DNA of 64,000 nucleotides from a candidate division KSB1 bacterium (lineage in GTDB: Bacteria > Zhuqueibacterota > Zhuqueibacteria > Residuimicrobiales > Krinioviventaceae). The stretch is from contig JAXHMJ010000001.1 in the NCBI GenBank assembly GCA_034521575.1, positions 451,282-515,281 of the forward strand, written 5' to 3'. This document shows, piece after piece, positions 1 through 64,000 of the stretch. Made by a program: the position numbers and the translations under genes. The notes beneath the pieces were generated by a model, which saw only the letters and a list, made by a program, of their open reading frames with translations, made no database searches and was not told where the DNA came from. Within the stretch, counting starts at the first letter, position 1. Each line of letters opens with the position of its first letter.

Positions 1-2597
1 TTGACGGTTTTGCTTCCCGGGCTGGTGAAGCTATGAGACCGCGTCGAAGAACCCCAACTCGAAAGAGTTCCATTATGCCAGTCGAATTGATATTCTACAC
101 TATGGTCTAAATTGCTTGCCGCACCGCCTGTAGAAAATGACAGGCTTTCTCCGACCTCACCGGTGGATGGACCTGTCGGTGTTGAGGGGGTGGAAACTGT
201 TTCCATGGTTTCATCAAAATAGGCTGTCACTTGTTTATCCTGATCCATGATTACGGTTTCAAAGTTTTCAGCCCCGCTTAAATCGCCACCCCAGTGGTCA
301 AATTGATATCCTTGGGCACCAAAGGCCTGGAGTGTTACGGATTCATTGTATTCAAAATTTGTCTTGTCAGGTGATTTGGCAACCGTTCCACTGCCGGCCG
401 GATTAACGGCGATGGTTAGATTGCAATATGATATGGATACGGTTTTTGCACTCGACCAGTCAGAAACCACGTTTGTATTGACCTGGGAACGGGCTCTTGA
501 CTGAATTTGAAAGCTTCCGGAGCTGTTATACGAATGATTGCGGGAAGACGCACCCCAGGAAGATGTATTCCCATCCCCCCATTTATATTGATACTCGACT
601 GGATTTTCCAGATTGCTGCTGGAACCACCGGTTGAGAAGGACAGGGGTTGTCCGACTTTGGCGGTTGAGGGGCCGCTTGGACGATTGGGTACAGTAACAT
701 ATTCTTCTTGCTCAATGGAAAAACTAAAAATATCTGACCAATTACCTATGGGTTTACCTGAACGGACGCGCCAATAATAGGTATTCCCTGGATTCAGACT
801 CTCGTCGATTTGAAAATATGTATTTAAAATGTCATATTGAGTTTTTACTTTATTACTAAAATTAATATCTTTTGCTATCTCAAATAGATAGTTTTCTGCA
901 CAGGAAACTGAATTCCATTGAAATGTGGGTTGAGTTTCCGAGATATTAGAATTGTTATTTGGAAATTCTAATTCGGGGGCATTCAAACCATCAAAATAAA
1001 AAGTCCATTCTTCAGAATAATCCGACCATTCTCCGTTTACGTAGGCTTTGACTTTCCATTGGAATTCACCCTCATCCTTAGGATGATAGTCGTAGCTTGT
1101 ATTGCCATTAGAAGAACCAGATTCAAAACTTGTCCATCCTGGTGCTTTGATGTATATTTTGTAATTTGAGGCATTAGGTACTGGTTCCCATTCGAAAGTA
1201 ATTTTGCAGGATTGATGGCTGTTATTATTAGGATATAATAACACTGGCTTTATTGATGCAATAGTTTCAAAGCTTAGTATTTCACCCTCTGCCCATCCAC
1301 TGTTATTTTTTGCCCATGCACGAAAATAGTATTGAGTTCCAGGATTGAGATTTGAGAGATTAAACCAAAATAAATCGCCAGACACATTAATATCACCATA
1401 ATAACTTGAGCTAGGATCGTCTGATACCCAATTATCTGAACTCCAATTATTATCGTTTTCACTTGTTCCCCAATCAAATCTTCTTTCAGTTATATTTGAG
1501 CTGCCATTATCTGTGATTTTGGCATTGAGAATAGCAGCGGTTTTAATAATCGCCGATGCAGGTTTAGTTTCTACGGTAGGTATTTGTGCAGAACTCCCAA
1601 AATTAAATGAATTATAAAAAATATAAGAGTAAAGATAATTGCCACCATAACTGCCTCCCCAGGTAGCTCCGACATATGGAGTATAAACATACAAGTCTGC
1701 AGTTGCAATATTTGTTGGTGTTACAAATATACCATCTTCAGAAAGTTTTGTAATATCAACTCCCCATCCAATTTTTTGTCCGAATGTTTCAATTTCCTGC
1801 CAGTTTTTTCTTAATTGCCATGTTCCAGCATTTATTTGTTGTGCAAATCCATAGAAACTTGGATCTTCATAACCCATTGCCTTTAATAATACTCTATCAT
1901 CAGGTTTAGAATTCATGTAGATCAAGGATTGTTCTTTTTGAAGAGTAGTAATTATAACTTGAGGATTAATTTTATCAGGTGTTATGTCATAACTGTGATA
2001 ATTTTGAGATGCGTTAAAAATTATTTCAGCAGCACTTCTAACTACACCATCAATATCTTCTGTTTTAAAATCTGATAGAAAACTCCCTCCATTCACAACA
2101 TTTTCCAGAAAATATTGAATGTCACTAATACTCATTGATTGATAATTTAAAAAGTCATCATTTGATGTTACATAATTTTTTGAATATTCAGTAAGTTTTT
2201 GCTTTTTTAGACTTTCCTTTGATCCTAAATCGATTTCAATGTTTTTAATTATATAATTTATCAAGATTGTATTTTCTTTTGTTAATGCCTGTACACGAAT
2301 ATCAATTAAATTGCTGTTAATACTTGAAATATTAAGTGTAAATTGTGTTTGAGTAATAAATTGTTTATTTATTTTACTCCATTTATCAGATTCAATTTCT
2401 TTCCAATATATATTATAATAGCTGGCTTTTTCGGTATCCAACCAATAAATATACACATCCTTGATTGTGTGCCATACCCAAAGATTTTTGCTTTTATTAA
2501 AAATAACAGCATTTTGTTCATAGCAAAAAGCTGGTAACAGACTTGAAATTATTGTAAAGAATAAAATTAAAAGATTAATGTTTTTTGTTCTAGACAT
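1..2597 (-). CDS. Secreted fibronectin-III/PKD-like repeat protein, C-terminus beyond left edge
   Basis: The frame is open from an ATG at 2597 to the window edge (at least 865 residues) with no stop, so the C-terminus is missing. It begins with a basic tip and a hydrophobic stretch (MSRTKNINLLILFFTIIS), a signal peptide. Residues about 30-110 look like one FN3-type sandwich. About 300-600 hold three FN3-like units with YPNNNS/FPNNNS linkers and WxWxP-type strands. Then come PKD-like YxYxWGDGxxSSWG repeats around an InlB-B-like repeat (GSGTVAKSP...FDHWGGDLSG). An AGAGGA-type ribosome site precedes the ATG. This is an extracellular or surface protein with no catalytic domain visible here. It lies 24 bp downstream of the small membrane protein gene and is probably co-transcribed with it. 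The missing end could carry a sorting domain or an enzyme. Confidence 0.8.
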   Translation of the reverse strand, partial: MSRTKNINLLILFFTIISSLLPAFCYEQNAVIFNKSKNLWVWHTIKDVYIYWLDTEKASYYNIYWKEIESDKWSKINKQFITQTQFTLNISSINSNLIDIRVQALTKENTILINYIIKNIEIDLGSKESLKKQKLTEYSKNYVTSNDDFLNYQSMSISDIQYFLENVVNGGSFLSDFKTEDIDGVVRSAAEIIFNASQNYHSYDITPDKINPQVIITTLQKEQSLIYMNSKPDDRVLLKAMGYEDPSFYGFAQQINAGTWQLRKNWQEIETFGQKIGWGVDITKLSEDGIFVTPTNIATADLYVYTPYVGATWGGSYGGNYLYSYIFYNSFNFGSSAQIPTVETKPASAIIKTAAILNAKITDNGSSNITERRFDWGTSENDNNWSSDNWVSDDPSSSYYGDINVSGDLFWFNLSNLNPGTQYYFRAWAKNNSGWAEGEILSFETIASIKPVLLYPNNNSHQSCKITFEWEPVPNASNYKIYIKAPGWTSFESGSSNGNTSYDYHPKDEGEFQWKVKAYVNGEWSDYSEEWTFYFDGLNAPELEFPNNNSNISETQPTFQWNSVSCAENYLFEIAKDINFSNKVKTQYDILNTYFQIDESLNPGNTYYWRVRSGKPIGNWSDIFSFSIEQEEYVTVPNRPSGPSTAKVGQPLSFSTGGSSSNLENPVEYQYKWGDGNTSSWGASSRNHSYNSSGSFQIQSRARSQVNTNVVSDWSSAKTVSISYCNLTIAVNPAGSGTVAKSPDKTNFEYNESVTLQAFGAQGYQFDHWGGDLSGAENFETVIMDQDKQVTAYFDETMETVSTPSTPTGPSTGEVGESLSFSTGGAASNLDHSVEYQFDWHNGTLSSWGSSTRSHSFTSPGSKTV

Positions 2598-2621
2598 AAT
2601 AATCCTCTTAAAATGTTTTAG

Positions 2622-3032
2622 TCATTCCTCCACATCCCTTCCCATCATCCGATAAATCAAATACGCCAACACAAAAACCAAACCCGCTGTGGATAAAAAT
2701 CCCCACCCGAGTAAAAGGACAAAAGAGGGTACCCCAAGAAGAATATGGGCCTTTATGCAGAGATAGATCAATAAGGCAATCGACATGGTCATGGCTAAAA
2801 GCCCTGTCCAGGTTGCCGGGTTATCGGATAGAGAAGCTGTTTGATCATCCACATAGACGGTTGCTATAAAGAGTAAAAGGCACAGAACCGTATACAGTGT
2901 TCTGGAAAGGGTAATCGGTTTGAACTGGTATTTGATCTGAGAATGTGCATTAATGATCCGGGTGAAAATGATCATCAATACAATTCCACCCAGTATAGCG
3001 AGTAAAATATAAAGGTCGTTGGATTCTTGCAT
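2622..3032 (-). CDS. Small four-helix membrane protein, unknown function
   Basis: A 136-residue protein with four hydrophobic segments at about 8-24, 46-61, 75-93 and 100-127. The C-terminal tail (YRMMGRDVEE) is charged and probably cytosolic. There is no catalytic motif, and I do not recognise the family. It is just upstream of the secreted FN3 protein on the same strand, so the two may form an operon. The start at 3032 is the only ATG that keeps the first membrane helix whole. Function cannot be inferred from sequence. Confidence 0.6.
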   Translation of the reverse strand: MQESNDLYILLAILGGIVLMIIFTRIINAHSQIKYQFKPITLSRTLYTVLCLLLFIATVYVDDQTASLSDNPATWTGLLAMTMSIALLIYLCIKAHILLGVPSFVLLLGWGFLSTAGLVFVLAYLIYRMMGRDVEE

Positions 3033-3394
3033 GTTTTATTTTACCCCTTGCAGGGAACCCAAATGTTTTGTTCATTTTAAAAAAATTATAAACTCGTTTG
3101 CGGGATTTACCCAATTCTCAATTTTTTGTTTTACCGCTCCGCTTGTCGTATAAACCCCGGTATTTGAATAAAGCAATTTTGTCATCCAAATGCAAGTTAT
3201 TTTTCAAATTTTTTCAGAATGGCTTAACATTTCTGGCTTTTTCTTTCTTCTTACTTTATACAACCTATGCTCAAATTGAAATATATTAAAAAATATACAT
3301 CTATTCCATTGCATAAGAGATAATACGTATTCAAAAAACCGTCTTTAAGTCAGGAGTATGGGGTTATCAGTCTCGCCCCGAAAATCTCCCCCTA
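3033..3394. other. AT-rich intergenic region, no gene seen
   Basis: About 360 bp between the start of the membrane-protein operon and the end of the SecB-like gene. It is AT-rich with runs of A and T, and the open frames on the plus strand look like chance. It probably contains the promoter of the leftward operon and the 3' end of the HicA-HicB-SecB transcript. I see no strong hairpin terminator. Confidence 0.5.
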
Positions 3395-3802
3395 CTACCG
3401 CTTCATCAACGGCAGCGTCAGCGGCTGAATATTCATCCGCGAGGTCAAAGAATTCACATATTCGCGGAAGAACGGCCAGACGTTCAGCGGCAGGCTGTGG
3501 GTTTTGTAAATATCGAAAAAATCCTCGTCAATATCTTTGCTGGATTTGAATGTGATCAGATAAACGCATTCAATTTTGATCGCTGTTTTCTTTTCATTGT
3601 TTTTCGAGGTCAGGGTGTACTTGTTTTCAACCTTGAACCCCTGATCGATATTTTCAAACGAAGCCTGGTCGCGGATGGATATATTCATCTGTGGCGTCAA
3701 AAGTTCATGAGAGATATGGGCGCTCATTTTAATGCAGCTGATGTTCAGAAGTTCTATGGTTTCAAGGGTTTTGCGATAATGTTCCGGTGAGATGTTTGGC
3801 AT
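3395..3802 (-). CDS. SecB-like chaperone of a toxin-antitoxin-chaperone module
   Basis: A 135-residue protein beginning MPNISPEHYRKTLETIELLNI. The last third (NVWPFFREYVNSLTSRMNIQPLTLPLMKR) matches the conserved end of the SecB fold, whose pattern is WPYxREyi...sRxxxppLxLPp. The upstream frame is longer, but ATG 3802 is preceded by GAGGA at proper spacing and follows the HicB stop by 8 bp, so I chose it. SecB-like proteins encoded beside toxin-antitoxin pairs act as dedicated chaperones that protect an aggregation-prone antitoxin (TAC systems). Position after hicA-hicB and the shared strand support that role rather than general secretion. A housekeeping SecB would not normally sit here. Confidence 0.8.
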   Translation of the reverse strand: MPNISPEHYRKTLETIELLNISCIKMSAHISHELLTPQMNISIRDQASFENIDQGFKVENKYTLTSKNNEKKTAIKIECVYLITFKSSKDIDEDFFDIYKTHSLPLNVWPFFREYVNSLTSRMNIQPLTLPLMKR

Positions 3803-3810
3803 AGCAGTCC

Positions 3811-4344
3811 TCATCCGCATTGGGGATATTCGTAATGGTTCATGTCCACCACATTCGCGCATTTTTCATGTTGGGGCCAGCTGAGTTGCTCCACGTCGTA
3901 GCTGATTTCCTTGATATGATTGAATATATCCGTGACCTGTTGATGTATGAGTTTGACTTCTTCCTGTATGGTGTTCAAATAGGATTTGCGGGTCAACAAA
4001 TACAGACAAAACTGATTCAGCGTGGAATCGTTTTTCTTCGCCTCCAACGCCAGACTGCGGTGCAGTTCATTGGGGATGCGCAGGACAAACCGGCCCGAGT
4101 ATTCTTTTTCTTCTTCCGTTACCGGCTCGGGAATTTTAATGCCGCGTTCCAGATACCGGTTGAATAAATATTCTTTTGTCTCGTTCAGATTTTCAAGCGC
4201 TTCTTCAACGGTTTCACCGTCTCCTAAAAATGCATATTTGCCCAGTAACGGAATGCAGGCCTGATATCCGCCGCCCTGGTCCTCCGGGATTTTTTGTATT
4301 TCTATGGGATAATTCAGATTCATATAATAGTCAAGTTTTTTCAT
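3811..4344 (-). CDS. hicB: HicB-family antitoxin with long C-terminal extension
   Basis: 177 residues. The N-terminal half is the degraded RNase-H-like HicB fold (YPIEIQKIPEDQGGGYQACIPLLGKYAFLGDGETVEEALENL). Residues about 85-120 (GRFVLRIPNELHRSLALEAKKNDSTLNQFCLYLL) are an RHH-type DNA-binding segment of the HicB/Arc kind. The remaining 55 or so residues (IQEEVKLIHQQVTDIFNHIKEISYDVEQLSWPQHEKC...YEYPQCG) are unusual for HicB. By analogy with TAC antitoxins this could be the chaperone-addiction region bound by the adjacent SecB-like protein. The start overlaps the HicA stop as ATGA, so translation is coupled. HicB normally neutralises HicA and represses the operon. Confidence 0.85.
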   Translation of the reverse strand: MKKLDYYMNLNYPIEIQKIPEDQGGGYQACIPLLGKYAFLGDGETVEEALENLNETKEYLFNRYLERGIKIPEPVTEEEKEYSGRFVLRIPNELHRSLALEAKKNDSTLNQFCLYLLTRKSYLNTIQEEVKLIHQQVTDIFNHIKEISYDVEQLSWPQHEKCANVVDMNHYEYPQCG

Positions 4345-4616
4345 TCACCTTCCTCCTCGATCAGGGAAATCGCTTTTAGGATCTGTTTCAGATAGCGACC
4401 TTTGACGACCTGGCCGCTTTTCACCGGTACCGTAAATTCACCCTCGGCGCCAAAATTCTTTTGATTGATTAAGCAACGATGACGTACCACGACGTGCGAT
4501 CCCCGTTTTTGATCAATTTCGAAATTGTAACGTTTGAGAACACTAAAAATTTCTTTCTTGTTCACTTCTCTCGGTTTTGATGCCCACTTTGCGAGGGTTT
4601 TCTCCAGCTTTGACAT
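4341..4616 (-). CDS. hicA: HicA-family mRNA interferase toxin
   Basis: 91 residues, typical HicA size. The double-stranded-RNA-binding-like fold is recognisable: KKEIFSVLKRYNFEIDQKRGSHVVVRHR, with the catalytic His in the GSH motif (about residue 41), then FTVPVKSGQVVKGRYLKQILKAI. HicA toxins bind and cleave mRNA. This one is first in the operon and overlaps HicB by 4 bp. No clear ribosome site precedes the ATG. The likely -10 (TATACT) is only about 20 bp upstream, so the transcript may be nearly leaderless, which would keep toxin synthesis low. Confidence 0.85.
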   Translation of the reverse strand: MSKLEKTLAKWASKPREVNKKEIFSVLKRYNFEIDQKRGSHVVVRHRCLINQKNFGAEGEFTVPVKSGQVVKGRYLKQILKAISLIEEEGE

Positions 4617-4621
4617 GTAAA

Positions 4622-4639
4622 TATACCATATATAGTATA
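4622..4639 (-). promoter_or_regulatory. Probable hicA promoter -10 with overlapping dyad operator
   Basis: On the minus strand the sequence reads TATACTATATATGGTATA, with arms TATAC and GTATA. TATACT makes a good -10 element; a weak -35 (CTCACA) lies 17 bp further upstream. The dyad covers the -10 box and is a natural candidate operator for the RHH domain of HicB. Confidence 0.45.
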
Positions 4640-4810
4640 AAAATGCAACAAAAAAATGTGAGTTACTATTTCATATGACTTGACTCGGTGGTGTTTTGAA
4701 CAAGATGGTAAACGTGTGATAATCGCACGCTTTAATTTTAATCCTTTCATAATAACGAGTTTGTTTTTTATGTTTTATGAATGGAGTCATTAACACAGAG
4801 AACAAATAAT

Positions 4811-7327
4811 TTATAATTCTCGCAACTTGACAACATAATCAAAAATCTTTTTATTGTTTTCGAAAAACCCCTCATTCAGGATACAAAAACGATCCAATAA
4901 TGCTTTTACACATATGCCTTTTGAAAACAGAAAACAATAGGCTTTATTATTTTCATATTTTTTATCAGATGGTTTTTCAACGATGCCAAATCCCGGATGG
5001 TTGTAATAGACCAGATCACCGATTTGGAAATGTATTGACTTTTGGCTCGCAATTAATTGGTCATAGTTTTGATCAAAATATTTTTTAAAATCAATATACA
5101 CGTTGTTTATTTCAATCGCTTTTTGTATCCATTCCTCCAGATTTTCTATGTCCAGATTTTGGATATAGTAATGAATGATCCTCGGTTTCAAATTTTTGTA
5201 TATTGAGGCTTTATTTTTCAAAGTATTGAGAAGGATTGCCCTGAGGATTATATCTCTATGGTTTTTCCAGATATCTAATTTCAAAAGCAGAAATAACGCA
5301 AAGTAGAGTGACCCTTCCCCATAGATATTGGATAGATCTCTTTCTTTATATCGTTCCTGAACATAATCCAGCAATCCATTTGTTTGGTTAGGTCCGTTTG
5401 CATTGAAAAAAAGTATTTTGAATACTTTGACAATCCAATCTCCAAGATAGTCATGAAAAAATTTATCGTTTTGATATAATTTGTAAAACAAGGCGGATAC
5501 CCAGATTGATGCCTCGACCAATTGAATACTGCCGCACGTTTCAGCAAAGGATTCCGTTGCCATTTTTTTAAAAAAAGAGTCAATTTGTTTTACCGATTTT
5601 TTGCGGAAATCCTCCTGTTGTTTTTTGCCTGGCTTTTTTCGGTTTTTTGTTTTCTCAACATGTCTGGAATCATAATCCTCTGTAATGGCATCGGAATCAT
5701 CATCATCAATATGGTCACTTTTGAAAAACAGGGTAATCATTTGGGATAACGGAGAGTAATAAAAATGCGACTCTTTTAATGTCGAGCGTTTTCCTGATAC
5801 CTCTGAAAGAGAACGAATCAAATCATCTGAATTTACAATGCCGGCTTTTTCTTTATTTTCAGGTTTTTGTAATGATTTTTCCCGGGCCATATATTCCGGA
5901 AAATCATGGCTTCTGTTTATTAAAATCTCACACATTTGTGAGATAAGCTTTATGGTTTTGTTGTATTCTGGATTGATATTGACATTTGACAAAGACTCTA
6001 TTGCAATTTTTGCGCGTTTTTTATGATCTGAATACAACAAGCTATCCGGTCGGTCGATCCAGCGGGAATCCGAATATGTTTCTCCTTTATTGTCTTTAAA
6101 TGATATTTTTAAAAGACTGGAGCCAATGAAATCCGAATCCAGGTCCAATTCCAGGTGCCATTTCTTCTCACTTTGGATATATTTAAAGGGTAGAATCCTG
6201 TCGGTATTGATATCAAGCCAAGCTTCCCTTATCAAGGGAGGATCTTTGGAAAAAACAGCTTCGATACGATCATATGCTGAGTTCAGGTTTAACGATTTTA
6301 TATAGTAATTTTTATTAAATTTATCTTTTTCATGTTTTTCTTGATCCATTTCTTTGATTTTGACAGGATTGAATGATTTGATCCCGATAGTATTTGATGG
6401 GACTTTAGCAATGATATTCGAAATATCTTTAAGATTGAGTTCATCATACACCGCTATGGATTCGACGTTTCCGCCCTGGTGAGGCGGCAGTAGCCATGCT
6501 GCTTTGGAGCAATTGGCTGATCCCATAATCATTGCGCTATTATTTGATCCTTCGAATATATAACATTTACCGTGCAATCTTTTATCTTTATAAAGTGCAA
6601 GGGTCAATTGATATTCCTTGTTCTGAAATTCTTGCGGATCAAATTGGCAATTGTCCTGATTGATACAAACAATAAATTCTTTTATGCCGAACTTTTTGCT
6701 GCACCAGTCTAAAAATGCACCCTTTACATCCGTTGATCCGGTAAATATCGTTGCTTTTTTAAATTGTTTTGTTTTCCAGCGTTCTGCCAATTGGCTTGCG
6801 AGTGACCGGTCGGGAGGTGTGATAAGTATGGGAGAAGCATCAGGTGTTGAATCATTTTTTGATAGCCATTCATACTTGCTCATCTTTTCGATTAATTCTA
6901 ATGCCAGATCTTCGTCAATATAGTTTTGGATCTGATCAAATATGTTTTTAAATTGTCCCCCCATTGATTGATCAAATTCCCATACGGCGGCAAGTTCATC
7001 ATTGAGCCCCCAGCCACCAAGGGTTAGATTGCCGGAACCGATCCAGAGTTTACCGCCTTTTTCGCCGAACTTTAGGATTATTTTACAATGAAAACACCCC
7101 TTTGGAAATTGACGGCATAGATAATAATTGCTTCCTAATCTTTTTGATTGAAATTTGTTTTGTTCCAGATATTGAAATAGAGCTTCTCCATCCGCCAGGA
7201 CCATTGTGTGATTTGTTGTTGTACTCAAATCAAACAACACTTTATGTTCGAAAAAATTCAAATCCAGATTATAGGTCAAAAAGATGAAGGATTCGTAGTT
7301 TGTGTTGCAAAACTTACTTGGATTCAT
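4811..7327 (-). CDS. Large phospholipase D-fold nuclease-like protein of the defence operon
   Basis: 838 residues. Two HKD half-sites are visible: H80-C-K82 followed by GSGNLT at 97-102, and H252-G-K254 (LHGKCYIF) followed by GSANCS at 269-274. This is the arrangement of PLD-superfamily nucleases, in which two half-sites make one active site. The canonical Asp of HxKxxxxD is not conserved in either copy. Residues after about 300 are unlike known domains. A charged Lys-rich stretch is near 540-570 and a compact C-terminal domain (GDLVYYNHPGFGIVEKP) could be SH3- or KOW-like. DISARM operons encode a much shorter PLD protein (DrmC); this is a longer relative or a functional substitute. It is last in the operon, and its start overlaps the previous gene by 14 bp. 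Confidence 0.75.
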   Translation of the reverse strand: MNPSKFCNTNYESFIFLTYNLDLNFFEHKVLFDLSTTTNHTMVLADGEALFQYLEQNKFQSKRLGSNYYLCRQFPKGCFHCKIILKFGEKGGKLWIGSGNLTLGGWGLNDELAAVWEFDQSMGGQFKNIFDQIQNYIDEDLALELIEKMSKYEWLSKNDSTPDASPILITPPDRSLASQLAERWKTKQFKKATIFTGSTDVKGAFLDWCSKKFGIKEFIVCINQDNCQFDPQEFQNKEYQLTLALYKDKRLHGKCYIFEGSNNSAMIMGSANCSKAAWLLPPHQGGNVESIAVYDELNLKDISNIIAKVPSNTIGIKSFNPVKIKEMDQEKHEKDKFNKNYYIKSLNLNSAYDRIEAVFSKDPPLIREAWLDINTDRILPFKYIQSEKKWHLELDLDSDFIGSSLLKISFKDNKGETYSDSRWIDRPDSLLYSDHKKRAKIAIESLSNVNINPEYNKTIKLISQMCEILINRSHDFPEYMAREKSLQKPENKEKAGIVNSDDLIRSLSEVSGKRSTLKESHFYYSPLSQMITLFFKSDHIDDDDSDAITEDYDSRHVEKTKNRKKPGKKQQEDFRKKSVKQIDSFFKKMATESFAETCGSIQLVEASIWVSALFYKLYQNDKFFHDYLGDWIVKVFKILFFNANGPNQTNGLLDYVQERYKERDLSNIYGEGSLYFALFLLLKLDIWKNHRDIILRAILLNTLKNKASIYKNLKPRIIHYYIQNLDIENLEEWIQKAIEINNVYIDFKKYFDQNYDQLIASQKSIHFQIGDLVYYNHPGFGIVEKPSDKKYENNKAYCFLFSKGICVKALLDRFCILNEGFFENNKKIFDYVVKLREL

Positions 7328-8927
7328 GTGGATTATACTCGCTTAATAATTTTAATCCTTTATGCAAAATGTTTATTCCGTTCCCGGTTATGCCTTTCTC
7401 ATCCACTAACCCCAATTGATGCAGCCAGCCAATGGCCTGCTTGAAACGGGAAACTGTACGACCACCCTCGAATGTTTTATCATTTACAGGCAGCCAGCAT
7501 TCGTTTTCTTTATAAATGACTGCAACATTTTCGGAACGATTTTGCATACGGCTCATTACAATGTTTAGATGCTGTTGGACAGTTGAGGTGACCAAATCAG
7601 TGCAAACATCCAAAAGCTTCCAGTTCTCAGTTCGATATTGTTCCAATTTTGACAGGATGGTTGTTAGTTCAAAGCGCCCACCCCGTATACTCAATTGTTG
7701 GTTAAAATCCGTTTGGGTTTCGGGATCAATTCGCCTGGCTGCCAAGACCCAACATGCGGGCAGTAAAAGCAAATTGTAAAAATCTGAATGTAAAGATGAC
7801 TCGATGATCTGTAATTCATTCAAACCGTTCTCCCAACGGGCCAGGCCTGCATGATATGATTTATTGGTCAATTGCTTGTCAATTTGTTTTTCAAATTCAA
7901 TAAACGAAAAATTTTGTAAATCTTTTTCATCATTCAATATATGCAATTCATCGAATTGATCAATGAGCTCGTTCTGATGAGAAAATAATTCCTGTAAAAC
8001 AATTCGATAATGCGGCGGTTGCTTGTCTTTTATTTTATGAATGATGTTTGTTACCAGCCGGAATGTACTTTCATGAACAACGGCCAACATGTCCCGGATT
8101 AAATAGGCCAGCCAGCCGTTTTTCATATTATGAAACAGCTCCATGTCATATTTTTGAGGTCTCATTGAAGCTGACAAGATATCATCAACCTCCAGCATTT
8201 GATTTTTATCCTGAGCGAGCTGCAATAATAATGTGTAGGTGGCCACGCGATTGATTTCATCAATTTGCGGTATTCCGGGAATTATACAGTTAATCAACAG
8301 CTCTTTTTCATCAGCGGGGATATGGTGGATATCAAGTATTTGGGCAAACTCTTTAAGTTCATCCACTCCTGCTTTATCAATATCGGGATTGTGTACAAGT
8401 TTATCATAAAAAGCAGTTTGCACCAATTTATTTTCAATACTCTCTGCTAGGGGAATACCGCGTTCTTTGGACAGACCGGGAAGACCGCTTTCAGGATCAG
8501 TGATGCCGATTTTTAATTGCTCAGCAGGACTTGCATAAAGGCTGAACGCGATTTGATTGACTAATTTTTCCAGGGATACCGTACCATTTGAGTCTTTAAG
8601 CAATTGGTGTGCTTTTTCAGAGCCTACTAATTGCATAGTATTATTGTTGTTCAGTATAGTCCCCATCACAAGCGCGGCTTCAATCCTGGCTGCAAATTCC
8701 TGCATGGATCTCAAAGATGCTTTTAATTTTAAATCGATATACTTTTTGAGGATCCAGGCCCGAAGCGATAAATATCGGATTTGCGGGCTGATTGTGGTAA
8801 TTCCGTTTAAATAGTGATTACCAATCGCCTGCACTGGATTTTCGCAAGCCGAGTAAATCCAAACCTCCGGTAATTTTATATGGATTTTCAACCCAGCCGG
8901 GAAGCGAGATGTTGTGTTTGCCGTCAT
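7314..8927 (-). CDS. Unknown 537-aa helical protein of the defence operon
   Basis: I recognise no family. The protein is predicted mostly alpha-helical, with many Leu/Ile heptads between about 150 and 450. The last 60 residues (WLPVNDKTFEGGRTVSRFKQAIGWLHQLGLVDEKGITGNGINILHKGLKLL) look like a winged-helix domain, suggesting nucleic-acid or partner binding. It lies 7 bp after the upstream gene and overlaps the PLD gene by 14 bp, so it is translationally coupled within the operon. The constant position between the two PLD-fold proteins suggests a structural or adaptor role in the same complex, but that is inference only. Confidence 0.65.
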   Translation of the reverse strand: MTANTTSRFPAGLKIHIKLPEVWIYSACENPVQAIGNHYLNGITTISPQIRYLSLRAWILKKYIDLKLKASLRSMQEFAARIEAALVMGTILNNNNTMQLVGSEKAHQLLKDSNGTVSLEKLVNQIAFSLYASPAEQLKIGITDPESGLPGLSKERGIPLAESIENKLVQTAFYDKLVHNPDIDKAGVDELKEFAQILDIHHIPADEKELLINCIIPGIPQIDEINRVATYTLLLQLAQDKNQMLEVDDILSASMRPQKYDMELFHNMKNGWLAYLIRDMLAVVHESTFRLVTNIIHKIKDKQPPHYRIVLQELFSHQNELIDQFDELHILNDEKDLQNFSFIEFEKQIDKQLTNKSYHAGLARWENGLNELQIIESSLHSDFYNLLLLPACWVLAARRIDPETQTDFNQQLSIRGGRFELTTILSKLEQYRTENWKLLDVCTDLVTSTVQQHLNIVMSRMQNRSENVAVIYKENECWLPVNDKTFEGGRTVSRFKQAIGWLHQLGLVDEKGITGNGINILHKGLKLLSEYNPHESK

Positions 8928-8934
8928 AGTTCAT

Positions 8935-10239
8935 TTAGGATTTGTCCGTTTTGTCCAGAAAACTTGCTTGTTGGGTTGTTTGCGGCAATGCCTGAAATTC
9001 ATTGAATGGTTTCTCCCAATTGATAATCGGATATGCTTTTTGCAGCGCTTTTGCAAATTTATTTTGATTCAGGGTTTCATAAGTCACATCTCTGTATTGG
9101 ACTTGCAGTTTCATATCAGATATGAGTGAATCTGCTTTTGGAAATGTTTTTTCGAGTACTGTCGAAACATATTTTTTTGCAGTCTCTAAGTTTATTTCTT
9201 GAATGATTTGTACTTTAAAAGCAGCCGGAGGATCATTCATGATGATAGGTGCATAATAATTGATGATCTCGTCAAAGGACCTCTTTAATTCGGTTTCAAG
9301 TTCATTGCGGACCCGGCCTTTAAATTCTTTTATTTTTTGTTCCAGTTCTGATAACTTTTCTTCGAGTAAATGCTTTTTGGACCGTAATACAACTCGTCCC
9401 CAGGGGTCACCCAGAGATTGGGTGTAGGTATCACGAATGTTCTTTAATGATTCTTCAATGGACTTTGATGACAATTTGCTGTTTTTATCAATGAGATCAA
9501 CTGTGGTATTCAGGCGTTCTTGTAAGAGACTTGAACTGCCGATATTTTGAATTTTTCCAGGAATATTAATCCGTTTTCTGTTAATGGCACAGCCTGTCAG
9601 AGATATTTGCACATATTGTATATAAGGTTGAAAAACCTGTACCTGCCTGCAAACATTAAAGGGCAGGGGTGGCGCTTGTTCAAGGCTTTGTTGAACGTTC
9701 TTGAGGTCCTGTTCCTGCACGGGTGATGCATTGATATGATCGGCGATGGAAGCGAGTTCGTTTTTTGCATCTGAATCGGTTGCACCCACCGGAAGTACAG
9801 TGGAATCAAAGGGATCAGGGAGCACACCATCCAGCTTTTTCTTCAAATCGAAAATACGGTCAATACGAATAGCATTCGGTGTTTGGTCGGATTGCGTTTC
9901 CTGTTCAATATAGAGCGCTGTTGGCGTAAAACTCCAGGCCCTGTTATCAACCACCAGTAATCCCACACGAAGACCTGATTTGTGTTGAACGGTGATTGGA
10001 GATTGAAAGACCCTGTTCATTGCTTCAATGTCTCCGTATCCCATACGATAGACATGTTCATTGTTATCAACGATTACAAGTACCTGAGCAGGAGACAGAT
10101 TTTGAACAGCCGCGACCAAACCGTTGGCGACGGGCTTTTTTAGACTTGGAGCAATATAAATGACCCTTTCTTTTGCTGCGCTTATCAATTCGTTTGCTTT
10201 TTCGCTGGATAAATGCTCAAATCTCATCATATCAATCAT
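8935..10239 (-). CDS. PLD-fold-like protein lacking an intact HKD motif
   Basis: 434 residues. Residues about 10-120 (AKERVIYIAPSLKKPVANGLVAAVQNLSPAQVLVIVDNNE...HKSGLRVGLLVVDNRAWSFTPTALYIE) have the strand pattern of a PLD half-domain. The HxK is displaced (HKSGLRVG) and no GSxN is seen, so this is probably a catalytically inactive scaffold. The C-terminal half carries a coiled-coil stretch (LEEKLSELEQKIKEFKGRVRNELETELKRSFDEII) at about 280-320. It lies 43 bp after the methylase stop in the same operon. The family assignment is by motif appearance only; a structure prediction would settle it. Confidence 0.55.
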   Translation of the reverse strand: MIDMMRFEHLSSEKANELISAAKERVIYIAPSLKKPVANGLVAAVQNLSPAQVLVIVDNNEHVYRMGYGDIEAMNRVFQSPITVQHKSGLRVGLLVVDNRAWSFTPTALYIEQETQSDQTPNAIRIDRIFDLKKKLDGVLPDPFDSTVLPVGATDSDAKNELASIADHINASPVQEQDLKNVQQSLEQAPPLPFNVCRQVQVFQPYIQYVQISLTGCAINRKRINIPGKIQNIGSSSLLQERLNTTVDLIDKNSKLSSKSIEESLKNIRDTYTQSLGDPWGRVVLRSKKHLLEEKLSELEQKIKEFKGRVRNELETELKRSFDEIINYYAPIIMNDPPAAFKVQIIQEINLETAKKYVSTVLEKTFPKADSLISDMKLQVQYRDVTYETLNQNKFAKALQKAYPIINWEKPFNEFQALPQTTQQASFLDKTDKS

Positions 10240-10282
10240 CCGTTCCTCTCTTTTTCCGAAATATAGTTTTTAATATCAGAGT

Positions 10283-13200
10283 TTATTCCTCATGCGCCAC
10301 CCTCGGATCAGCAGGCGGCGGGTCCAGCTGGGTTTGATACGGTTTCCCCGTGCGCATAGACTCGGCCATTTCATCGTAGATTTCCAGGATGACACGTTTG
10401 GTACGGTACTCGCCGTATTTCTGTTCGTCTTTGCGCTTGACGATGGGGAACGTGTCCATGATGTAATCCACATCATTGCGTTCGATTTCATATAAATGAA
10501 AATAGGCAGCGTCCAGTTCGCAGCGAATGAGAAAACGGCGTTCTTCATTCCATTTAAAGGGAGTGCCACTATATCCACAATCTTCTGCAAAAGCTTTCAA
10601 GTCCCACGATGTGTAAAATAATTCTAACGCTTTTTCAACAATGTTATTCAGTATAGGTTTTCTAATATCAATTGGATTTAAAACTGGTAACTGTTTTACT
10701 AAATAATAATTTAGGCTAGTACCGCCCATTTTTTGTCTCACAATATAATCAAAGACAAAACTACTTAAATTAAAAATCAGTAAAATATAAACTTTAATTG
10801 ACTGATTATTCATTATCATCAGTGGGAATTTGTTGCTTACTCCTGAAAATGGTATGACTGATGAAATCATCGTTCTTTCATTTGTGGTATTTGTAATATC
10901 ACGAAAACCAATTATCCAATTCAATTTCCAATTATTTAAAAGGTTTTCATTAACAACATTTTCAAACACCCAGTATCGTGGCAATACAGTATAATATGGA
11001 TTAATATGGTCTTTTTCTTTTGTCTCCGGCAATTGAGTACTAGTGCTATCCGGAGGTACATTTTCATAGGAACCAAAACGATGATCAAAATGCCAGACCA
11101 TTTTTGCTTCATATAATGGTAAATACTTTTTGTCCCCTTTCCTAAAAAAGTTACCATTTAATTTCCAGCCATCACTTTCAAGATTTTCTCTAGTTTTAAA
11201 ATAATGGGAATCATTTGTCATATGAAAAACAGTGAAAAACCTAAGCCCCAATGGATTACCGCGCTCAGAATTACTTTCTTTTATTAATACTGGTATACGA
11301 TGATAAACATTTTTTGTTATTTCTGCATCGTGTTTGCTACGAAAAATGGGACAAGTGCGTGTGTTGGGATTAATGAGCTTAATTTCATCATCTGATAGAC
11401 TAAAGTGTCGATCCTCATTATTCAAATCAGCAGTATCAAGTGCAAAAAAAACAAAATCCGAACCGGTCTCGGCTGGTCGATTTGATCCGGTCAGGGTAAG
11501 CAGGCAAAACTTATAACTTCTATGAACTCCTTGAAATATTCCTTTTTTATTTTCAAAATCATATAACTTTAACAGGTTTTTTCCCTCCATTAGGTGTTGA
11601 AAAAAGAATTTTGTAGTATCATCAGTAGCAATGCCTGAAGGAATGATACATCCTACCTGCCCGTTTAAATTGATTATATGGCGCTTTAATTCGGCAAAGA
11701 TTGTATAGGTGTTGATATCACCTCTGCCGGTCAATGGATAGAGGCCCGTGTTTCTGATAAAATGGCTGGCGCCTTCGGCTGCTCTTTTTGCTTTCATAAA
11801 ATCTTGATACAATGCCGGATCATTGTTCTTCAATTGCGCAATCATGGCTCGACGTTTGGCGGCATTGGGCGCCCGGGCAACATCCGGGTGGCGTTCGGCA
11901 AACCATTCTTTTTCCTGCAGTTTGATGCGGTCCCAGGGCGGATTTCCCAGCACCACATCAAAACCACCGCACCATCCGGTGTGCTCATTATCAGGCTGTT
12001 CATTCTTCGCCGGTACTCGAAATACATCCGAAAAGCTTAAATGCCAGTGAAAAAACTGATACTGCTGTTTCAGGCGCTGTACTTGTGCATACATCCAGGG
12101 GGGTATGTGATGCGGATTCTTTTGCACCTGCCGGAACACATCTTCGGTAATCGGGTAGGGGAGTTCTCCATCTTTTTTCCATACAAAGGCCGCGCACCAG
12201 AGGTCAGCCAGCAAATGACCAAACCGGTATCCGGAAGAATGCACGGCTTTGTGGTATTTTCGTTGCTTGGCGTGAATATCTACAATTGACTCGTCGGAAA
12301 ATTCGTTCACCTCTGTCATGGCGGTGGAGAAATCTCCCAGTCGGTTCCAGGGCAAAGACAGATCGTAAAACAAATCGGATTGTTGGGTCTGGCGTTCTCG
12401 TTTGTTTTGTTTTTTATATTGGGAGCATAGTTTTCTGTCATCACCCTCAATAGGCTTGAACGCTTCATCCGGGATGCCCTTTTTCAGCAGGGCGGACGTA
12501 GTGCCCAGCAGGCTGTTGCCGCAAAGGATGTGGTGATCGAGAAAAGACAGGGGTTTTCCCGGTTCCAATGCTTCCATCCACAGTCCGACTTTGCACAGTT
12601 CCACAGCCATTTCATTGATATCGACACCGTATAAACAATGGCCCACAATCTGGCGCAAAGCATGGCGTACGGCATCCGGCGCCGGAGCTTCGTCCCCCGT
12701 TTCTACAGTTGCCAGACGTTGTGCCATGCGGTGTGCGGCTGCAATCAAAAAATGACCGCTGCCGCAGGCCGGGTCGCATATTTTCAAATCCAATATTGCC
12801 TGTTTGGGGTTCTTTTTTGCTACTGCTTCATTCAGCACCGGATCGAGCGCCGAGTCAAGCAAAACCTGGATTAGACTCGAAGGTGTATAATAACTGCCGG
12901 TGGACTTGCGTTCATTGCCTCCGGCCATTTTGAGTTCAAAATGGCCGCTATTGACATCCAGTTCAGGATGCAGTTCGAGCAAAGATTCGTACACGCTGCC
13001 CAGTTCTTCAGATCCCAGGTTTTTATAATCGACCTGACGGCGTGTGCGGCTGTCGACAATCACTGCCAGCGAGCGGATGGCATCCAAGAAATCGCGGTTG
13101 ACAATGTCACACTCTATAATGTCCTCTATGGAGCGTTCGGAAAAAAGAAAACTTCCCAGGGCCGGAAGGGCCAGCTCCGGACATCCCTGTTCACCGAGCA

Positions 13201-14260
13201 AACGGGTAACCACTTTGAATCCCTGGTACAAATCAGCATGTTTGCTGCCGCGGCGCTTGAGCGCAAGCTGTCGGATGCGCTTTGTGGAATAATATTCTAA
13301 ATATCGCGTTTTGTGCATTTGCGGAGCCTCTGGCACCAGCAGGGCGTCCCGATCTTCGGCTACGAACATAAAGATCAGCCGATAAACAAGACGCAGCAAT
13401 TGACGGTAATAATCCTGCTTGTCCAGATCACCCTTGCGCAGCTTTTCTTTTAACAATTGATTAGATTTATGTGATAAAAAGCCTTTCCCCAGCGCAGTGA
13501 TGGCATCTTCCACGCCCTTGCGCAATTGATCCAAAGCGCGTGTGCCTTGTTCCTGGGCCGCCTTTGACCAGCGTTCCAGCCAGCAGTTTTCCGGTTTTTC
13601 AGCTTCTACGCGCGACTGGTGGCATAGCAGCCATAACAATACAAAATCTGAGTAGACCTCACCATCCATCATGGCCTGCAAATCAAATTCAACATGCGCC
13701 TGTCGGGTCAGGCTGACATTATCGCGCAGGATACGCAATGTTTTGCCGTTAGAGACAAACGCCCAAAGGTGATCATCGGAACGGTTGAGAAATTCCTGTA
13801 CCATGCTGTGTGGACTGCTGCGCGCCGCGCCGGACACTCTGGCGGTGCGTTTGTCTAAATCTATACGATAACCGACCAGATGTATAGGCGTGTTCTGCCA
13901 CATATGAGAAACGGGATATGATTTACCTTCGATTTCGATTGCTTTGGCGGTTGTCAATCGCCCGTATCCCAATTCCCGAAACAGATGCAGTAACCACTTT
14001 TCACGGGTTGTTGAAGTCGCAATATCGGTTTCTGACAGTTTATTTAAATGATCCTGGAAAGCTGTCCACGCGCCCAGCATGCGGTTCCATGACCGGCTTA
14101 TTGCCTCTGTGATTTTTTCATTTTCCAGCAGGTGGAAAGATTGCGGTGTTAATCCGTCCAGTTCATTATCACCCTGGGAGATACGTTGCAGCAAGTCCGG
14201 CGGCAGAATAGCCCCTTCAACATGGATGGTGGTGAATACGTCTTTGGCGCGCGTTTGCAT
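10283..14260 (-). CDS. Large N6-adenine DNA methyltransferase (DISARM DrmMI/PglX-like)
   Basis: 1325 residues. Motif I is LKICDPACGSGHFLIAAAHRMA (about 490-510), the SAM-binding loop. Motif IV is DVVLGNPPWDRIKL (about 770), the NPPW catalytic motif of N6-adenine methylases. The N-terminal 450 or so residues are helical, as in type IIG/BREX PglX and the DISARM adenine methylase. The C-terminal third should carry target recognition. No PD-ExK nuclease motif is evident at the N-terminus, so this is probably a modification enzyme marking self DNA rather than a fused restriction-modification enzyme. It starts 9 bp after the SNF2 helicase stop. The absence of BREX partners (PglZ, BrxC) argues for a DISARM-like context. 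Confidence 0.9.
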   Translation of the reverse strand: MQTRAKDVFTTIHVEGAILPPDLLQRISQGDNELDGLTPQSFHLLENEKITEAISRSWNRMLGAWTAFQDHLNKLSETDIATSTTREKWLLHLFRELGYGRLTTAKAIEIEGKSYPVSHMWQNTPIHLVGYRIDLDKRTARVSGAARSSPHSMVQEFLNRSDDHLWAFVSNGKTLRILRDNVSLTRQAHVEFDLQAMMDGEVYSDFVLLWLLCHQSRVEAEKPENCWLERWSKAAQEQGTRALDQLRKGVEDAITALGKGFLSHKSNQLLKEKLRKGDLDKQDYYRQLLRLVYRLIFMFVAEDRDALLVPEAPQMHKTRYLEYYSTKRIRQLALKRRGSKHADLYQGFKVVTRLLGEQGCPELALPALGSFLFSERSIEDIIECDIVNRDFLDAIRSLAVIVDSRTRRQVDYKNLGSEELGSVYESLLELHPELDVNSGHFELKMAGGNERKSTGSYYTPSSLIQVLLDSALDPVLNEAVAKKNPKQAILDLKICDPACGSGHFLIAAAHRMAQRLATVETGDEAPAPDAVRHALRQIVGHCLYGVDINEMAVELCKVGLWMEALEPGKPLSFLDHHILCGNSLLGTTSALLKKGIPDEAFKPIEGDDRKLCSQYKKQNKRERQTQQSDLFYDLSLPWNRLGDFSTAMTEVNEFSDESIVDIHAKQRKYHKAVHSSGYRFGHLLADLWCAAFVWKKDGELPYPITEDVFRQVQKNPHHIPPWMYAQVQRLKQQYQFFHWHLSFSDVFRVPAKNEQPDNEHTGWCGGFDVVLGNPPWDRIKLQEKEWFAERHPDVARAPNAAKRRAMIAQLKNNDPALYQDFMKAKRAAEGASHFIRNTGLYPLTGRGDINTYTIFAELKRHIINLNGQVGCIIPSGIATDDTTKFFFQHLMEGKNLLKLYDFENKKGIFQGVHRSYKFCLLTLTGSNRPAETGSDFVFFALDTADLNNEDRHFSLSDDEIKLINPNTRTCPIFRSKHDAEITKNVYHRIPVLIKESNSERGNPLGLRFFTVFHMTNDSHYFKTRENLESDGWKLNGNFFRKGDKKYLPLYEAKMVWHFDHRFGSYENVPPDSTSTQLPETKEKDHINPYYTVLPRYWVFENVVNENLLNNWKLNWIIGFRDITNTTNERTMISSVIPFSGVSNKFPLMIMNNQSIKVYILLIFNLSSFVFDYIVRQKMGGTSLNYYLVKQLPVLNPIDIRKPILNNIVEKALELFYTSWDLKAFAEDCGYSGTPFKWNEERRFLIRCELDAAYFHLYEIERNDVDYIMDTFPIVKRKDEQKYGEYRTKRVILEIYDEMAESMRTGKPYQTQLDPPPADPRVAHEE

Positions 14261-14269
14261 GACTATTGC

Positions 14270-17098
14270 CTAGTTTATGGGTAAATAGATATAAATCCCC
14301 AATACATCAACGGGTAATACCGGTTCTATATAGGTTTTGACTCCTTTTAAATGAGCAGCGCTCCTCACACGGATGTGGGACTGCAGCAGTTGTTTGCTAT
14401 GTTCGCTGGCAGCCTGTTCCAGGTGCGGTTTCAGATTTTCATATTCTTGAATAACCTGCTGCAGATGATTTGAGGCCTGGTCCGGCAGCGTGTTGGCGTC
14501 CGGCTGCAACTCTAAAAGCTGATCTATATGATCATCCTCAATCCACTCTGCGTTGCCGGGTGAACCGCGAAATGCCAGGATAGAGGCGTCTTCTGCTAAC
14601 AACACTGTTTCTTCTTTGGTAGATTTATTAAGAATATGAAAACGAAAACGGGTTAAAAACAGAGTGGTCCGGCGTTCCACTTGACGCGTTCGAATAACCC
14701 CGCAGCGTTTGGCGATACTGTTCTCATCAGCTTCAATTGCGGTATCAAACAAGTATGTGGCCAGTCCCTCTACTATAGGATGAGTTCGATTTAAATAAGT
14801 CACACCTTCTTTGACCGGTTGATCGAATTGTGCCTTGAATTTTTGTTGTACTCCGATGACATCTCGAAGTGCTTGCGGGGTTTCAGAGACATCAAAGCTA
14901 TAATGACCATTTTTTTCTACAAAACCACCCAGCGCTTTAAAACCGGTCTCGACGAATCGTGTGATATCGTCTTTGCTGCCGATCGAATCTCGGGCCTGCT
15001 GTAATTCCCGCATCACCTGGTCAACTTTGAGGGTTTGCTGGGCAAAAAGTGAACGTGAAATTTTTTCCCGATTGAACAAATCGTCATATTGTCTATACAA
15101 CTCATCCTTGTGGGGTTTCATAAATTCTTCAAAACCCGGCAACAACAGTTGGTCGGATTTTTCGGGTTTGGATCGCAGCAAAAGGCCTTCAAAGATGGCT
15201 TCGATCACCTGATCCGAATTTGCCGGCACCGGAATGGAGATGCCCAATGAATTACGAATATTCTGGTGTTTTCGAATCAGGACGTCCAGCACAATACCGT
15301 CTATCTGGTTGTCGACACCGTAATAGGTGGCGATCCGTACTGTATCACACGGCTGTCCGAAACGGTCAACCCGGCCTTCGCGTTGTTCGTGACGGGTTGG
15401 GTTCCACGACAAGTCATAGTGCAGAACAGCGTTAAAATACATTTGCAGGTTGATTCCCTCGCTTAATGCGTCTGTGCTGACAAGCACACGCTTTTTATTT
15501 TTTTTCTCCAATTCCTGGATGCGACTCTCACGTTCTGATGGTGGGATATTACCGGTAATGGCAGCGATTTCAACAGAAGAGGGCAAGGCTTTACGTAATT
15601 CGTCGGCCAGATATTCCACTGTGGGGATGAATCGGCAAAAAATAATCGGGTTAAAACCGTCACCCAGCATTTTTTTAATGATATCAATGGCGCCTGAAAG
15701 CTTGTAGTCATTTTCTCCTAACAGAGTTTCGGCTTCCTTTGCCAGAGCAAGCAGGCGTTTGCGGTTTTTGTGTTCATCAGCGGCAAGCTCACCGATATCG
15801 CTGCCCGGCACCACATCCATGACTTCGCTGGTATCATGATTCACCAGGTCTAATACGGTTCTTTTTCCCAGGTCATCAGCTTCTTCTGTCGTTTCGCTGT
15901 CTGCGCTGGCGGCGCGGTTGCGCAATGTGGCGGCAGCAGCTGCCGGACTCGATGCCAGTGAGCGCAGCAGGGCGAGCACAGACCACCAGCGAACCCGTTG
16001 GTGGAAATTCATGCCTGAAGGATCGCTGACGGTTTCTCTGGCATAGGCCAGCACTTTATAAAAAAAACTTCGATAAGCCTGGGATAAGGTATAAGTGGGG
16101 TCGGGATCTATTAATTCCCGCTCCGGGAATCGGGTGTTTTCTCCCAGATATTGTTTAATGTTTCCACGTTGGCGCTGGATAAAATACTGTGCCAGTTCAC
16201 GGCGGTGATGTTCATTTTCTTTGCCGGTCAGATCATCCGGCAAATCAGAAAATTTGGCATTTAAAAATGATAAAAGGGAACGGAACGTGTCCTCCTTGCC
16301 GCTGTGCGGTGTCGCTGTGACAAATACCATATGCCGGTTGGAATTCTCTGACAGACCGGACACCAACTGATGCCGTTGGTGTTGTCCTTTGTTGGATGCA
16401 CTGGAATAGGCGCATGAATGAGCCTCATCCACAATGACAAATTCCGGACAAGTGCGTAAAAATTCGTCACGCCGCCGGTCAGATTTGATAAAGTCAGTTG
16501 ACACCACCACATAGGGATAATGGGCAAAAAGGGATTCGCCAAGAGAACAATGTCGTTCCAGACGTCCCGCTGTGTTGGTTAACACCAGTTCTGCATCGAT
16601 ATTAAATTTGTCGCGCAACTCGTTTTGCCATTGTTCAGCCAATTGGGGTGGACACAAAACAGCAATACGTTTAATCTCACCGCGGTCAAGCAGTTCTCTG
16701 GCAACCATCGCTGCTTCGATAGTTTTTCCGATACCCACATCATCCGCGATAAGCAAACGAACGGGGTCCAGTTTAAGCGCCATCAAAAGCGGCACAATCT
16801 GGTATGGTCTGGGTTCAACCGCCAGTTTACCAAAGGAGCGGAATGGTCCCGCGCTCGAACGAAATCCTATTCTCAGGGCTTCCCTCAGCAATTTGCAGGA
16901 GCGATAGTCTCCGATTTCGGCAGGATCAGGCAGCTCCAGCTGGGCATGTGTTATTTTTTCCAATGAAGGCAATATCCCCGTCGATTCATCATCCGTACCT
17001 CCAAGGGGGCGCACCAACACCAACTCTTCTTTTGTGCCGGGTAGAACCACCCATTCCCGTCCACGTACATTGACCAGCGTACCGACTGCAAAACTCAT
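14270..17098 (-). CDS. SNF2-family DNA helicase/translocase (DISARM DrmD-like)
   Basis: 942 residues from ATG 17098, which overlaps the stop of the upstream helicase gene as ATGA; the frame continues further upstream but that part is inside the helicase gene. Walker A is IADDVGIGKTIEAAMVA (about 115-130), the DEAH box is VIVDEAHSCAY (about 222), motif III is VFVTATPHSGKED, and helicase C ends with EQREGRVDRFGQP (about 570). The N-terminus (FAVGTLVNVRGREWVVLP) is the small beta-domain seen in SNF2-type defence helicases. The C-terminal 300 residues resemble the accessory part of DrmD/HepA-like proteins. Its likely role is ATP-driven translocation on invading DNA within the defence complex. Confidence 0.9.
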   Translation of the reverse strand: MSFAVGTLVNVRGREWVVLPGTKEELVLVRPLGGTDDESTGILPSLEKITHAQLELPDPAEIGDYRSCKLLREALRIGFRSSAGPFRSFGKLAVEPRPYQIVPLLMALKLDPVRLLIADDVGIGKTIEAAMVARELLDRGEIKRIAVLCPPQLAEQWQNELRDKFNIDAELVLTNTAGRLERHCSLGESLFAHYPYVVVSTDFIKSDRRRDEFLRTCPEFVIVDEAHSCAYSSASNKGQHQRHQLVSGLSENSNRHMVFVTATPHSGKEDTFRSLLSFLNAKFSDLPDDLTGKENEHHRRELAQYFIQRQRGNIKQYLGENTRFPERELIDPDPTYTLSQAYRSFFYKVLAYARETVSDPSGMNFHQRVRWWSVLALLRSLASSPAAAAATLRNRAASADSETTEEADDLGKRTVLDLVNHDTSEVMDVVPGSDIGELAADEHKNRKRLLALAKEAETLLGENDYKLSGAIDIIKKMLGDGFNPIIFCRFIPTVEYLADELRKALPSSVEIAAITGNIPPSERESRIQELEKKNKKRVLVSTDALSEGINLQMYFNAVLHYDLSWNPTRHEQREGRVDRFGQPCDTVRIATYYGVDNQIDGIVLDVLIRKHQNIRNSLGISIPVPANSDQVIEAIFEGLLLRSKPEKSDQLLLPGFEEFMKPHKDELYRQYDDLFNREKISRSLFAQQTLKVDQVMRELQQARDSIGSKDDITRFVETGFKALGGFVEKNGHYSFDVSETPQALRDVIGVQQKFKAQFDQPVKEGVTYLNRTHPIVEGLATYLFDTAIEADENSIAKRCGVIRTRQVERRTTLFLTRFRFHILNKSTKEETVLLAEDASILAFRGSPGNAEWIEDDHIDQLLELQPDANTLPDQASNHLQQVIQEYENLKPHLEQAASEHSKQLLQSHIRVRSAAHLKGVKTYIEPVLPVDVLGIYIYLPIN

Positions 17099-20000
17099 TC
17101 GTGACTCCCGAATATATTGGGGTATCTTTCGATTTGTTTTAACCACTCCTGCTGATGACCAAAGCGGATGACTGTGTATCCATAATCTTCCATGCATTCT
17201 GTCTTTTCATGGTCCCGTTGTTGTCGTTCGGGATAATCATGATAAGGACCATCGATATAAACCGCCACCTGATTTTCTTTATATAAAAAATCAGGTCTTG
17301 TTTCACAGGTATGAATGAGAGGCTGTGCTTCTGAAGGTAATCTCATTTCGTTTTTTTCCAATATCCGCAACCAGTTTTTTTCCAACTCGGAATCACATAA
17401 CTTTAGTAAATTTTTGAAATGTTGCTCACGGGTTTGGTTAACCGGTGACAAATGCACGGTAGAGTTGGCATATTGTAAAAGGATATTTTTAATTTTGTGA
17501 CGGTCCAGATGTTCATGATCAGGTTGGTTGCCGTAATTCATCAAACAGTTGTAGCAGGCCGCTTCACAATCTTCATCTGCAAAAGGAGCACGTTTTAAAT
17601 CCTCACCGGTTGCAGGATCAAAATGACATAACTCAAGCGCTCGCCGTGCCACTGCTTTAAATTCTTGCGGTGCAAACAGCAATCGCCGCAATACACCGGC
17701 GCCACCTTCGGCGGATTCATAAATTAAAATACTTTTTCTGCTATTATAATCCGGCAAAGGCTCTACCGCCAGCTCCTGGTCCTCCAGTTGGAATTCAATT
17801 TGAATTGCAGCTTTCAAGGCGGATTGCAAAGAAGCCATTTGCCCCATATCCAGTTGCTGTGTCGGTTCTATGATGAGTGAATTCCTTCTGTCCTCAACAA
17901 AGGGAATTACCCGTTCAATTCTTCTGGAAAATACATCATCATCGTCAGTTGATGTGGTTTCATTTCGCTCCCACAAGCCCTGTTCTGTATCCAGCATAAA
18001 TCCAAGCTGTGATCTGATTTTACGCCGTTTCCAGCCAAGGTTGATCCGCCAGATGGTGGCCGTGTGGCCATATCTTAATGTAGCGGTTCTGGTATTTTCT
18101 GATTCAATCCATCCATAAAGATGTGGATTATTGCCATTAAATCGAACTCCAGTCAACAGATCATATCCCAATCGCATTCGTTCTTCTTCGTCAGAGGTGA
18201 TCCGGTCTCTGCGTTTTGTAGAGACATTCTGAAGTCGAAAAAGTCTGTTCATCGGATTATCCAGTGGACTGCCGCAAAGCTCGCATAAATCAACACCAAC
18301 ACCATCGGATACAGGATGAAGATATCCGCATTCGCAACAGATCTTTGCTGTGCCTGTGTTCAACGTTTCATCATGAACAGGTAATATGACTTTATGAATG
18401 ACATATTGAGAGCCTTCGTGATAAATAAATGAGCGGGGACCAAACTCTGAAATGGCAAGAAAACGGGGACGTGACAAAAATTCATCCTTTTGCTTGGTGC
18501 GTCGGCCGGGTATATAGGCTGATAAAGGCAGCCTGGGAAAATTGTATCCGGGCAAGAAACCTTCACTGGCAAAATAACGATAACTGTAAAAGTCGGATTG
18601 AACCACATTGCCAACTTCGGTCAATAGTTTCAATTGTGCTTCCGCTTCATGTCTTTGTCTTTCCGCTCGGGATTTTTCTTTTTGCGTCTTTGTCGCATCC
18701 AGAATGATCTGGCTTTGCACTTTTGCCTGGGCCAGGGCGGACCAGTACAAATTTCGCCAACGGTCACAGGCTCTGTCAAAGCTTGCTACCACATTATTGA
18801 GAACACTTTCTAACCAGGCATCATGGTACCAATCGGTTTTTTTCAATTCATTTTGGACGTTCTGTAATATTTGTTCAGCCTGATTTTTTGTCCTGATTAT
18901 TGCCTCTTTTGATTCAATACTATCCCGGAAATATTGAGTTAATTCCAGAGAAGGTTCTTCTCCGCTCAAATCGAGAATGTCTTTTAATGATTTTCCTAAA
19001 CTCGTACCGGTTTCTGCCAACCATATAGCGTGAATATGCGCTTTGATCAGATCCTCATTGGCCAGGTCCATTCTTGGTGGAGTGACATTTCCTGAAACCA
19101 TCAAGCCCGGACGTTTAAAGAAATACTGATCATGCGGGCTGCCCGTGGTACAATAAGTAAATACCATGGCGGGTTGTCCACTTCGTCCGGCTCTTCCGCT
19201 GCGTTGTGCATAATTGGCGGGGGTTGGAGGGACATTACGCAAGTTTACAACATTCAATTCGGCAATGTCAACTCCCAGTTCCATGGTTGGTGAGCAAAAT
19301 AGAATGGGCAATTCTGCTTTTCTGAACTTTTGTTCTCTATGTTCCCGATCGTCATACGGAACTTGTGCAGTATGTTCTCTGGCTTCCAATGTGTGCGTGC
19401 TTTTTGCGTATTTACGATAGTATTCAAGAAAATACGGATTCGTACGGCTGCCTTGTTCCGGCTGATTGGGAACACGGATGGGATCATGGAAAGCTTGTGT
19501 CCCGTCACCGGGTTTCCAGATGATAGAAGCAGCTGATAATTGATAACCTGCTACCGAATTTTCATCTGCTGGTTCATCCACTTTGGCAATGATACCTGTT
19601 TCAGATATCTTGTCAAGTATTTGAATGATGATCGTTTGAGTATCCTCTAAATATAAAAGGTCTTTAGAATCCGGAAACGTGGTAGAGCGCCTGAGATACA
19701 TTCCAAATCCGCCTCTGGCAGATAAAAAGATATTACCTGAATAATCACGTTCCTTTCTTGATCGTGGATAAAGCACAGAGGCATGAATCATTCTTTCATT
19801 TTCATCAATGGCCCATGGCGCCACAAGGTGTTGGCTGCTTTGTTGCTGTAAGCGTTCCTGGAATTCACTATCCAGGTAATCAACTTGAATAGCCAATTCC
19901 CGGCGCATAAAGTCGAGCAGGACTTTTAGAATTTTGTGTCTTGTTTCAGGAGAGGCATGGACGATATTTTCATTGCATCCATTCCATAGGTTCTGGTCTT

Positions 20001-22245
20001 TACTGATTTCACTCAAGGAACTGTATTCAATTTTAATCAATCCGCATTGTTCCAGGTTGGGAGAGGTGATTCGCCATCCGCGCTTTAAATCCCTGTATAG
20101 ACGATACCCCAATACATTGCGAAATGCTTTTTCCGTATTTGTCTTTTCAAGATACTGAGCCCCGGGTTTACTGGCATAATATTCGAATGCAAAGTTCAGA
20201 GCATTGTAAACCGCTATAGTCAGTTCATCATGGTTAAGCCCTTGATCACCTTTGTTTACTATAGCTTGATAGAGTCCGGATCTCAGTACACCGATTTCGA
20301 TAAAATCATTGAAATGACCGGCTTGCAATGATGCATCCTGCCGGTTATCAGTAAAGCTTAACAGTTTACGGGCTGTCGGTTCCAAATTGGAATCGTTTTG
20401 TAAATAGCGTATGGAAGAAAGGCTCAATATGGTCGTTGCCGTACTTCTGCCCTCTGAAGACAATGTTGATAATTTTGCAAAATCACTTCGCTGCCGTATG
20501 CCATAGGAAACACCACAATTCAGGCAAAATTTGAATGGTGCCTGAATAAACTGAAATTTATTGCCTTTTTGATGAATATATCCATTTGGAGATATAGTTA
20601 TCGAATGGGGCAGATATTTTTTACGATTCTTTTTAATAACCTGTTGTTCATTTCTTTCTTCGATCCAGTCATCTGGAAGTCTTTTGACAACGTCGTCCGG
20701 ATCCTGCGGCCAGGTATTATTTTTGTTATAAAATAGAAAACCGATTTCATCATCATCAGTTTGTTGATCGTTTAATTCTCTTGCAATAATGCGTATCCCT
20801 TGATCATCCTGTTGTTTTCTTATCATGTAATATTCTTGCCCGCATTCACGACAAAATGCAACAGGGAGTAAAATACGGTTCCGGTCTCCGGGGACGAACT
20901 GTTGTTTGTTGATGGTGATATACCGGTTCTCATGATCCAGTGATACATACACCGCATCACCGCGGCTGATAAACTGGTGCAGGCGGAATGCAAAAGGTGG
21001 AAATCCATTTTCCGGGTTGGGTTCAGCAACGATAACCGGTCATTAATGCATCTTTGATTGCTTTGGCACATTTTTTTTCGGAAATACCTGCAGCTTTGCT
21101 CAATTCTCCGGCAGCTCCATTTTCTCCGCCAATACTTTTAGGTGTCGTTCGAATTAGTCGTCCACTTTTATCTTTTGTAACGCCAAACGTTGATTCAATC
21201 CAGATGGATAATGGCTCTTTAATAAATGACTCGAATTTTGGGGAAAGCTTATAATCGGGTTGTAAAAGCTGTTTTTTTAATGACTCTATCAAATTGGGAT
21301 CGTTGATCTTAATATCTGGTGTTACTCTTTTTACCGTTTCGCCGATTACATTTGACGGCTTGACCGTTGTTCCAAAAATTTGAGATGCAACCTCGGCTAT
21401 ATTTTTCTGCTGTTCACCAAAGTCTCCTTTTCCCGCCAGTGTTGCAGAGGTGCCTATACACTGTAAGTGATAAGCTGCAAAAGCCTCTCGAACCCTCCGC
21501 ACCAGAAACGAAACATCCGCACCTTGCCGTCCGCGATATGTGTGCAGCCAGTATCCAATACCAAATAATTCAAACCGGATGCTGCTTCAATTAGTTTTCT
21601 TTCGTCCAATCGGGTCAGAATGAGTTCCAGCATGACATAATTTGTCAGTAAAATGTCCGGCGGATTTTTTATGATTTCCCTTCTGGTTTCATCTGACTCT
21701 TGTCCCGTATACTTTGCAAACTTGACCGGATAATTATTTTTAGAATATCCCCATTGGATGAACTTTTCCAATTCCCCAAATTGACTATTGGCCAATGCAT
21801 TCATCGGGTAAACTATAATAGCTTTAATACCTTTACCCGATCCCTGTCTGACGATACTGTCAACAATGGGGATGATATAAGCGAGACTCTTGCCGGAACC
21901 TGTTCCAGTGGTTAATACATAAGAATCATTAGACTGTGCTGTTTTTATAGCCTGGGCTTGATGAAGATGAAGATGTAATGGTTTGCCTTTATCTTGTGCA
22001 TCAGATTTTTTTCTGAATATTCGTCTGCATTCCGGATGCAATACATTCTGATCAACCAGTTCATCCACCCATTCACCGGATTCGAATGAGGGATTGAGTT
22101 GAATCAAGGGTTCAGGCCACAGACTCCCTTGCTGTAGCTTTCGGCTCACATACTCATTGATCTGAGTATCCTGAATTTGGAGAAAACTATTTACGTATTC
22201 TTTATAATCCGTGATCAAATCATGGCGAAAACCAAATACATCCAT
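17095..22245 (-). pseudogene. DEAD helicase-DUF1998-nuclease-like fusion with two frameshifts (DISARM DrmA/DrmB- or Druantia DruE-like)
   Basis: About 1717 residues if the frames are joined. From ATG 22245 (MDVFGFRHDLITDYKEYV): Walker A TTGTGSGKSLAYIIP, then LVYPMNALANSQ. A frameshift at about 21545-21555 falls in the Walker B region: LVLD is followed by out-of-frame LHTYRGRQGADVSFLVRR. The next frame gives CIGTSATLAG until a stop at 21023. A second frameshift near 21036-21042 leads to AEPNPENGFPPFAFRLHQF and on to 17095. Helicase C (LGVDIAELNVVNLRNVPPTP...QRSGRAGRSGQ) and a DUF1998 Cys motif (C-x3-C-x2-C around EDCEAACYNCLMNYGN) follow. A C-terminal PD-(D/E)xK/DUF559-like tail (RPDFLYKENQVAVYIDGPYHD) ends it. 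Neither frameshift is in a homopolymer, so real inactivation is possible; the open frames on both sides argue that it is recent, or a sequencing error. Confidence 0.8.
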
Positions 22246-22330
22246 CCTGAACCCCGTCAATGAGAGTTTTCGATTTTACCCCAAATGACATGTAAAAATC
22301 AGCTGGTCATTTTAGCAAGCACTTTTTCTT

Positions 22331-22359
22331 ATAATAATTATTTTAAAATTGAAACGCAA
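22331..22359 (-). promoter_or_regulatory. Probable sigma-70 promoter of the defence operon
   Basis: On the minus strand, TTGCGT (22359-22354) and TATTAT (22336-22331) are separated by 17 bp, a good -35/-10 pair upstream of the helicase start at 22245. Seen by eye only. Confidence 0.45.
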
Positions 22360-22360
22360 G

Positions 22361-22382
22361 GATTTTGCAAAACGATTTTGCA
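22361..22382. repeat. Short direct repeat/operator candidate upstream of the defence promoter
   Basis: The 9-mer GATTTTGCA occurs twice with a 13-bp period, and the first copy overlaps the perfect palindrome TTTTGCAAAA. It sits immediately upstream of the predicted -35 of the defence operon, where a regulator could bind. The rest of the 22246-22742 intergenic region is AT-rich with no visible gene. It must also hold the promoter for the divergent NYN gene. Confidence 0.35.
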
Positions 22383-22742
22383 TTGTTGGGTCATGACTTT
22401 TTATATAAGATACTGTTAAATTTGAATACGATATTGAATGTGCTCAGGTTTACTGATTGTGATTATCATCTGATGATATGAGTTAAGGTATATTCGATTT
22501 TAAAATGATTTGAATTTATTCATCTAAATGAATATCTTTAGGTATGGGAATGTTCACTCGGTCTGTAAAATATCCGAGACAGACTGACATCCAGCGTTTT
22601 TTAGGTTGAGTAATTAACGAGTTGTTTTTTAATTTTGTGAAAAGTACTATTTTTCTATAAAGCTTGATCTCAAGAAAAAGAGTCACAGATTCTTGTATGA
22701 ATGATAAAATAAAACTCTACCCAAAACCGGAGGCACCGCATC

Positions 22743-23324
22743 ATGCTCAACCTCACTCGTCTCTGCATTTTTATCGACTATGACAATTTTACCATCTCTT
22801 ACGGGAGCGCACATCATGTTAAACGCAAAGACATTGATGTGTGGGATACGCTGAACAGCAACTTGATCAAGTTATATGCGGAAGCATTTTGCAATCCGGA
22901 ATTTGAGCGTGTTGTTCATTGCGGCACTTATGTGTGTGTCGGAGTGGGAGAACACAGATTGACGAACAAAGAAATGCAACTGCGAAAATTTTTCAAATCA
23001 TTGGATCGGGAGCAGGGGTATATTTTTAAATACGGACACCGCAAGCCGCCAAAACAGAAAGATGGACAGGTACAGCTCGGAGAGGAAAAAGGTGTTGATG
23101 CTGAAATAATATGCCAGATGTTGATGGGGGCGTTTCTCGATCATTATGATGTCTGTATTCTGATGAGTGATGATTCTGATTATCTTCCCGCGGTTCACCG
23201 TGTACAAGATTATTTCAATAAAAAAGTCATCCAGGCCGGATTTCATGACAGCCGGTTGAGAAATCAGTCCTATGGGCATATAGCGCTTGAAGAGGCCGGC
23301 AAGATGTTGGATGTGTCTGGATAA
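22743..23324 (+). CDS. NYN-domain (LabA/DUF88-type) putative RNase
   Basis: 193 residues. The PIN-like NYN fold is clear: CIFIDYDNF (Asp residues near 12 and 14), EEKGVDAEIICQML (Asp about 119) and LMSDDSDYLPAVHRVQ (Asp residues about 141-145) form the acidic metal-binding site. These proteins are predicted single-strand RNA nucleases. GGAGG precedes the ATG with a 9-base spacer. It is transcribed away from the defence operon and stands alone between that operon and the sigma-54 island. NYN nucleases occur both in RNA metabolism and in defence loci, so a link to the neighbouring operon is possible but not shown. Confidence 0.8.
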   Translation: MLNLTRLCIFIDYDNFTISYGSAHHVKRKDIDVWDTLNSNLIKLYAEAFCNPEFERVVHCGTYVCVGVGEHRLTNKEMQLRKFFKSLDREQGYIFKYGHRKPPKQKDGQVQLGEEKGVDAEIICQMLMGAFLDHYDVCILMSDDSDYLPAVHRVQDYFNKKVIQAGFHDSRLRNQSYGHIALEEAGKMLDVSG

Positions 23325-23353
23325 CACCATATACATCACAGGTCTTTTAAATT

Positions 23354-23378
23354 ACACTCCAGGTGTTAAATATGACAC
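23354..23378 (+). promoter_or_regulatory. Candidate upstream activator half-sites
   Basis: Three half-sites ACAC, GTGT and ACAC are arranged as two overlapping dyads about 125-150 bp upstream of the sigma-54 site at 23501, the distance at which enhancer-binding proteins usually sit. Suggestive only. Confidence 0.25.
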
Positions 23379-23500
23379 TCAAAGTTCTCTTTTTATTGCC
23401 GTATCCTGGTATTTCATGACAAAATAGATGAATTAAGGAATGTATGCAAACTACTGATTATAAATAATTAAGTCGATTATTTGTTGCGATCCTTTTTTCA

Positions 23501-23516
23501 TGGCATCAATATTGCT
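23501..23516 (+). promoter_or_regulatory. Sigma-54 (-24/-12) promoter of the cysteine-desulfurase operon
   Basis: TGGCATCAATATTGCT matches the consensus TGGCAC-N5-TTGCW at all but one specified position, with the invariant GG and GC at the required 10-bp spacing. The start codon is 34 bp downstream. A sigma-54-type AAA+ protein is encoded in the same operon (30678-32432), which raises confidence that the site is used. Confidence 0.75.
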
Positions 23517-23550
23517 TGTTACTCAAGCAATATTAAGAATAGGATAAAAG

Positions 23551-24693
23551 ATGTCGGATATTTATCTTGATAACAATGCGACCACCGAACCACTGCCTAC
23601 AGTAAAGGAAGCTGTTATCAACACATTCAAGGTTTTTGGCAATCCATCCAGCCCTCATGCAGCAGGTATTAAAGCCAGAAAGCTCATTGAAGAAGCAAGG
23701 GCGCATGTTGCTGATATGATCAAGGCTGAACCGCATGAGATTGTTTTCACTTCCGGCGGTACGGAGAGCATTGTCACAAGTTTTAAAAGCGCACTCCAGA
23801 GACATGATAAACAGAGACGATCTGTTATTGTTTCATCTGTGGAACATACAGCAGTGATGGAAACAGCGGCCGAATATAAAAATCATGGATACTCGATTGA
23901 TTATGTGCCTGTTGATTATAAAGGCCAAATCAGTATGGAAGCATTGGAAGAACGTTTAAAAGAAAATCCCAACGCGTTTGTGTCCATCATGTATGCCAAT
24001 AATGAAACCGGTGTTATTTTTCCGGTTGAAGAAATATCAAATTTGGCGAAAAAATATAATGCTGTTCTTCATATTGATGCTGTTCAGGCGGCCGGTAAAC
24101 TGCCTGTTGATATAAAAAAAATACAATGTGATTATTTGAGTCTCTCGGCTCACAAGTTTCATGGTCTCAAAGGAACGGGCGCACTGTATGTTAACAGGAA
24201 GGCGCACATCAATCCATTTTTATCCGGACATCAGGAATCTAAACGCCGCGGCGGCACAGAGAATGTACCGGGTATTGTTGCAATGGGTGTTGCAGCCAAA
24301 GAGGTTCATAATAATATTGATAAAGATATGCAGCACATGAAAACCTTGCGCGATCGGTTACAGAATAAATTGTTAAATGACATAAAAGGGTCTGTGGTAA
24401 ATGGAGACCCGCAGCAACGCATCTGTAATACGTTGAACCTGCAGGTCCCCTATAAGGATGCCGCGATGCTGGTTGAAGCTTTGAGTCATAAAGGTGTTTA
24501 TGTTTCCACCGGAGCCGCCTGTACAACGGGCGGAGAGCCGTCGCATGTGTTGGCCGCAATGGGACTTGAAGAAAGTGAGGTGAACAGATCATTAAGAATT
24601 AGTACAAGCAGGTTAACAAACGTATCTGATATTGAACAAGCGCTCGAAATAATGATAGAGACTGAAAGAAATAGTATAAATGTGTATAATTAA
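23551..24693 (+). CDS. Cysteine desulfurase, NifS/IscS type
   Basis: 380 residues, full length. It begins IYLDNNATT, the standard start of the family. The PLP Lys is in LSAHKFHGLKGTGAL (about 201), the PLP-contacting His in SSVEHTA (about 98), the Asp in HIDAVQAAGK (about 175), and the catalytic Cys in STGAACTTGGEPSH (about 322). The enzyme takes sulfur from cysteine as a persulfide. The GTAC-type CTTG loop rather than IscS-type SS suggests a specialised paralogue. No scaffold (IscU) or sulfur-acceptor gene follows. It heads the sigma-54 operon, which is unusual for a housekeeping enzyme; the sulfur acceptor in this system is unknown. Confidence 0.9.
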   Translation: MSDIYLDNNATTEPLPTVKEAVINTFKVFGNPSSPHAAGIKARKLIEEARAHVADMIKAEPHEIVFTSGGTESIVTSFKSALQRHDKQRRSVIVSSVEHTAVMETAAEYKNHGYSIDYVPVDYKGQISMEALEERLKENPNAFVSIMYANNETGVIFPVEEISNLAKKYNAVLHIDAVQAAGKLPVDIKKIQCDYLSLSAHKFHGLKGTGALYVNRKAHINPFLSGHQESKRRGGTENVPGIVAMGVAAKEVHNNIDKDMQHMKTLRDRLQNKLLNDIKGSVVNGDPQQRICNTLNLQVPYKDAAMLVEALSHKGVYVSTGAACTTGGEPSHVLAAMGLEESEVNRSLRISTSRLTNVSDIEQALEIMIETERNSINVYN

Positions 24694-24708
24694 CAAAAGG
24701 TGTGTAAA

Positions 24709-26112
24709 ATGACTCTTGGTACTATTGATATTATTGGTATAATTTTATATTTTTCAGTTCTAGGAATTTTCGCCTACTTTACAAGACGAACGAAATCTTT
24801 TTCTGAATTTTCTATAGCTAAGCATTCTGTACCGGCTGCAATGATATTTGCCAGTATAGCGGCTACCTATGTTGGCCCAGGATTCGCTGTTGGTATGACA
24901 AGTAAAGGGTATAGTGCAGGTTATGCTTTCTATTTTTTTACATTTGCATATGTGTTGCAAACCATAATCGTTGGACTTTTTATAGCACCAAGACTCACTG
25001 AAAAGTTCAGGGATTGCTATACGCTTGGTGATGTAATGGAAAAATGTTATGGCAAATTTGCACATTTATTAGCTGGAATAGTATCTGTAGGATTATGTAT
25101 TGGATTTAGTGGTATTATGGCTAAAATTGGTGGTTCGATGTTACAGGCTATTACTGGTTGGGATTTAATGTTATGTATCGTTATAATAACTTTTATGACA
25201 GGTTTATATACGATGACCGGAGGAATTCGTGCATCTATTGCTACGGATGCTTTGCAGTTTGGATTATTCAGTATAATCATACCTGTCATGTTGATTCTTG
25301 CCTTCATAAAAATGCCGGAATCAGCTGATGTTGTGATGACAAATGCTAAAGAATTAACAGCTAATAGTTTTAAGAGTTTCACTATTCTCCAAATTATTGC
25401 CATTGTAATATCCTTTCTTCTGGGTGAAACACTTATCCCCCCTTATGCAAATCGTGCACTCGCTTCAAAATCAACGATTGATTCAAAAAAAGGATTTTCT
25501 TTTGCAGGTGCTTTTGGTGTAATCTGGTTAGCAATTGTTATTACATTAGGAATAATAGGGCATAGTTTTGTTCCTGAAGGGACAAAACCTGATGATGTAT
25601 TTCTGGTTATAGGTAGCATATTGATGCCACCAGGAGCATTTGGCTTACTACTTGCTTCTTTGATTGCTATTGTCATGTCTAGTCAGGACTCTGTAATTAA
25701 TGCCGGTTCGGTATCTATTGTAAGAGATATTATTGGCTTTAGGAAACAGCCTAGTGAGAAAAGTTCACTATTTTTAGGACGAGCAGGTACCGTATTAATA
25801 GTTGTCATTGCAACCGTTGTGGCTCGCTATGCACCGTCAATTATAGACGGTCTTTTAATTTGTTATTCTATTTGGGCACCGGCACTTTTATTACCCTTAA
25901 TACTCGGACTGTTTTTAAAACGGACTGTTCATCTTGCGGGTTGGTTATCAATGCTCGGTGGTGGTATTACTTCGATACTCTGGCAAACGGTATGGAACGA
26001 GCCTGAAGGCATTCCGGCGATAATAGCAGGACTATTAATTGGCGGTATGACTTATTTTATAGGATACATGCTTGGTTCAAGAAAAACAACATTATCTGGA
26101 GGTGCAAAATGA
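24709..26112 (+). CDS. Sodium:solute symporter family (SSF) transporter
   Basis: 467 residues from ATG 24709, chosen because AAGG lies 8 bases upstream; an in-frame GTG at 24700 is less likely. About 13 membrane helices are visible. The unwound-helix signature (ATYVGPGFAVGM) and LLASLIAIVMSSQDSVINAGSVSIVRDI in helix 8-9 are typical of SSF members. The substrate cannot be read from sequence; relatives carry sugars, amino acids or carboxylates. It follows the cysteine desulfurase by 15 bp and ends overlapping a 38-codon membrane peptide (ATGA). It could import cysteine-related substrates, or act as a membrane sensor in this signalling operon. Confidence 0.85.
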   Translation: MTLGTIDIIGIILYFSVLGIFAYFTRRTKSFSEFSIAKHSVPAAMIFASIAATYVGPGFAVGMTSKGYSAGYAFYFFTFAYVLQTIIVGLFIAPRLTEKFRDCYTLGDVMEKCYGKFAHLLAGIVSVGLCIGFSGIMAKIGGSMLQAITGWDLMLCIVIITFMTGLYTMTGGIRASIATDALQFGLFSIIIPVMLILAFIKMPESADVVMTNAKELTANSFKSFTILQIIAIVISFLLGETLIPPYANRALASKSTIDSKKGFSFAGAFGVIWLAIVITLGIIGHSFVPEGTKPDDVFLVIGSILMPPGAFGLLLASLIAIVMSSQDSVINAGSVSIVRDIIGFRKQPSEKSSLFLGRAGTVLIVVIATVVARYAPSIIDGLLICYSIWAPALLLPLILGLFLKRTVHLAGWLSMLGGGITSILWQTVWNEPEGIPAIIAGLLIGGMTYFIGYMLGSRKTTLSGGAK

Positions 26113-26225
26113 TTTTTATTTTTAGTATAATTTTCCCATTGATCTCAATATTATGCGGCATTTTCGTACTTTATAATGTAATGAAATTTGTTAAAGATAT
26201 ATATCAAGAAAATTACAGGAGTTAG
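26109..26225 (+). CDS. 38-residue single-helix membrane peptide
   Basis: MIFIFSIIFPLISILCGIFVLYNVMKFVKDIYQENYRS: one membrane helix and a basic tail. It overlaps the symporter stop by ATGA, and its last codons contain the AGGAG ribosome site for the next gene. Coupling on both sides and the clean hydrophobic composition support a real gene. Small subunits like this often accompany SSF transporters. Confidence 0.6.
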   Translation: MIFIFSIIFPLISILCGIFVLYNVMKFVKDIYQENYRS

Positions 26226-26228
26226 TTA

Positions 26229-27092
26229 TTGCATACAGAAAGCTATTTCGCAAATGATGAGAAAAATATTCTGGACATCATCAAATCTAATTTAGCAAGC
26301 TGCCAATCAATTGCTATTCAAGCCGGACATTTTCTTGTCTATTATGATCATACAGAAGATCTGCTATTACCTGGTATTGCAGAAGAATTAAAAAATCCAC
26401 GATATGAAATTGTAAAAGAAGAAATTGGTTATTTCCCTTTATTATCGTGGAAATTTGGTTTAGATTTAATTGAAAAAATAAATGCCCAGAATAAACATGT
26501 TCTAGTATTGGCTAATGATTGGCAATATATACCTAAAAATATTGATCGTATGCGATTCTATGATAAATTTTCCAGCTTACCGAACTCTTATAATGATTAC
26601 CTGGAGAGCAAGCAATCTTTAAACTTGCTAAAACCAGTAATGGATAATAATGATTTAGAGACCGGTGATTTTTTCAGCGAACAGACTTTGAGAAATGAAT
26701 ATGGTCGTCATATCAAAAAATTAGTAAAAAATAAACAATTGCCTGAAAGTGCAAATATAGTAAAAAATAATTCCGGTCTAACATGTAATATTATTAATTC
26801 AATTGGTCAACGAGAAGAAATATATTGTTCAAACAAACGTGAAAATTGCAGGCAAGAGGTTGCAGAATTGTTGTATCAAATAAAAAAGATGACAGGGTGT
26901 GATACAATAATTAATATTTATCCAAAGGCATGTAAAGAATTTGTTCATGCTGGGACAATTTTATTTGGTAAAATATTTTGCACAAAAGATACGGTTAAAA
27001 TAATAAACATTGGGTGCAATTCTATCCAAGTAGAAGATAGAGCCGATTTGCTGAAAAATGCTTTGGTGCAATTATATAAAATTAACATTTAA
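26229..27092 (+). CDS. Unknown 287-aa protein with TTG start
   Basis: The start is TTG at 26229, 8 bases after AGGAG; no ATG is suitably placed. Family not recognised. The N-terminal part (SIAIQAGHFLVYYDHTEDLLLPGIAEEL...HVLVLANDWQYIP) has alternating strands and helices like a Rossmann-type fold. The C-terminal part has several Cys (CSNKRENC, GCDTI, KACKEF, FCTKD, IGCN), which could bind metal or accept persulfide sulfur from the desulfurase two genes upstream. That is a speculation based on proximity and Cys count. It is followed by the methyltransferase gene 19 bp on. Confidence 0.55.
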   Translation: MHTESYFANDEKNILDIIKSNLASCQSIAIQAGHFLVYYDHTEDLLLPGIAEELKNPRYEIVKEEIGYFPLLSWKFGLDLIEKINAQNKHVLVLANDWQYIPKNIDRMRFYDKFSSLPNSYNDYLESKQSLNLLKPVMDNNDLETGDFFSEQTLRNEYGRHIKKLVKNKQLPESANIVKNNSGLTCNIINSIGQREEIYCSNKRENCRQEVAELLYQIKKMTGCDTIINIYPKACKEFVHAGTILFGKIFCTKDTVKIINIGCNSIQVEDRADLLKNALVQLYKINI

Positions 27093-27111
27093 AAAAAATA
27101 AAAGATAAGAA

Positions 27112-29493
27112 ATGGAAAGATTAGAATACAACATAAAGGCTTATGACAAGTTATATCGAAATGAATCTGGTTATTTTCCTGGTTTTCATGATAAACAAAT
27201 GTCGGGTATTAAAGAAATATACGAGAAAGTTTTTCAAAAAAATTTAATTTTTGAATCAATTGACACAATTGTGGATGTGGGTTGTGGTAAGGGCGAGTTG
27301 CTAATTTACCTCTTTGAAAAGCACCAACAGAAAAACTATATTGGTATCGATCCATCTCAAGAGGCGATTGACAGTGCAAAAAAGAAAATTAAAAGTATTA
27401 ATTCAAATGGTAAAATATTATTTTTGAATTTGGCCGCTGAAGGTATATTTAGTAATCCTGAGTTTTCTAGTGCAATAATTGGAACGTCTTTATTGATTAG
27501 TATGGGGCATTCAATACCACATTTTGAGGAAAAGTGGTTGGCAGAGTATGTTGATAAATTTAAACCCAAATATGTATATATTGATTTTTATCATAATTTC
27601 GGGGAAATAATTGATCAGCTCAACAATGATGAAAAAATAAAAATCGAACCTAAAAATTTTGAAAATGAAGAAATAACAGCTTTGTTCACTGAAATGAAAA
27701 ATACAGGTATTATCAATCGAGGCATATTGATAAATAAGGGAGGTTCTGAAACAAGAATTATTGAAACTCAACAAAATTTTAAAAAACCTGAATATTACAA
27801 AGAAGTTATTTCAAAAAAAGATTATTTGTCAATCGTGACCGATGAAATATATTATCTTGGATATGGTCCTATGAAAGGATTTCTGTTTTGTTATGAATCA
27901 GATATTGGAAGAATTATAAATGATAAATATTATGAATTTATTTATGGGCAAATTATTTCAAAAATTATGGAAAAAGACTATATCAAGGCTTTGTTTGAAG
28001 TAACAAAGATGAAATGTGAAGCAGTAATTCTACCTTTTGATAAAAGGTTGACATTTGCAAAATATTTTTCAATTGATGCAAGTAAAGATGATATCCCTAA
28101 TGAACAGATGCTTGTTGATTCTATTTATAATACTCAGGAAAAATATCCAACTGCGCATGGATTATTCATGACTTTTCTTGATAAAGTAAGCGTATCAAAT
28201 ATAATACCACTCACGGAATGGAAAGAAAAACTAATAAATAAAGTCGATAAATGTTTTGGAGATAATATAGAAAAACCATTTTTTAAAAAATGCTCAAAGG
28301 GAAATAAGCTTGATAAGGAAATTCCATTTTTTATTATTCCTTTTTATTTCGGTCAATTACCACTTTTTGGTCTTGTTTTACAAGTTGATAATGTACTAAA
28401 TAAAGAGTTTCTTTCTGAAGCAGTATTTTATGCATTTTTTAATGATGTATACAATTTAATAAATATTGAGATTGGCAAATTATTTAGAGATAATGAAATA
28501 GTTGGTAATTTTGTGCTTAGTAGTATAAATGCACTTGCTAATGCTGAGGGAACAAAAAATCGAGATGATGCAATAAGTGATTTTAAACGGCATTTTGCAT
28601 ATGCCAGAGAAAAACCTTGGAAATCATGGATCATTACATTACCAACTGTGGAGATCAAGAAAGTCAAAAGAATAAATGCAGAAAATGACGAATTTATCCA
28701 GTTGGTCGAATCTTGGCTGGAGAGGGGAAAAATGGATGAATATGATATTGTTAGTGAGTTTTTTAAAAGGTTGGATTTTTTTTCGGGGGGGAATCATGAT
28801 GAGTGTTGTAAGGCGCATTGTGATATTTTAGCAAATGCTGGTAATTTGGAATCAAATGTTTTACTTAATACTATTGTCAATACAAATGTCTTTAAGTGGT
28901 TAAAAAATAAAGTAAATTTTATAATCAATAACAAAAACACTAGCCTTTCGACAAATAAAGAATGTCAAGAGTGTTTTCAGTTATTAAAAAGTGTTTTTTG
29001 CAAGTGCCAAGAAAATAAGGGGAATGATTTTCGGTTTAGATTGCTTAGATTAAAAGGTGTACTTGAGATTAAATTGATGGACAAACAAACATCAATTAAA
29101 TATGATTATTTCCCAGATGTAACACGTAAAGATGAGAGTTGGTGGACAGGTGGATGTAAACTTAAGGATCCCTTTATTCAATTAGCTAATGACAAGACCG
29201 ATAAAATAATAGATTTACTTGAAAATGGTTTTAAAAACGATAGTATAAAAAATATCACTTTAGGGAAAAACAAAGATGAATATTTTTTAAAAATTAAATT
29301 AGTTAAAATATTTAATAATACTGCAATGGGACGGGGGCAGGATTACAATAACGTCAAAAAGTGTTTAAAAATTTTGGACTCTAATTATAAAGATCAAGCT
29401 TTCCAGGAATTAACTATAAAATTTGAAATAAATGATGATGGAAAAATGAGTGATTATTTTATATTAGCATATAGAAAAGAACAGGAATATTAA
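27112..29493 (+). CDS. SAM methyltransferase fused to GAF-like sensor region
   Basis: 793 residues. Residues 45-165 are a class I SAM methyltransferase: IVDVGCGKGELLIYLF (motif I, about 53-68) and YIGIDPS (motif II). Region 320-460 (TAHGLFMTFLDK...FFIIPFYFGQLPLFGLVLQVDNV...INIEIGKLF) has the strand pattern of a GAF domain. The last 130 residues contain ITLGKNKDEYFLKIKLVK and AMGRGQDYNNVKKCLKIL, which resemble a decayed histidine-kinase ATPase. This is inference. The operon encodes three receiver-like domains but no canonical kinase, so this protein may supply the signal. The substrate of the methylase is unknown. Base composition is strongly AT-rich, like the next two genes. Confidence 0.6.
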   Translation: MERLEYNIKAYDKLYRNESGYFPGFHDKQMSGIKEIYEKVFQKNLIFESIDTIVDVGCGKGELLIYLFEKHQQKNYIGIDPSQEAIDSAKKKIKSINSNGKILFLNLAAEGIFSNPEFSSAIIGTSLLISMGHSIPHFEEKWLAEYVDKFKPKYVYIDFYHNFGEIIDQLNNDEKIKIEPKNFENEEITALFTEMKNTGIINRGILINKGGSETRIIETQQNFKKPEYYKEVISKKDYLSIVTDEIYYLGYGPMKGFLFCYESDIGRIINDKYYEFIYGQIISKIMEKDYIKALFEVTKMKCEAVILPFDKRLTFAKYFSIDASKDDIPNEQMLVDSIYNTQEKYPTAHGLFMTFLDKVSVSNIIPLTEWKEKLINKVDKCFGDNIEKPFFKKCSKGNKLDKEIPFFIIPFYFGQLPLFGLVLQVDNVLNKEFLSEAVFYAFFNDVYNLINIEIGKLFRDNEIVGNFVLSSINALANAEGTKNRDDAISDFKRHFAYAREKPWKSWIITLPTVEIKKVKRINAENDEFIQLVESWLERGKMDEYDIVSEFFKRLDFFSGGNHDECCKAHCDILANAGNLESNVLLNTIVNTNVFKWLKNKVNFIINNKNTSLSTNKECQECFQLLKSVFCKCQENKGNDFRFRLLRLKGVLEIKLMDKQTSIKYDYFPDVTRKDESWWTGGCKLKDPFIQLANDKTDKIIDLLENGFKNDSIKNITLGKNKDEYFLKIKLVKIFNNTAMGRGQDYNNVKKCLKILDSNYKDQAFQELTIKFEINDDGKMSDYFILAYRKEQEY

Positions 29494-29494
29494 A

Positions 29495-30202
29495 ATGAAA
29501 ATGTACTACTATGATTCTACTGAAAGAAAAGAAATATTTAAGTGTTTGGATGTTATTGAATTGATGCCCAAAGCTAATATTGATCGAAATGATATTTTGT
29601 TTCTCCATTGGAATGATTTTGTAGTGATAAATAAAATATTTATGAATTTAATTGTTAGCTCTCCATGCCATTTGATATTTTACTCTGGTGACTCCCCTGA
29701 TACTTTTCAAGAAAGGTTCAAAAAAGCGATAGAGGAACCAAATGGTAGAATTAAAGAAGATTTAATTAATCATCAAAAAGATGATGTTTTTTATTTACCT
29801 ATCATTTTTCCAAGAGAAGATGATGGAATAAAAAAAAATCTGCAAAAATTTATCGAGAAATGCAAAGAAAAATTTATTGATCCAGAAAAATATTTTACAA
29901 TGGGAAAATTTTCAGAGGAATATCTAGTAGATATTTTATCAAAACTGGTTATTTTATCACATGTGCCTGTTGTAAATCATGAAAATATTTACCTAAAATT
30001 AAAAAGTAAAAAATTAGAGATAAAAGGATTATTAAAAAGCCAGAGTTGGGAAAAAATATTCAAAAATGCAGATAAAGAAGAACTTTTTGATGCTTTGAAT
30101 AACCTAGATGAAGAAAATATTGATCTTGATAATTTACCCAATCCTATTAACGAATTTGTTCAAGAATGGTCGTCAATAATTGAAAAACATGTTGAAAAGT
30201 AA
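29495..30202 (+). CDS. Unknown 235-aa protein
   Basis: It starts one base after the preceding stop. The first 75 residues (DVIELMPKANIDRNDILFLHWNDFVVINKIFMNLIVSSPCHLIFYSGDSP) alternate hydrophobic strands and helices, somewhat like a receiver without the phospho-acceptor site. The remainder is charged and helical. I recognise no family. Its tight spacing in the signalling operon suggests a partner of the neighbouring receiver/kinase-like proteins. Confidence 0.5.
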   Translation: MKMYYYDSTERKEIFKCLDVIELMPKANIDRNDILFLHWNDFVVINKIFMNLIVSSPCHLIFYSGDSPDTFQERFKKAIEEPNGRIKEDLINHQKDDVFYLPIIFPREDDGIKKNLQKFIEKCKEKFIDPEKYFTMGKFSEEYLVDILSKLVILSHVPVVNHENIYLKLKSKKLEIKGLLKSQSWEKIFKNADKEELFDALNNLDEENIDLDNLPNPINEFVQEWSSIIEKHVEK

Positions 30203-30674
30203 AAAGAACCTTGAATGGGAAAATAAACGTGCTTATCTAAATCATGATATATTAGGTAACCAGCTTAGAAATGAAGTTCAAAGTCTCTTGTATCAAAAAA
30301 AATATGATGAAATTGATCGCTTGGAATCCTGGCTTTCACTTGAAGATGAATACCGAAAGTTTATTAAAAATGCTATAGAATACCTGCCTCCAACGGATAT
30401 TGTTGACTCTTGCCTTTTCAACGGTCTCAATCAAGAAGAAAAATACTTTTATAAAGAAATCATTTATGAGATATATATGCGTACCACAAAATTGGATGAA
30501 AGTGTCAAAAAGTTGGATAAATTATTAACAGAAGCAATTTTAAGCATCAAAGAATTTATAAATACCGAAAATTCAAAAAGAACTGATGAAATGTTACTTC
30601 AAGTTCAAAAAACAATAGATTCTCTTAGTACAGAGATATCAAAACTTCCTCATGTAAAAAAATCAACAAATTAG
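30189..30674 (+). CDS. Small helical protein with SpoB/DHp-like HD motif
   Basis: 161 residues from ATG 30189; a TTG 9 bases upstream is an alternative. It overlaps the previous gene by 14 bp. Residues 17-45 (AYLNHDILGNQLRNEVQSLLYQKKYDEIDRLESWL) resemble the dimerisation/phospho-acceptor helix of SpoB and of CitA/DcuS-type kinases, whose pattern is RHDxxNhLq.iqgLl..gkyeea. The rest is helical coiled coil. If the His is phosphorylated, the protein would be a phosphotransferase or the detached half of a split kinase. The similarity is short and needs a profile search. Confidence 0.45.
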   Translation: MLKSKKNLEWENKRAYLNHDILGNQLRNEVQSLLYQKKYDEIDRLESWLSLEDEYRKFIKNAIEYLPPTDIVDSCLFNGLNQEEKYFYKEIIYEIYMRTTKLDESVKKLDKLLTEAILSIKEFINTENSKRTDEMLLQVQKTIDSLSTEISKLPHVKKSTN

Positions 30675-30677
30675 ATA

Positions 30678-32432
30678 ATGAATACTTTGCCCAAAATATT
30701 AATCATAGACGATCAGTTTGGCCGATGTGGTCTCGGCAAACAATTTAAAGAATATGTTGATCCACGGATTTTTAAATCCTATAAAGCTGACAGGAAAAAT
30801 CTTTGTTATAATTACGGCCTGATTGATATAACAGGAGATTCAAATGCAATAGAACGAAATTTAGGGATTGCGGAAACAATTTTCTGTCCCGGGCAAAAAT
30901 GGAATAATACGGAATCAAAGATTGAAAATGACTTGGGTCAGGTGCTTGAATTTATTAGTAATGGATGGCCATTTAAAAAAGGAAATCGTTGGTCTCTTAT
31001 TTTACTTGATCTGGCATTTGTTCAGGGAGAATTAAATCATTTCGGTGATCCCCAGGAACGCACCATGTTCGGCAGGGATGTTATTCTTCCTCGTTTGAAA
31101 AAAGAGTTTGGAGAGGATTTACCCATAGTCATTCTCTCCAGCACGCCGAAAGAAGAAAATAACCCCCTGATCCGAAAGGCGGGCGCGCTTGATTTCATTC
31201 AACGGATTCCCGGAGCCGGAACTCCGCCTGATGAAGCGCGAAAAAGATTGCAAGACGTCTTGTATCATCACGGTCTGCTTGAGGATGAATCGGGCACGAT
31301 TATCGGCAAGTCTCTGTCTGTCTTGAAAATGCTGCGACAGGCCAGGCGTGCGGCTTCAGCAGGAAAGACCATGCTTTTATATGGGGAAACAGGAACAGGC
31401 AAAAATCTCCTGGCTCAATATATTCACACGATATCTGAGCGAAAACAAGCGCCGTTTGAAATTTTCAATGCATCCAACTGTCCTGCTAATTTACAGGAAG
31501 ACACCTTGTTCGGGCACTGGAAGGGCGCTTTTACAGATGCCAAACAAGAAAAGGCGGGAATGTGGGAGCGCTGTAATGGCGGCACTGTTTTTATTGATGA
31601 AGTGGCCTGTCTGGATCCGAGTGTCCAGAATAAATTGATGGAGCCGATTGAATCGCAAAAAGTCCGGCGTTTGGGGCATGCTCCGGACGGGATGCAATCC
31701 ATAGATATTGATGTCATGACGATCCTGGCCACCAATCGGGATCCGTATTATCTAAAGGAAACAGGCGTACTCAAGCAGGATTTTTTAAACCGTATCAGTG
31801 CCAACGTCATTGATATACCGCCGCTGCGTGAGCATAAAGAGGATATCCCTGACCTGGTACATCATCTGAGCCGCAGTATGTTTCCAGATTGGCACGGCAC
31901 GTTTTATAACCAAGCCATCCGTAAAATCAGAGATCATGACTGGACAGAAGGCAATATACGGGAATTAAGAAATGTGATATTCGCTGCGATCAAGGATAAT
32001 CCGGGACAGGATATTACACAGAGCGATGTGCATTTTTTTGAAAAGGATATCCATAACAATAGACCATCAGTGGATGTATTGAGTCATGAACAACTATGGG
32101 AGGAATTTACAGCTGTATTACTGAAAAATCCTGAAGATATGACACAACGGGAACGGAAACTGTATCGTAAAAAGTTCAACGGGGTTTTTACGGATCTGCT
32201 TGCCTATATACTCAATTGGTCATTGTTATTGAACAACGACGCCACCAATACAGCACGTTTTCTCTCTGGCTGTTCAGAAGATATTATGGACAGCAGCGCA
32301 GCCCATCAGTTTTTGACAAAATATTTAAAACTTGATACAAAACGAAAAAATGTATTAAGAAAATTCTTGCAATATCCAGCTTCTGAACAAGAAATTATTA
32401 AAAAAATAATCGAGAAATTCAATGGCGAGTAG
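30678..32432 (+). CDS. Receiver-sigma-54-type AAA+ regulator lacking a Fis-type DNA-binding domain
   Basis: 584 residues. Residues 1-190 are a long receiver-like domain: ILIIDDQFG acidic pair, LILLDLAF acceptor Asp, IVILSSTP switch Ser/Thr. The AAA+ core follows: Walker A LYGETGTGKN (about 235), the sigma-54 contact loop as GAFTDA (about 283; GAFTGA is canonical), Walker B GGTVFIDEVA (about 301), and sensor/arginine finger FLNRIS (about 370). The C-terminal 150 residues are helical but lack the usual Fis helix-turn-helix. Two sigma-54-like promoters lie in this island, so it probably activates its own operon and the tubulin operon, perhaps from solution or with a partner that binds DNA. Confidence 0.85.
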   Translation: MNTLPKILIIDDQFGRCGLGKQFKEYVDPRIFKSYKADRKNLCYNYGLIDITGDSNAIERNLGIAETIFCPGQKWNNTESKIENDLGQVLEFISNGWPFKKGNRWSLILLDLAFVQGELNHFGDPQERTMFGRDVILPRLKKEFGEDLPIVILSSTPKEENNPLIRKAGALDFIQRIPGAGTPPDEARKRLQDVLYHHGLLEDESGTIIGKSLSVLKMLRQARRAASAGKTMLLYGETGTGKNLLAQYIHTISERKQAPFEIFNASNCPANLQEDTLFGHWKGAFTDAKQEKAGMWERCNGGTVFIDEVACLDPSVQNKLMEPIESQKVRRLGHAPDGMQSIDIDVMTILATNRDPYYLKETGVLKQDFLNRISANVIDIPPLREHKEDIPDLVHHLSRSMFPDWHGTFYNQAIRKIRDHDWTEGNIRELRNVIFAAIKDNPGQDITQSDVHFFEKDIHNNRPSVDVLSHEQLWEEFTAVLLKNPEDMTQRERKLYRKKFNGVFTDLLAYILNWSLLLNNDATNTARFLSGCSEDIMDSSAAHQFLTKYLKLDTKRKNVLRKFLQYPASEQEIIKKIIEKFNGE

Positions 32433-34116
32433 TGAAAAAATTGATATATGGATAGCATCGGAAGATGATTTGTTTTGTTCTTTTTTAGAAATAATTATTG
32501 GGTTATTTGATATAAAAGATCTTGATGTTCATAAACTAAATAAAAATAGTAATGATAGAGATACCTTGATTAAGGTGTTTCATGAAAAAAATCAATTAAA
32601 ACCTACTCAAATAATCATACAGCATATCCCATACATTAATTTTAAAGATAGTAATAGAAATAAAAAAGAAACTTTAAAGCAGTTAACTACTGATATAAAC
32701 AATCCTCTCTTTTATCGATATTCTTTTAAACGATACAGAAAAGAAATTGGCAAAAATAAAAAAAAGAACATTCATATAGCCTATAAAAATTCATGCCATC
32801 CAATTCTCTATTTGACCAATCAAAGGATTACAGAAGCAGAACAGGAAAGAAAAGGCGCGCTTTTCCTTGACTGTTCCATTTGGAATCGCTGCATCTGGCT
32901 TCAAGACCCCCTTTTTCTTGTCCGGTTTTACAACAGATTATGCGATTATAAGACATGGATTGACGAAAAACTATACGAGCGTACGGTTGCACTCGAAGTC
33001 CTGGATTACCATATCCGCATGCTTGAAGCCCAACGGATTGAAGATATCGATCCCGGAAATCGAGGCGGCCATGGAGAATCGCTCGGGAAAAAATTGGGGG
33101 GGTGGCATAGCGAAACAAAGTATAATGACAAGTTTATTAAAGAATTTGGTTCCAAAATTTATCATCAACGTCGTTTCCTTGTGGTCGATGATTTTGGTCA
33201 GAATGAATTGCGTAGAATAGATAAAGGCGGAAACGGCAATTTCAATAAGCAAAATGGAGTAAACAAGAAAAAGGTTGTTAAATTTTCTAAAGGGTATTAT
33301 GTAGATGCAGCACTGAATAAGATATATAAAGAGAAACGAGCAGAGTTTGAAATCGCATTTGCAGCAAACCTGAGCACTGCGAATAAAGATTTGAAAAGAC
33401 AAAATGAAGATTTTTATGATATTATTCTGCTCGATTATTTGCTTCACAAGGACGCAAATGAGGATGAATTGGGAAGTCAATTAATCTGGAAATTGATAGT
33501 AGGAACCCAGTCTTATCATAAACTGGATAATCGATTCTGGATATTTCCCATTTCATCCTGGTCTTTTGCGATGCTGGCAGAAATGGAATCCGGAAAGACA
33601 GATATTGTAAACAGCGTATATTTTTTGGATTCAGGAGCTGACCCCGTAACCATGCCGTGTCTTTTTCGATACAAGCTGGCAAAATTTTTAGATCAACAAG
33701 TTGAAGATGTGAATAAATATTATAAACGATTTGAATCCATTATTCCGGATGACTTTGCGGAAATTGACGAGTCGAACAAGCTAAAAGATATATCAAAATC
33801 CTGTCTGAGAGAAGTCGTGCGGCTGCAGGCCAAGATTGATGGCCTGAAACAGAACGAGAAAGACGGAAGTCTTTTTGCAAAATCGTTTCTCAAGAATTCC
33901 CCATCAAAATATCAGGCCCAACACCTCGATCATTTGCAGCATTTGCTTTACCTGGTCTCTTATGGATCCGGACTCGAATGGTCTGAAATGTGGGAAGAAT
34001 GCCGATATATAAAAAATAGAGTTTATGAAATGGGTTTTGATATAAAAAAGATTTCTCTCCTGATTAAAAATATTGAGAAATACATCAATCAATTACATCA
34101 TAATTATGATATTTGA
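32422..34116 (+). CDS. Double receiver-like protein
   Basis: 564 residues, overlapping the AAA+ gene by 11 bp. Residues about 6-130 (IDIWIASEDDLFCSFLEIIIGL...IIIQHIPYI) look like a degraded receiver. About 248-400 look like a second: RRFLVVDDFGQNE, then YDIILLDYLLH (acceptor Asp about 337), then FWIFPISSWS (switch Ser). A roughly 75-residue insertion lies between strand 1 and strand 3 of the second. The C-terminal 150 residues are helical. Likely role: phospho-dependent partner of the AAA+ regulator. No output domain is recognisable. Confidence 0.6.
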   Translation: MASSEKIDIWIASEDDLFCSFLEIIIGLFDIKDLDVHKLNKNSNDRDTLIKVFHEKNQLKPTQIIIQHIPYINFKDSNRNKKETLKQLTTDINNPLFYRYSFKRYRKEIGKNKKKNIHIAYKNSCHPILYLTNQRITEAEQERKGALFLDCSIWNRCIWLQDPLFLVRFYNRLCDYKTWIDEKLYERTVALEVLDYHIRMLEAQRIEDIDPGNRGGHGESLGKKLGGWHSETKYNDKFIKEFGSKIYHQRRFLVVDDFGQNELRRIDKGGNGNFNKQNGVNKKKVVKFSKGYYVDAALNKIYKEKRAEFEIAFAANLSTANKDLKRQNEDFYDIILLDYLLHKDANEDELGSQLIWKLIVGTQSYHKLDNRFWIFPISSWSFAMLAEMESGKTDIVNSVYFLDSGADPVTMPCLFRYKLAKFLDQQVEDVNKYYKRFESIIPDDFAEIDESNKLKDISKSCLREVVRLQAKIDGLKQNEKDGSLFAKSFLKNSPSKYQAQHLDHLQHLLYLVSYGSGLEWSEMWEECRYIKNRVYEMGFDIKKISLLIKNIEKYINQLHHNYDI

Positions 34117-34118
34117 AT

Positions 34119-34889
34119 ATGACATCAGGTAAATTTTTTATTCTCGATCCGGATTCCACTTTGCATGAAGGCCAGGCCATATTTCGGTATCTGCCGGTGA
34201 CGAAAAAGACTGCTGATCCTTCGTCCAGAAACTGTCCATGTGATAAAAATGACCAAACCTGTCCGGATTTGCCTGTTTATGTCGTAATCAAACCCAGGGC
34301 AATTGATTTTTATTATCATGGTATAGATCCCGGCACTGATAATCATGTACATATTTGTCTTTTACATTTGCCGTTATCATCCAATTTGGCCATTAAAGAT
34401 AATCTTACAAGTGTTTTAAAAAGTATTTATAATCAATCTTATAAATTAGGGGATTGTTATCAAATTAAATATCAATACAATGAACTGGCCTATTGGAATT
34501 TACATGCATTTTCAGCGGATAAATTCTCTAAATGTAAACTAAAGCAACCCCTTAATACAGCGAGTGTCATCTCTGGAATAGAAGACAATATTTCATTTTG
34601 TAAACTCCTTCTGGATTTTATCTTTGATTTTGAGCATTCCCCGGTATTTCAAAATGCTCCAAGCTATGAGGAGATAGAAATTCACCTCAAGGAAAATTAT
34701 TATTTTTCCGCAATTGCAGCCAAGGCACAATACTATTATGATCGGGAGAGCTACCGTGAGGGTAAGCGCGACCGTGATTCACGGGTCATTCCAGCCAGCA
34801 AACTCGCCGACAGTGAAATTCAGTGGCTGAACATTCTCAGGCAGAAAGAAGCGAGTGATCATTTCAGGAACGACACAAGCTGTTCATGA
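34119..34889 (+). CDS. Unknown 256-aa protein with CPC cysteine cluster
   Basis: ATG 34119 is preferred; TTG 34113 overlaps the previous stop and cannot be excluded. Residues about 38-50 carry NCPCDKNDQTCPD, a compact Cys cluster that could bind metal or be redox-active. The rest (VYVVIKPRAIDFYYHGIDPG, ...YYDRESYREGKRDRDSRV) matches nothing I know. The 3' end overlaps the GTG of the next gene by 35 bp, so they are co-translated. Confidence 0.5.
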   Translation: MTSGKFFILDPDSTLHEGQAIFRYLPVTKKTADPSSRNCPCDKNDQTCPDLPVYVVIKPRAIDFYYHGIDPGTDNHVHICLLHLPLSSNLAIKDNLTSVLKSIYNQSYKLGDCYQIKYQYNELAYWNLHAFSADKFSKCKLKQPLNTASVISGIEDNISFCKLLLDFIFDFEHSPVFQNAPSYEEIEIHLKENYYFSAIAAKAQYYYDRESYREGKRDRDSRVIPASKLADSEIQWLNILRQKEASDHFRNDTSCS

Positions 34890-36093
34890 GCAAGTTGAGA
34901 CAGAATATCGGTCTGTACTCTTTGGTCATAAAACGGATAAATTCAACCGCTTTCAATGGCGTGAACAGCTTCAAAGAACGCGGAGCAAAGGGCCGAATTA
35001 TGATGAAAAAAATCGCCGGATACTGAGGGAATCGGCCAAATGGTTTTTGCGCCGTTATTCCATTTGGAACTCTTTGCAATGCGTTTTATCATACAAGGAA
35101 CGTCAGAAATATACTTTTTATTTTCTTTTTTTGGTTTTTATTTTCGCCGTTCCGGCAGTACTGCTGAATATCTGTACTGATACAGAGTCGACATTCATCG
35201 AAAAAATGTTTACCTATTTTACTTACGGCACGGCTGCTCTCATTCCATTTGCTCTATGTTTTGTTATTCATTTTCGAAAATTTGTGCTGCCTGTTTTTGG
35301 TTTGTTTATGCCCCGGTTGATCATGGCCATATCCTCGGCTTGGTTGCTATTTGTTTCCACAGAAGAACTCGTCAAGACGTCTTTCTATGTTGGTGCCTGG
35401 AAAAGCCCTGGGTTTTTTTAATGTTGCTTCCCATTTTGATTTTTGTGGCCCTGGAAGTCAGGAATCTGGCGCCGGATGTAAAGAAATGGCGGATTTGGAG
35501 CCGGGTTATAGGAGTGGTGTGCATCGGATTGTTTTATTCCCTGGTGACGGGTCTGTTTTTTACTCATTTCATCAGCCGCGATATCATAGCCTATTCAGGG
35601 TACATTGAAACGTTCTGGGAAAGAAATCTGAACAGCAAAGACTATCAAACCCGTTTTATTCCTTGTGAAACAGATTCGGCTTATTCAGTTGCAGCGGATA
35701 TTTTAACGGATCGAGGTCAGGGAGATAAAAAACGATTTTACAGATCTTTATACTGAATATCGTAAACTATGTCCGGATTCATTGAAAGCGACGAAACTCG
35801 CACGATTCCATCGTGACGCCATAGAAAACGGCATCCCTGTACCAAGGGAATTATTATTAAAGATTATCAAAACCGATCGGTTTGACAGAAGAAAACTGGT
35901 TGACAATTTGACTGAATTCCGGGTTCAAAGCGGGGGAGGCCATAGGATTGCCATGAGAGTTCCTTTTTCCAAAAAGGGATGGTCTCTCTATGTATTTCCC
36001 GGTATGCTGCTGTTCCGGGCGATTTTTGCGTTGTTTGTGGGAATGTTCATTGAATTGATTTTTGAAGATAAACCGATAACAGAACCGTTATAG
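34855..36093 (+). pseudogene. Multi-helix membrane protein broken by two homopolymer frameshifts
   Basis: Three frames join into one protein of about 412 residues. Frame 1 (GTG 34855) runs to a stop at 35419-35421 within a T7 run. One extra T gives GFFLMLLPILIFVALEVRNL and continues. The second frame ends at 35756, but removing one A from the A6 run at about 35731 gives KNDFTDLYTEYRKLCPDSLKATKLARF and runs to 36093. The protein has a basic cytosolic N-terminus, about six membrane helices (FYFLFLVFIFAVPAVLL onward) and a C-terminal helix (MLLFRAIFALFVGMFIELIF). Function unknown. Both breaks are homopolymer indels, so the gene may be intact in the organism. Confidence 0.6.
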
Positions 36094-36103
36094 GGGAATA
36101 AAA

Positions 36104-36514
36104 ATGGATTGGAAATGGATTGTTGGCGGTATAACTTTTTTCGTCTTGTTATTGTTTTATAGGTTTTATTTACGGCACACAAAAATTCATCAATTGCTGC
36201 TCGGCCAGCGCATCAAATTGGTATTAAGAACAAAAGAAGATGAAACGCTTTCTAAAGTGTTGTGTGATCTGGGGAGAATATATTGTTCAAGCTATAGAAA
36301 AAGGCATAAAAATTAAAGAGAAAAAGATCAAGGATAAAAAGATTTTTTTCAAAGACATTTATGTTTTCAATAATTATGAGACGCAGACTACGTCCTGAAT
36401 AAGAATGGCGAGTTGGTAGGAGAGGGAATAATAGACCCGTTATTTGATAAAGTCTGTCTTGTTGAACTAAAGGCGACTGAGGAGAAAAAGGAGGAAGAAA
36501 ATAACGGGAAATGA
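36104..36514 (+). pseudogene. Small membrane-anchored protein with two frameshifts
   Basis: The N-terminal helix MDWKWIVGGITFFVLLLFYRFYLRH is followed by a basic segment. The first frame ends at 36316. Removing one G from the G4 run at about 36283 continues as LGEYIVQAIEKGIKIKEKKIKDKKIFFKDIYVFNNYET. A second change near 36385 (one G short) continues as DYVLNKNGELVGEGIIDPLFDKVCLVELKATEEKKEEENNGK to 36514. About 136 residues in all, one membrane anchor and a cytosolic tail. It lies 10 bp after the larger membrane protein and probably pairs with it. Confidence 0.5.
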
Positions 36515-36720
36515 ACACTTTTAAAATGCGGGCAGATATTTATCTGACTTTGCATATTCAAGCCATTCTTAAAACTTGTGTGAATGGATACAGTTTTTTG
36601 CCTGTGGAATCCAGTGATTTGCAGGTGTTGATATTTAATAATAAAACTGTTCGTCTATTTTTCTTTATGAGTATTATTATATGCTTGCATTACTGACTAG
36701 TAATTTGTATGTTTTTATGA

Positions 36721-36736
36721 TGGGGCATTCATTGCA
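36721..36736 (+). promoter_or_regulatory. Sigma-54-like promoter of the M48-vWA-tubulin operon
   Basis: TGGGGCATTCATTGCA has the invariant GG and GC with 10-bp spacing and a perfect TTGCA -12 element; two of six -24 bases differ from consensus. It lies 67 bp upstream of the M48 gene start, in a region otherwise without a gene (36515-36750). Confidence 0.55.
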
Positions 36737-36750
36737 GAGGAGTTTTAAGG

Positions 36751-36834
36751 ATGCCTGTTTTGAAAACCAGAATCAAGGGTGAGAGACCACCGGGAGTCAT
36801 CTATGAACTACGACCGCATCCGAATCGCCAGTGA
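36751..36834 (+). CDS. Possible 27-codon leader peptide overlapping the M48 start
   Basis: ATG 36751 follows AGAGGAG with good spacing and reads MPVLKTRIKGERPPGVIYEL... to a stop at 36834, overlapping the first 32 bases of the M48 gene in another frame. The ribosome site is stronger than that of the M48 gene itself. It could be a regulatory leader or a translational coupler, or a true N-terminus split by a further indel. Confidence 0.35.
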   Translation: MPVLKTRIKGERPPGVIYELRPHPNRQ

Positions 36835-38068
36835 AAAGCAGAGCAGTCGGGAATTGTACGATCTGTTCGAAGTGGATATTATCAAACAGATCCTCGGGGA
36901 AGGCAAGGTTGAGAATCAAAAAGATTATGTTCGTGCCGTGTTTGAAGGCCGGGATTTCAAGATCACGGATAAAATGGCGCCCAAACTTTATCAAATCTGT
37001 AAAGAAGTTCGGGATGCGCTGGAGTTTGAGGAACCGATTGACTTTTTTGTCACCAATGCGCCCGACATCAACGCGGCCGCGATTTATCGGCTGGAAGAGG
37101 AACATCGGCATTTGATCTCTTTGAACTCGGGTCTGATCGAACGCTTTAATGATCAGGAACTGCGTTTTGTCATCGGACATGAAATCGGTCATCTGATCAG
37201 CCGCAGCGCCGAGCTGGAACGCATCATTCAGTTTGTGTTTCCCGATGAAAACCGCATGCCGCTGGTATTGAAAAACAAAATTTACCTGTGGAGAAAACTG
37301 GCCGAGTTATCGGCGGACCGCTATGGCTATATTGCGGCGCCGGATCTGCAGGTCTGTGTGTCGAATTTCTTCAAACTGTCCTCGGGTCTGGATACCACAC
37401 GCATCGCCTTTGACCTGCAATCCTATTTTGCTGAAACCGAAAAGATATTGCAGAATTACACCTATTCTTCATCCATTCAGGATACCTTTCATCCCATCAA
37501 TCCCGTGCGCATCAAAGCGCTCAAATTGTTCAGTGAATCGAAATTGTATCATGAGCTGGATCATAACTCTGAGAAGCCGGATGAAGACCTGAGCGGCGAG
37601 ATCGAGAAGCTAATTGACTTGCTCATGGTCATGGATGATTCCGAAATCGGCGCGCATCGGAAACATTATCTGGCTTCGGGCGGATTGTTGATTGCCGGAC
37701 TGGATGGTGAACTGGATCAACGCGAAGTGGATCGCATTGTTCATTCCCTGGCCTCGTTTACCATGTTTCCCAGCCGCTTTCTCAGCGCGATTATCGAATC
37801 GGAAAAGGTGCAGGACATATTTACTCAATCCTGTCAGAATGTATTAAAACTCAATCCCGGTGAACGGCACGGCATGTTTTATTACCTGGTCGAGATTGCC
37901 ATTTCAGATCATGACCTGCTGCAAAAGGAAATTGATGTGTTGTACGATATCGGAGAAAAGCTGTTCGGGTTTTCACGCATAGAAATCGCGCAAATGATCG
38001 CGGAAAAGGTGCATCGGGAATTTGTGCCGAGGTTCTTTTTGCATGGCAATGCGTCAGGACAGGAATGA
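36803..38068 (+). CDS. M48-type metallopeptidase with C-terminal TerB-like domain
   Basis: 421 residues from ATG 36803 (GGGAG 6 bases upstream; the earlier in-frame codon at 36779 lacks a ribosome site). Zinc site: FVIGHEIGHLIS (HExxH, about 122-126) with the third ligand Glu in LAELSADRYGYIA (about 168). No membrane helix, unlike HtpX, so it is cytosolic. Residues about 285-415 (LASGGLLIAGLDGELDQREVDRI...LYDIGEKLFGFSRIEIAQMIAE) match the TerB/tellurite-resistance helical fold with its acidic GLDGELDxxE motif. M48-TerB fusions sit in predicted stress or conflict operons. Here it leads the vWA-tubulin operon and may process one of those proteins. Confidence 0.8.
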   Translation: MNYDRIRIASEKQSSRELYDLFEVDIIKQILGEGKVENQKDYVRAVFEGRDFKITDKMAPKLYQICKEVRDALEFEEPIDFFVTNAPDINAAAIYRLEEEHRHLISLNSGLIERFNDQELRFVIGHEIGHLISRSAELERIIQFVFPDENRMPLVLKNKIYLWRKLAELSADRYGYIAAPDLQVCVSNFFKLSSGLDTTRIAFDLQSYFAETEKILQNYTYSSSIQDTFHPINPVRIKALKLFSESKLYHELDHNSEKPDEDLSGEIEKLIDLLMVMDDSEIGAHRKHYLASGGLLIAGLDGELDQREVDRIVHSLASFTMFPSRFLSAIIESEKVQDIFTQSCQNVLKLNPGERHGMFYYLVEIAISDHDLLQKEIDVLYDIGEKLFGFSRIEIAQMIAEKVHREFVPRFFLHGNASGQE

Positions 38069-38114
38069 TTCAGAATCGATAGAATGAATTGAAACGCAAA
38101 CCGCGGGAGGTATT

Positions 38115-40882
38115 ATGTGTTTTTTGGGGAAAAGCGATTCAGTGGTCAAATTATTTTTAATTGTTGTTTTAGTATTCTTGAATACCGCCACCGCCCAGTT
38201 CACCCAACAGCAAGATGAAAAAGGCATGGATTTGATCATTCTACTGGACCGGTCCGGCAGTATGCCTGTCAGCGATGAAGATGGATTGGCGGTTGCCGCG
38301 GTTAAAGCTGTCGCCAGTCAGATGGCCTTTCTGCAGGGCAGGAACCGGTTGTTGTTACTGCCGTTCGGCACCCAGGTGCATTATGTACCGCAAAAACAGG
38401 ACGCACAGGAGGGTTATTTTACCAATGATTTCAAAGGATTTATGGAAGAGTTGGATGAATTCCAGAAACGTTATCCGCTAAAAGGGGGATACACTGATCT
38501 CGAAATGGCCATGTTGAAAGCTCGGGAAATCTTTGAAACACAATCTTCAAATGATCAGACAAAACATGTGATCGTCATCACGGATGGCATGCCTATTCCC
38601 GATTTTGAGCGATATCCTTCTCTGAGCTCAGACCAGATGAAAAAAAAGTCCCGTGACAATATTCTGAAAATTGCGAAATTATACAGCAGACGTCGCATTC
38701 GCATGACCTTGTTCGGTCTCTTTAGCAAAGAGAAACCGAATGATAAATTGCTCGCCACGGCTTATATGAATAAGATTAAAAATCAGTGCGGCGGCAGTTT
38801 TGTCGAGGTTGAATCAGCCAGTGATATTATCAGCAATGTACTGGAATTTTTTCCGGAACCTCCCGATATCCTGGATCTGTATCAGGACCCGTGGAACAAA
38901 AGCATCAGCATCCCGCAAGAGTTTGCGATTCAAGAGTCTCAGGTTTATATTGTCATGGGACGGAATCAGGTCAGGCAATTCCCTGATTTGAACATAACCG
39001 GAAACCCGACAACGGTTTATGATAACAACGGCAATATTGCTTTTATTGCCGTTCGCACGCGTGATCAGCAAATCCTCAAACCGTCAAAATTGCCTTTTAC
39101 ACCGGATATATTTATCAAAGGGCGAACGCGGCTTGAACCCGCATTGAACATTACACCCAGACGCGAAGAGTATGCCGCCGGGGACCGGATCAAGTTTGTC
39201 GCTGAACTAATCGATCCGGACACTCAGGAATCCGTGCCGGTTCAGCGGATTAGCGGTGATTTTATCAGTCCCGAATACTCGAGTCGAATTTATTTCGACA
39301 GTGACAGCGCCGAGTTTACCATACCCGACGAAGCGGAAAATTCAACCGCCAAATTGCGGCTGGATTATTTCCTCAGTGACCACATCAGTCTGACTCAGAT
39401 GCTGTACTGGCCGATTGCATCGGTGCACTATAATCGCTTTATGATTGATCCGGAACTGACATTCATAAATTTCGGTGAACTGGGCAATCGTCTGGAAACC
39501 ACATACAATCTGAGTCAATACAAACTGACTCTGGCCGAACCCAACCTTCGGCGTATCGAGCCCAAGGTAGAATTCATGTTTGACGAAGGGCTGCTGGCCT
39601 CGGACTGGTTTCCGCAGGATTACAAGCTCCCCGCGATCAATCGTTCCCGGGGAGAACAGATACGCTCTGTTCCGCTTAAGGATATCAGCATCAGCGTGCC
39701 GAATTACCTGCCGCCGGAATTCAAGGATAAAAAATACACCGGTATGCTGCGCTTTTACGCGGATAACGTCGAGGAACTGCTGATCCCGTTTTCACTGATT
39801 TTCAATCGGCCGGACTGGGATCTGCCGTATCAGTATAAAAACGAACGTACCGATGATATTGTGAATGAAAACAACCTGTTATTCATTAATTTTTTCAACA
39901 ATATATTCCGCAGTAAAAAACTGTTTTTACCGCTGCGTCACAATTCCGCGTATGCGCAGGCGGTGAGCGTGCGCGTGGACAGTACCCTGAGTCACGGTGA
40001 TGAATACATCGAAACCAAAAAACTGTCCCTGACCGGCGATCCGGAAAATGACCTGGAGCTGGAGGCGGGTAAAACGAGCCAGTATACACTGCGTCTCAAC
40101 CGCAACGGTAAAATTCCCTCGCAGACCTATGAGGCGCAGATCAGACTGACCGGCGCCCGCTTACCGGCTGTGACCATACCGGTGAATATTTCAGTGGCCG
40201 GCTCCTTTGCGAGTTTGAGAAATCCCGCGTTTTATCTGGTTATCCTGTTGTTTCTGGTGCTGGTTGTGTTAGTCATTCGGCAAAAAAAACAAAATGCCAT
40301 CCACACATTCAAAAATCAAAACTCGATGACCCTGCCGGTAAAAGTGACCTCAGATACGCAGAAAAGGGGGAAGACGATCTAATTTGTCCGTTTAAAGGCA
40401 TTCGCAGTGATGATGTCATGTTTGACTTGTCCGGTGGTTATCCGGTAATCAGAAATGTTCAGCGTCCTGATGTCAAAATTGAACGTTATGGTGAATTAAT
40501 GCCGGTTCAGGGAGAAACAGAATTACAAGACGGAGATAAGATTCAGCTATTAAAGCAGAGTAAATCCACCATTACCCTGTCCATTTCGCGAATCGAATTG
40601 CCGGATGAACGACCTGACGGCAAAGCACGGATTTTGTTTAACGTCAATATTGACGGACCGCGGGAAATGAAATTACCGGGAACGGTGCTGAACCGGATCA
40701 TTTTCCCTGCCGTCATTTTTCTGGGAGCGGATTTGCTGCTCGGGTCCTATGCCAATGTGCCCGCAGAGATCATTCTTGCTGTTCTGTGCAGTGTTTCAGT
40801 GCTAACCTTTATGGCAGGTCTGAGAAAATTGGGCGTATCTGCTTTATTGCTGTTGATCGTATTATCTCTTGTTCTCATCTAA
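38115..40882 (+). pseudogene. Membrane vWA-domain protein, one homopolymer frameshift near the C-terminus
   Basis: Signal peptide 1-28 (VVKLFLIVVLVFLNTATA). The vWA domain at about 37-240 has a complete MIDAS: DRSGSM (about 45), Thr in GGYTDLEMA (about 125) and Asp in VITDGMP (about 156). A large beta-rich extracytoplasmic region follows, then a membrane helix at about 700-722 (FYLVILLFLVLVVLVI). The frame stops at 40382. One extra G in the G5 run at about 40365 continues as KRGEDDLICPFKGIRSDDVMFDLSGGYPVIRN, and the second part ends at 40882 with three more membrane helices. The joined protein is about 922 residues. The first part alone may also be functional. Probable membrane partner of the downstream tubulin-like GTPase. 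Confidence 0.75.
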
Positions 40883-40891
40883 GGAGGAATT

Positions 40892-43800
40892 ATGCAGACT
40901 GTACCGAACATGACCAAAATTCTGAACCCGCAGAAAACCTATATCATCGGACTCGGCGGTTCCGGTGTCAAAACAGCTGCGTTGATCAAATTTTACCTGT
41001 CCAGATTATTCGATCTGGAAACCACGAATTTTTTCAGGTTTCGATTCATCGACTGCCAGGAACCGGCGCTGGAAATCGGAAAAATTGATCCCGGGATTAA
41101 TGATATCAATGAAAATCTGCAGATTGGCGTTGATATTACGGATGGCCTGGTTAAAAATAACTATATTGAAAAACGCCTGGAGCCGTATTTTAATAACTAT
41201 CATGCTACAGATAATCGGGTCACAGGCACAAAGGACGGAGCCGGGGTCACGCGGCCCTATTCGTTGATCAGTCTGTTTGCTCATGTGGATGAGGTGTATG
41301 ACAAACTGGCTGAGGACTTTGCAGCTTTGAGCACGGCGGGAACCCTCCAGCTGTCTGATGATGCAGAAAAAGAGGGCTATGAGATTCAACGCCATGACAA
41401 TGATGTCCCGAATATTTTATTGTTTTCCTCCCTGACCGGCGGAACCGGGGCCGGCGCCACACTGGATATCGCCGCATTGGCGCGCCAGGCCGCTTCGAAA
41501 AGCGGCAACAATCCGAAACTATTTGCGTTTCTGTTTCTGCCGGATGTGTTTACAGAGTCTGTAAATGATCCGGATATCCAGGACATTACGCCTGAAAACA
41601 TCAAACAGATTCAGGCCAACGGCTATGCCGCGCTCAAGGAGCTCGAATATTATGTGAACGGAAATCGCTTTTATTGTCAATACAATCATAATATCACCGT
41701 GGATATCAGCAATGATCCCGGTGAAAAACTTTGCGACAAGATGGTGTTGATCAACCGATACAATACGTCCGGCAACACCCCGGTGCACAATCCCCGGGAA
41801 GCATTTAAAGCGACCGCGGAAGGCGCACTTCACTTTATCACCTCTCAGATCGCCGGAGATCTGCCCAATCGTATTATTGACAACCGCATGGACGGACAAA
41901 TGTTTCCTGCCATCGGTGTGCATCTGCCCCTCCGGGACAATGGGCGCCGCAAACAATTGTACGCGTCCATGGGTATTTATACGATTGACATCCCCGCGAA
42001 TGAAATCCGGGATTGGTTTACACTCAAAGTGATCGACAATTTCTTTAAAGACATGCGCAAAACACCGCTTTCGCGTGAGCAGATTCAACCTGTTGTCAGA
42101 AACAACACCCTGAGTGAACGCGATGATATATTGGGTAAACTGGGGATTCTGCATTTTTCCGGAGGGCAAAGCCGGTTGGTCTCGCAGAAACCCTTGATCA
42201 ATAAAATGCTGTTTAAAAAGCTGAAAGGATTTGTGCAAAAGAAAATTCAATATCCCGTTGAACCTGATAGTCAAAATAATGTTTATCGCTCGGTTAAAGA
42301 AATTTCAAAATTGAAAGACTGGGATTGCAACGGCAAAGGTACTCTGTATAATGATTCACAAAAAAAGATAAAAGAGGTGTTGGAAAAGTTTCATAGCGAT
42401 TATATTCATGACTTTAAAAATCCCAAAGAAAAAAAATTGATAGATTTGTATACGGACTCAAATCTATCCCTTGATGAGATGATCATCGAAATCATAAACG
42501 GCAATGAAGAGATTGGCATCTCTGATATCGAAACGATGCTGACCATGATCATCGAGGAACTTGACGAGTTTGAAAAGCAATTGCTGGCTTTTAGAAACAA
42601 TAATAAACTTCGATATTTTTCGATTTCCGAAGATGTTCAGCAGCTGACCAAAACCATCGAGGCTGAAAGCAACTGGATCCAGGGTTTTGATTTGAAACAA
42701 GTTGATGATTTCAAGGAAGAATGGGATTTAAAAAAGGTGAATATAATTCTAAAGTTAATCAGATTGTTGGAAACATTAAAAAAAATCTGGATGTTTTGGT
42801 TACTGATGAACTGGTTACCATGCTGCAGAATCTGATCGAGGACGTGAAAGAATATACCCTTTCCATGCTGAACGAACCGGATTCGCTTTATCAGACCATA
42901 CGGACGGGAGAACAGCAGTGGCGACAGAACATTACTAATGAACTGGACAATGTCAAAGACCGAATGTTCAAACATCAGGATAATAATTATCCGCTGGGTA
43001 CGCGCTATGTCCCGGATGAAAATGAACTGGAGTCCTTGTTTGCAACCGGATTCAAACGATTAAAACCTGAGAAAGTTGCTGAACTTTTAGGCTCCGGGAA
43101 TATAAACATCAACCAACTTTTTGAGGATCAGGCTTTTGATCTGGATAACCTGATATCCGTGCTAAAGGAAGACATATACGGGATATTTGAACCGTTTTAC
43201 AGGAATCTGGTTTTTGATGATCAAACCTTGTTTCAATTCGGCGAGATCCAAAACAGTCAGCGGGAATTGATGCAAAAAGCCTCGCCGTTGTTGAAACATG
43301 ATGAATCGAACCTCAATACCCAGTCCTATCGTTATTGCATCAATCCGGTGGACGAAGCGAATTGGAGACTCTCGGATTATAACAACATGACCGGCAACAA
43401 CCCCTTGAAATATACCGTATTCGAATACCGGGACGGCATTCCCGGAACCGTGATCTTTCATATCGAAAATTGGCACGATCTCTATACGGATTTTATACGC
43501 AAACGAAAGACAGATGCCAATCCAACCGGTGATGATACCATCCGGCCGTTACATTTGTTCAGAGATCCTATATTTTTTGAGACGTATATACCGCAGCGGC
43601 TCGTCTCTATGATAAAAGACAAGAAAACAGCCAGTAACTTGGCAGAAGCTGTTTTTCAAGCCGCCTGCAAACGAAATGTGATTGTCGCCCATAACGGTTC
43701 TTTTAAGTATCATGGTGTCATGGCCTTTGGCCCGACAAGCAGGGATGACTTTGTCAATGAAATGTCGAATAATTTGAGTTTTTTATGGGATCTTTACGAA

Positions 43801-43905
43801 GCGATTTATGATGTGATCAAATTCACAGAGGATGTGCCAAAGTCGTTGCGGGAGCTGAATAAAGAGATTTTGGAAGAAACGCTAAAGGGATCAAAAGCTG
43901 AATAA
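40892..43905 (+). pseudogene. Tubulin/FtsZ-superfamily protein (Tubulin_2 type), one homopolymer frameshift
   Basis: AAGGAGG lies 5 bases before ATG 40892. YIIGLGGSGVKTAALIKFYLSRL (about 17-39) is the N-terminal nucleotide loop, and SLTGGTGAGATLDIAALAR (about 180-198) is the tubulin signature GGTGxG. The frame ends at 42835, but one more A in the A6 run at about 42732 continues as EEWDLKKGEYNSKVNQIVGNIKKNLDVL and runs to 43905, giving about 1005 residues, far longer than FtsZ (about 390). The C-terminal half is helical and unlike FtsZ. Tubulin-superfamily proteins encoded with vWA proteins have been reported as a predicted membrane-remodelling system; this gene fits that pattern. Confidence 0.8.
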
Positions 43906-43907
43906 AA

Positions 43908-43933
43908 ACAGTATATACTATAGTATATACTGT
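43908..43933. repeat. Perfect 26-bp palindrome after the tubulin gene
   Basis: Two 13-base arms (ACAGTATATACTA and its complement) meet with no loop, starting 3 bp after the tubulin stop. On the minus strand the palindrome is followed by GTTTTTATT, so it could terminate leftward transcription; it could also be an operator. The stem is AT-rich and weak as a terminator. Confidence 0.6.
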
Positions 43934-44060
43934 CAGCTCATATTTCAAGTACAAGATAATCAATATAATATATCCCGTAAAAAATTGGCTTGTTCGCTGT
44001 ATGCATTTGATTTTTATCCCGTTCCCGGCTTGCGGTCCCTCGGGCGTGAATTGAAACGAA

Positions 44061-44195
44061 TTATACGTCTAACGATGCGGTCTGCCACAAACGAACACCT
44101 AAATCGCGCGAATCTCGGTAATAGTACCGACTACGGCCAGATAGTGACTGTTCGCCGGCATTTCATATGCAACGATTTTGTCTCCTGATTTCATG
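44061..44195 (-). pseudogene. Decayed copy of the MKPGDK small gene
   Basis: MKSGDKIVAYEMPANSHYLAVVGTITEIRAI then a stop. A frame change continues as RDLGVRLWQTASLDV. It aligns with MKPGDKILVFKLPADSHYLAVVGTITDIQGDRIWLQ at 45720-45505. It is the last gene of the decaying copy of a duplicated block. The rest of 43934-44060 shows no gene. Confidence 0.6.
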
Positions 44196-44210
44196 ATGCT
44201 CCCCTTTCGG

Positions 44211-44519
44211 TTATTTAAAAATCATTCCATATTTATCACAATCTACCCATAGCTGATCCGGGAGCGGATCAAAAAGATGAGCTTTGGCCGGTGATATCCA
44301 GACCGGCTAATAGGTTTCATTGCCTATATCGAGGTCTGTCTGAGTCAGCAGTATGCCATGATAATCTATTTTATAATCAATTCTGCCGTTGATATTGCGA
44401 AACATGATTTTTCGTTTGTGGCGTTCTACCCTGCCCTCACAGGTTCCGTCAGGGTCAAAGACAGAGTTGACGAATTCATCGTTTGTTTCAGCATACTTTA
44501 CACCGTCGATCATGATCAT
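44211..44519 (-). pseudogene. Second copy of the VKYAETNDEF small gene, with an in-frame TAG
   Basis: From ATG 44519 (AGGAGG upstream) it reads MIMIDGVKYAETNDEFVNSVFDPDG...NETY then TAG at 44309-44307, then PVWISPAKAHLFDPLPDQLWVDCDKYGMIFK to a TAA at 44211. The intact copy at 46039-45737 has TAC (Tyr) at the TAG position. So one base change truncated an otherwise colinear gene. The domain is unknown. Confidence 0.65.
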
Positions 44520-44538
44520 GATGTTCCTCCTTTTACCA

Positions 44539-44742
44539 TTATTTGCATTCATTTAAGCCAAGTTGTTCAGGAATTACATTATAATAATAAGACCGTTTTC
44601 CCGTGTCGATAACCAATTTATTGTCGGAGGCGAAATACTGCACTTTGTTCTCCAGGAGCTTTGCTCCTTTGGCGTACCCATAGGCGGCACGGAAATCACC
44701 GTGATCGGCTTTTTCTTTGCAGATTCTGACCCATATTTTCAT
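44539..44742 (-). CDS. 67-aa small protein of the duplicated block
   Basis: MKIWVRICKEKADHGDFRAAYGYAKGAKLLENKVQYFASDNKLVIDTGKRSYYYNVIPEQLGLNECK. ATG 44742 follows AAAGGAG by 8 bases; a longer upstream frame overlaps the SLOG gene and is less likely. The last 30 residues recur at 46172-46071. Family unknown; basic and soluble. Confidence 0.5.
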   Translation of the reverse strand: MKIWVRICKEKADHGDFRAAYGYAKGAKLLENKVQYFASDNKLVIDTGKRSYYYNVIPEQLGLNECK

Positions 44743-44809
44743 GGCATAGACTCCTTTACAGAAATTCAAGCATACCATAACCGCGCAAACAGCTGCAGAC
44801 GTGGCCAGA

Positions 44810-45421
44810 TTAAAAAAGCGTAGCGGTTGAACCACACTGTGAAATTGCTCGAAAAGAGTTACCAGAACAGATAAAAACAAAAAGAGACTGCCCCAGGACA
44901 AAGCCCGACGTCTGCGCCGCCTGAATTTCATGCCAACTCCCGCCCTGCTGTGCGCGGTACGATGGCATCGAAATAAATATGCAAACAGCGGATCTGCCCG
45001 GCATGGCCGCGAGGTGTCGTATCAATGCCGCGGAACGGCGAACGCACCGCTGTTGAAAGGTGCCGGCTGAACCCCCGCCGTATTCTATTACATAGTCGGA
45101 GGGTAATTTGTTGATAATTGCAGCAGGAGACGTCCAGGGAGCGCCGGCCTGACCGCGTGGTACCTGGGAACGCCTGCCCGGCAGGTAGACCAGTGCAGGC
45201 TGCGAGAGCGAGACCGCTGCGGCGAGTGCGGCACTGTCCGCACCGAGGGCGCCGCCGGATGCGATCGAGGATCCGGATATGCAGAGCGCCCGGGAAAAGT
45301 GGTAAATATTTGAGAGCTCGGATTCTGATAAATGGCGAGAGCCGAAAATTCCGACGTGATCAAATGCGCCGGATATGACGGTTTTGGAAGTGTAAACATT
45401 TTGTGGTTCTGTTTTTTGCAT
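44810..45421 (-). CDS. SLOG/DprA-like Rossmann-fold protein
   Basis: 203 residues. HVGIFGSRHLSESE (about 22-35) and SGSSIASGGALGADSAALAAAV (about 50-71) are the glycine-rich nucleotide-binding motifs of the SLOG superfamily (DprA, LOG). A later GGSWHEIQAAQTSGFVLGQSLFVF is the usual final element. DprA itself is longer and has extra domains, so this is a minimal SLOG protein, a type common in phages and mobile elements that binds nucleotides or DNA ends. The last 30 residues look unlike the family and may be out of frame. Confidence 0.7.
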   Translation of the reverse strand: MQKTEPQNVYTSKTVISGAFDHVGIFGSRHLSESELSNIYHFSRALCISGSSIASGGALGADSAALAAAVSLSQPALVYLPGRRSQVPRGQAGAPWTSPAAIINKLPSDYVIEYGGGSAGTFQQRCVRRSAALIRHLAAMPGRSAVCIFISMPSYRAQQGGSWHEIQAAQTSGFVLGQSLFVFICSGNSFRAISQCGSTATLF

Positions 45422-45452
45422 GCTTTGTAATCCTTTATGTTATTTAAGGAGA

Positions 45453-45481
45453 GCCTGACCGATTAGCCAGGCTCTCTATAA
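45453..45481. terminator. Strong hairpin between the SLOG and MKPGDK genes
   Basis: GAGAGCCTG and CAGGCTCTC form a 9-bp stem around a 10-base loop, just after the stop of the MKPGDK gene. There is no long T-run, so termination efficiency is uncertain. Confidence 0.45.
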
Positions 45482-45504
45482 AAATACTTGGTGTCCGGAG
45501 AAAT

Positions 45505-45720
45505 TTAATTTGTTAAACTGTATGGAACACAGCGAGCTTTAAATGTTGACATTGCACAGCTTGTCGGATGTACCTTCCATTTTTTAGACCATCTGTCTTT
45601 GACGCGTGTGGCTTGAAGCCAAATTCGATCCCCTTGTATATCAGTGATTGTTCCCACGACCGCCAAATAATGGCTATCTGCCGGCAATTTAAAAACAAGG
45701 ATTTTATCGCCCGGTTTCAT
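45505..45720 (-). CDS. 71-aa MKPGDK small protein (intact copy)
   Basis: MKPGDKILVFKLPADSHYLAVVGTITDIQGDRIWLQATRVKDRWSKKWKVHPTSCAMSTFKARCVPYSLTN. ATG 45720 is preceded by a GGAGAA-type site. The sequence looks like a small beta-barrel (KPGDxIxVF...VGTITDIxGDxIWL), similar to KOW/SH3-type folds. It follows its block neighbour by 16 bp. A decayed copy lies at 44195-44061. Confidence 0.5.
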   Translation of the reverse strand: MKPGDKILVFKLPADSHYLAVVGTITDIQGDRIWLQATRVKDRWSKKWKVHPTSCAMSTFKARCVPYSLTN

Positions 45721-45736
45721 GGTGTTCTCCTTTCGA

Positions 45737-46039
45737 TTATTTAAAAAACATACCATATTTATCACAATCAATGTATAGCTGACCCGATAGCGGATCAAAA
45801 AGATGAGCTTTGTGCGGAGGTATCCAGACCGGGTAATAGGTTTTATTACCTATATCAAGATCTGTCCGAGTCAACAAGACGCCATGATAATCTATTTTGC
45901 AATCAATTTTTCCGCTAATGTTACGAAAAATGATTTTTCGTTTGTGGCGTTCTACCCTGCCCTCACAGGCGCCGTCAGGGTCAAAGACAAAATTGACGAA
46001 TTCATCGTTTGTTTCAGCATACTTTACACCGTTGATCAT
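45737..46039 (-). CDS. 100-aa VKYAETNDEF small protein (intact copy)
   Basis: MINGVKYAETNDEFVNFVFDPDGACEGRVERHKRKIIFRNISGKIDCKIDYHGVLLTRTDLDIGNKTYYPVWIPPHKAHLFDPLSGQLYIDCDKYGMFFK. GAGGAG lies 7 bases upstream. Beta-rich, unknown family. It is colinear with the truncated copy at 44519-44211 over its whole length. Confidence 0.5.
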   Translation of the reverse strand: MINGVKYAETNDEFVNFVFDPDGACEGRVERHKRKIIFRNISGKIDCKIDYHGVLLTRTDLDIGNKTYYPVWIPPHKAHLFDPLSGQLYIDCDKYGMFFK

Positions 46040-46070
46040 GATGCACTCCTCTTGTTAATAGTTATTGTTA

Positions 46071-46172
46071 TTAGATAAATTCCAGTTGTTCAGAAATTAC
46101 ATTATAATAATAAGACCGTTTCCCGGTGTCGATAACCAATTTATTGTCGGAGGCAAAGTACTGTACTTTGTT
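46071..46172 (-). pseudogene. Truncated remnant of the 67-aa block gene
   Basis: NKVQYFASDNKLVIDTGKRSYYYNVISEQLEFI matches residues 32-63 of the 44742-44539 gene, but there is no start. Homology ends abruptly at about 46172, near the 3' end of the integrase gene, marking a duplication or insertion boundary. Confidence 0.6.
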
Positions 46173-46204
46173 TTTTGCATATACTAAAGACCTTTTTTGA
46201 TAGT

Positions 46205-47248
46205 TCAGATTATTGATGATGGTTTATCAGGATTCATATCAAGTGGGCTTTTAATTTTTTTTGAATGTGGGCATTCCAGAATTTGAGTATAGATCATCGT
46301 GGTTCTTACATCACGATGTCCTAAAAGATTCTGAACGGTACGAATGTCATATCCGGCTTTGAGCAAGTGCGTCGCAAAACTATGGCGAAATGTGTGGGGT
46401 GTGGCCCGGCGTGGTATTTGAGCTTTGTTAACCGCAGCCTTGACCGCTTTTTGCACATGCGATTCATGTAGATGATAGCGGCGGCAAGTTTTCGTGTCCG
46501 GAATGCGGGTTAACTGCTTTGCGGGAAAAAAGAACTGCCAGGCCAGTTCTTTGGCGCTGTTTTTGTATTTTAGTTCTACCTGATCGGGCATAAACACACC
46601 GGAATAATTATTTGACAGGTCCTGCTTGTGCAGTTTTTTAACGCGACGCAAATGCTCCTGCAGATCCGGTATAATTTTTTTGGGCAACAGGACTTTTCTA
46701 AATTTGCGGCCTTTGCCAAATACGGTGAGTGTTCCATTGTCAAAATCAAAATCATGTACACGCAGGTTGATCACTTCGTTTAAACGCAAACCACAACCGT
46801 AAAGCAACTGGACAATGAGATTAAAAGGATAATTTAAGTTTACAAGAATATCATCAATTTCTTTTCTTGATAATACCGTCGGTGTATATTTTGTACGTTT
46901 TGCGTGTGATATATTATCAAAATGACTGAATTCTTTATCTAATACATGACGAAAAAAGAATAGCAAGGCATTCAATGCCTGATTTTGAGTTGACGCCGAG
47001 ACTTTTACAGAAAGAAATGTGATGAATTGTTTCGCATCATTGGATTCAATGAGCTGCGGTGATTTGCTTTTTACAAAGGCCTGAAATTTATAAATCCATG
47101 TTGTATAGGATTTGAGAGTTCTTGGGGAATATTGACGAATGCGAATTTCTTCAATTAAACGTTTATGCTCATGTTGCCAGTTTTGATCATATGAGCAGGA
47201 TGTTAAAGTACCGGACTTTTCAGACTGTGTGTTGTTTGATTTTTGCAT
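46205..47248 (-). CDS. intI: Integron-type tyrosine recombinase (IntI)
   Basis: 347 residues from ATG 47248 (AGGAG 8 bases upstream); the frame extends further but without a ribosome site. Catalytic residues: Arg in GCGLRLNEV (about 155), Lys in FGKGRKFRK (about 179), His and Arg in TPHTFRHSF (about 285/288), His in LLGHRDV (about 311), Tyr in TTMIYTQIL (about 320). The IntI-specific insertion is present at about 225-265 (KNSAKELAWQFFFPAKQLTRIP...RRYHLHESHVQKAVKAAV), absent from XerC/XerD. The C-terminus KSPLD matches the IntI ending xSPLD. Integron integrases insert and excise cassettes at attI/attC sites. I could not identify a clear attI, so activity on cassettes is unproven. Confidence 0.88.
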   Translation of the reverse strand: MQKSNNTQSEKSGTLTSCSYDQNWQHEHKRLIEEIRIRQYSPRTLKSYTTWIYKFQAFVKSKSPQLIESNDAKQFITFLSVKVSASTQNQALNALLFFFRHVLDKEFSHFDNISHAKRTKYTPTVLSRKEIDDILVNLNYPFNLIVQLLYGCGLRLNEVINLRVHDFDFDNGTLTVFGKGRKFRKVLLPKKIIPDLQEHLRRVKKLHKQDLSNNYSGVFMPDQVELKYKNSAKELAWQFFFPAKQLTRIPDTKTCRRYHLHESHVQKAVKAAVNKAQIPRRATPHTFRHSFATHLLKAGYDIRTVQNLLGHRDVRTTMIYTQILECPHSKKIKSPLDMNPDKPSSII

Positions 47249-48254
47249 TTTTGATTCTCCTTTTACGGTTTTTGGTTTTTTCTTTTGAAAATTTTTTTGC
47301 CAAACCAGCTGCTTTTCTTTTAAAAATGCGGAGTGATTTTGCAAATGTGCCCGCGCCCGTTCAGCTTGTGTAGGCCGCGCATTCAAGCAAAGTGAGACAT
47401 TTAATATTTTTAAATGACTTTGGGAGAATGCAGAGGCATTTACAAAGAACGGCGCGGCCGGAACAAGCGAAAAAAAGGGCGGGCAGCGGCGTACCGAAGC
47501 GACAGTATAGATACAGTGTTGAGATATAGCCTGAATGAGAAGGAACGCGGTTGCGGGATGAACCGCGGTAGCCGAGCTGCAGGGGAGCCGCCACCATTTG
47601 CAAAAACATGGAGCATTTTTTACCTTTGCCACAGCTGGTTTGGCACATTTAATTTTCATTAAAATTACTGTCAAAGATCAGAATAAAAATAGCGGCAGAA
47701 ATGGTACGATATGAAACATAAGAGGCAAAATAAGCGGGTATGCCGCGGCTAAATGCGTTTTATGTGAAACAACCTGCAACAACAATAAATAAATGCTATA
47801 AAGTTCATAAAAAACAGTAGATTAGAGAAAGCATTAAAAAATAATGGGTATAAGAACAATAAAAACAATATATAATAAAAAAAGTAAAAGCTCTCAGATG
47901 GATTCTAAGGGTTAAAAATCAGCAAAAAGGTATCAGGGTATGCTTAAAAATAAGCAATTTTACAAAAGTGGGTTATAAAGGGGTTTAAGTATAATAAAAA
48001 TAGTGGTTGGTTAATGGGGTTGATAAAGGGGGGTGCAAGGGCTAAAACGAGGGCATTTTTGAGGGGGTGGGTGGGTATAGATTTCAGGATTTGAAGCGGG
48101 TGCTTGCAGCGTAAACAATGATGAAAACCGGCGCTTTCTGCAGTGAATGCTTGATGCGAAAAGAGAGGGGGTAGCGGAAGACAGGTGCCCGCCCTTTGGG
48201 TACGTCATTGACTATCGGCAAAATAATAAAGGGGCGGGTCGCCTGGCTGGAGCG
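47249..48254. other. Noncoding region upstream of intI
   Basis: About 1 kb without a convincing gene. The part nearest intI should contain its promoter and, if the element is a working integron, attI. I looked for the RYYYAAC/GTTRRRY core boxes and found no clear match. From 47680 the DNA becomes AT-rich and purine-rich with no reading frame. Confidence 0.5.
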
Positions 48255-49140
48255 AGGGGGATACTTCCCCCTACAAAAGGGAAATGCCGGTTAGCAATTA
48301 AATGGCAAAGGATGGCTCGATGGTTTCGTTTACAAATGAGTCTTTGATTTTGTCTTTTATGATGTGAAATGATTCGGGGACAAGGCCGTTGTGTGAATTG
48401 TTCATGTCAGATAGGAATGAATTGTTGAGTGGGATTTTTGCCCCTTCAAAAAAGGAAAATGCAGATCAGCAATTAAACAGCAAAGGATGGTACTATGGTT
48501 TCGGTTACAAATGAGTCTTTGATTTTGTCTTTTAAGATGTGAAAAAATTCGGGGACAAGACCGTTGTGAGAATTGTTCATGTCAGATAGGAATGAATTGT
48601 TGAGGGGGATTTGTGCCCCTTCAAAAAAGGAAAATGCAGATCAGCAATTAAATGGCAAAGAATGGCTCGATGGTTACGTTTACAAATGAGTTTATGATTT
48701 TGGTTTTTATGATGTGGAATGATCCGGGGACAAGACCGTTGTGTGAATTGTTCATGTCAGATACGAATGAATTGTTGGGTGGGATACTTTCCCTTTCAAA
48801 AAAGGAAAATGCAGGCCAGCAATTAAATGGCAAAGGATGGATCTATGGTTTTGCTTACAAATGAGTTTTTGATTTTGTTTTTTATGATGTGGAATGATCC
48901 GGGGTCAAGGCTGTTGTGAGAATTGCTGATGTCAGATAGGAATGAATTGTTGAGGGGGATTACTCCACCTACAAAAAAGGGAAATGCCGGGCAGCAATTA
49001 AATGGCAAAGGATGGGTCGAGGGTTTTGCTTACAAATGAGTTTTTGATTTTGTTTTTTATGATGTAAAAAGATTCGAGATCAAGGCCGCCGTGGGATTTA
49101 CTGATGACGGATAGAAATGAATTGTTCAGGGGATAGTGTT
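48255..49140. repeat. Tandem array of about five 175-bp units
   Basis: Units begin near 48303, 48479, 48654, 48829 and 49004, each opening with GGCAAAGGATGG-like sequence, plus half a unit at 48255-48302. Each unit contains GAATTGTTG...CAGCAATT arms around a G-run/C-run hairpin in most copies. On the minus strand most units encode IPLNNSFLSDMNNSHNGLVPxSFHIIKxKIKxSFV...PSFAI with the stop overlapping the next TTG start. Divergence between units is moderate. Confidence 0.85.
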
Positions 49141-49300
49141 TTGTGTTTTTTATTTCTTGATAATAGAAATGACCGAAAAGGGCGAAAGGGTTGTCATTCA
49201 TTAAACACCAGGTCGGTTTTGTGAGCGATAAACCGGCGAATGATTCGAGTAATAAAGCATTTTCACAGATGATACAGAAATTAAATTTTAATTTGATCAT
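48998..49300 (-). CDS. Possible 100-aa protein whose 3' half is the source of the 175-bp repeats
   Basis: MIKLKFNFCIICENALLLESFAGLSLTKPTWCLMNDNPFALFGHFYYQEIKNTKHYPLNNSFLSVISKSHGGLDLESFYIIKNKIKNSFVSKTLDPSFAI. The first half is unique; the second matches the repeat units downstream on the same strand. This suggests that the 3' part of a gene was amplified in tandem. No family is recognised. It could be a chance frame. Confidence 0.35.
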   Translation of the reverse strand: MIKLKFNFCIICENALLLESFAGLSLTKPTWCLMNDNPFALFGHFYYQEIKNTKHYPLNNSFLSVISKSHGGLDLESFYIIKNKIKNSFVSKTLDPSFAI

Positions 49301-49319
49301 AATGAAATAAAGACATGGC

Positions 49320-51064
49320 CGGAAAATATTAATTAAAATAATGGATATTTCAAAGAAGAAACTGAAAAAAGGGGAAAACGGATTTTACCTGAACCCAAAC
49401 CGGACATCACCCAAATCGAGCCGATTGATATTGGACAAATAAAATTGGATGAGTGCCGAATAAGAGAATCCGGAAAAAAGGCATCAACAACGTCACGGCA
49501 AAAGATTGAAACATTGATAGATGGGTGGGGGCGAAAGGGGCAAGCGGGCGTTGCACGGTATGGCCATAGGAGGAAAATTGAGAAACAGCCCGCTTGCCAC
49601 ACAAACGGGGACGGGGGGTTTGTTCGCGGCACATCCTACAATGAGCCCCAGCGAGAACGATGGGTGCGGGCGGCGCACGTCCTGAGGCCTTGTGACCTTT
49701 TTGTAGTAGCCTGGTTTTTTCACAGGCTATTACAATCCCTTCCGGGCGGAACAGGTGGCCGAAGCGGCTGCAGGGACCGGGCACCGTGATGCGCATTGGG
49801 GGTGTAGATGCTAAACATCGTAGCATAATAACCAAGCGAAGAATGCCCGGCCCTGCAGTAAGTGAGGCCACGTGCTGAAGCCCCCCAACATGGCGGACGG
49901 AACAAGAGCAGAGTCAGAGCCAACGGGGTTGATGTGTGCGTGACAGGTTCAGGCGGATTTTACTACCGACGCGGCCATGTATATGGGGGATGCTTTGAGC
50001 AATACCCGGGTGGGGGGAAATGCGGCAAGCGGGCGCCCGGGAGACAACGCGCGGTGTGGCCATGGGCAGGGTTACGTCTGGCCACCTGATAGGGTATGCT
50101 GCAGGCGGGTTGGCGCGTTTCGGATTGTCGTTTGTCGGGTGTGTTGGAAGCGTGATGTGGGGTTGATGGTTTGGCATCGATGCCCGCCTGTCTGCATGAC
50201 CCGCCAGGTGGCCAGCGGGTAAACGGCAGGGATATAACCAAGACTAACGCCCGCTTGCTACACCCAGTGGGAGGGGTTGTTTTTTCGCGGCATGTGTTTT
50301 AATGAACCCCAGTGAGAACAAAGGGTGCGGGCGGCGCACGTCCTGAAGCCTTGTGACCTGTTGGCGGTGCCCGGCAGGTTGGCCGGAAAAAGGCGCGGTC
50401 TGGCCATGGGCACGGCCATCCCCTCCAGGCGGAACAGCCCGCCGAATGAGGAGCGGATTGCGTAGCGAGTGATGGTTTGAGAATTTCGAGAGGGACGGAA
50501 TGAGCGGAGCAAACGCACCGGAAGCAGGCGGGTTGTGGAGCCCCCTAACATGGCGGGCGGTGAACACCTGGCCTGCATAAATCCCCGGCGCCGACGCTTT
50601 ACTTGACGGCCGGCAATTCAGCGCAGACGCAGCTGGCGCCGCCCTCTGTGCGGGGCAACGCTGTTCGGATTTCGCACGAATTGCAATCGCGGCTCGTTTT
50701 TTAGCGACGCGGCAAAGAAAAAGGAGTCCGGGGCGCGCGGGTGCACAGAGCGGCGTGGATGGCTTGGCCGGCTTTGTGGTCTGGCGGCTGGATTTGGCGG
50801 AGCCAGTCTGGAATGGCTGTGATCGTGGCAGGTGGTGCGGGCGGTGTTGGTTATGGCGGGCGTGGTTTGCGGTGCGGGCGGATTCGGCCTGGCTGCGATG
50901 AGTTTGACTGGCGCGCGTGCCGGGCAGGCCAGGAACGCCGCGGTGCGTCGCCGTTTGTTATAAAAGCGGACGCCGAGGGAAGCTTGCGCGCCGCGCTGGT
51001 GGCTGGCGGTCGGGGCTGTGAGACGGTCGGCGCGCAGGGTGAACGAGGCGGCCACCGGTATTGC
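49320..51064. other. GC-rich, repeat-containing region without a convincing gene
   Basis: GC content rises sharply. A block at about 49586-49900 recurs, diverged, at about 50247-50565: CCCGCTTGC...TTCGCGGCA...GGGTGCGGGCGGCGCACGTCCTGA, then a CGGGCGGAACAG/CAGGCGGAACAG segment, then GAAGCCCCCCAACATGGCGG/GAGCCCCCTAACATGGCGG. Open frames here have strongly biased composition (Pro, Arg, Ala) and no ribosome sites, so I do not call them genes. It could be decayed coding DNA, a structured RNA or cassette debris. Confidence 0.5.
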
Positions 51065-51376
51065 TTATTCAGCCTCTGCCCTTTTTTTGAGTTTTGTCGG
51101 TGTGTCCGATTTATGGCCCTGACGGGTTTTGGGATTAGATTGAACGGGGTTGGGTGTTTCGTCGAGGATTTTGGCGTCATCAATCGCATGTTTACGGTAG
51201 ATCGGCTGGATGTCTTGCTCGTCTTTGGGAACCAAGGTAAAGGTTTTTTGCAGGTAAAGTGAAGTCGATTTTGCATCCCGGATGCATCTCGTTTTTTCCG
51301 GACAGGGTTTGCAGTTTTTGTCCTGCCGGGGGCAGTACATGCGGGCGATGATTTTCCAGGCGTCGGTTGCAAACAT
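51065..51376 (-). CDS. Cys-rich small protein
   Basis: 103 residues: YCPRQDKNCKPCPEKTRC near 14-31 gives four Cys in a zinc-finger-like pattern; the tail is Lys- and Pro-rich. It starts on the stop of the next gene upstream (TAATG overlap). Family unknown; looks like a small phage- or plasmid-type protein. Confidence 0.45.
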   Translation of the reverse strand: MFATDAWKIIARMYCPRQDKNCKPCPEKTRCIRDAKSTSLYLQKTFTLVPKDEQDIQPIYRKHAIDDAKILDETPNPVQSNPKTRQGHKSDTPTKLKKRAEAE

Positions 51377-51783
51377 TATTCGGTGCTCCTTTCTGTGTTG
51401 TTTGAGATGGGCCGGCGTTCGGGCTCTGTGCCGCCGATGAGGATTTCATAATCAAAGTTAATTAACGCGCCTGCTCTGGCTGAACAATTTGTGCAATATT
51501 CGCGGGATGAACAGGTTTTGCAGTTCTTTTTAATGTGGTCGCACATTGTGAGGGCGAGTTTATTGACAAAGAACAGATAATGTTTGGCGGAGAGAATGTG
51601 TGGGTAATATCCCTGTTTGAGAATTTTTGATTTTGGGATAAACGCGAAATTACGGAATAAAGCGTCGTGGGCGGCTCTGGCCATTGCATAACAACGGGGG
51701 CGGTCGCGGCAAGTGCCACACTTTCGCTCCGGGTACAGGCAACGGCATTCTGCTAAAATTAAATAGATTGGCTTTTCGTGCAT
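51376..51783 (-). CDS. Cys-rich 135-aa protein
   Basis: Two Cys clusters, CRCLYPERKCGTCRDRPRCYAM (about 13-34) and CDHIKKNCKTCSSREYCTNC (about 81-100), suggest two metal-binding knots. The pattern resembles that of the following 51065-51376 protein, so the two may be distant paralogues. It overlaps the glycosyltransferase stop by 25 bp. Function unknown. Confidence 0.5.
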   Translation of the reverse strand: MHEKPIYLILAECRCLYPERKCGTCRDRPRCYAMARAAHDALFRNFAFIPKSKILKQGYYPHILSAKHYLFFVNKLALTMCDHIKKNCKTCSSREYCTNCSARAGALINFDYEILIGGTEPERRPISNNTERSTE

Positions 51784-52940
51784 GATTCCTCTGATTTGTT
51801 GTTTTTTGCTTTTGGGTGGATGTTTTTATGGATTTCCAAAATCCGGTTGATAATGGGTTGATTCGATCTATTCCAGGAAAAATGACTGCGTGCATATTCT
51901 GACCCTTGATTTGATAATTTTTTCAGCCGTTCAGAGTTGGATTTGAGTTTTTTCAGGGCTGCTGCCAGATCGTCGGGTGATGGATTGTGAAACGTCTGAT
52001 CATCAAAGAAATTCATGAGCCTGAATTCGTCCGGCTTGAATACGACGGGTTTGCCGGGTTTTATTTGTACAGAGTTCGACGATGTGCAAAAGGATTGGAG
52101 ACCGCCGGTTTTGGTGACCACCGGGACGCAGCCGCAGGCCATGGCATCGAGCGCCGGCAGGCACCAACCTTCGCCGCGTGTGGGCAGAACAAAGCAGTCA
52201 CAAGACCGGTATAATTTCGGGATATCCTCGTCCGGGATCGGATCCTCGATGATTTGAATCGGCGCAAAGTCTTTCACACCCGTATCGGTTTTGGCGCTTT
52301 CGACGGCCTCGCGGATGATCCGGCGGCCGGTTGATTTGTTGACCGCGACAACACTGGAACGGATCAAGAGCCGGACTTTATCTTTCGGTGTGAACGCTTT
52401 CATCCAGGCGCGCAAGAGAATGTCCGGGCCTTTGCGCCACTGCCAGGCGAAAACGGAACAGGCGATGAAATCGTACGCATCCCGATCGAACGCAACCGGT
52501 CCGGAGGATGAGTAAAGCACAGGGTCCGTGCCTTCCGGCATGTGGTAGACCGGCATCGAATTGTGCAGGTGTTTTCTGAATTGTACAACGTTATCCGGAT
52601 TCGGAGTCCATACTTCATCCGCGGTTGAGCATCTTTGGATGACACCGGGATGCATGGATTGGGTTTCGATCATGGTGTAGAGAATCGTGTATCGGCGCTG
52701 CTGATATACCGGATGCGGGGGCAGCATGATCAAGCGAATGATCGGGTACCTGGGTTTGAGCTTGATCTTGCGGTAAGGTTCCAGGTCCGGGAACGGCAGC
52801 GGTTTTGTGTTATTGTAGCAAACGAGCCGGACCCGGAAACCGGCGTTGATGAGAGATCGGGCGACGGCGCGGGTGTGAACGGCATAACCCGAATGATCGT
52901 GCATGCATCCGTACAATTCCAGTTCTACAGAGTTTGACAT
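51759..52940 (-). CDS. GT-B glycosyltransferase (family 4-like)
   Basis: 393 residues. The N-terminal domain (YGCMHDHSGYAVHTRAVARSLINAGFRVRLVC) has the acceptor-site Gly loop of GT-B enzymes. The C-terminal signature DCFVLPTRGEGWCLPALDAMACGCVPVVTKTGG (about 258-290) matches the E-x7-E-type donor site of GT4 enzymes. No membrane helix, so cytosolic. Substrate unknown. It sits among small phage-like genes, where such enzymes may modify surface glycans or phage DNA. Confidence 0.8.
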   Translation of the reverse strand: MSNSVELELYGCMHDHSGYAVHTRAVARSLINAGFRVRLVCYNNTKPLPFPDLEPYRKIKLKPRYPIIRLIMLPPHPVYQQRRYTILYTMIETQSMHPGVIQRCSTADEVWTPNPDNVVQFRKHLHNSMPVYHMPEGTDPVLYSSSGPVAFDRDAYDFIACSVFAWQWRKGPDILLRAWMKAFTPKDKVRLLIRSSVVAVNKSTGRRIIREAVESAKTDTGVKDFAPIQIIEDPIPDEDIPKLYRSCDCFVLPTRGEGWCLPALDAMACGCVPVVTKTGGLQSFCTSSNSVQIKPGKPVVFKPDEFRLMNFFDDQTFHNPSPDDLAAALKKLKSNSERLKKLSNQGSEYARSHFSWNRSNQPIINRILEIHKNIHPKAKNNKSEESCTKSQSI

Positions 52941-52969
52941 ATTTAATCATTCCTCGAAATCAGGTTCAT

Positions 52970-53323
52970 TTAATTGTTATTACTGATACTGTCCATTGCC
53001 AAAGGTGTTTGTGCCGTACCATCTGCGCGGCAATTCAATCTTGCCTGCGAAACATTGTTTGATAAAGAAATTATATCCGGGAATATTGTCCCTGATAAAG
53101 CCCAAACGGGTATAATAGAGCTTTTCGCTTTCAGAGGATCCGACCAGGCGAAACGGGCTTGTTTCATTTTGACGCGGTTCTGCAACTGCGCTTGTGAGGC
53201 CTGGCCGGTGGGTTTGCTCCAGCGGGTGACCGTGGTGTTTTGTTTGTGGGTGCGGTAGGTGATTTTTTTGCCCAGGGTTCCCTGCGCTTTGAGTGAGAAT
53301 AATGGAGCTTTTACTTTTGCCAT
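52970..53323 (-). CDS. MAKV-family protein, paralogue 1
   Basis: 117 residues: MAKVKAPLFSLKAQGTLGKKITYRTHKQNTTVTRWSKPTGQASQAQLQNRVKMKQARFAW. It shares the pattern MAKVxAPLFSLxAxGTxGK...QxxxR with the proteins at 57261-57569 and 61210. I do not know the family; the context with holin, lysozyme and beta-helix genes suggests a structural phage-like protein. Confidence 0.55.
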   Translation of the reverse strand: MAKVKAPLFSLKAQGTLGKKITYRTHKQNTTVTRWSKPTGQASQAQLQNRVKMKQARFAWSDPLKAKSSIIPVWALSGTIFPDIISLSNNVSQARLNCRADGTAQTPLAMDSISNNN

Positions 53324-53384
53324 GGTTTGGAAATCTTTCCGCTACAAAGTTCGAGATATAGTATAAAAAGCTGGTTAACGTGAA

Positions 53385-53945
53385 TCAGATTGTCACTGTG
53401 AAAATCAATGTATCGCTTTCGCTGCTGATATTTTCCTCGGTATCAATGGCCTGAACGGTGATATAATAGTTGTCCGCCGGTAAAATCAAGTCATAGTGAT
53501 CGGCCACGATTGGACTCTCCGGGAGTCGCTGCCAGCTGGCGTAATCAGTTGACAGGTTGATGAAATAGCCCGCGAGATTATTGAGCGGCCAGCCGTTGTA
53601 TTTGTTGGTGACGGCGTCCCAGGATATCTCAATGACTCGTTTTACGGGGTCGGATTCGTCTATGCCTTTGTCCGTGTGTGTGGGGTTTTTGGGGCTATCC
53701 GGAGAAATGGCGGCGTCTACGACGCAGGTTGTCAGGGATTCGCCTGATGAATTATTGTGCAGATAATTGTGGACACCATGGGCCCAGCGGTGGGCGCGTT
53801 GATCAACGTGGGCGCTGGTCGGGTCCTGAGCGGGCACGACTTTTCTGCGGCAGATCGTTTGTCCGAACGGATTGCGCTGGAACACAAAGATATTGGAGAA
53901 TGCTTCATAAAAGCCATTCATGAGGGGTTGTGTGACTTTGGGCAT
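53385..53945 (-). CDS. MAKV-family protein with FN3-like C-terminal domain
   Basis: 186 residues from ATG 53945 (AAGGA upstream), chosen because MPKVTQPLMNGFYEAF aligns with the paralogues; ATG 53984 would overlap the upstream stop as ATGA and is an alternative. Residues about 5-70 follow the family pattern. About 105-185 (VIEISWDAVTNKYNGWPLNNLAGYFINLSTDYASWQRLPESPIVADHYDLILPADNYYITVQAIDTEENISSES) is an FN3-type domain. Likely extracellular or virion surface. Confidence 0.6.
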   Translation of the reverse strand: MPKVTQPLMNGFYEAFSNIFVFQRNPFGQTICRRKVVPAQDPTSAHVDQRAHRWAHGVHNYLHNNSSGESLTTCVVDAAISPDSPKNPTHTDKGIDESDPVKRVIEISWDAVTNKYNGWPLNNLAGYFINLSTDYASWQRLPESPIVADHYDLILPADNYYITVQAIDTEENISSESDTLIFTVTI

Positions 53946-53980
53946 GAGACTGGTCCTTGATTTTGGTCGTACAAAGTTCG

Positions 53981-54244
53981 TCATGCATCGAGCGCGCCTG
54001 CTGCTCTGAGTAAATCCGTTTCGAATTGTTTGGCTTCGGCCTGGACTTGATTTTGTATTCCCTCCCACATTGTCTGAAATTCCCTGAGGTTTTTGGGATC
54101 GTTCTTTTTGATCCATTCCTCAATCGGCAGAAATTTCTGCAGTACTTTTAGAGTGAACATGTGGATCGGATCGTTTGAGGCTTTGCGGACATATTCGAGC
54201 AAAGCATCCTTTTGTTCTCCGCTTAAATCTGATGGATCGAACAT
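53981..54244 (-). CDS. 87-aa helical protein
   Basis: MFDPSDLSGEQKDALLEYVRKASNDPIHMFTLKVLQKFLPIEEWIKKNDPKNLREFQTMWEGIQNQVQAEAKQFETDLLRAAGALDA. It starts directly at the end of the upstream gene. All-helical, acidic, no known motif. The tight gene packing supports expression. Confidence 0.5.
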   Translation of the reverse strand: MFDPSDLSGEQKDALLEYVRKASNDPIHMFTLKVLQKFLPIEEWIKKNDPKNLREFQTMWEGIQNQVQAEAKQFETDLLRAAGALDA

Positions 54245-54751
54245 TTATTCGGTCTCCGGTTTAAAACAATCCATTGAAATGTCAGGATATTGTGATTCCA
54301 TGGCGTCGATGTCATTCGGGACATCAGGAGAATTTGAATAGAACCCCTCGCCGAAAACACTGGTGCCGTACCTGAGATTGTGGCGTTCCGGCAAGTCGCC
54401 GGAGTAGAGTCCCGTGCTGAATTTTGATTGCCCGTATTTGTTGTTTTTGGAAAATTGACTTTTAAACTCGCACGTACCTGATCGTTGTTTGCCGCGTTTT
54501 ATTGCTTCATGGCGAAACCGTTCCTTGTCCGCGGATGAAATATTGTTCGTATTGTTTGTGGCCGCCTTGAGATGAACCCTTTGGAGCTGCTGGCGTTGGG
54601 TTTTGGGATTCGCGCCGGCCTGCACGCCATGTTTGATTTGCAGGCTGCCGTGGCTGCGTTGAAATGTGATCGCGTCCGGCTGGCCGCGCCTGACTGTTCC
54701 TGATATTCTCAGTCCTGCAAAGATTAGTTTGTCATCCAGGTCTGTGGACAT
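54245..54751 (-). CDS. MAKV-related 168-aa protein
   Basis: Residues 10-55 (IFAGLRISGTVRRGQPDAITFQRSHGSLQIKHGVQAGANPKTQRQQLQR) follow the same strand-turn-strand plan as the MAKV family (GTxGKxxxFxxxxGxxxVRxxVxPxNPKTxxQxxxR) but with a different N-terminus. The C-terminal half (YGTSVFGEGFYSNSPDVP) is unique. Unknown function. Confidence 0.5.
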   Translation of the reverse strand: MSTDLDDKLIFAGLRISGTVRRGQPDAITFQRSHGSLQIKHGVQAGANPKTQRQQLQRVHLKAATNNTNNISSADKERFRHEAIKRGKQRSGTCEFKSQFSKNNKYGQSKFSTGLYSGDLPERHNLRYGTSVFGEGFYSNSPDVPNDIDAMESQYPDISMDCFKPETE

Positions 54752-54901
54752 TGTCTTTAGAAATTCCTTTTTCTTTCTGTGCTTGCTGCGCGCGCGTTGA
54801 TCTTATCGCGCGCCGCTCTTTTGTTACTCTCGCACCGCTGTCTCAATTTTAATGAACCGCTACATAAATTATGAATATTATCTCGGTGGCGGACTTTTGG
54901 G

Positions 54902-56031
54902 CTACAGCGGATAGAAAAAATATGGCGGCCATTCACCGATTATATTGTATCCGTTGCTCAGGGATTCATCAATGTAAGCAGCATGTTCTTCATTAAAGCA
55001 AGAAAAGCAGCTATTGAGTTTCACATCATAGGTTCCTGAAATGCGCTGTATGGTAGATCCCGAGTCATTGAAAATCAAAGTGCTTGACCGCATATTGATT
55101 CTAAATTTTGAATAGAAACTGGTCCCCGTACAGGCAGAAAGCGGAGCGCTGTTATCTGCTTCTATGAAAGAAAAGAATAGAGATACACTCGTGTACCAGT
55201 TATTCGAATAAAGATGACCGAAAAACATAGAAGAGGATAAATCGAAATATACAGTATTGTCACCGGCGATAACCGGTTCAATGATACCGCGAATGTGGCA
55301 GCCTATGAATCTATAATGCACAGAACGATTTATAGCGTCGTTGAATTTGATAAGCGGGTGTGCGTTTTCCGAAAGCTGAAACGAGCAATTGCGGGCGTGG
55401 ACATCACAATAGCCCGTATCAAACAAAGCAGGCAGCGTGGAGGAACTGCCGTAGACCTTGCAATTGACCAGATGAACGGAAAGCTCCCGAGAGCTGGTGA
55501 TTACAGACGCATCCGTGAATTTAAAGAGAATGTTTGACATTCTCAGATTGGAGGCGCCGGTGTTATCAATACAATGGCCGCTGGCGGGTTGAATTTGAGC
55601 AACGGGATCAATGGCGCTCTCGTAATCCTGCATGATCATGGACGCGCCGACGATATCGACATATTCTTGGGCGAGATATTTTCGGTGTAAATGCCGGGAT
55701 ACACCAGGATTGTGTAGCGTTTATCGGGACTGGCGTCTGTGATCGAATCGATGGCATCCTGTATGGATTCGAACTGGCCATTGTCTTTTGCCACGGTCAC
55801 GATTCTGGAGGGGGTGATCGGTTTGCCGTCCGCACTGACAACGTCCACAAGACGGGTGGTGAGATCACTGCAATTTCCCTGTGGATCCGTACCGATCGCG
55901 GCGGTCATGTCACGGATAAAGGCGCGGACATTGTTCATATGTGCGGCATCGTAAGTATCAACATATTGCTGAACATCCGGCAGGTTTGCTGAATTTGCAA
56001 TTTGTTCGGGGTATGGACTGTCAACGGGCAT
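54902..56031 (-). pseudogene. Right-handed beta-helix (tail-spike/pectin-lyase-like) protein with one frameshift
   Basis: ATG 56031 follows AAGGAG by 8 bases. Residues 1-130 end with PSRIVTVAKDNGQFESIQDAIDSITDASPDKRYTILVYPGIYTENISPK, the classic first turn of pectate-lyase-fold proteins. The frame then stops at 55636; adding one G at about 55669 gives SPKEYVDIVGASMIMQDYESA and continues in short beta-helix rungs (LRMSNILFKF, HLVNCKVYGSS, HARNCSFQL) to 54902. About 376 residues. Such proteins occur as phage tail spikes and as surface polysaccharide-binding proteins. The frameshift is at a short G run and may be a read error. Confidence 0.7.
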
Positions 56032-56042
56032 TAGAATACTCC

Positions 56043-56264
56043 TTAAAAATGGTTGGTATGAGATTTTATGATATAGACCAGAATACCCGCAACAGTGGGC
56101 AGCAGAATCAACAGGATTTTGATGCATGTTCTTCTGAAACGGGTATTGCGGTCAACATGGACATAGAGACCTGAGAGCGGATTGTCAGGATTGCCGAACA
56201 GACAATCATAGATTTGCTGAACCTGTTCCGCCATCTTGTCAATTGTTTCATTTGTATCAGGCAT
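56043..56264 (-). CDS. Small membrane protein, 73 aa
   Basis: MPDTNETIDKMAEQVQQIYDCLFGNPDNPLSGLYVHVDRNTRFRRTCIKILLILLPTVAGILVYIIKSHTNHF. One C-terminal membrane helix after an amphipathic N-terminus. The size and layout resemble accessory lysis or holin-like proteins. It overlaps the upstream gene by 8 bp. Confidence 0.5.
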   Translation of the reverse strand: MPDTNETIDKMAEQVQQIYDCLFGNPDNPLSGLYVHVDRNTRFRRTCIKILLILLPTVAGILVYIIKSHTNHF

Positions 56265-56613
56265 TTAATCGATTCCGGGAATTGATTTCATGGAATTTGG
56301 ATTGAATAATGGCGTCGAGATGATAATCTTTCGGATCCAAACCGGCGTTTGTGAGAACATCCTGCAGAATTTTGTCTGTGATTTGCTTTTCTTCCTGATG
56401 GTTGCAGGGTTGCTGATAATAACCGTCCAGTTTACCGGATTTGACCAGAAAAACGGTTCGGGTGACCTGGTTGTCCAGCCACACATCAAGCGCGGTGTTC
56501 AGGTTGACGTTGGCAAAATCATGAAAGATGTGTGAGCATTTGCGAATGTAATATGTAGCGGCAATCATGAAAATGATGGCGATAAACAAGAAAACGAATA
56601 ACAGTTCTAACAT
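56257..56613 (-). CDS. Membrane-anchored 118-aa protein
   Basis: An N-terminal helix (LLFVFLFIAIIFMIAATYYI) is followed by a soluble region (HDFANVNLNTALDVWLDNQVTRTVFLVKSGKLDGYYQQPCNHQEEKQITDKILQDVLTNAGLDPKDYHLDAIIQSKFHEIN). I do not recognise it. It overlaps the PLD stop by 7 bp, so it is co-translated in the minus-strand module. Confidence 0.5.
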   Translation of the reverse strand: MLELLFVFLFIAIIFMIAATYYIRKCSHIFHDFANVNLNTALDVWLDNQVTRTVFLVKSGKLDGYYQQPCNHQEEKQITDKILQDVLTNAGLDPKDYHLDAIIQSKFHEINSRNRLNA

Positions 56614-57152
56614 TTGACCGGATCTCCTATTTTACCTTTGATGAGTTGACGAGATTTCCACAGGCGTTCGAATTGCTGCCTATAGTCATGATTTACGGGC
56701 TCTGACAGGGTTAAAATTGACGTTTCGAAATTGCTGCGGGCGGCACGGCGGCTGAAATTGTGTGACCCTACCACGGAAATATTATCATCGATCAGGACCA
56801 GTTTGGCGTGCAAACGCGTGCTTTTGCCGGCAAAGGCCACTTTGAAATTTTCCTGTTTGAAAAATTTGGCGATGAATTCGTTTGAGAGTCGAAATCGCGG
56901 ACTGCTGAAATCGGAATTGAGCAGCATACGAACCTTGACGCCTCTGGCGCAGGCGCGGCGCAGAGCTTTAAAGAAATCATTTACGACATTGTTGGAACGG
57001 CCCCGGTAATAGCGGGCGGTATAGATACAGATATCGATTGAATCCTCTGCGCGGTCGAGGTATTGGGGGAGTATTTGAAAATAATTGGAAATAAGCGGGA
57101 CTGAGTAGCTGTGAGGAAGATTGTTGAGCGTGTTCTGCGGAATTTTCGCCAT
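56607..57152 (-). CDS. Single-HKD phospholipase D-family nuclease-like protein
   Basis: 181 residues, the size of Nuc/BfiI-like single-HKD proteins that dimerise to form the active site. The motif is LHAKLVLIDDNISVVGSHNFS (H115, K117, D122, then GSHN at 129-132), complete. Residues 35-60 (AEDSIDICIYTARYY...NNVVNDFFKAL) are the usual opening strands. Substrate (nucleic acid or phospholipid) unknown. A 5' fragment of the gene is repeated at 60546-60791. Its neighbours are MAKV and small membrane proteins. Confidence 0.8.
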   Translation of the reverse strand: MAKIPQNTLNNLPHSYSVPLISNYFQILPQYLDRAEDSIDICIYTARYYRGRSNNVVNDFFKALRRACARGVKVRMLLNSDFSSPRFRLSNEFIAKFFKQENFKVAFAGKSTRLHAKLVLIDDNISVVGSHNFSRRAARSNFETSILTLSEPVNHDYRQQFERLWKSRQLIKGKIGDPVKC

Positions 57153-58000
57153 ACATTAGATCCTTTCGACCGTGTTCATTCACCCTTTTAAAAAACCGGC
57201 CGTGGGATTAAGCGGCCGGTTTCAGCGGAGCGCTATGGTGAGGCGTTGAGATGGGACTCGTCAAGGCATCGTCGGCACGCCGCCCTGGTCCAGATACTGC
57301 TGGACGTAAAAGTTATAACCGGACATTACCAGGCCCAGGCCTCTGGCGCGGGCATTCCAGTTATCTTTTTCCCCGGACGACATTCCCTGCCATACCGTCA
57401 CAGCAGAGCTGAAAGCTGTCCGCTGAGTGGTCTGGCCGGTGGATTTCGGATTGTACGGCGAAACACGGGTTCGCACGTAGTTGCGGCCTTTCCACTTGGA
57501 AAAGGTGAACGCCTTGCCGATGGTTCCGGACGCATCCAGGGAGAACAGAGGTGCTGTTACTTTGGCCATGTCAATTTCCTGACTTTAATTAGGTGCACTG
57601 TGATTTACAGGGAAAGTATAAAAGAAACGGAATGAAATCGCAAGGGAAAATGAAACAGAAAGAAACGAGGTGTTACAGAAAATAAGGGTAAGTTTAGGGA
57701 AAACAGGGGAAATGGATACAGAATTGTAACTTTGGTGAGATACTGCGCGGTCCGGGTGTTCGACTGGAGGTGGAATCTGCTGTTATTATACGCGCCGGGG
57801 TGAAAACCCGACGCGATCCTGAAAACAACCTCCTTTTTCCGTTTATCATTACATTTGAAGCGCTAAACAATCTATTTAGAGCCCGAGAGCGATAAAAAAT
57901 TTATTTGATAAAAGCAATGATTTTTATTGATTTTATAAATAATTTTGAATAGTTTCTTTTGAATGCTAATAAGAAACTGTATACTCACTGGTTGGGCGAA
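56959..58000. repeat. Direct repeat copy 1 (about 1.05 kb)
   Basis: It matches 60600-61641 at a constant offset of 3641 bp at both ends. It covers the 5' part of the PLD gene, the MAKV gene and the noncoding leader up to the start codon region of the histidine kinase. The leader (57570-58012) contains a hairpin CGCGCCGGG...CCCGACGCG and an AT-rich promoter-like part. Confidence 0.85.
57261..57569 (-). CDS. MAKV-family protein, paralogue 3
   Basis: 102 residues: MAKVTAPLFSLDASGTIGKAFTFSKWKGRNYVRTRVSPYNPKSTGQTTQRTAFSSAVTVWQGMSSGEKDNWNARARGLGLVMSGYNFYVQQYLDQGG. The family pattern is strand-rich with Gly, Lys and Arg; a conserved Trp-Lys-Gly and an Asn-Pro-Lys precede a helical part. It lies directly upstream of the PLD gene on the same strand. 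Its copy at 61210 has frameshifts. Confidence 0.55.
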   Translation of the reverse strand: MAKVTAPLFSLDASGTIGKAFTFSKWKGRNYVRTRVSPYNPKSTGQTTQRTAFSSAVTVWQGMSSGEKDNWNARARGLGLVMSGYNFYVQQYLDQGGVPTMP

Positions 58001-58012
58001 AGGAAGAATGAT

Positions 58013-60373
58013 ATGAGCACGAATCAAACGCCGGACAGCGAGACGGAGCAGAGCCAGGATGCAAGGCGCGAGGAAGCCGGCATGTCGGATTTTCTGCGAA
58101 TTTCGGAAAGCCACTATCGCAGACTCTTCGAGTCTGCCAAGGACGGTATTCTGATCCTCGACGCCGAGACCGGGATGATCACGGATGCCAATCCGTATCT
58201 ATTGGAATTGCTGGGCTACTCGCGCGAAGATTTGGTCCAGAAGAAAGTCTGGGAGATCGGTTTCCTCGCGGATGTTGTCGCCAACGAGGCTAACTTTTCC
58301 GAGCTACAGCAGAAGGAATTCATCCGGTACGATGACCTGGCGCTGGAGGGCCGCGACGGAAAGCGGCATGAGGTGGAGTTCATCAGCACTACCTATCTGG
58401 AACGCGGCCAGAAGGTCATGCAGTGCAACATCCGAGAAATTTCTGAACGAAAGAAAGCAGAAAGAGTAGAGCGGGAATCCGCACTGATGATCCAACGGAT
58501 TATCAATGCAATACCCGCTCGTGTTTTCTGGAAGGACAAGGATCTTGTCATCCTGGGCTGCAATGCGGCATTCGCCCATGATGCGGGTTTCGCCGATCCC
58601 GCGGACATTATCGGAAAAGACGACTTCCAGATGGGATGGCGCGAGCAGGCGGAAAAGTATCGCGCCGATGATAGAGCCGTCATCGAAAGTGGTTGCGCCA
58701 AGCTGCTCGTCGAGGAAACCCAGACGACCCCGGCCGGGGACACCATCACGCTGCTGACAAACAAATTGCCGCTGCTCAATGAGGACGGTGAGATCGTTGG
58801 TGTGATCGGAACGTATATGGACATCACGGCCCTCAAGCAGTCCCAGGAATCCCGCGACCTGTTGGCGATTGCGGTGGAGCAGGCGGCGGAGGCGATCATC
58901 ATCACGGATCAGACGGGCAGCATTGTCTATGTGAATCCGGTCTTCGAGACGATTACCGGCTATACCCGTGAAGATGCCATCGGCCGGAACCCGCGAATTC
59001 TCAAGAGCGGCAAACACGACGAAGAGTTCTACCGCCGGATGTGGGCGGAACTGACCGCCGGGCGCGTGTTTCGATGCCGCATGATCAACAAGCGAAAGGA
59101 CGGCACCCTCTACAAGGAAGAGTCCACGATCTCACCCGTGCAAAATACGACGGGCAATATCACGCATTATGTCGCCGTGAAACGCGATCTCTCGCACGAA
59201 ACACATCTTGAAGAACAACTCCATCAAGCCCAGAAGATGGAGTCGGTGGGCCGATTGGCGGGGGGCGTGGCGCATGACTTTAACAATTTGCTCATGGGCA
59301 TCATGGGATACGCCGAGATGTGCAAGGAGGAAATTGAGCCGAACCATGCGATCAGGGGGTGGCTCGACGAAATAAGCTTGTGCTCCGAGAGGTCGGCTGA
59401 AATCACCCGGCAACTTTTAGCCTTTGCCCGGAAACAGGCTATTGAGCCCAAGGTCGTGAACCTCAATGATTCCGTGGAGAGCATGCTCAAGCTGTTGCGG
59501 CGGCTCATCGGTGAGGACATTAATTTGGCCTGGCGGCCCGGCAAGGGCACGGGTTCGGTACTGATCGATCCGGCGCAGATTGACCAGATCCTTGCCAACC
59601 TGTGCGTCAATGCTCGTGACGCCATTTCCGGCGTCGGTGAGATCGTCATCGAGACCGAAAAGGCTCACATTGATGCAGAATTTTGCGCAAGCCATCCGGA
59701 TGCCATTCCAGGAGAGTATGTCTGTCTCTCGGTCAGCGACAATGGCTGCGGAATGAAAGAGGAGGATCTGGCGCAGGTGTTCGAGCCGTTCTTCACGACG
59801 AAGGGGGTCGGCAAGGGAACGGGTCTGGGATTGTCCACCGTCTATGGTATCGCCAAGCAGAACTTTGGATCCGTAGACGTCTACAGCGAACCAGGCAAGG
59901 GCTCGACATTCAGGGTCTATTTGCAAGAGGTTGAGGCAGAGGTCGTGAAAACAACCGTTACCAGCAAGGCGGAAGCACCCAGAGGACGAGGGGAGACCAT
60001 CCTGTTGGTGGAGGACGAGAAATCGCTGCGCGTGACCTGTGGCCTGTTCCTGGAAACCCTCGGGTATCACGTCGTCGTCGCGGAGACACCGGCCGAAGCC
60101 TTGAAACTGACAGCCCAGCATCCGGGGGCCATTCATCTGTTGTTGACCGACGTGGTCATGCCCGGAATGGATGGACGCCAACTGGCGAAAAGAATCACTG
60201 TGGCCAAGCCAGGCGTCGAGGTGCTGTTCATGTCCGGTTACACATCTGATGTGATAAGCAGACGCGGTGTAATTGACGAAGGCATGCATTTCATGTCCAA
60301 GCCGTTCACGCGCGATGACCTCGCTCGCAAAGTGCGAGAGTTGCTCGATGCCTCATCCGTACAAACGACATAG
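58013..60373 (+). CDS. PAS-rich hybrid sensor histidine kinase
   Basis: 786 residues from ATG 58013 (AGGAAG 9 bases upstream); an upstream in-frame ATG at 57959 lies in the shared repeat. No membrane helix, so a cytosolic sensor. Three PAS domains at about 28-145, 160-285 and 290-405; HisKA with phospho-His in [11 protein letters not shown] (about 420); ATPase N box LCVNARDA (about 529), G1 DNGCGM (about 576) and G2 GKGTGLGLS (about 601); receiver at 660-780 with EDE (about 666), acceptor Asp in [12 protein letters not shown] (about 710) and Lys in MSKPF (about 763). GC-rich coding sequence unlike the neighbouring minus-strand genes, flanked by direct repeats: likely inserted. Signal and partner unknown. 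Confidence 0.92.
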
Positions 60374-60406
60374 CTGCCAATCGAGTAGGCGGCTACGGCT
60401 ATAAGA

Positions 60407-60515
60407 CCGGAGTGCGCCTCTCAAACCACCCCGATAAAAAAACATCGGGGCAGGCCGTGCGTACGGGGCTCGTACACGGCGGTTCCCGCCAGCAGGCGGG
60501 CAAGCTATTAACCAT
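60407..60515 (+). other. Cluster of hairpins after the histidine kinase gene
   Basis: Three stems follow the stop: CCCCGAT/ATCGGGG (60429-60451), a CCGT-bulge-GTACG/CGTAC-ACGG stem, and CCCGCC/GGCGGG. The first could terminate transcription but lacks a T-run. The second recalls group II intron domain V in outline only. Confidence 0.4.
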
Positions 60516-60545
60516 GAGTCAAGTGTGTTTTGACAGTGTTCTTTC

Positions 60546-60791
60546 TTAAATTGGGCTTGAGCAGGACTTGGATACGACTATTCGTCCATGTTCATCACGC
60601 AGAGCTTTAAAGAAATCATTTACGACATTGTTGGAACGGCCCCGGTAATAGCGGGCGGTGTAGATACAGATATCGATTGAATCCTCTGCGCGGTCGAGGT
60701 ATTGGGGGAGTATTTGAAAATAGTTGGAAATCAGCGGGATTGAATAGCTTTGAGGAAGATGGTTGAGCGTGTTCTGCGGAATTTTCGCCAT
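60546..60791 (-). pseudogene. 5' fragment of the PLD gene
   Basis: 81 residues matching residues 1-64 of the 56607-57152 protein, ending in an unrelated tail. The HKD site is missing. It is the left end of repeat copy 2 and cannot encode an active PLD. Confidence 0.75.
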
Positions 60792-61641
60792 ACATTAGAT
60801 CCTTTCGACCGTGTTCATTCACCTTTGAAAAGACCGGCCGGGAGTCAACGGCCGGGTTCAGCGAAGCGCTATGGTGAGGCGTTGAGATGGGACTCGTCAA
60901 GGCATCGTCGGCACACCGCCCTGGTCCAGGTACTGCTGGACGTAAAACGTCATAACCGGACATTACCAGGCCCAAGCCTCTGGCGCGGGCATTCCAGTTA
61001 TCTTTTTCCCCGGACGACATTCCCTGCCATACCGTTACAGCAGAGCTGAAAGCTGTCCGCTGAGTGGTCTGGCCGGAAGACTTTGGGTTGTACGGCGAAA
61101 CGCGGGTTCGCACGTAGTTGCTTGCGGCCTTTCCACTTGGAAAAGGTGAACGCCTTGCCGATGGTTCCGGACGCATCCAGGGAGAACAGAGGTGCTGTTA
61201 CTTTGGCCATGTCAATTTCCTGACTTAAATTAGGTGCACTATGATTTACAGGGAAAGTATAAAAGAAACGGAATGAAATCGCAAGGGAAATTAACAAGAA
61301 AAGAAACAAGGGGTTACAGAAAAAAAGGTAAGTGATTAAAAAACAATGAAAATTAATAAGGGATTGTAACTTTGGTGGGATATCTGTGAGGACAGGGTGG
61401 TCGTTGGGAAGTGGAACCTCTTTTAATGCGGCACGCCGGGGTGGAAACCCGATGCGATCCTGAAAACAATCCCCTGTTCCCGTTTATCATTGCATTTAAA
61501 GTGCTATACGACCTGTTTAGCGCTCGAGAGCTATAAGGAATTTATTTGATAAAAGCAATGATTTTTATTGATTTTATCAATAATTTTGAATAGTTTGTTT
61601 TGAATGCTAATAAGAAACTGTATACTCACTTGTTCGATGAG
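60600..61641. repeat. Direct repeat copy 2 (about 1.05 kb)
   Basis: Diverged copy of 56959-58000 with small indels, including a 4-base tandem duplication in the MAKV gene. It ends just before the start codon of the GAF gene, as copy 1 ends just before the histidine kinase. Confidence 0.85.
60900..61210 (-). pseudogene. MAKV-family pseudogene (repeat copy 2)
   Basis: It begins MAKVTAPLFSLDASGTIGKAFTFSKWKGRK, then a 4-base insertion shifts the frame. The other frame continues as NYVRTRVSPYNPKSSGQTTQRTAFSSAVTVWQGMSSGEKDNWNARARGLGLVMSGYD, followed by a second shift. Clearly a decayed copy of 57261-57569. Confidence 0.75.
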
Positions 61642-61656
61642 AGGAGAAATGATACA

Positions 61657-62417
61657 ATGAGTGTAGTTCGATCTGCGGAAGCCAAGCTTGCTGCGGTAGT
61701 CAGTGGGGCTCGCGCGATTCTGGAGAAGCAGACCTTCTCCGATTCCGCACGCGCGATCTTCGACCGTTGCTGCGAAATGACTGGGGCAGTCTCAGGCTAT
61801 GTTGCACTTCTGAGTGACGATGGGCATGAGAACGAAGTCTCGTTCTTGAGGCCGGAGGGATGCCGTGTTCAGTAGACCCAGAACTGCCGATGCCCATTCG
61901 TGGACTCCGCGAAACTGCGTATGTGAGCCACAAGCCCGTATACAACAACGATTTCATGAACAGCGAGTGGGTAAAGTACATGCCCGCGGGGCATGTCGTC
62001 ATGAGAAATGTGCTGTTCGCACCACTGAACCTTGATGGGAAGACCGTGGGCATCATGGGCCTGGCCAACAAACCTTCGGACTTCACGGATGCAGACGCTG
62101 ATATAGCAGGTGTCTTTGGAGATCTGGCCGCAATCGCCTTGTCCAACAGTCGGCACCTTGACCTTCTCAACGAAAAGAACCACGAGTTGGAGCGTACGCT
62201 GTCCGAAATCAAGACCTTACGTTCCATCTTGCCGATGTGCTCCCATTGCAGAAAAATTCGAGATGACGAGGGCTTATGGACACGACTCGAAGCGTATGTC
62301 TCAAACCATACAGGGACTAATTTCAGTCACGGAATGTGCCCCGACTGCATCCGGGAACTGTACCCCGAAAATGCCGACGAGATCATCGAACAACTGAATT
62401 CACCCGACGAGAAATAG
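61657..62417 (+). pseudogene. GAF-domain sensor with C-terminal Cys motif, one frameshift
   Basis: ATG 61657 has GAGGAG upstream. The first frame stops at 61875; adding one G at about 61848 gives VSFLEAGGMPCSVDPELPMPIRGLRE and joins the second frame, giving about 253 residues. About 10-175 is a GAF domain (MRNVLFAPLNLDGKTVGIMGLANKP...FGDLAAIALSNSRHLDLL). The tail (ILPMCSHCRKIRDDEGLWTRLEAYVSNHTGTNFSHGMCPDCIRELYPE) is a CxxC...CxxC motif common at the end of bacterial sensor proteins and may bind metal. Like the kinase, it is GC-rich and follows a copy of the repeat. No catalytic output is present. Confidence 0.75.
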
Positions 62418-62482
62418 CCGCGCCGCTTTGCTCTGCGACCATTCCACGCGGGTGATTCAATGGGTTCGACGGAAGCAAAAAT

Positions 62483-62869
62483 ATGCCTCAAGTTCATTTA
62501 TTAGATTCACGTGAAAAAGCATTATCTACAGTGAAGCAAAAAATCTGGCCTGCTCCCGATGATCAAAGCGCGGTTGTTGCAGCCCATTTGATTATTGAGG
62601 CCCTACTTTTCCAATACCTCCAGCAGAATGTCCGAAATCAAGAAAGACTTGAATCTGTTGGTCTTCGATTCTACCAGACACTTAAGCTGTGCAAATGCTT
62701 TCGGGAGGAGTTGGATAATGAAAAATGGTTCTGGTCGACACTTGAAATACTAAACCAGATTCGCAATAGTCTATCTCGTGATATCGAGGTCACCAATTTA
62801 CCCGAGTTGATAAACCGCTTATTTATGGCCGCTGGCGATCACATCGATATCTATGCCCCAGGTACGTGA
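62483..62869 (+). CDS. 128-aa helical protein (MltR/HEPN-like appearance)
   Basis: MPQVHLLDSREKALSTVKQKIWPAPDDQSAVVAAHLIIEALLFQYLQQNVRN...FYQTLKLCKCFREELDNEKWFWSTLEILNQIRNSLSRDIEVTNLPELINRLF. All-helical, with an RNSLSRD segment of the type seen in MltR- and HEPN-like bundles, but without a firm catalytic motif. It follows the GAF gene by 65 bp on the same strand. Typical of small genes carried in cassettes. Function not assigned. Confidence 0.55.
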   Translation: MPQVHLLDSREKALSTVKQKIWPAPDDQSAVVAAHLIIEALLFQYLQQNVRNQERLESVGLRFYQTLKLCKCFREELDNEKWFWSTLEILNQIRNSLSRDIEVTNLPELINRLFMAAGDHIDIYAPGT

Positions 62870-62963
62870 CCCAAAGGAAAGGGAAGACAATAGGCTTAAG
62901 GTTTTTCTTGTTATTCTTTGTGGGGTAGTTCGCAAGTTACAGGATGCGAAGGCAGAAATCTGA

Positions 62964-63032
62964 AGCATCGAACCTTGCTGCTGCAGTGGACGGCGCAAAA
63001 AGCGCGCAGCCCGTTAGCAGCAAACTATGAGG
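62964..63032 (+). other. attC-like imperfect palindrome
   Basis: TTGCTGC (62975-62981) and GCAGCAA (63017-63023) are perfect complements around an inner GGCGC-AAAAA-GCGC stem with mismatches. This is the outline of an integron attC folded strand. Outer boxes (GCATCGAAC and ACTATGA) match the RYYYAAC/GTTRRRY consensus only in part. It directly follows a cassette-like gene. Treat as a candidate. Confidence 0.35.
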
Positions 63033-63119
63033 AAATAAAAATGTAAAAGCTATTAGAATTAATACAAAAAATCCCAGATATATTAGTGGTATTAACGACA
63101 ACGAATTGCTCTTATAACA

Positions 63120-63539
63120 TCATTTTTTAATATTTTTTGTATCAACCTTTTTAATCTTATCAAACGATCTGAGACCGGCGATTCCCAACATGCCGGTGAT
63201 GATTGAATAGAGAAGCGAATAGTCAAAGGGGGCCGGCGGGGTGTCTGAGACATTGAACCATAGGAGTATGGGGTATACAATAAATTGATAAAACAGGGCC
63301 AGGGCGCCGATCCAGCCAATGGCAGGGCGCCATCCGGCGATAAACAGGGAGCCGGAGTTTGCTTCGGTTGTGTTGGTGTGTGATTGAGATGCATTGATCG
63401 CCGAGAGAAACAGGGCTTTTGATTTGACCAGTTCGTTCTTGAGTTCCAATTTTTCTTCTTTGGATGTGAATGTGTTGTCGATTAGGTTGTCAACAGAATC
63501 AATCAGATCGCCCAGGATTGCAAGTTTTATTTTTGCCAT
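63120..63539 (-). CDS. 3-TM phage-type holin
   Basis: 139 residues. Residues 1-55 are helical (LGDLIDSVDNLIDNTFTSKEEKLELKNELVKSKALFLSAINAS), then SGSLFIAGWRPAIGWIGALALFYQFIVYPILLWF, the signature of GTA/3-TM holins (LFxAGWRPxIGW), then FDYSLLYSIITGMLGIAGLRSFDKIKK. It forms inner-membrane holes that release lysozyme. AGGAG lies in the end of the lysozyme gene just upstream, so the pair is co-translated. Confidence 0.85.
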   Translation of the reverse strand: MAKIKLAILGDLIDSVDNLIDNTFTSKEEKLELKNELVKSKALFLSAINASQSHTNTTEANSGSLFIAGWRPAIGWIGALALFYQFIVYPILLWFNVSDTPPAPFDYSLLYSIITGMLGIAGLRSFDKIKKVDTKNIKK

Positions 63540-63543
63540 TGTG

Positions 63544-64000
63544 TTATATCTCCTTTACGCTTTTGAGTGAACGGTTTATCCAGCCCAAAAGAAAGCGTTT
63601 CTGTCTGGAGGATTTGTTACAGATTTTAGCGTATCGAGCAATGCGGGAAACCGCGAAGCGAAGAAAAAAGACTCCCGGCCAATGTGATCAAGATTGTTCA
63701 GCGTGCTCAGGGTGACCGGTCCCATGATGCCATCGATCGGCGGACAGTTGGCGGCGATTTGAGCAAGTTTGGTCGCTGTAAAAACGCCGGATAACACTGC
63801 CGTGTCAAATAAAAGGGCTGCAATGAGTTGATCTTTGATTTTGTCGCCTTTGACAGGATTCCAATATTCATGGCGGTAGATGTTCATTGCCCCTTCGCGG
63901 TCCAGGTTTTTGATATCAATATCCGGATGGGCGGATTTTGAGATGCCCCACCTTGTTTCGCCGCCGTGATCGGTGGGATCATTCGTGTAGGTTCCGTATC
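63544..64000 (-). CDS. GH108 lysozyme (N-acetylmuramidase), 5' end beyond right edge, one frameshift
   Basis: The visible part starts YGTYTNDPTDHGGETRWGISKSAHPDIDIKNLDREGAMNIYRHEYWNPVKGDKI, the conserved first half of GH108 enzymes; the catalytic Glu lies in the missing N-terminus. The middle matches the peptidoglycan-binding part (PPIDGIMGPVTLSTLNNL). The frame stops at 63576 after NPPDRNAFFWAG; adding one A at about 63610 gives RKRFLLGWINRSLKSVKEI to 63544, the usual GWxxR ending. So the gene is probably intact apart from a homopolymer read error. Together with the holin it forms a phage lysis cassette. Confidence 0.85.

Follow-up and report, generated by a model that had tools for sequence, protein, structure and literature searches.

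What drives the receiver domains of an operon that carries no recognisable histidine kinase? The question is raised by a group of genes from a candidate division KSB1 bacterium, within the 64,000-nucleotide stretch of DNA analysed here (the window). Five intact, nearly contiguous plus-strand genes, B to F, occupy 27112–34116, and the open reading frames of the original prediction were all confirmed together with their coordinates. They are listed below with their upstream neighbours and with gene G, which follows them.

23551-24693: cysteine desulfurase, followed by a sodium:solute symporter and then gene A (unit 23551-27092)
26229-27092: gene A, upstream of B
27112..29493, plus strand: gene B, 793 aa, a SAM methyltransferase at the N-terminus and, at the C-terminus, a candidate ATPase half of a split kinase
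29495..30202, plus strand: gene C, 235 aa, no family match
30189..30674, plus strand: gene D, 161 aa, start ATG at 30189, helical, candidate phosphoacceptor
30678..32432, plus strand: gene E, 584 aa, a receiver with an insert (1-205), a sigma54-activator AAA+ domain (208-452) and a tail (453-584)
32422..34116, plus strand: gene F, 564 aa, an N-terminal domain (1-190), a receiver-like domain (about 245-440) and a C-terminal region without assignment
34113..34889, plus strand: gene G, 258 aa, overlapping F by 4 bases, no family match

The anatomy of this operon is real, and a split-kinase mechanism for it is a candidate only. The spacing from B to G ranges from +3 to −14 bases (gaps of one to three bases; overlaps of 14, 11 and 4 bases), a layout that makes this one transcription unit, probably with G included. 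The G+C content is 26-30% in A to D, 42% in E and 35% in F, which makes the operon a patchwork whose A to D portion is unlike the flanks. F has no relative in 82 genomes of its own phylum, in viral contigs, on plasmids or in phages. This lack of relatives within the phylum, together with a G+C content of B to D far below that of the flanks, indicates that the operon was acquired. B to G are whole, and genes near the operon are split across frames at 17095-22260, 34855-36093 and 40892-43905 (a helicase in three fragments, a membrane protein and a Tubulin_2 protein), which reflects either assembly indels or decay.

E is the only well-assigned member of the five intact operon genes. Its AAA+ domain is of the sigma54-activator type (PF00158, Sigma54_activat, 3.7e-43 in Pfam), it is followed by a lid domain (PF25601, 6e-9), and the closest PADLOC family is RtcR_PspF2 (2e-60, 203 bits, residues 188-452). 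The Walker A lysine is K242 and the Walker B residues are D307 and E308. The loop at residues 283-288 reads GAFTDA in place of GAFTGA; it is probably not broken, as 5 of the 20 local activators of this type carry the same variant. The C-terminal part of the arginine-finger motif is kept, while the first Arg of FRxDLxxRL is a Lys. The tail (residues 452-584) gave no match to an HTH family at E<10. Sigma54 itself is encoded in the genome (2.2e-60). Sigma54-like sites across the window are no commoner than in shuffled sequence, and a target promoter for E was not found; a tie between the operon and sigma54 promoters in the window was dropped because the site count does not exceed chance.

Two receiver-like domains of the operon are supported. 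The original prediction had counted three; those of E (1-205) and F (about 245-440) find support, and the third, at F 1-190, scores no better than shuffled sequence. Because the Pfam Response_reg model matches neither E nor F, a receiver model was built from local NtrC receivers. Compared with these by hhalign, E 1-205 scored 29.6 against a shuffle maximum of 22.0, with residues 103-180 aligned. In a second test, with hmmsearch, the stretch after the first strand could be excised, equally in real and shuffled sequences. The E receiver carries an insert of ~70 residues, and with this insert excised it outscored 100 of 100 shuffles. The F domain (245-440) reached 10.6 bits against a shuffle maximum of 6.9, with none of 100 shuffles as good, and F 1-190 gave no receiver signal (54/100 shuffles scored equally high). 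Gene C was no better than shuffles in either receiver test (24/100 as good in the second).

The residues of these receivers, as read from the sequence, are an acidic pair (D11 and D12 in E, D256 and D257 in F), an acceptor Asp (D111 and D338) and a Ser (S154/S155 and S378/S379). The conserved receiver Lys is missing from both, with Arg176 in E and none found in F, and classical phosphorylation-dependent switching is therefore doubtful. The loss of this Lys raises a first explanation, in which E and F bear pseudo-receivers that respond when one of B, C, D or F binds and employ no phosphoryl chemistry. The absence of a receiver signal in the N-terminal domain of F also fits this explanation, but both proteins retain the acidic pair, the acceptor Asp and the Ser, which would not be expected after an ancient loss of phosphorylation, and switching of this kind is judged somewhat unlikely.

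The claim that no recognisable kinase lies nearby was borne out. The region from 26 to 36 kb contains no HATPase or HisKA match in Pfam or NCBIfam, and none of the proteins A to G matches such a profile in either collection. The nearest kinase gene, 24 kb off, encodes an ordinary hybrid kinase (57959-60373), and HATPase_c matches number 54 genome-wide. These kinases suggest a second explanation, that E and F are orphan response regulators phosphorylated by an ordinary kinase from elsewhere, and that B, C and D have other functions. Many receiver-bearing sigma54 activators are not adjacent to their own kinase, which was counted in favour, as was the clear methyltransferase domain of B (residues about 47-112, 1e-8 in Pfam), whose activity would then be its role. 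A tightly packed acquired operon, however, tends to carry its own signal source, and the missing Lys of both receivers counts against phosphorylation by an ordinary kinase as well. Orphan regulators are accordingly a tentative answer, a real possibility that falls short of an even chance.

A third explanation keeps the kinase within the operon but splits it: a degenerate Bergerat ATPase at the C-terminus of B would phosphorylate His19 of D, from which the phosphoryl group would move on to D111 of E and perhaps to D338 of F. The middle region of B has a fold without assignment, and its C-terminus matches no family. Picked by eye, the C-terminus contains an N-box-like string, LLENGFKN (702-709), a strand pair and then a G2-like string, GRGQDYNNVKKCL (740-752), an order that resembles an N-box followed by a LytS-type G2 box. 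The second string aligns with the LytS G2 box, GxGIGLxNVRxRL, and a weak LytS-profile alignment falls exactly on it. No G1 box (DxGxG) lies between the two strings and the GL of GxGxGL is absent (GRGQDY), which renders ATP binding by B doubtful and weighs against a split kinase. As a single sequence, the C-terminus of B scored no higher than shuffles against profiles of ordinary HATPase_c (30 domains of the same genome), DesK/NarX-type (16 domains) and LytS-type proteins (29 for the kinase core and 21 for the ATPase domain). A regular-expression score for the B motifs (reached by 2/200000 shuffles) was dropped as proof, since the pattern had been tailored to B and recovers only 3 of 51 real ATPase domains.

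The AlphaFold model of the B C-terminus, from a single sequence, is poor (pLDDT 40); its predicted order of helix-EE-helix-EE-helix-E would be compatible with a catalytic domain. Foldseek searches with this low-confidence model gave a best E of 0.018, and DesK structures, which would suit a split kinase, appeared at E about 0.3-0.6 amid unrelated matches. VIA-align gave a top Z of 7.0 (FtsK motor and others), below the meaningful level, with no kinase among the 50 matches listed. These fold searches were counted neither for nor against the kinase reading.

D supplies the putative phosphoacceptor. The original prediction had described a SpoB-like HD helix in this protein; the HD motif is present, as HDILGNQL at residues 19-26 (His codon at 30243-30245), but it appears to resemble HisKA_3 (HDxLGxxL) more than Spo0B. 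Alignment of D with the HisKA_3 profile falls on this string, but 6 of 80 shuffles are as good. A comparable string occurs in 298/200000 shuffles, under a pattern chosen post hoc. The AlphaFold model, from a single sequence, is all helical and poor (pLDDT 54). The HisKA_3-like motif and the presence of B and D in the same operon argue for a split kinase; the profile scores, indistinguishable from shuffles for B and not clearly above them for D, the low-confidence models of both proteins and the choice of both sets of motifs with the sequence in view argue against it. On balance a split kinase is unlikely. Its fullest form would be a kinase of a new kind, carried on a mobile module next to a defence island: a Bergerat domain that lacks G1 and is fused to a methyltransferase (B), and a free HisKA_3-like helical protein (D), would together drive the receiver-AAA+ protein E and the atypical receiver F. 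This form is improbable.

Beyond its methyltransferase, B has no homologue in Desulfobacterota genomes (395 + 277), on plasmids or in viral contigs, and the sole Desulfobacterota match, in the same genomes, was set aside as covering the methyltransferase part only. D has no homologue on plasmids or in viral contigs. A plasmid match to C (E 0.7), to a protein from a Citrobacter sugar locus, was judged to be chance, and G has no Pfam or other family match and no relative on plasmids. C matches no family in Pfam, NCBIfam, PADLOC or PHROG. No full-length relative of E was found in the 82 phylum genomes, the 395 Desulfobacterota genomes or plasmids; the best matches in these genomes (up to 175 bits), and likewise on plasmids, cover no more than the AAA+ domain and the end of the receiver. 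The E receiver alone has no match on plasmids. The only match to E in genome contigs, from a Geobacter MAG, was rejected as a common NtrC-type gene with ordinary kinases around it.

The best description of B to F, and probably of G with them, is a signalling operon gained by horizontal transfer and centred on E, a sigma54-activator-type AAA+ ATPase gated by its receiver; this reading is given an even chance of being right. In this operon the insert-bearing receiver would hold E off until phosphorylation, or the binding of operon partners (F, B to D), switches it on. F has an atypical receiver and lacks a recognisable output domain, and may be a partner or a competitor of E. Because E has no recognisable HTH, it would act from solution, either on the sigma54 polymerase in the manner of FlgR or by remodelling another target. 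Receiver-bearing sigma54 activators that lack an HTH or DNA-binding part exist (FlgR-type), and they act on the sigma54 polymerase from solution. The phosphoryl source, if there is one, would be either B together with D or a conventional kinase, of which the cell has many.

The genes around the operon have affiliations of their own. A relative of gene A (29% identity) occurs on Priestia plasmids in a locus rich in ComX and ACP genes, where it likewise adjoins a cysteine desulfurase. This shared neighbour places gene A with the cysteine desulfurase upstream, and a role for it in the relay was rejected for the same reason; cysteine desulfurase, symporter and gene A are possibly a small biosynthetic unit. 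At 23501-23534, 34 bases upstream of the cysteine desulfurase ATG, lies a sigma54-like site, TGGCATCAATATTGCT, which overlaps a perfect 11-base inverted repeat, AATATTGCTTG-TTACT-CAAGCAATATT. It is the only exact match to a sigma54 site in the window, where near-matches are not above chance in number.

Further upstream, at 4811-22260 on the minus strand, is a defence island that combines parts of Dpd, DISARM and Druantia. It encodes a DpdE/DrmD-like SNF2 helicase (827 bits to the DpdE model), a DrmMI/type IIG-like methyltransferase, a DruE-like helicase, a PLD-domain protein and two unknown genes. A NYN-domain protein at 22743-23324 matches the candidate defence family HEC-09 (2e-12). The region downstream (36779-43905) encodes an M48 metallopeptidase that carries a fused TerB-like domain, a vWA (von Willebrand) protein that looks secreted, and a protein of the Tubulin_2/FtsZl1 type. 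Few genomes of the phylum have FtsZl1 (2/82), and its pairing with vWA is known (PMC2875224). Finally, a tyrosine-recombinase-like protein on the minus strand at 46205-47674, recognised by direct reading of its residues (HTFRHSFATHLL...LGHRDVRTTMIYTQ), would fit a mobile region.

As a test case the operon is small and clear, and identifying its activator would show whether degenerate, Lys-less receivers still accept phosphoryl groups. A split kinase, if true, would be a natural separation of HisKA and HATPase outside the CheA family, which is possible in principle and for which switch-like output has been predicted (PMC3591291).

Known split kinases are CheA3-CheA4 of Rhodobacter sphaeroides and an engineered split EnvZ (PMC3591291). 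With these, the candidate pair of B and D would share the distribution of ATPase and phosphoacceptor over two proteins; the known halves, in contrast, are clear family members, whereas B and D are candidate halves by their motifs, and the putative acceptor of D looks HisKA_3-like, not Hpt-like. Spo0B and ChpT are helical His proteins that feed receivers and have no kinase activity of their own, and D was likened to the first of them in the original prediction. D appears to differ from Spo0B in its HDxLG motif, and no remnant ATPase domain was detected in it. For E the closest AAA+ domain is that of the RtcR/PspF2 CARF-AAA-HTH regulators (PADLOC PDLC01995), although E has a receiver where these have a CARF sensor, and the match ends before the HTH. 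Compared with NtrC/PspF-type sigma54 activators, E has an insert of about 70 residues and an Arg for Lys in its receiver, a Lys for the first Arg of FRxDLxxRL and no HTH found, and it is accompanied by F and the orphan genes B to D. Despite these differences, E and the NtrC/PspF-type activators share the receiver, AAA+ and lid domains in the same order, together with Walker A and B, a GAFT loop (in E the GAFTDA variant) and the C-terminal part of the arginine finger.
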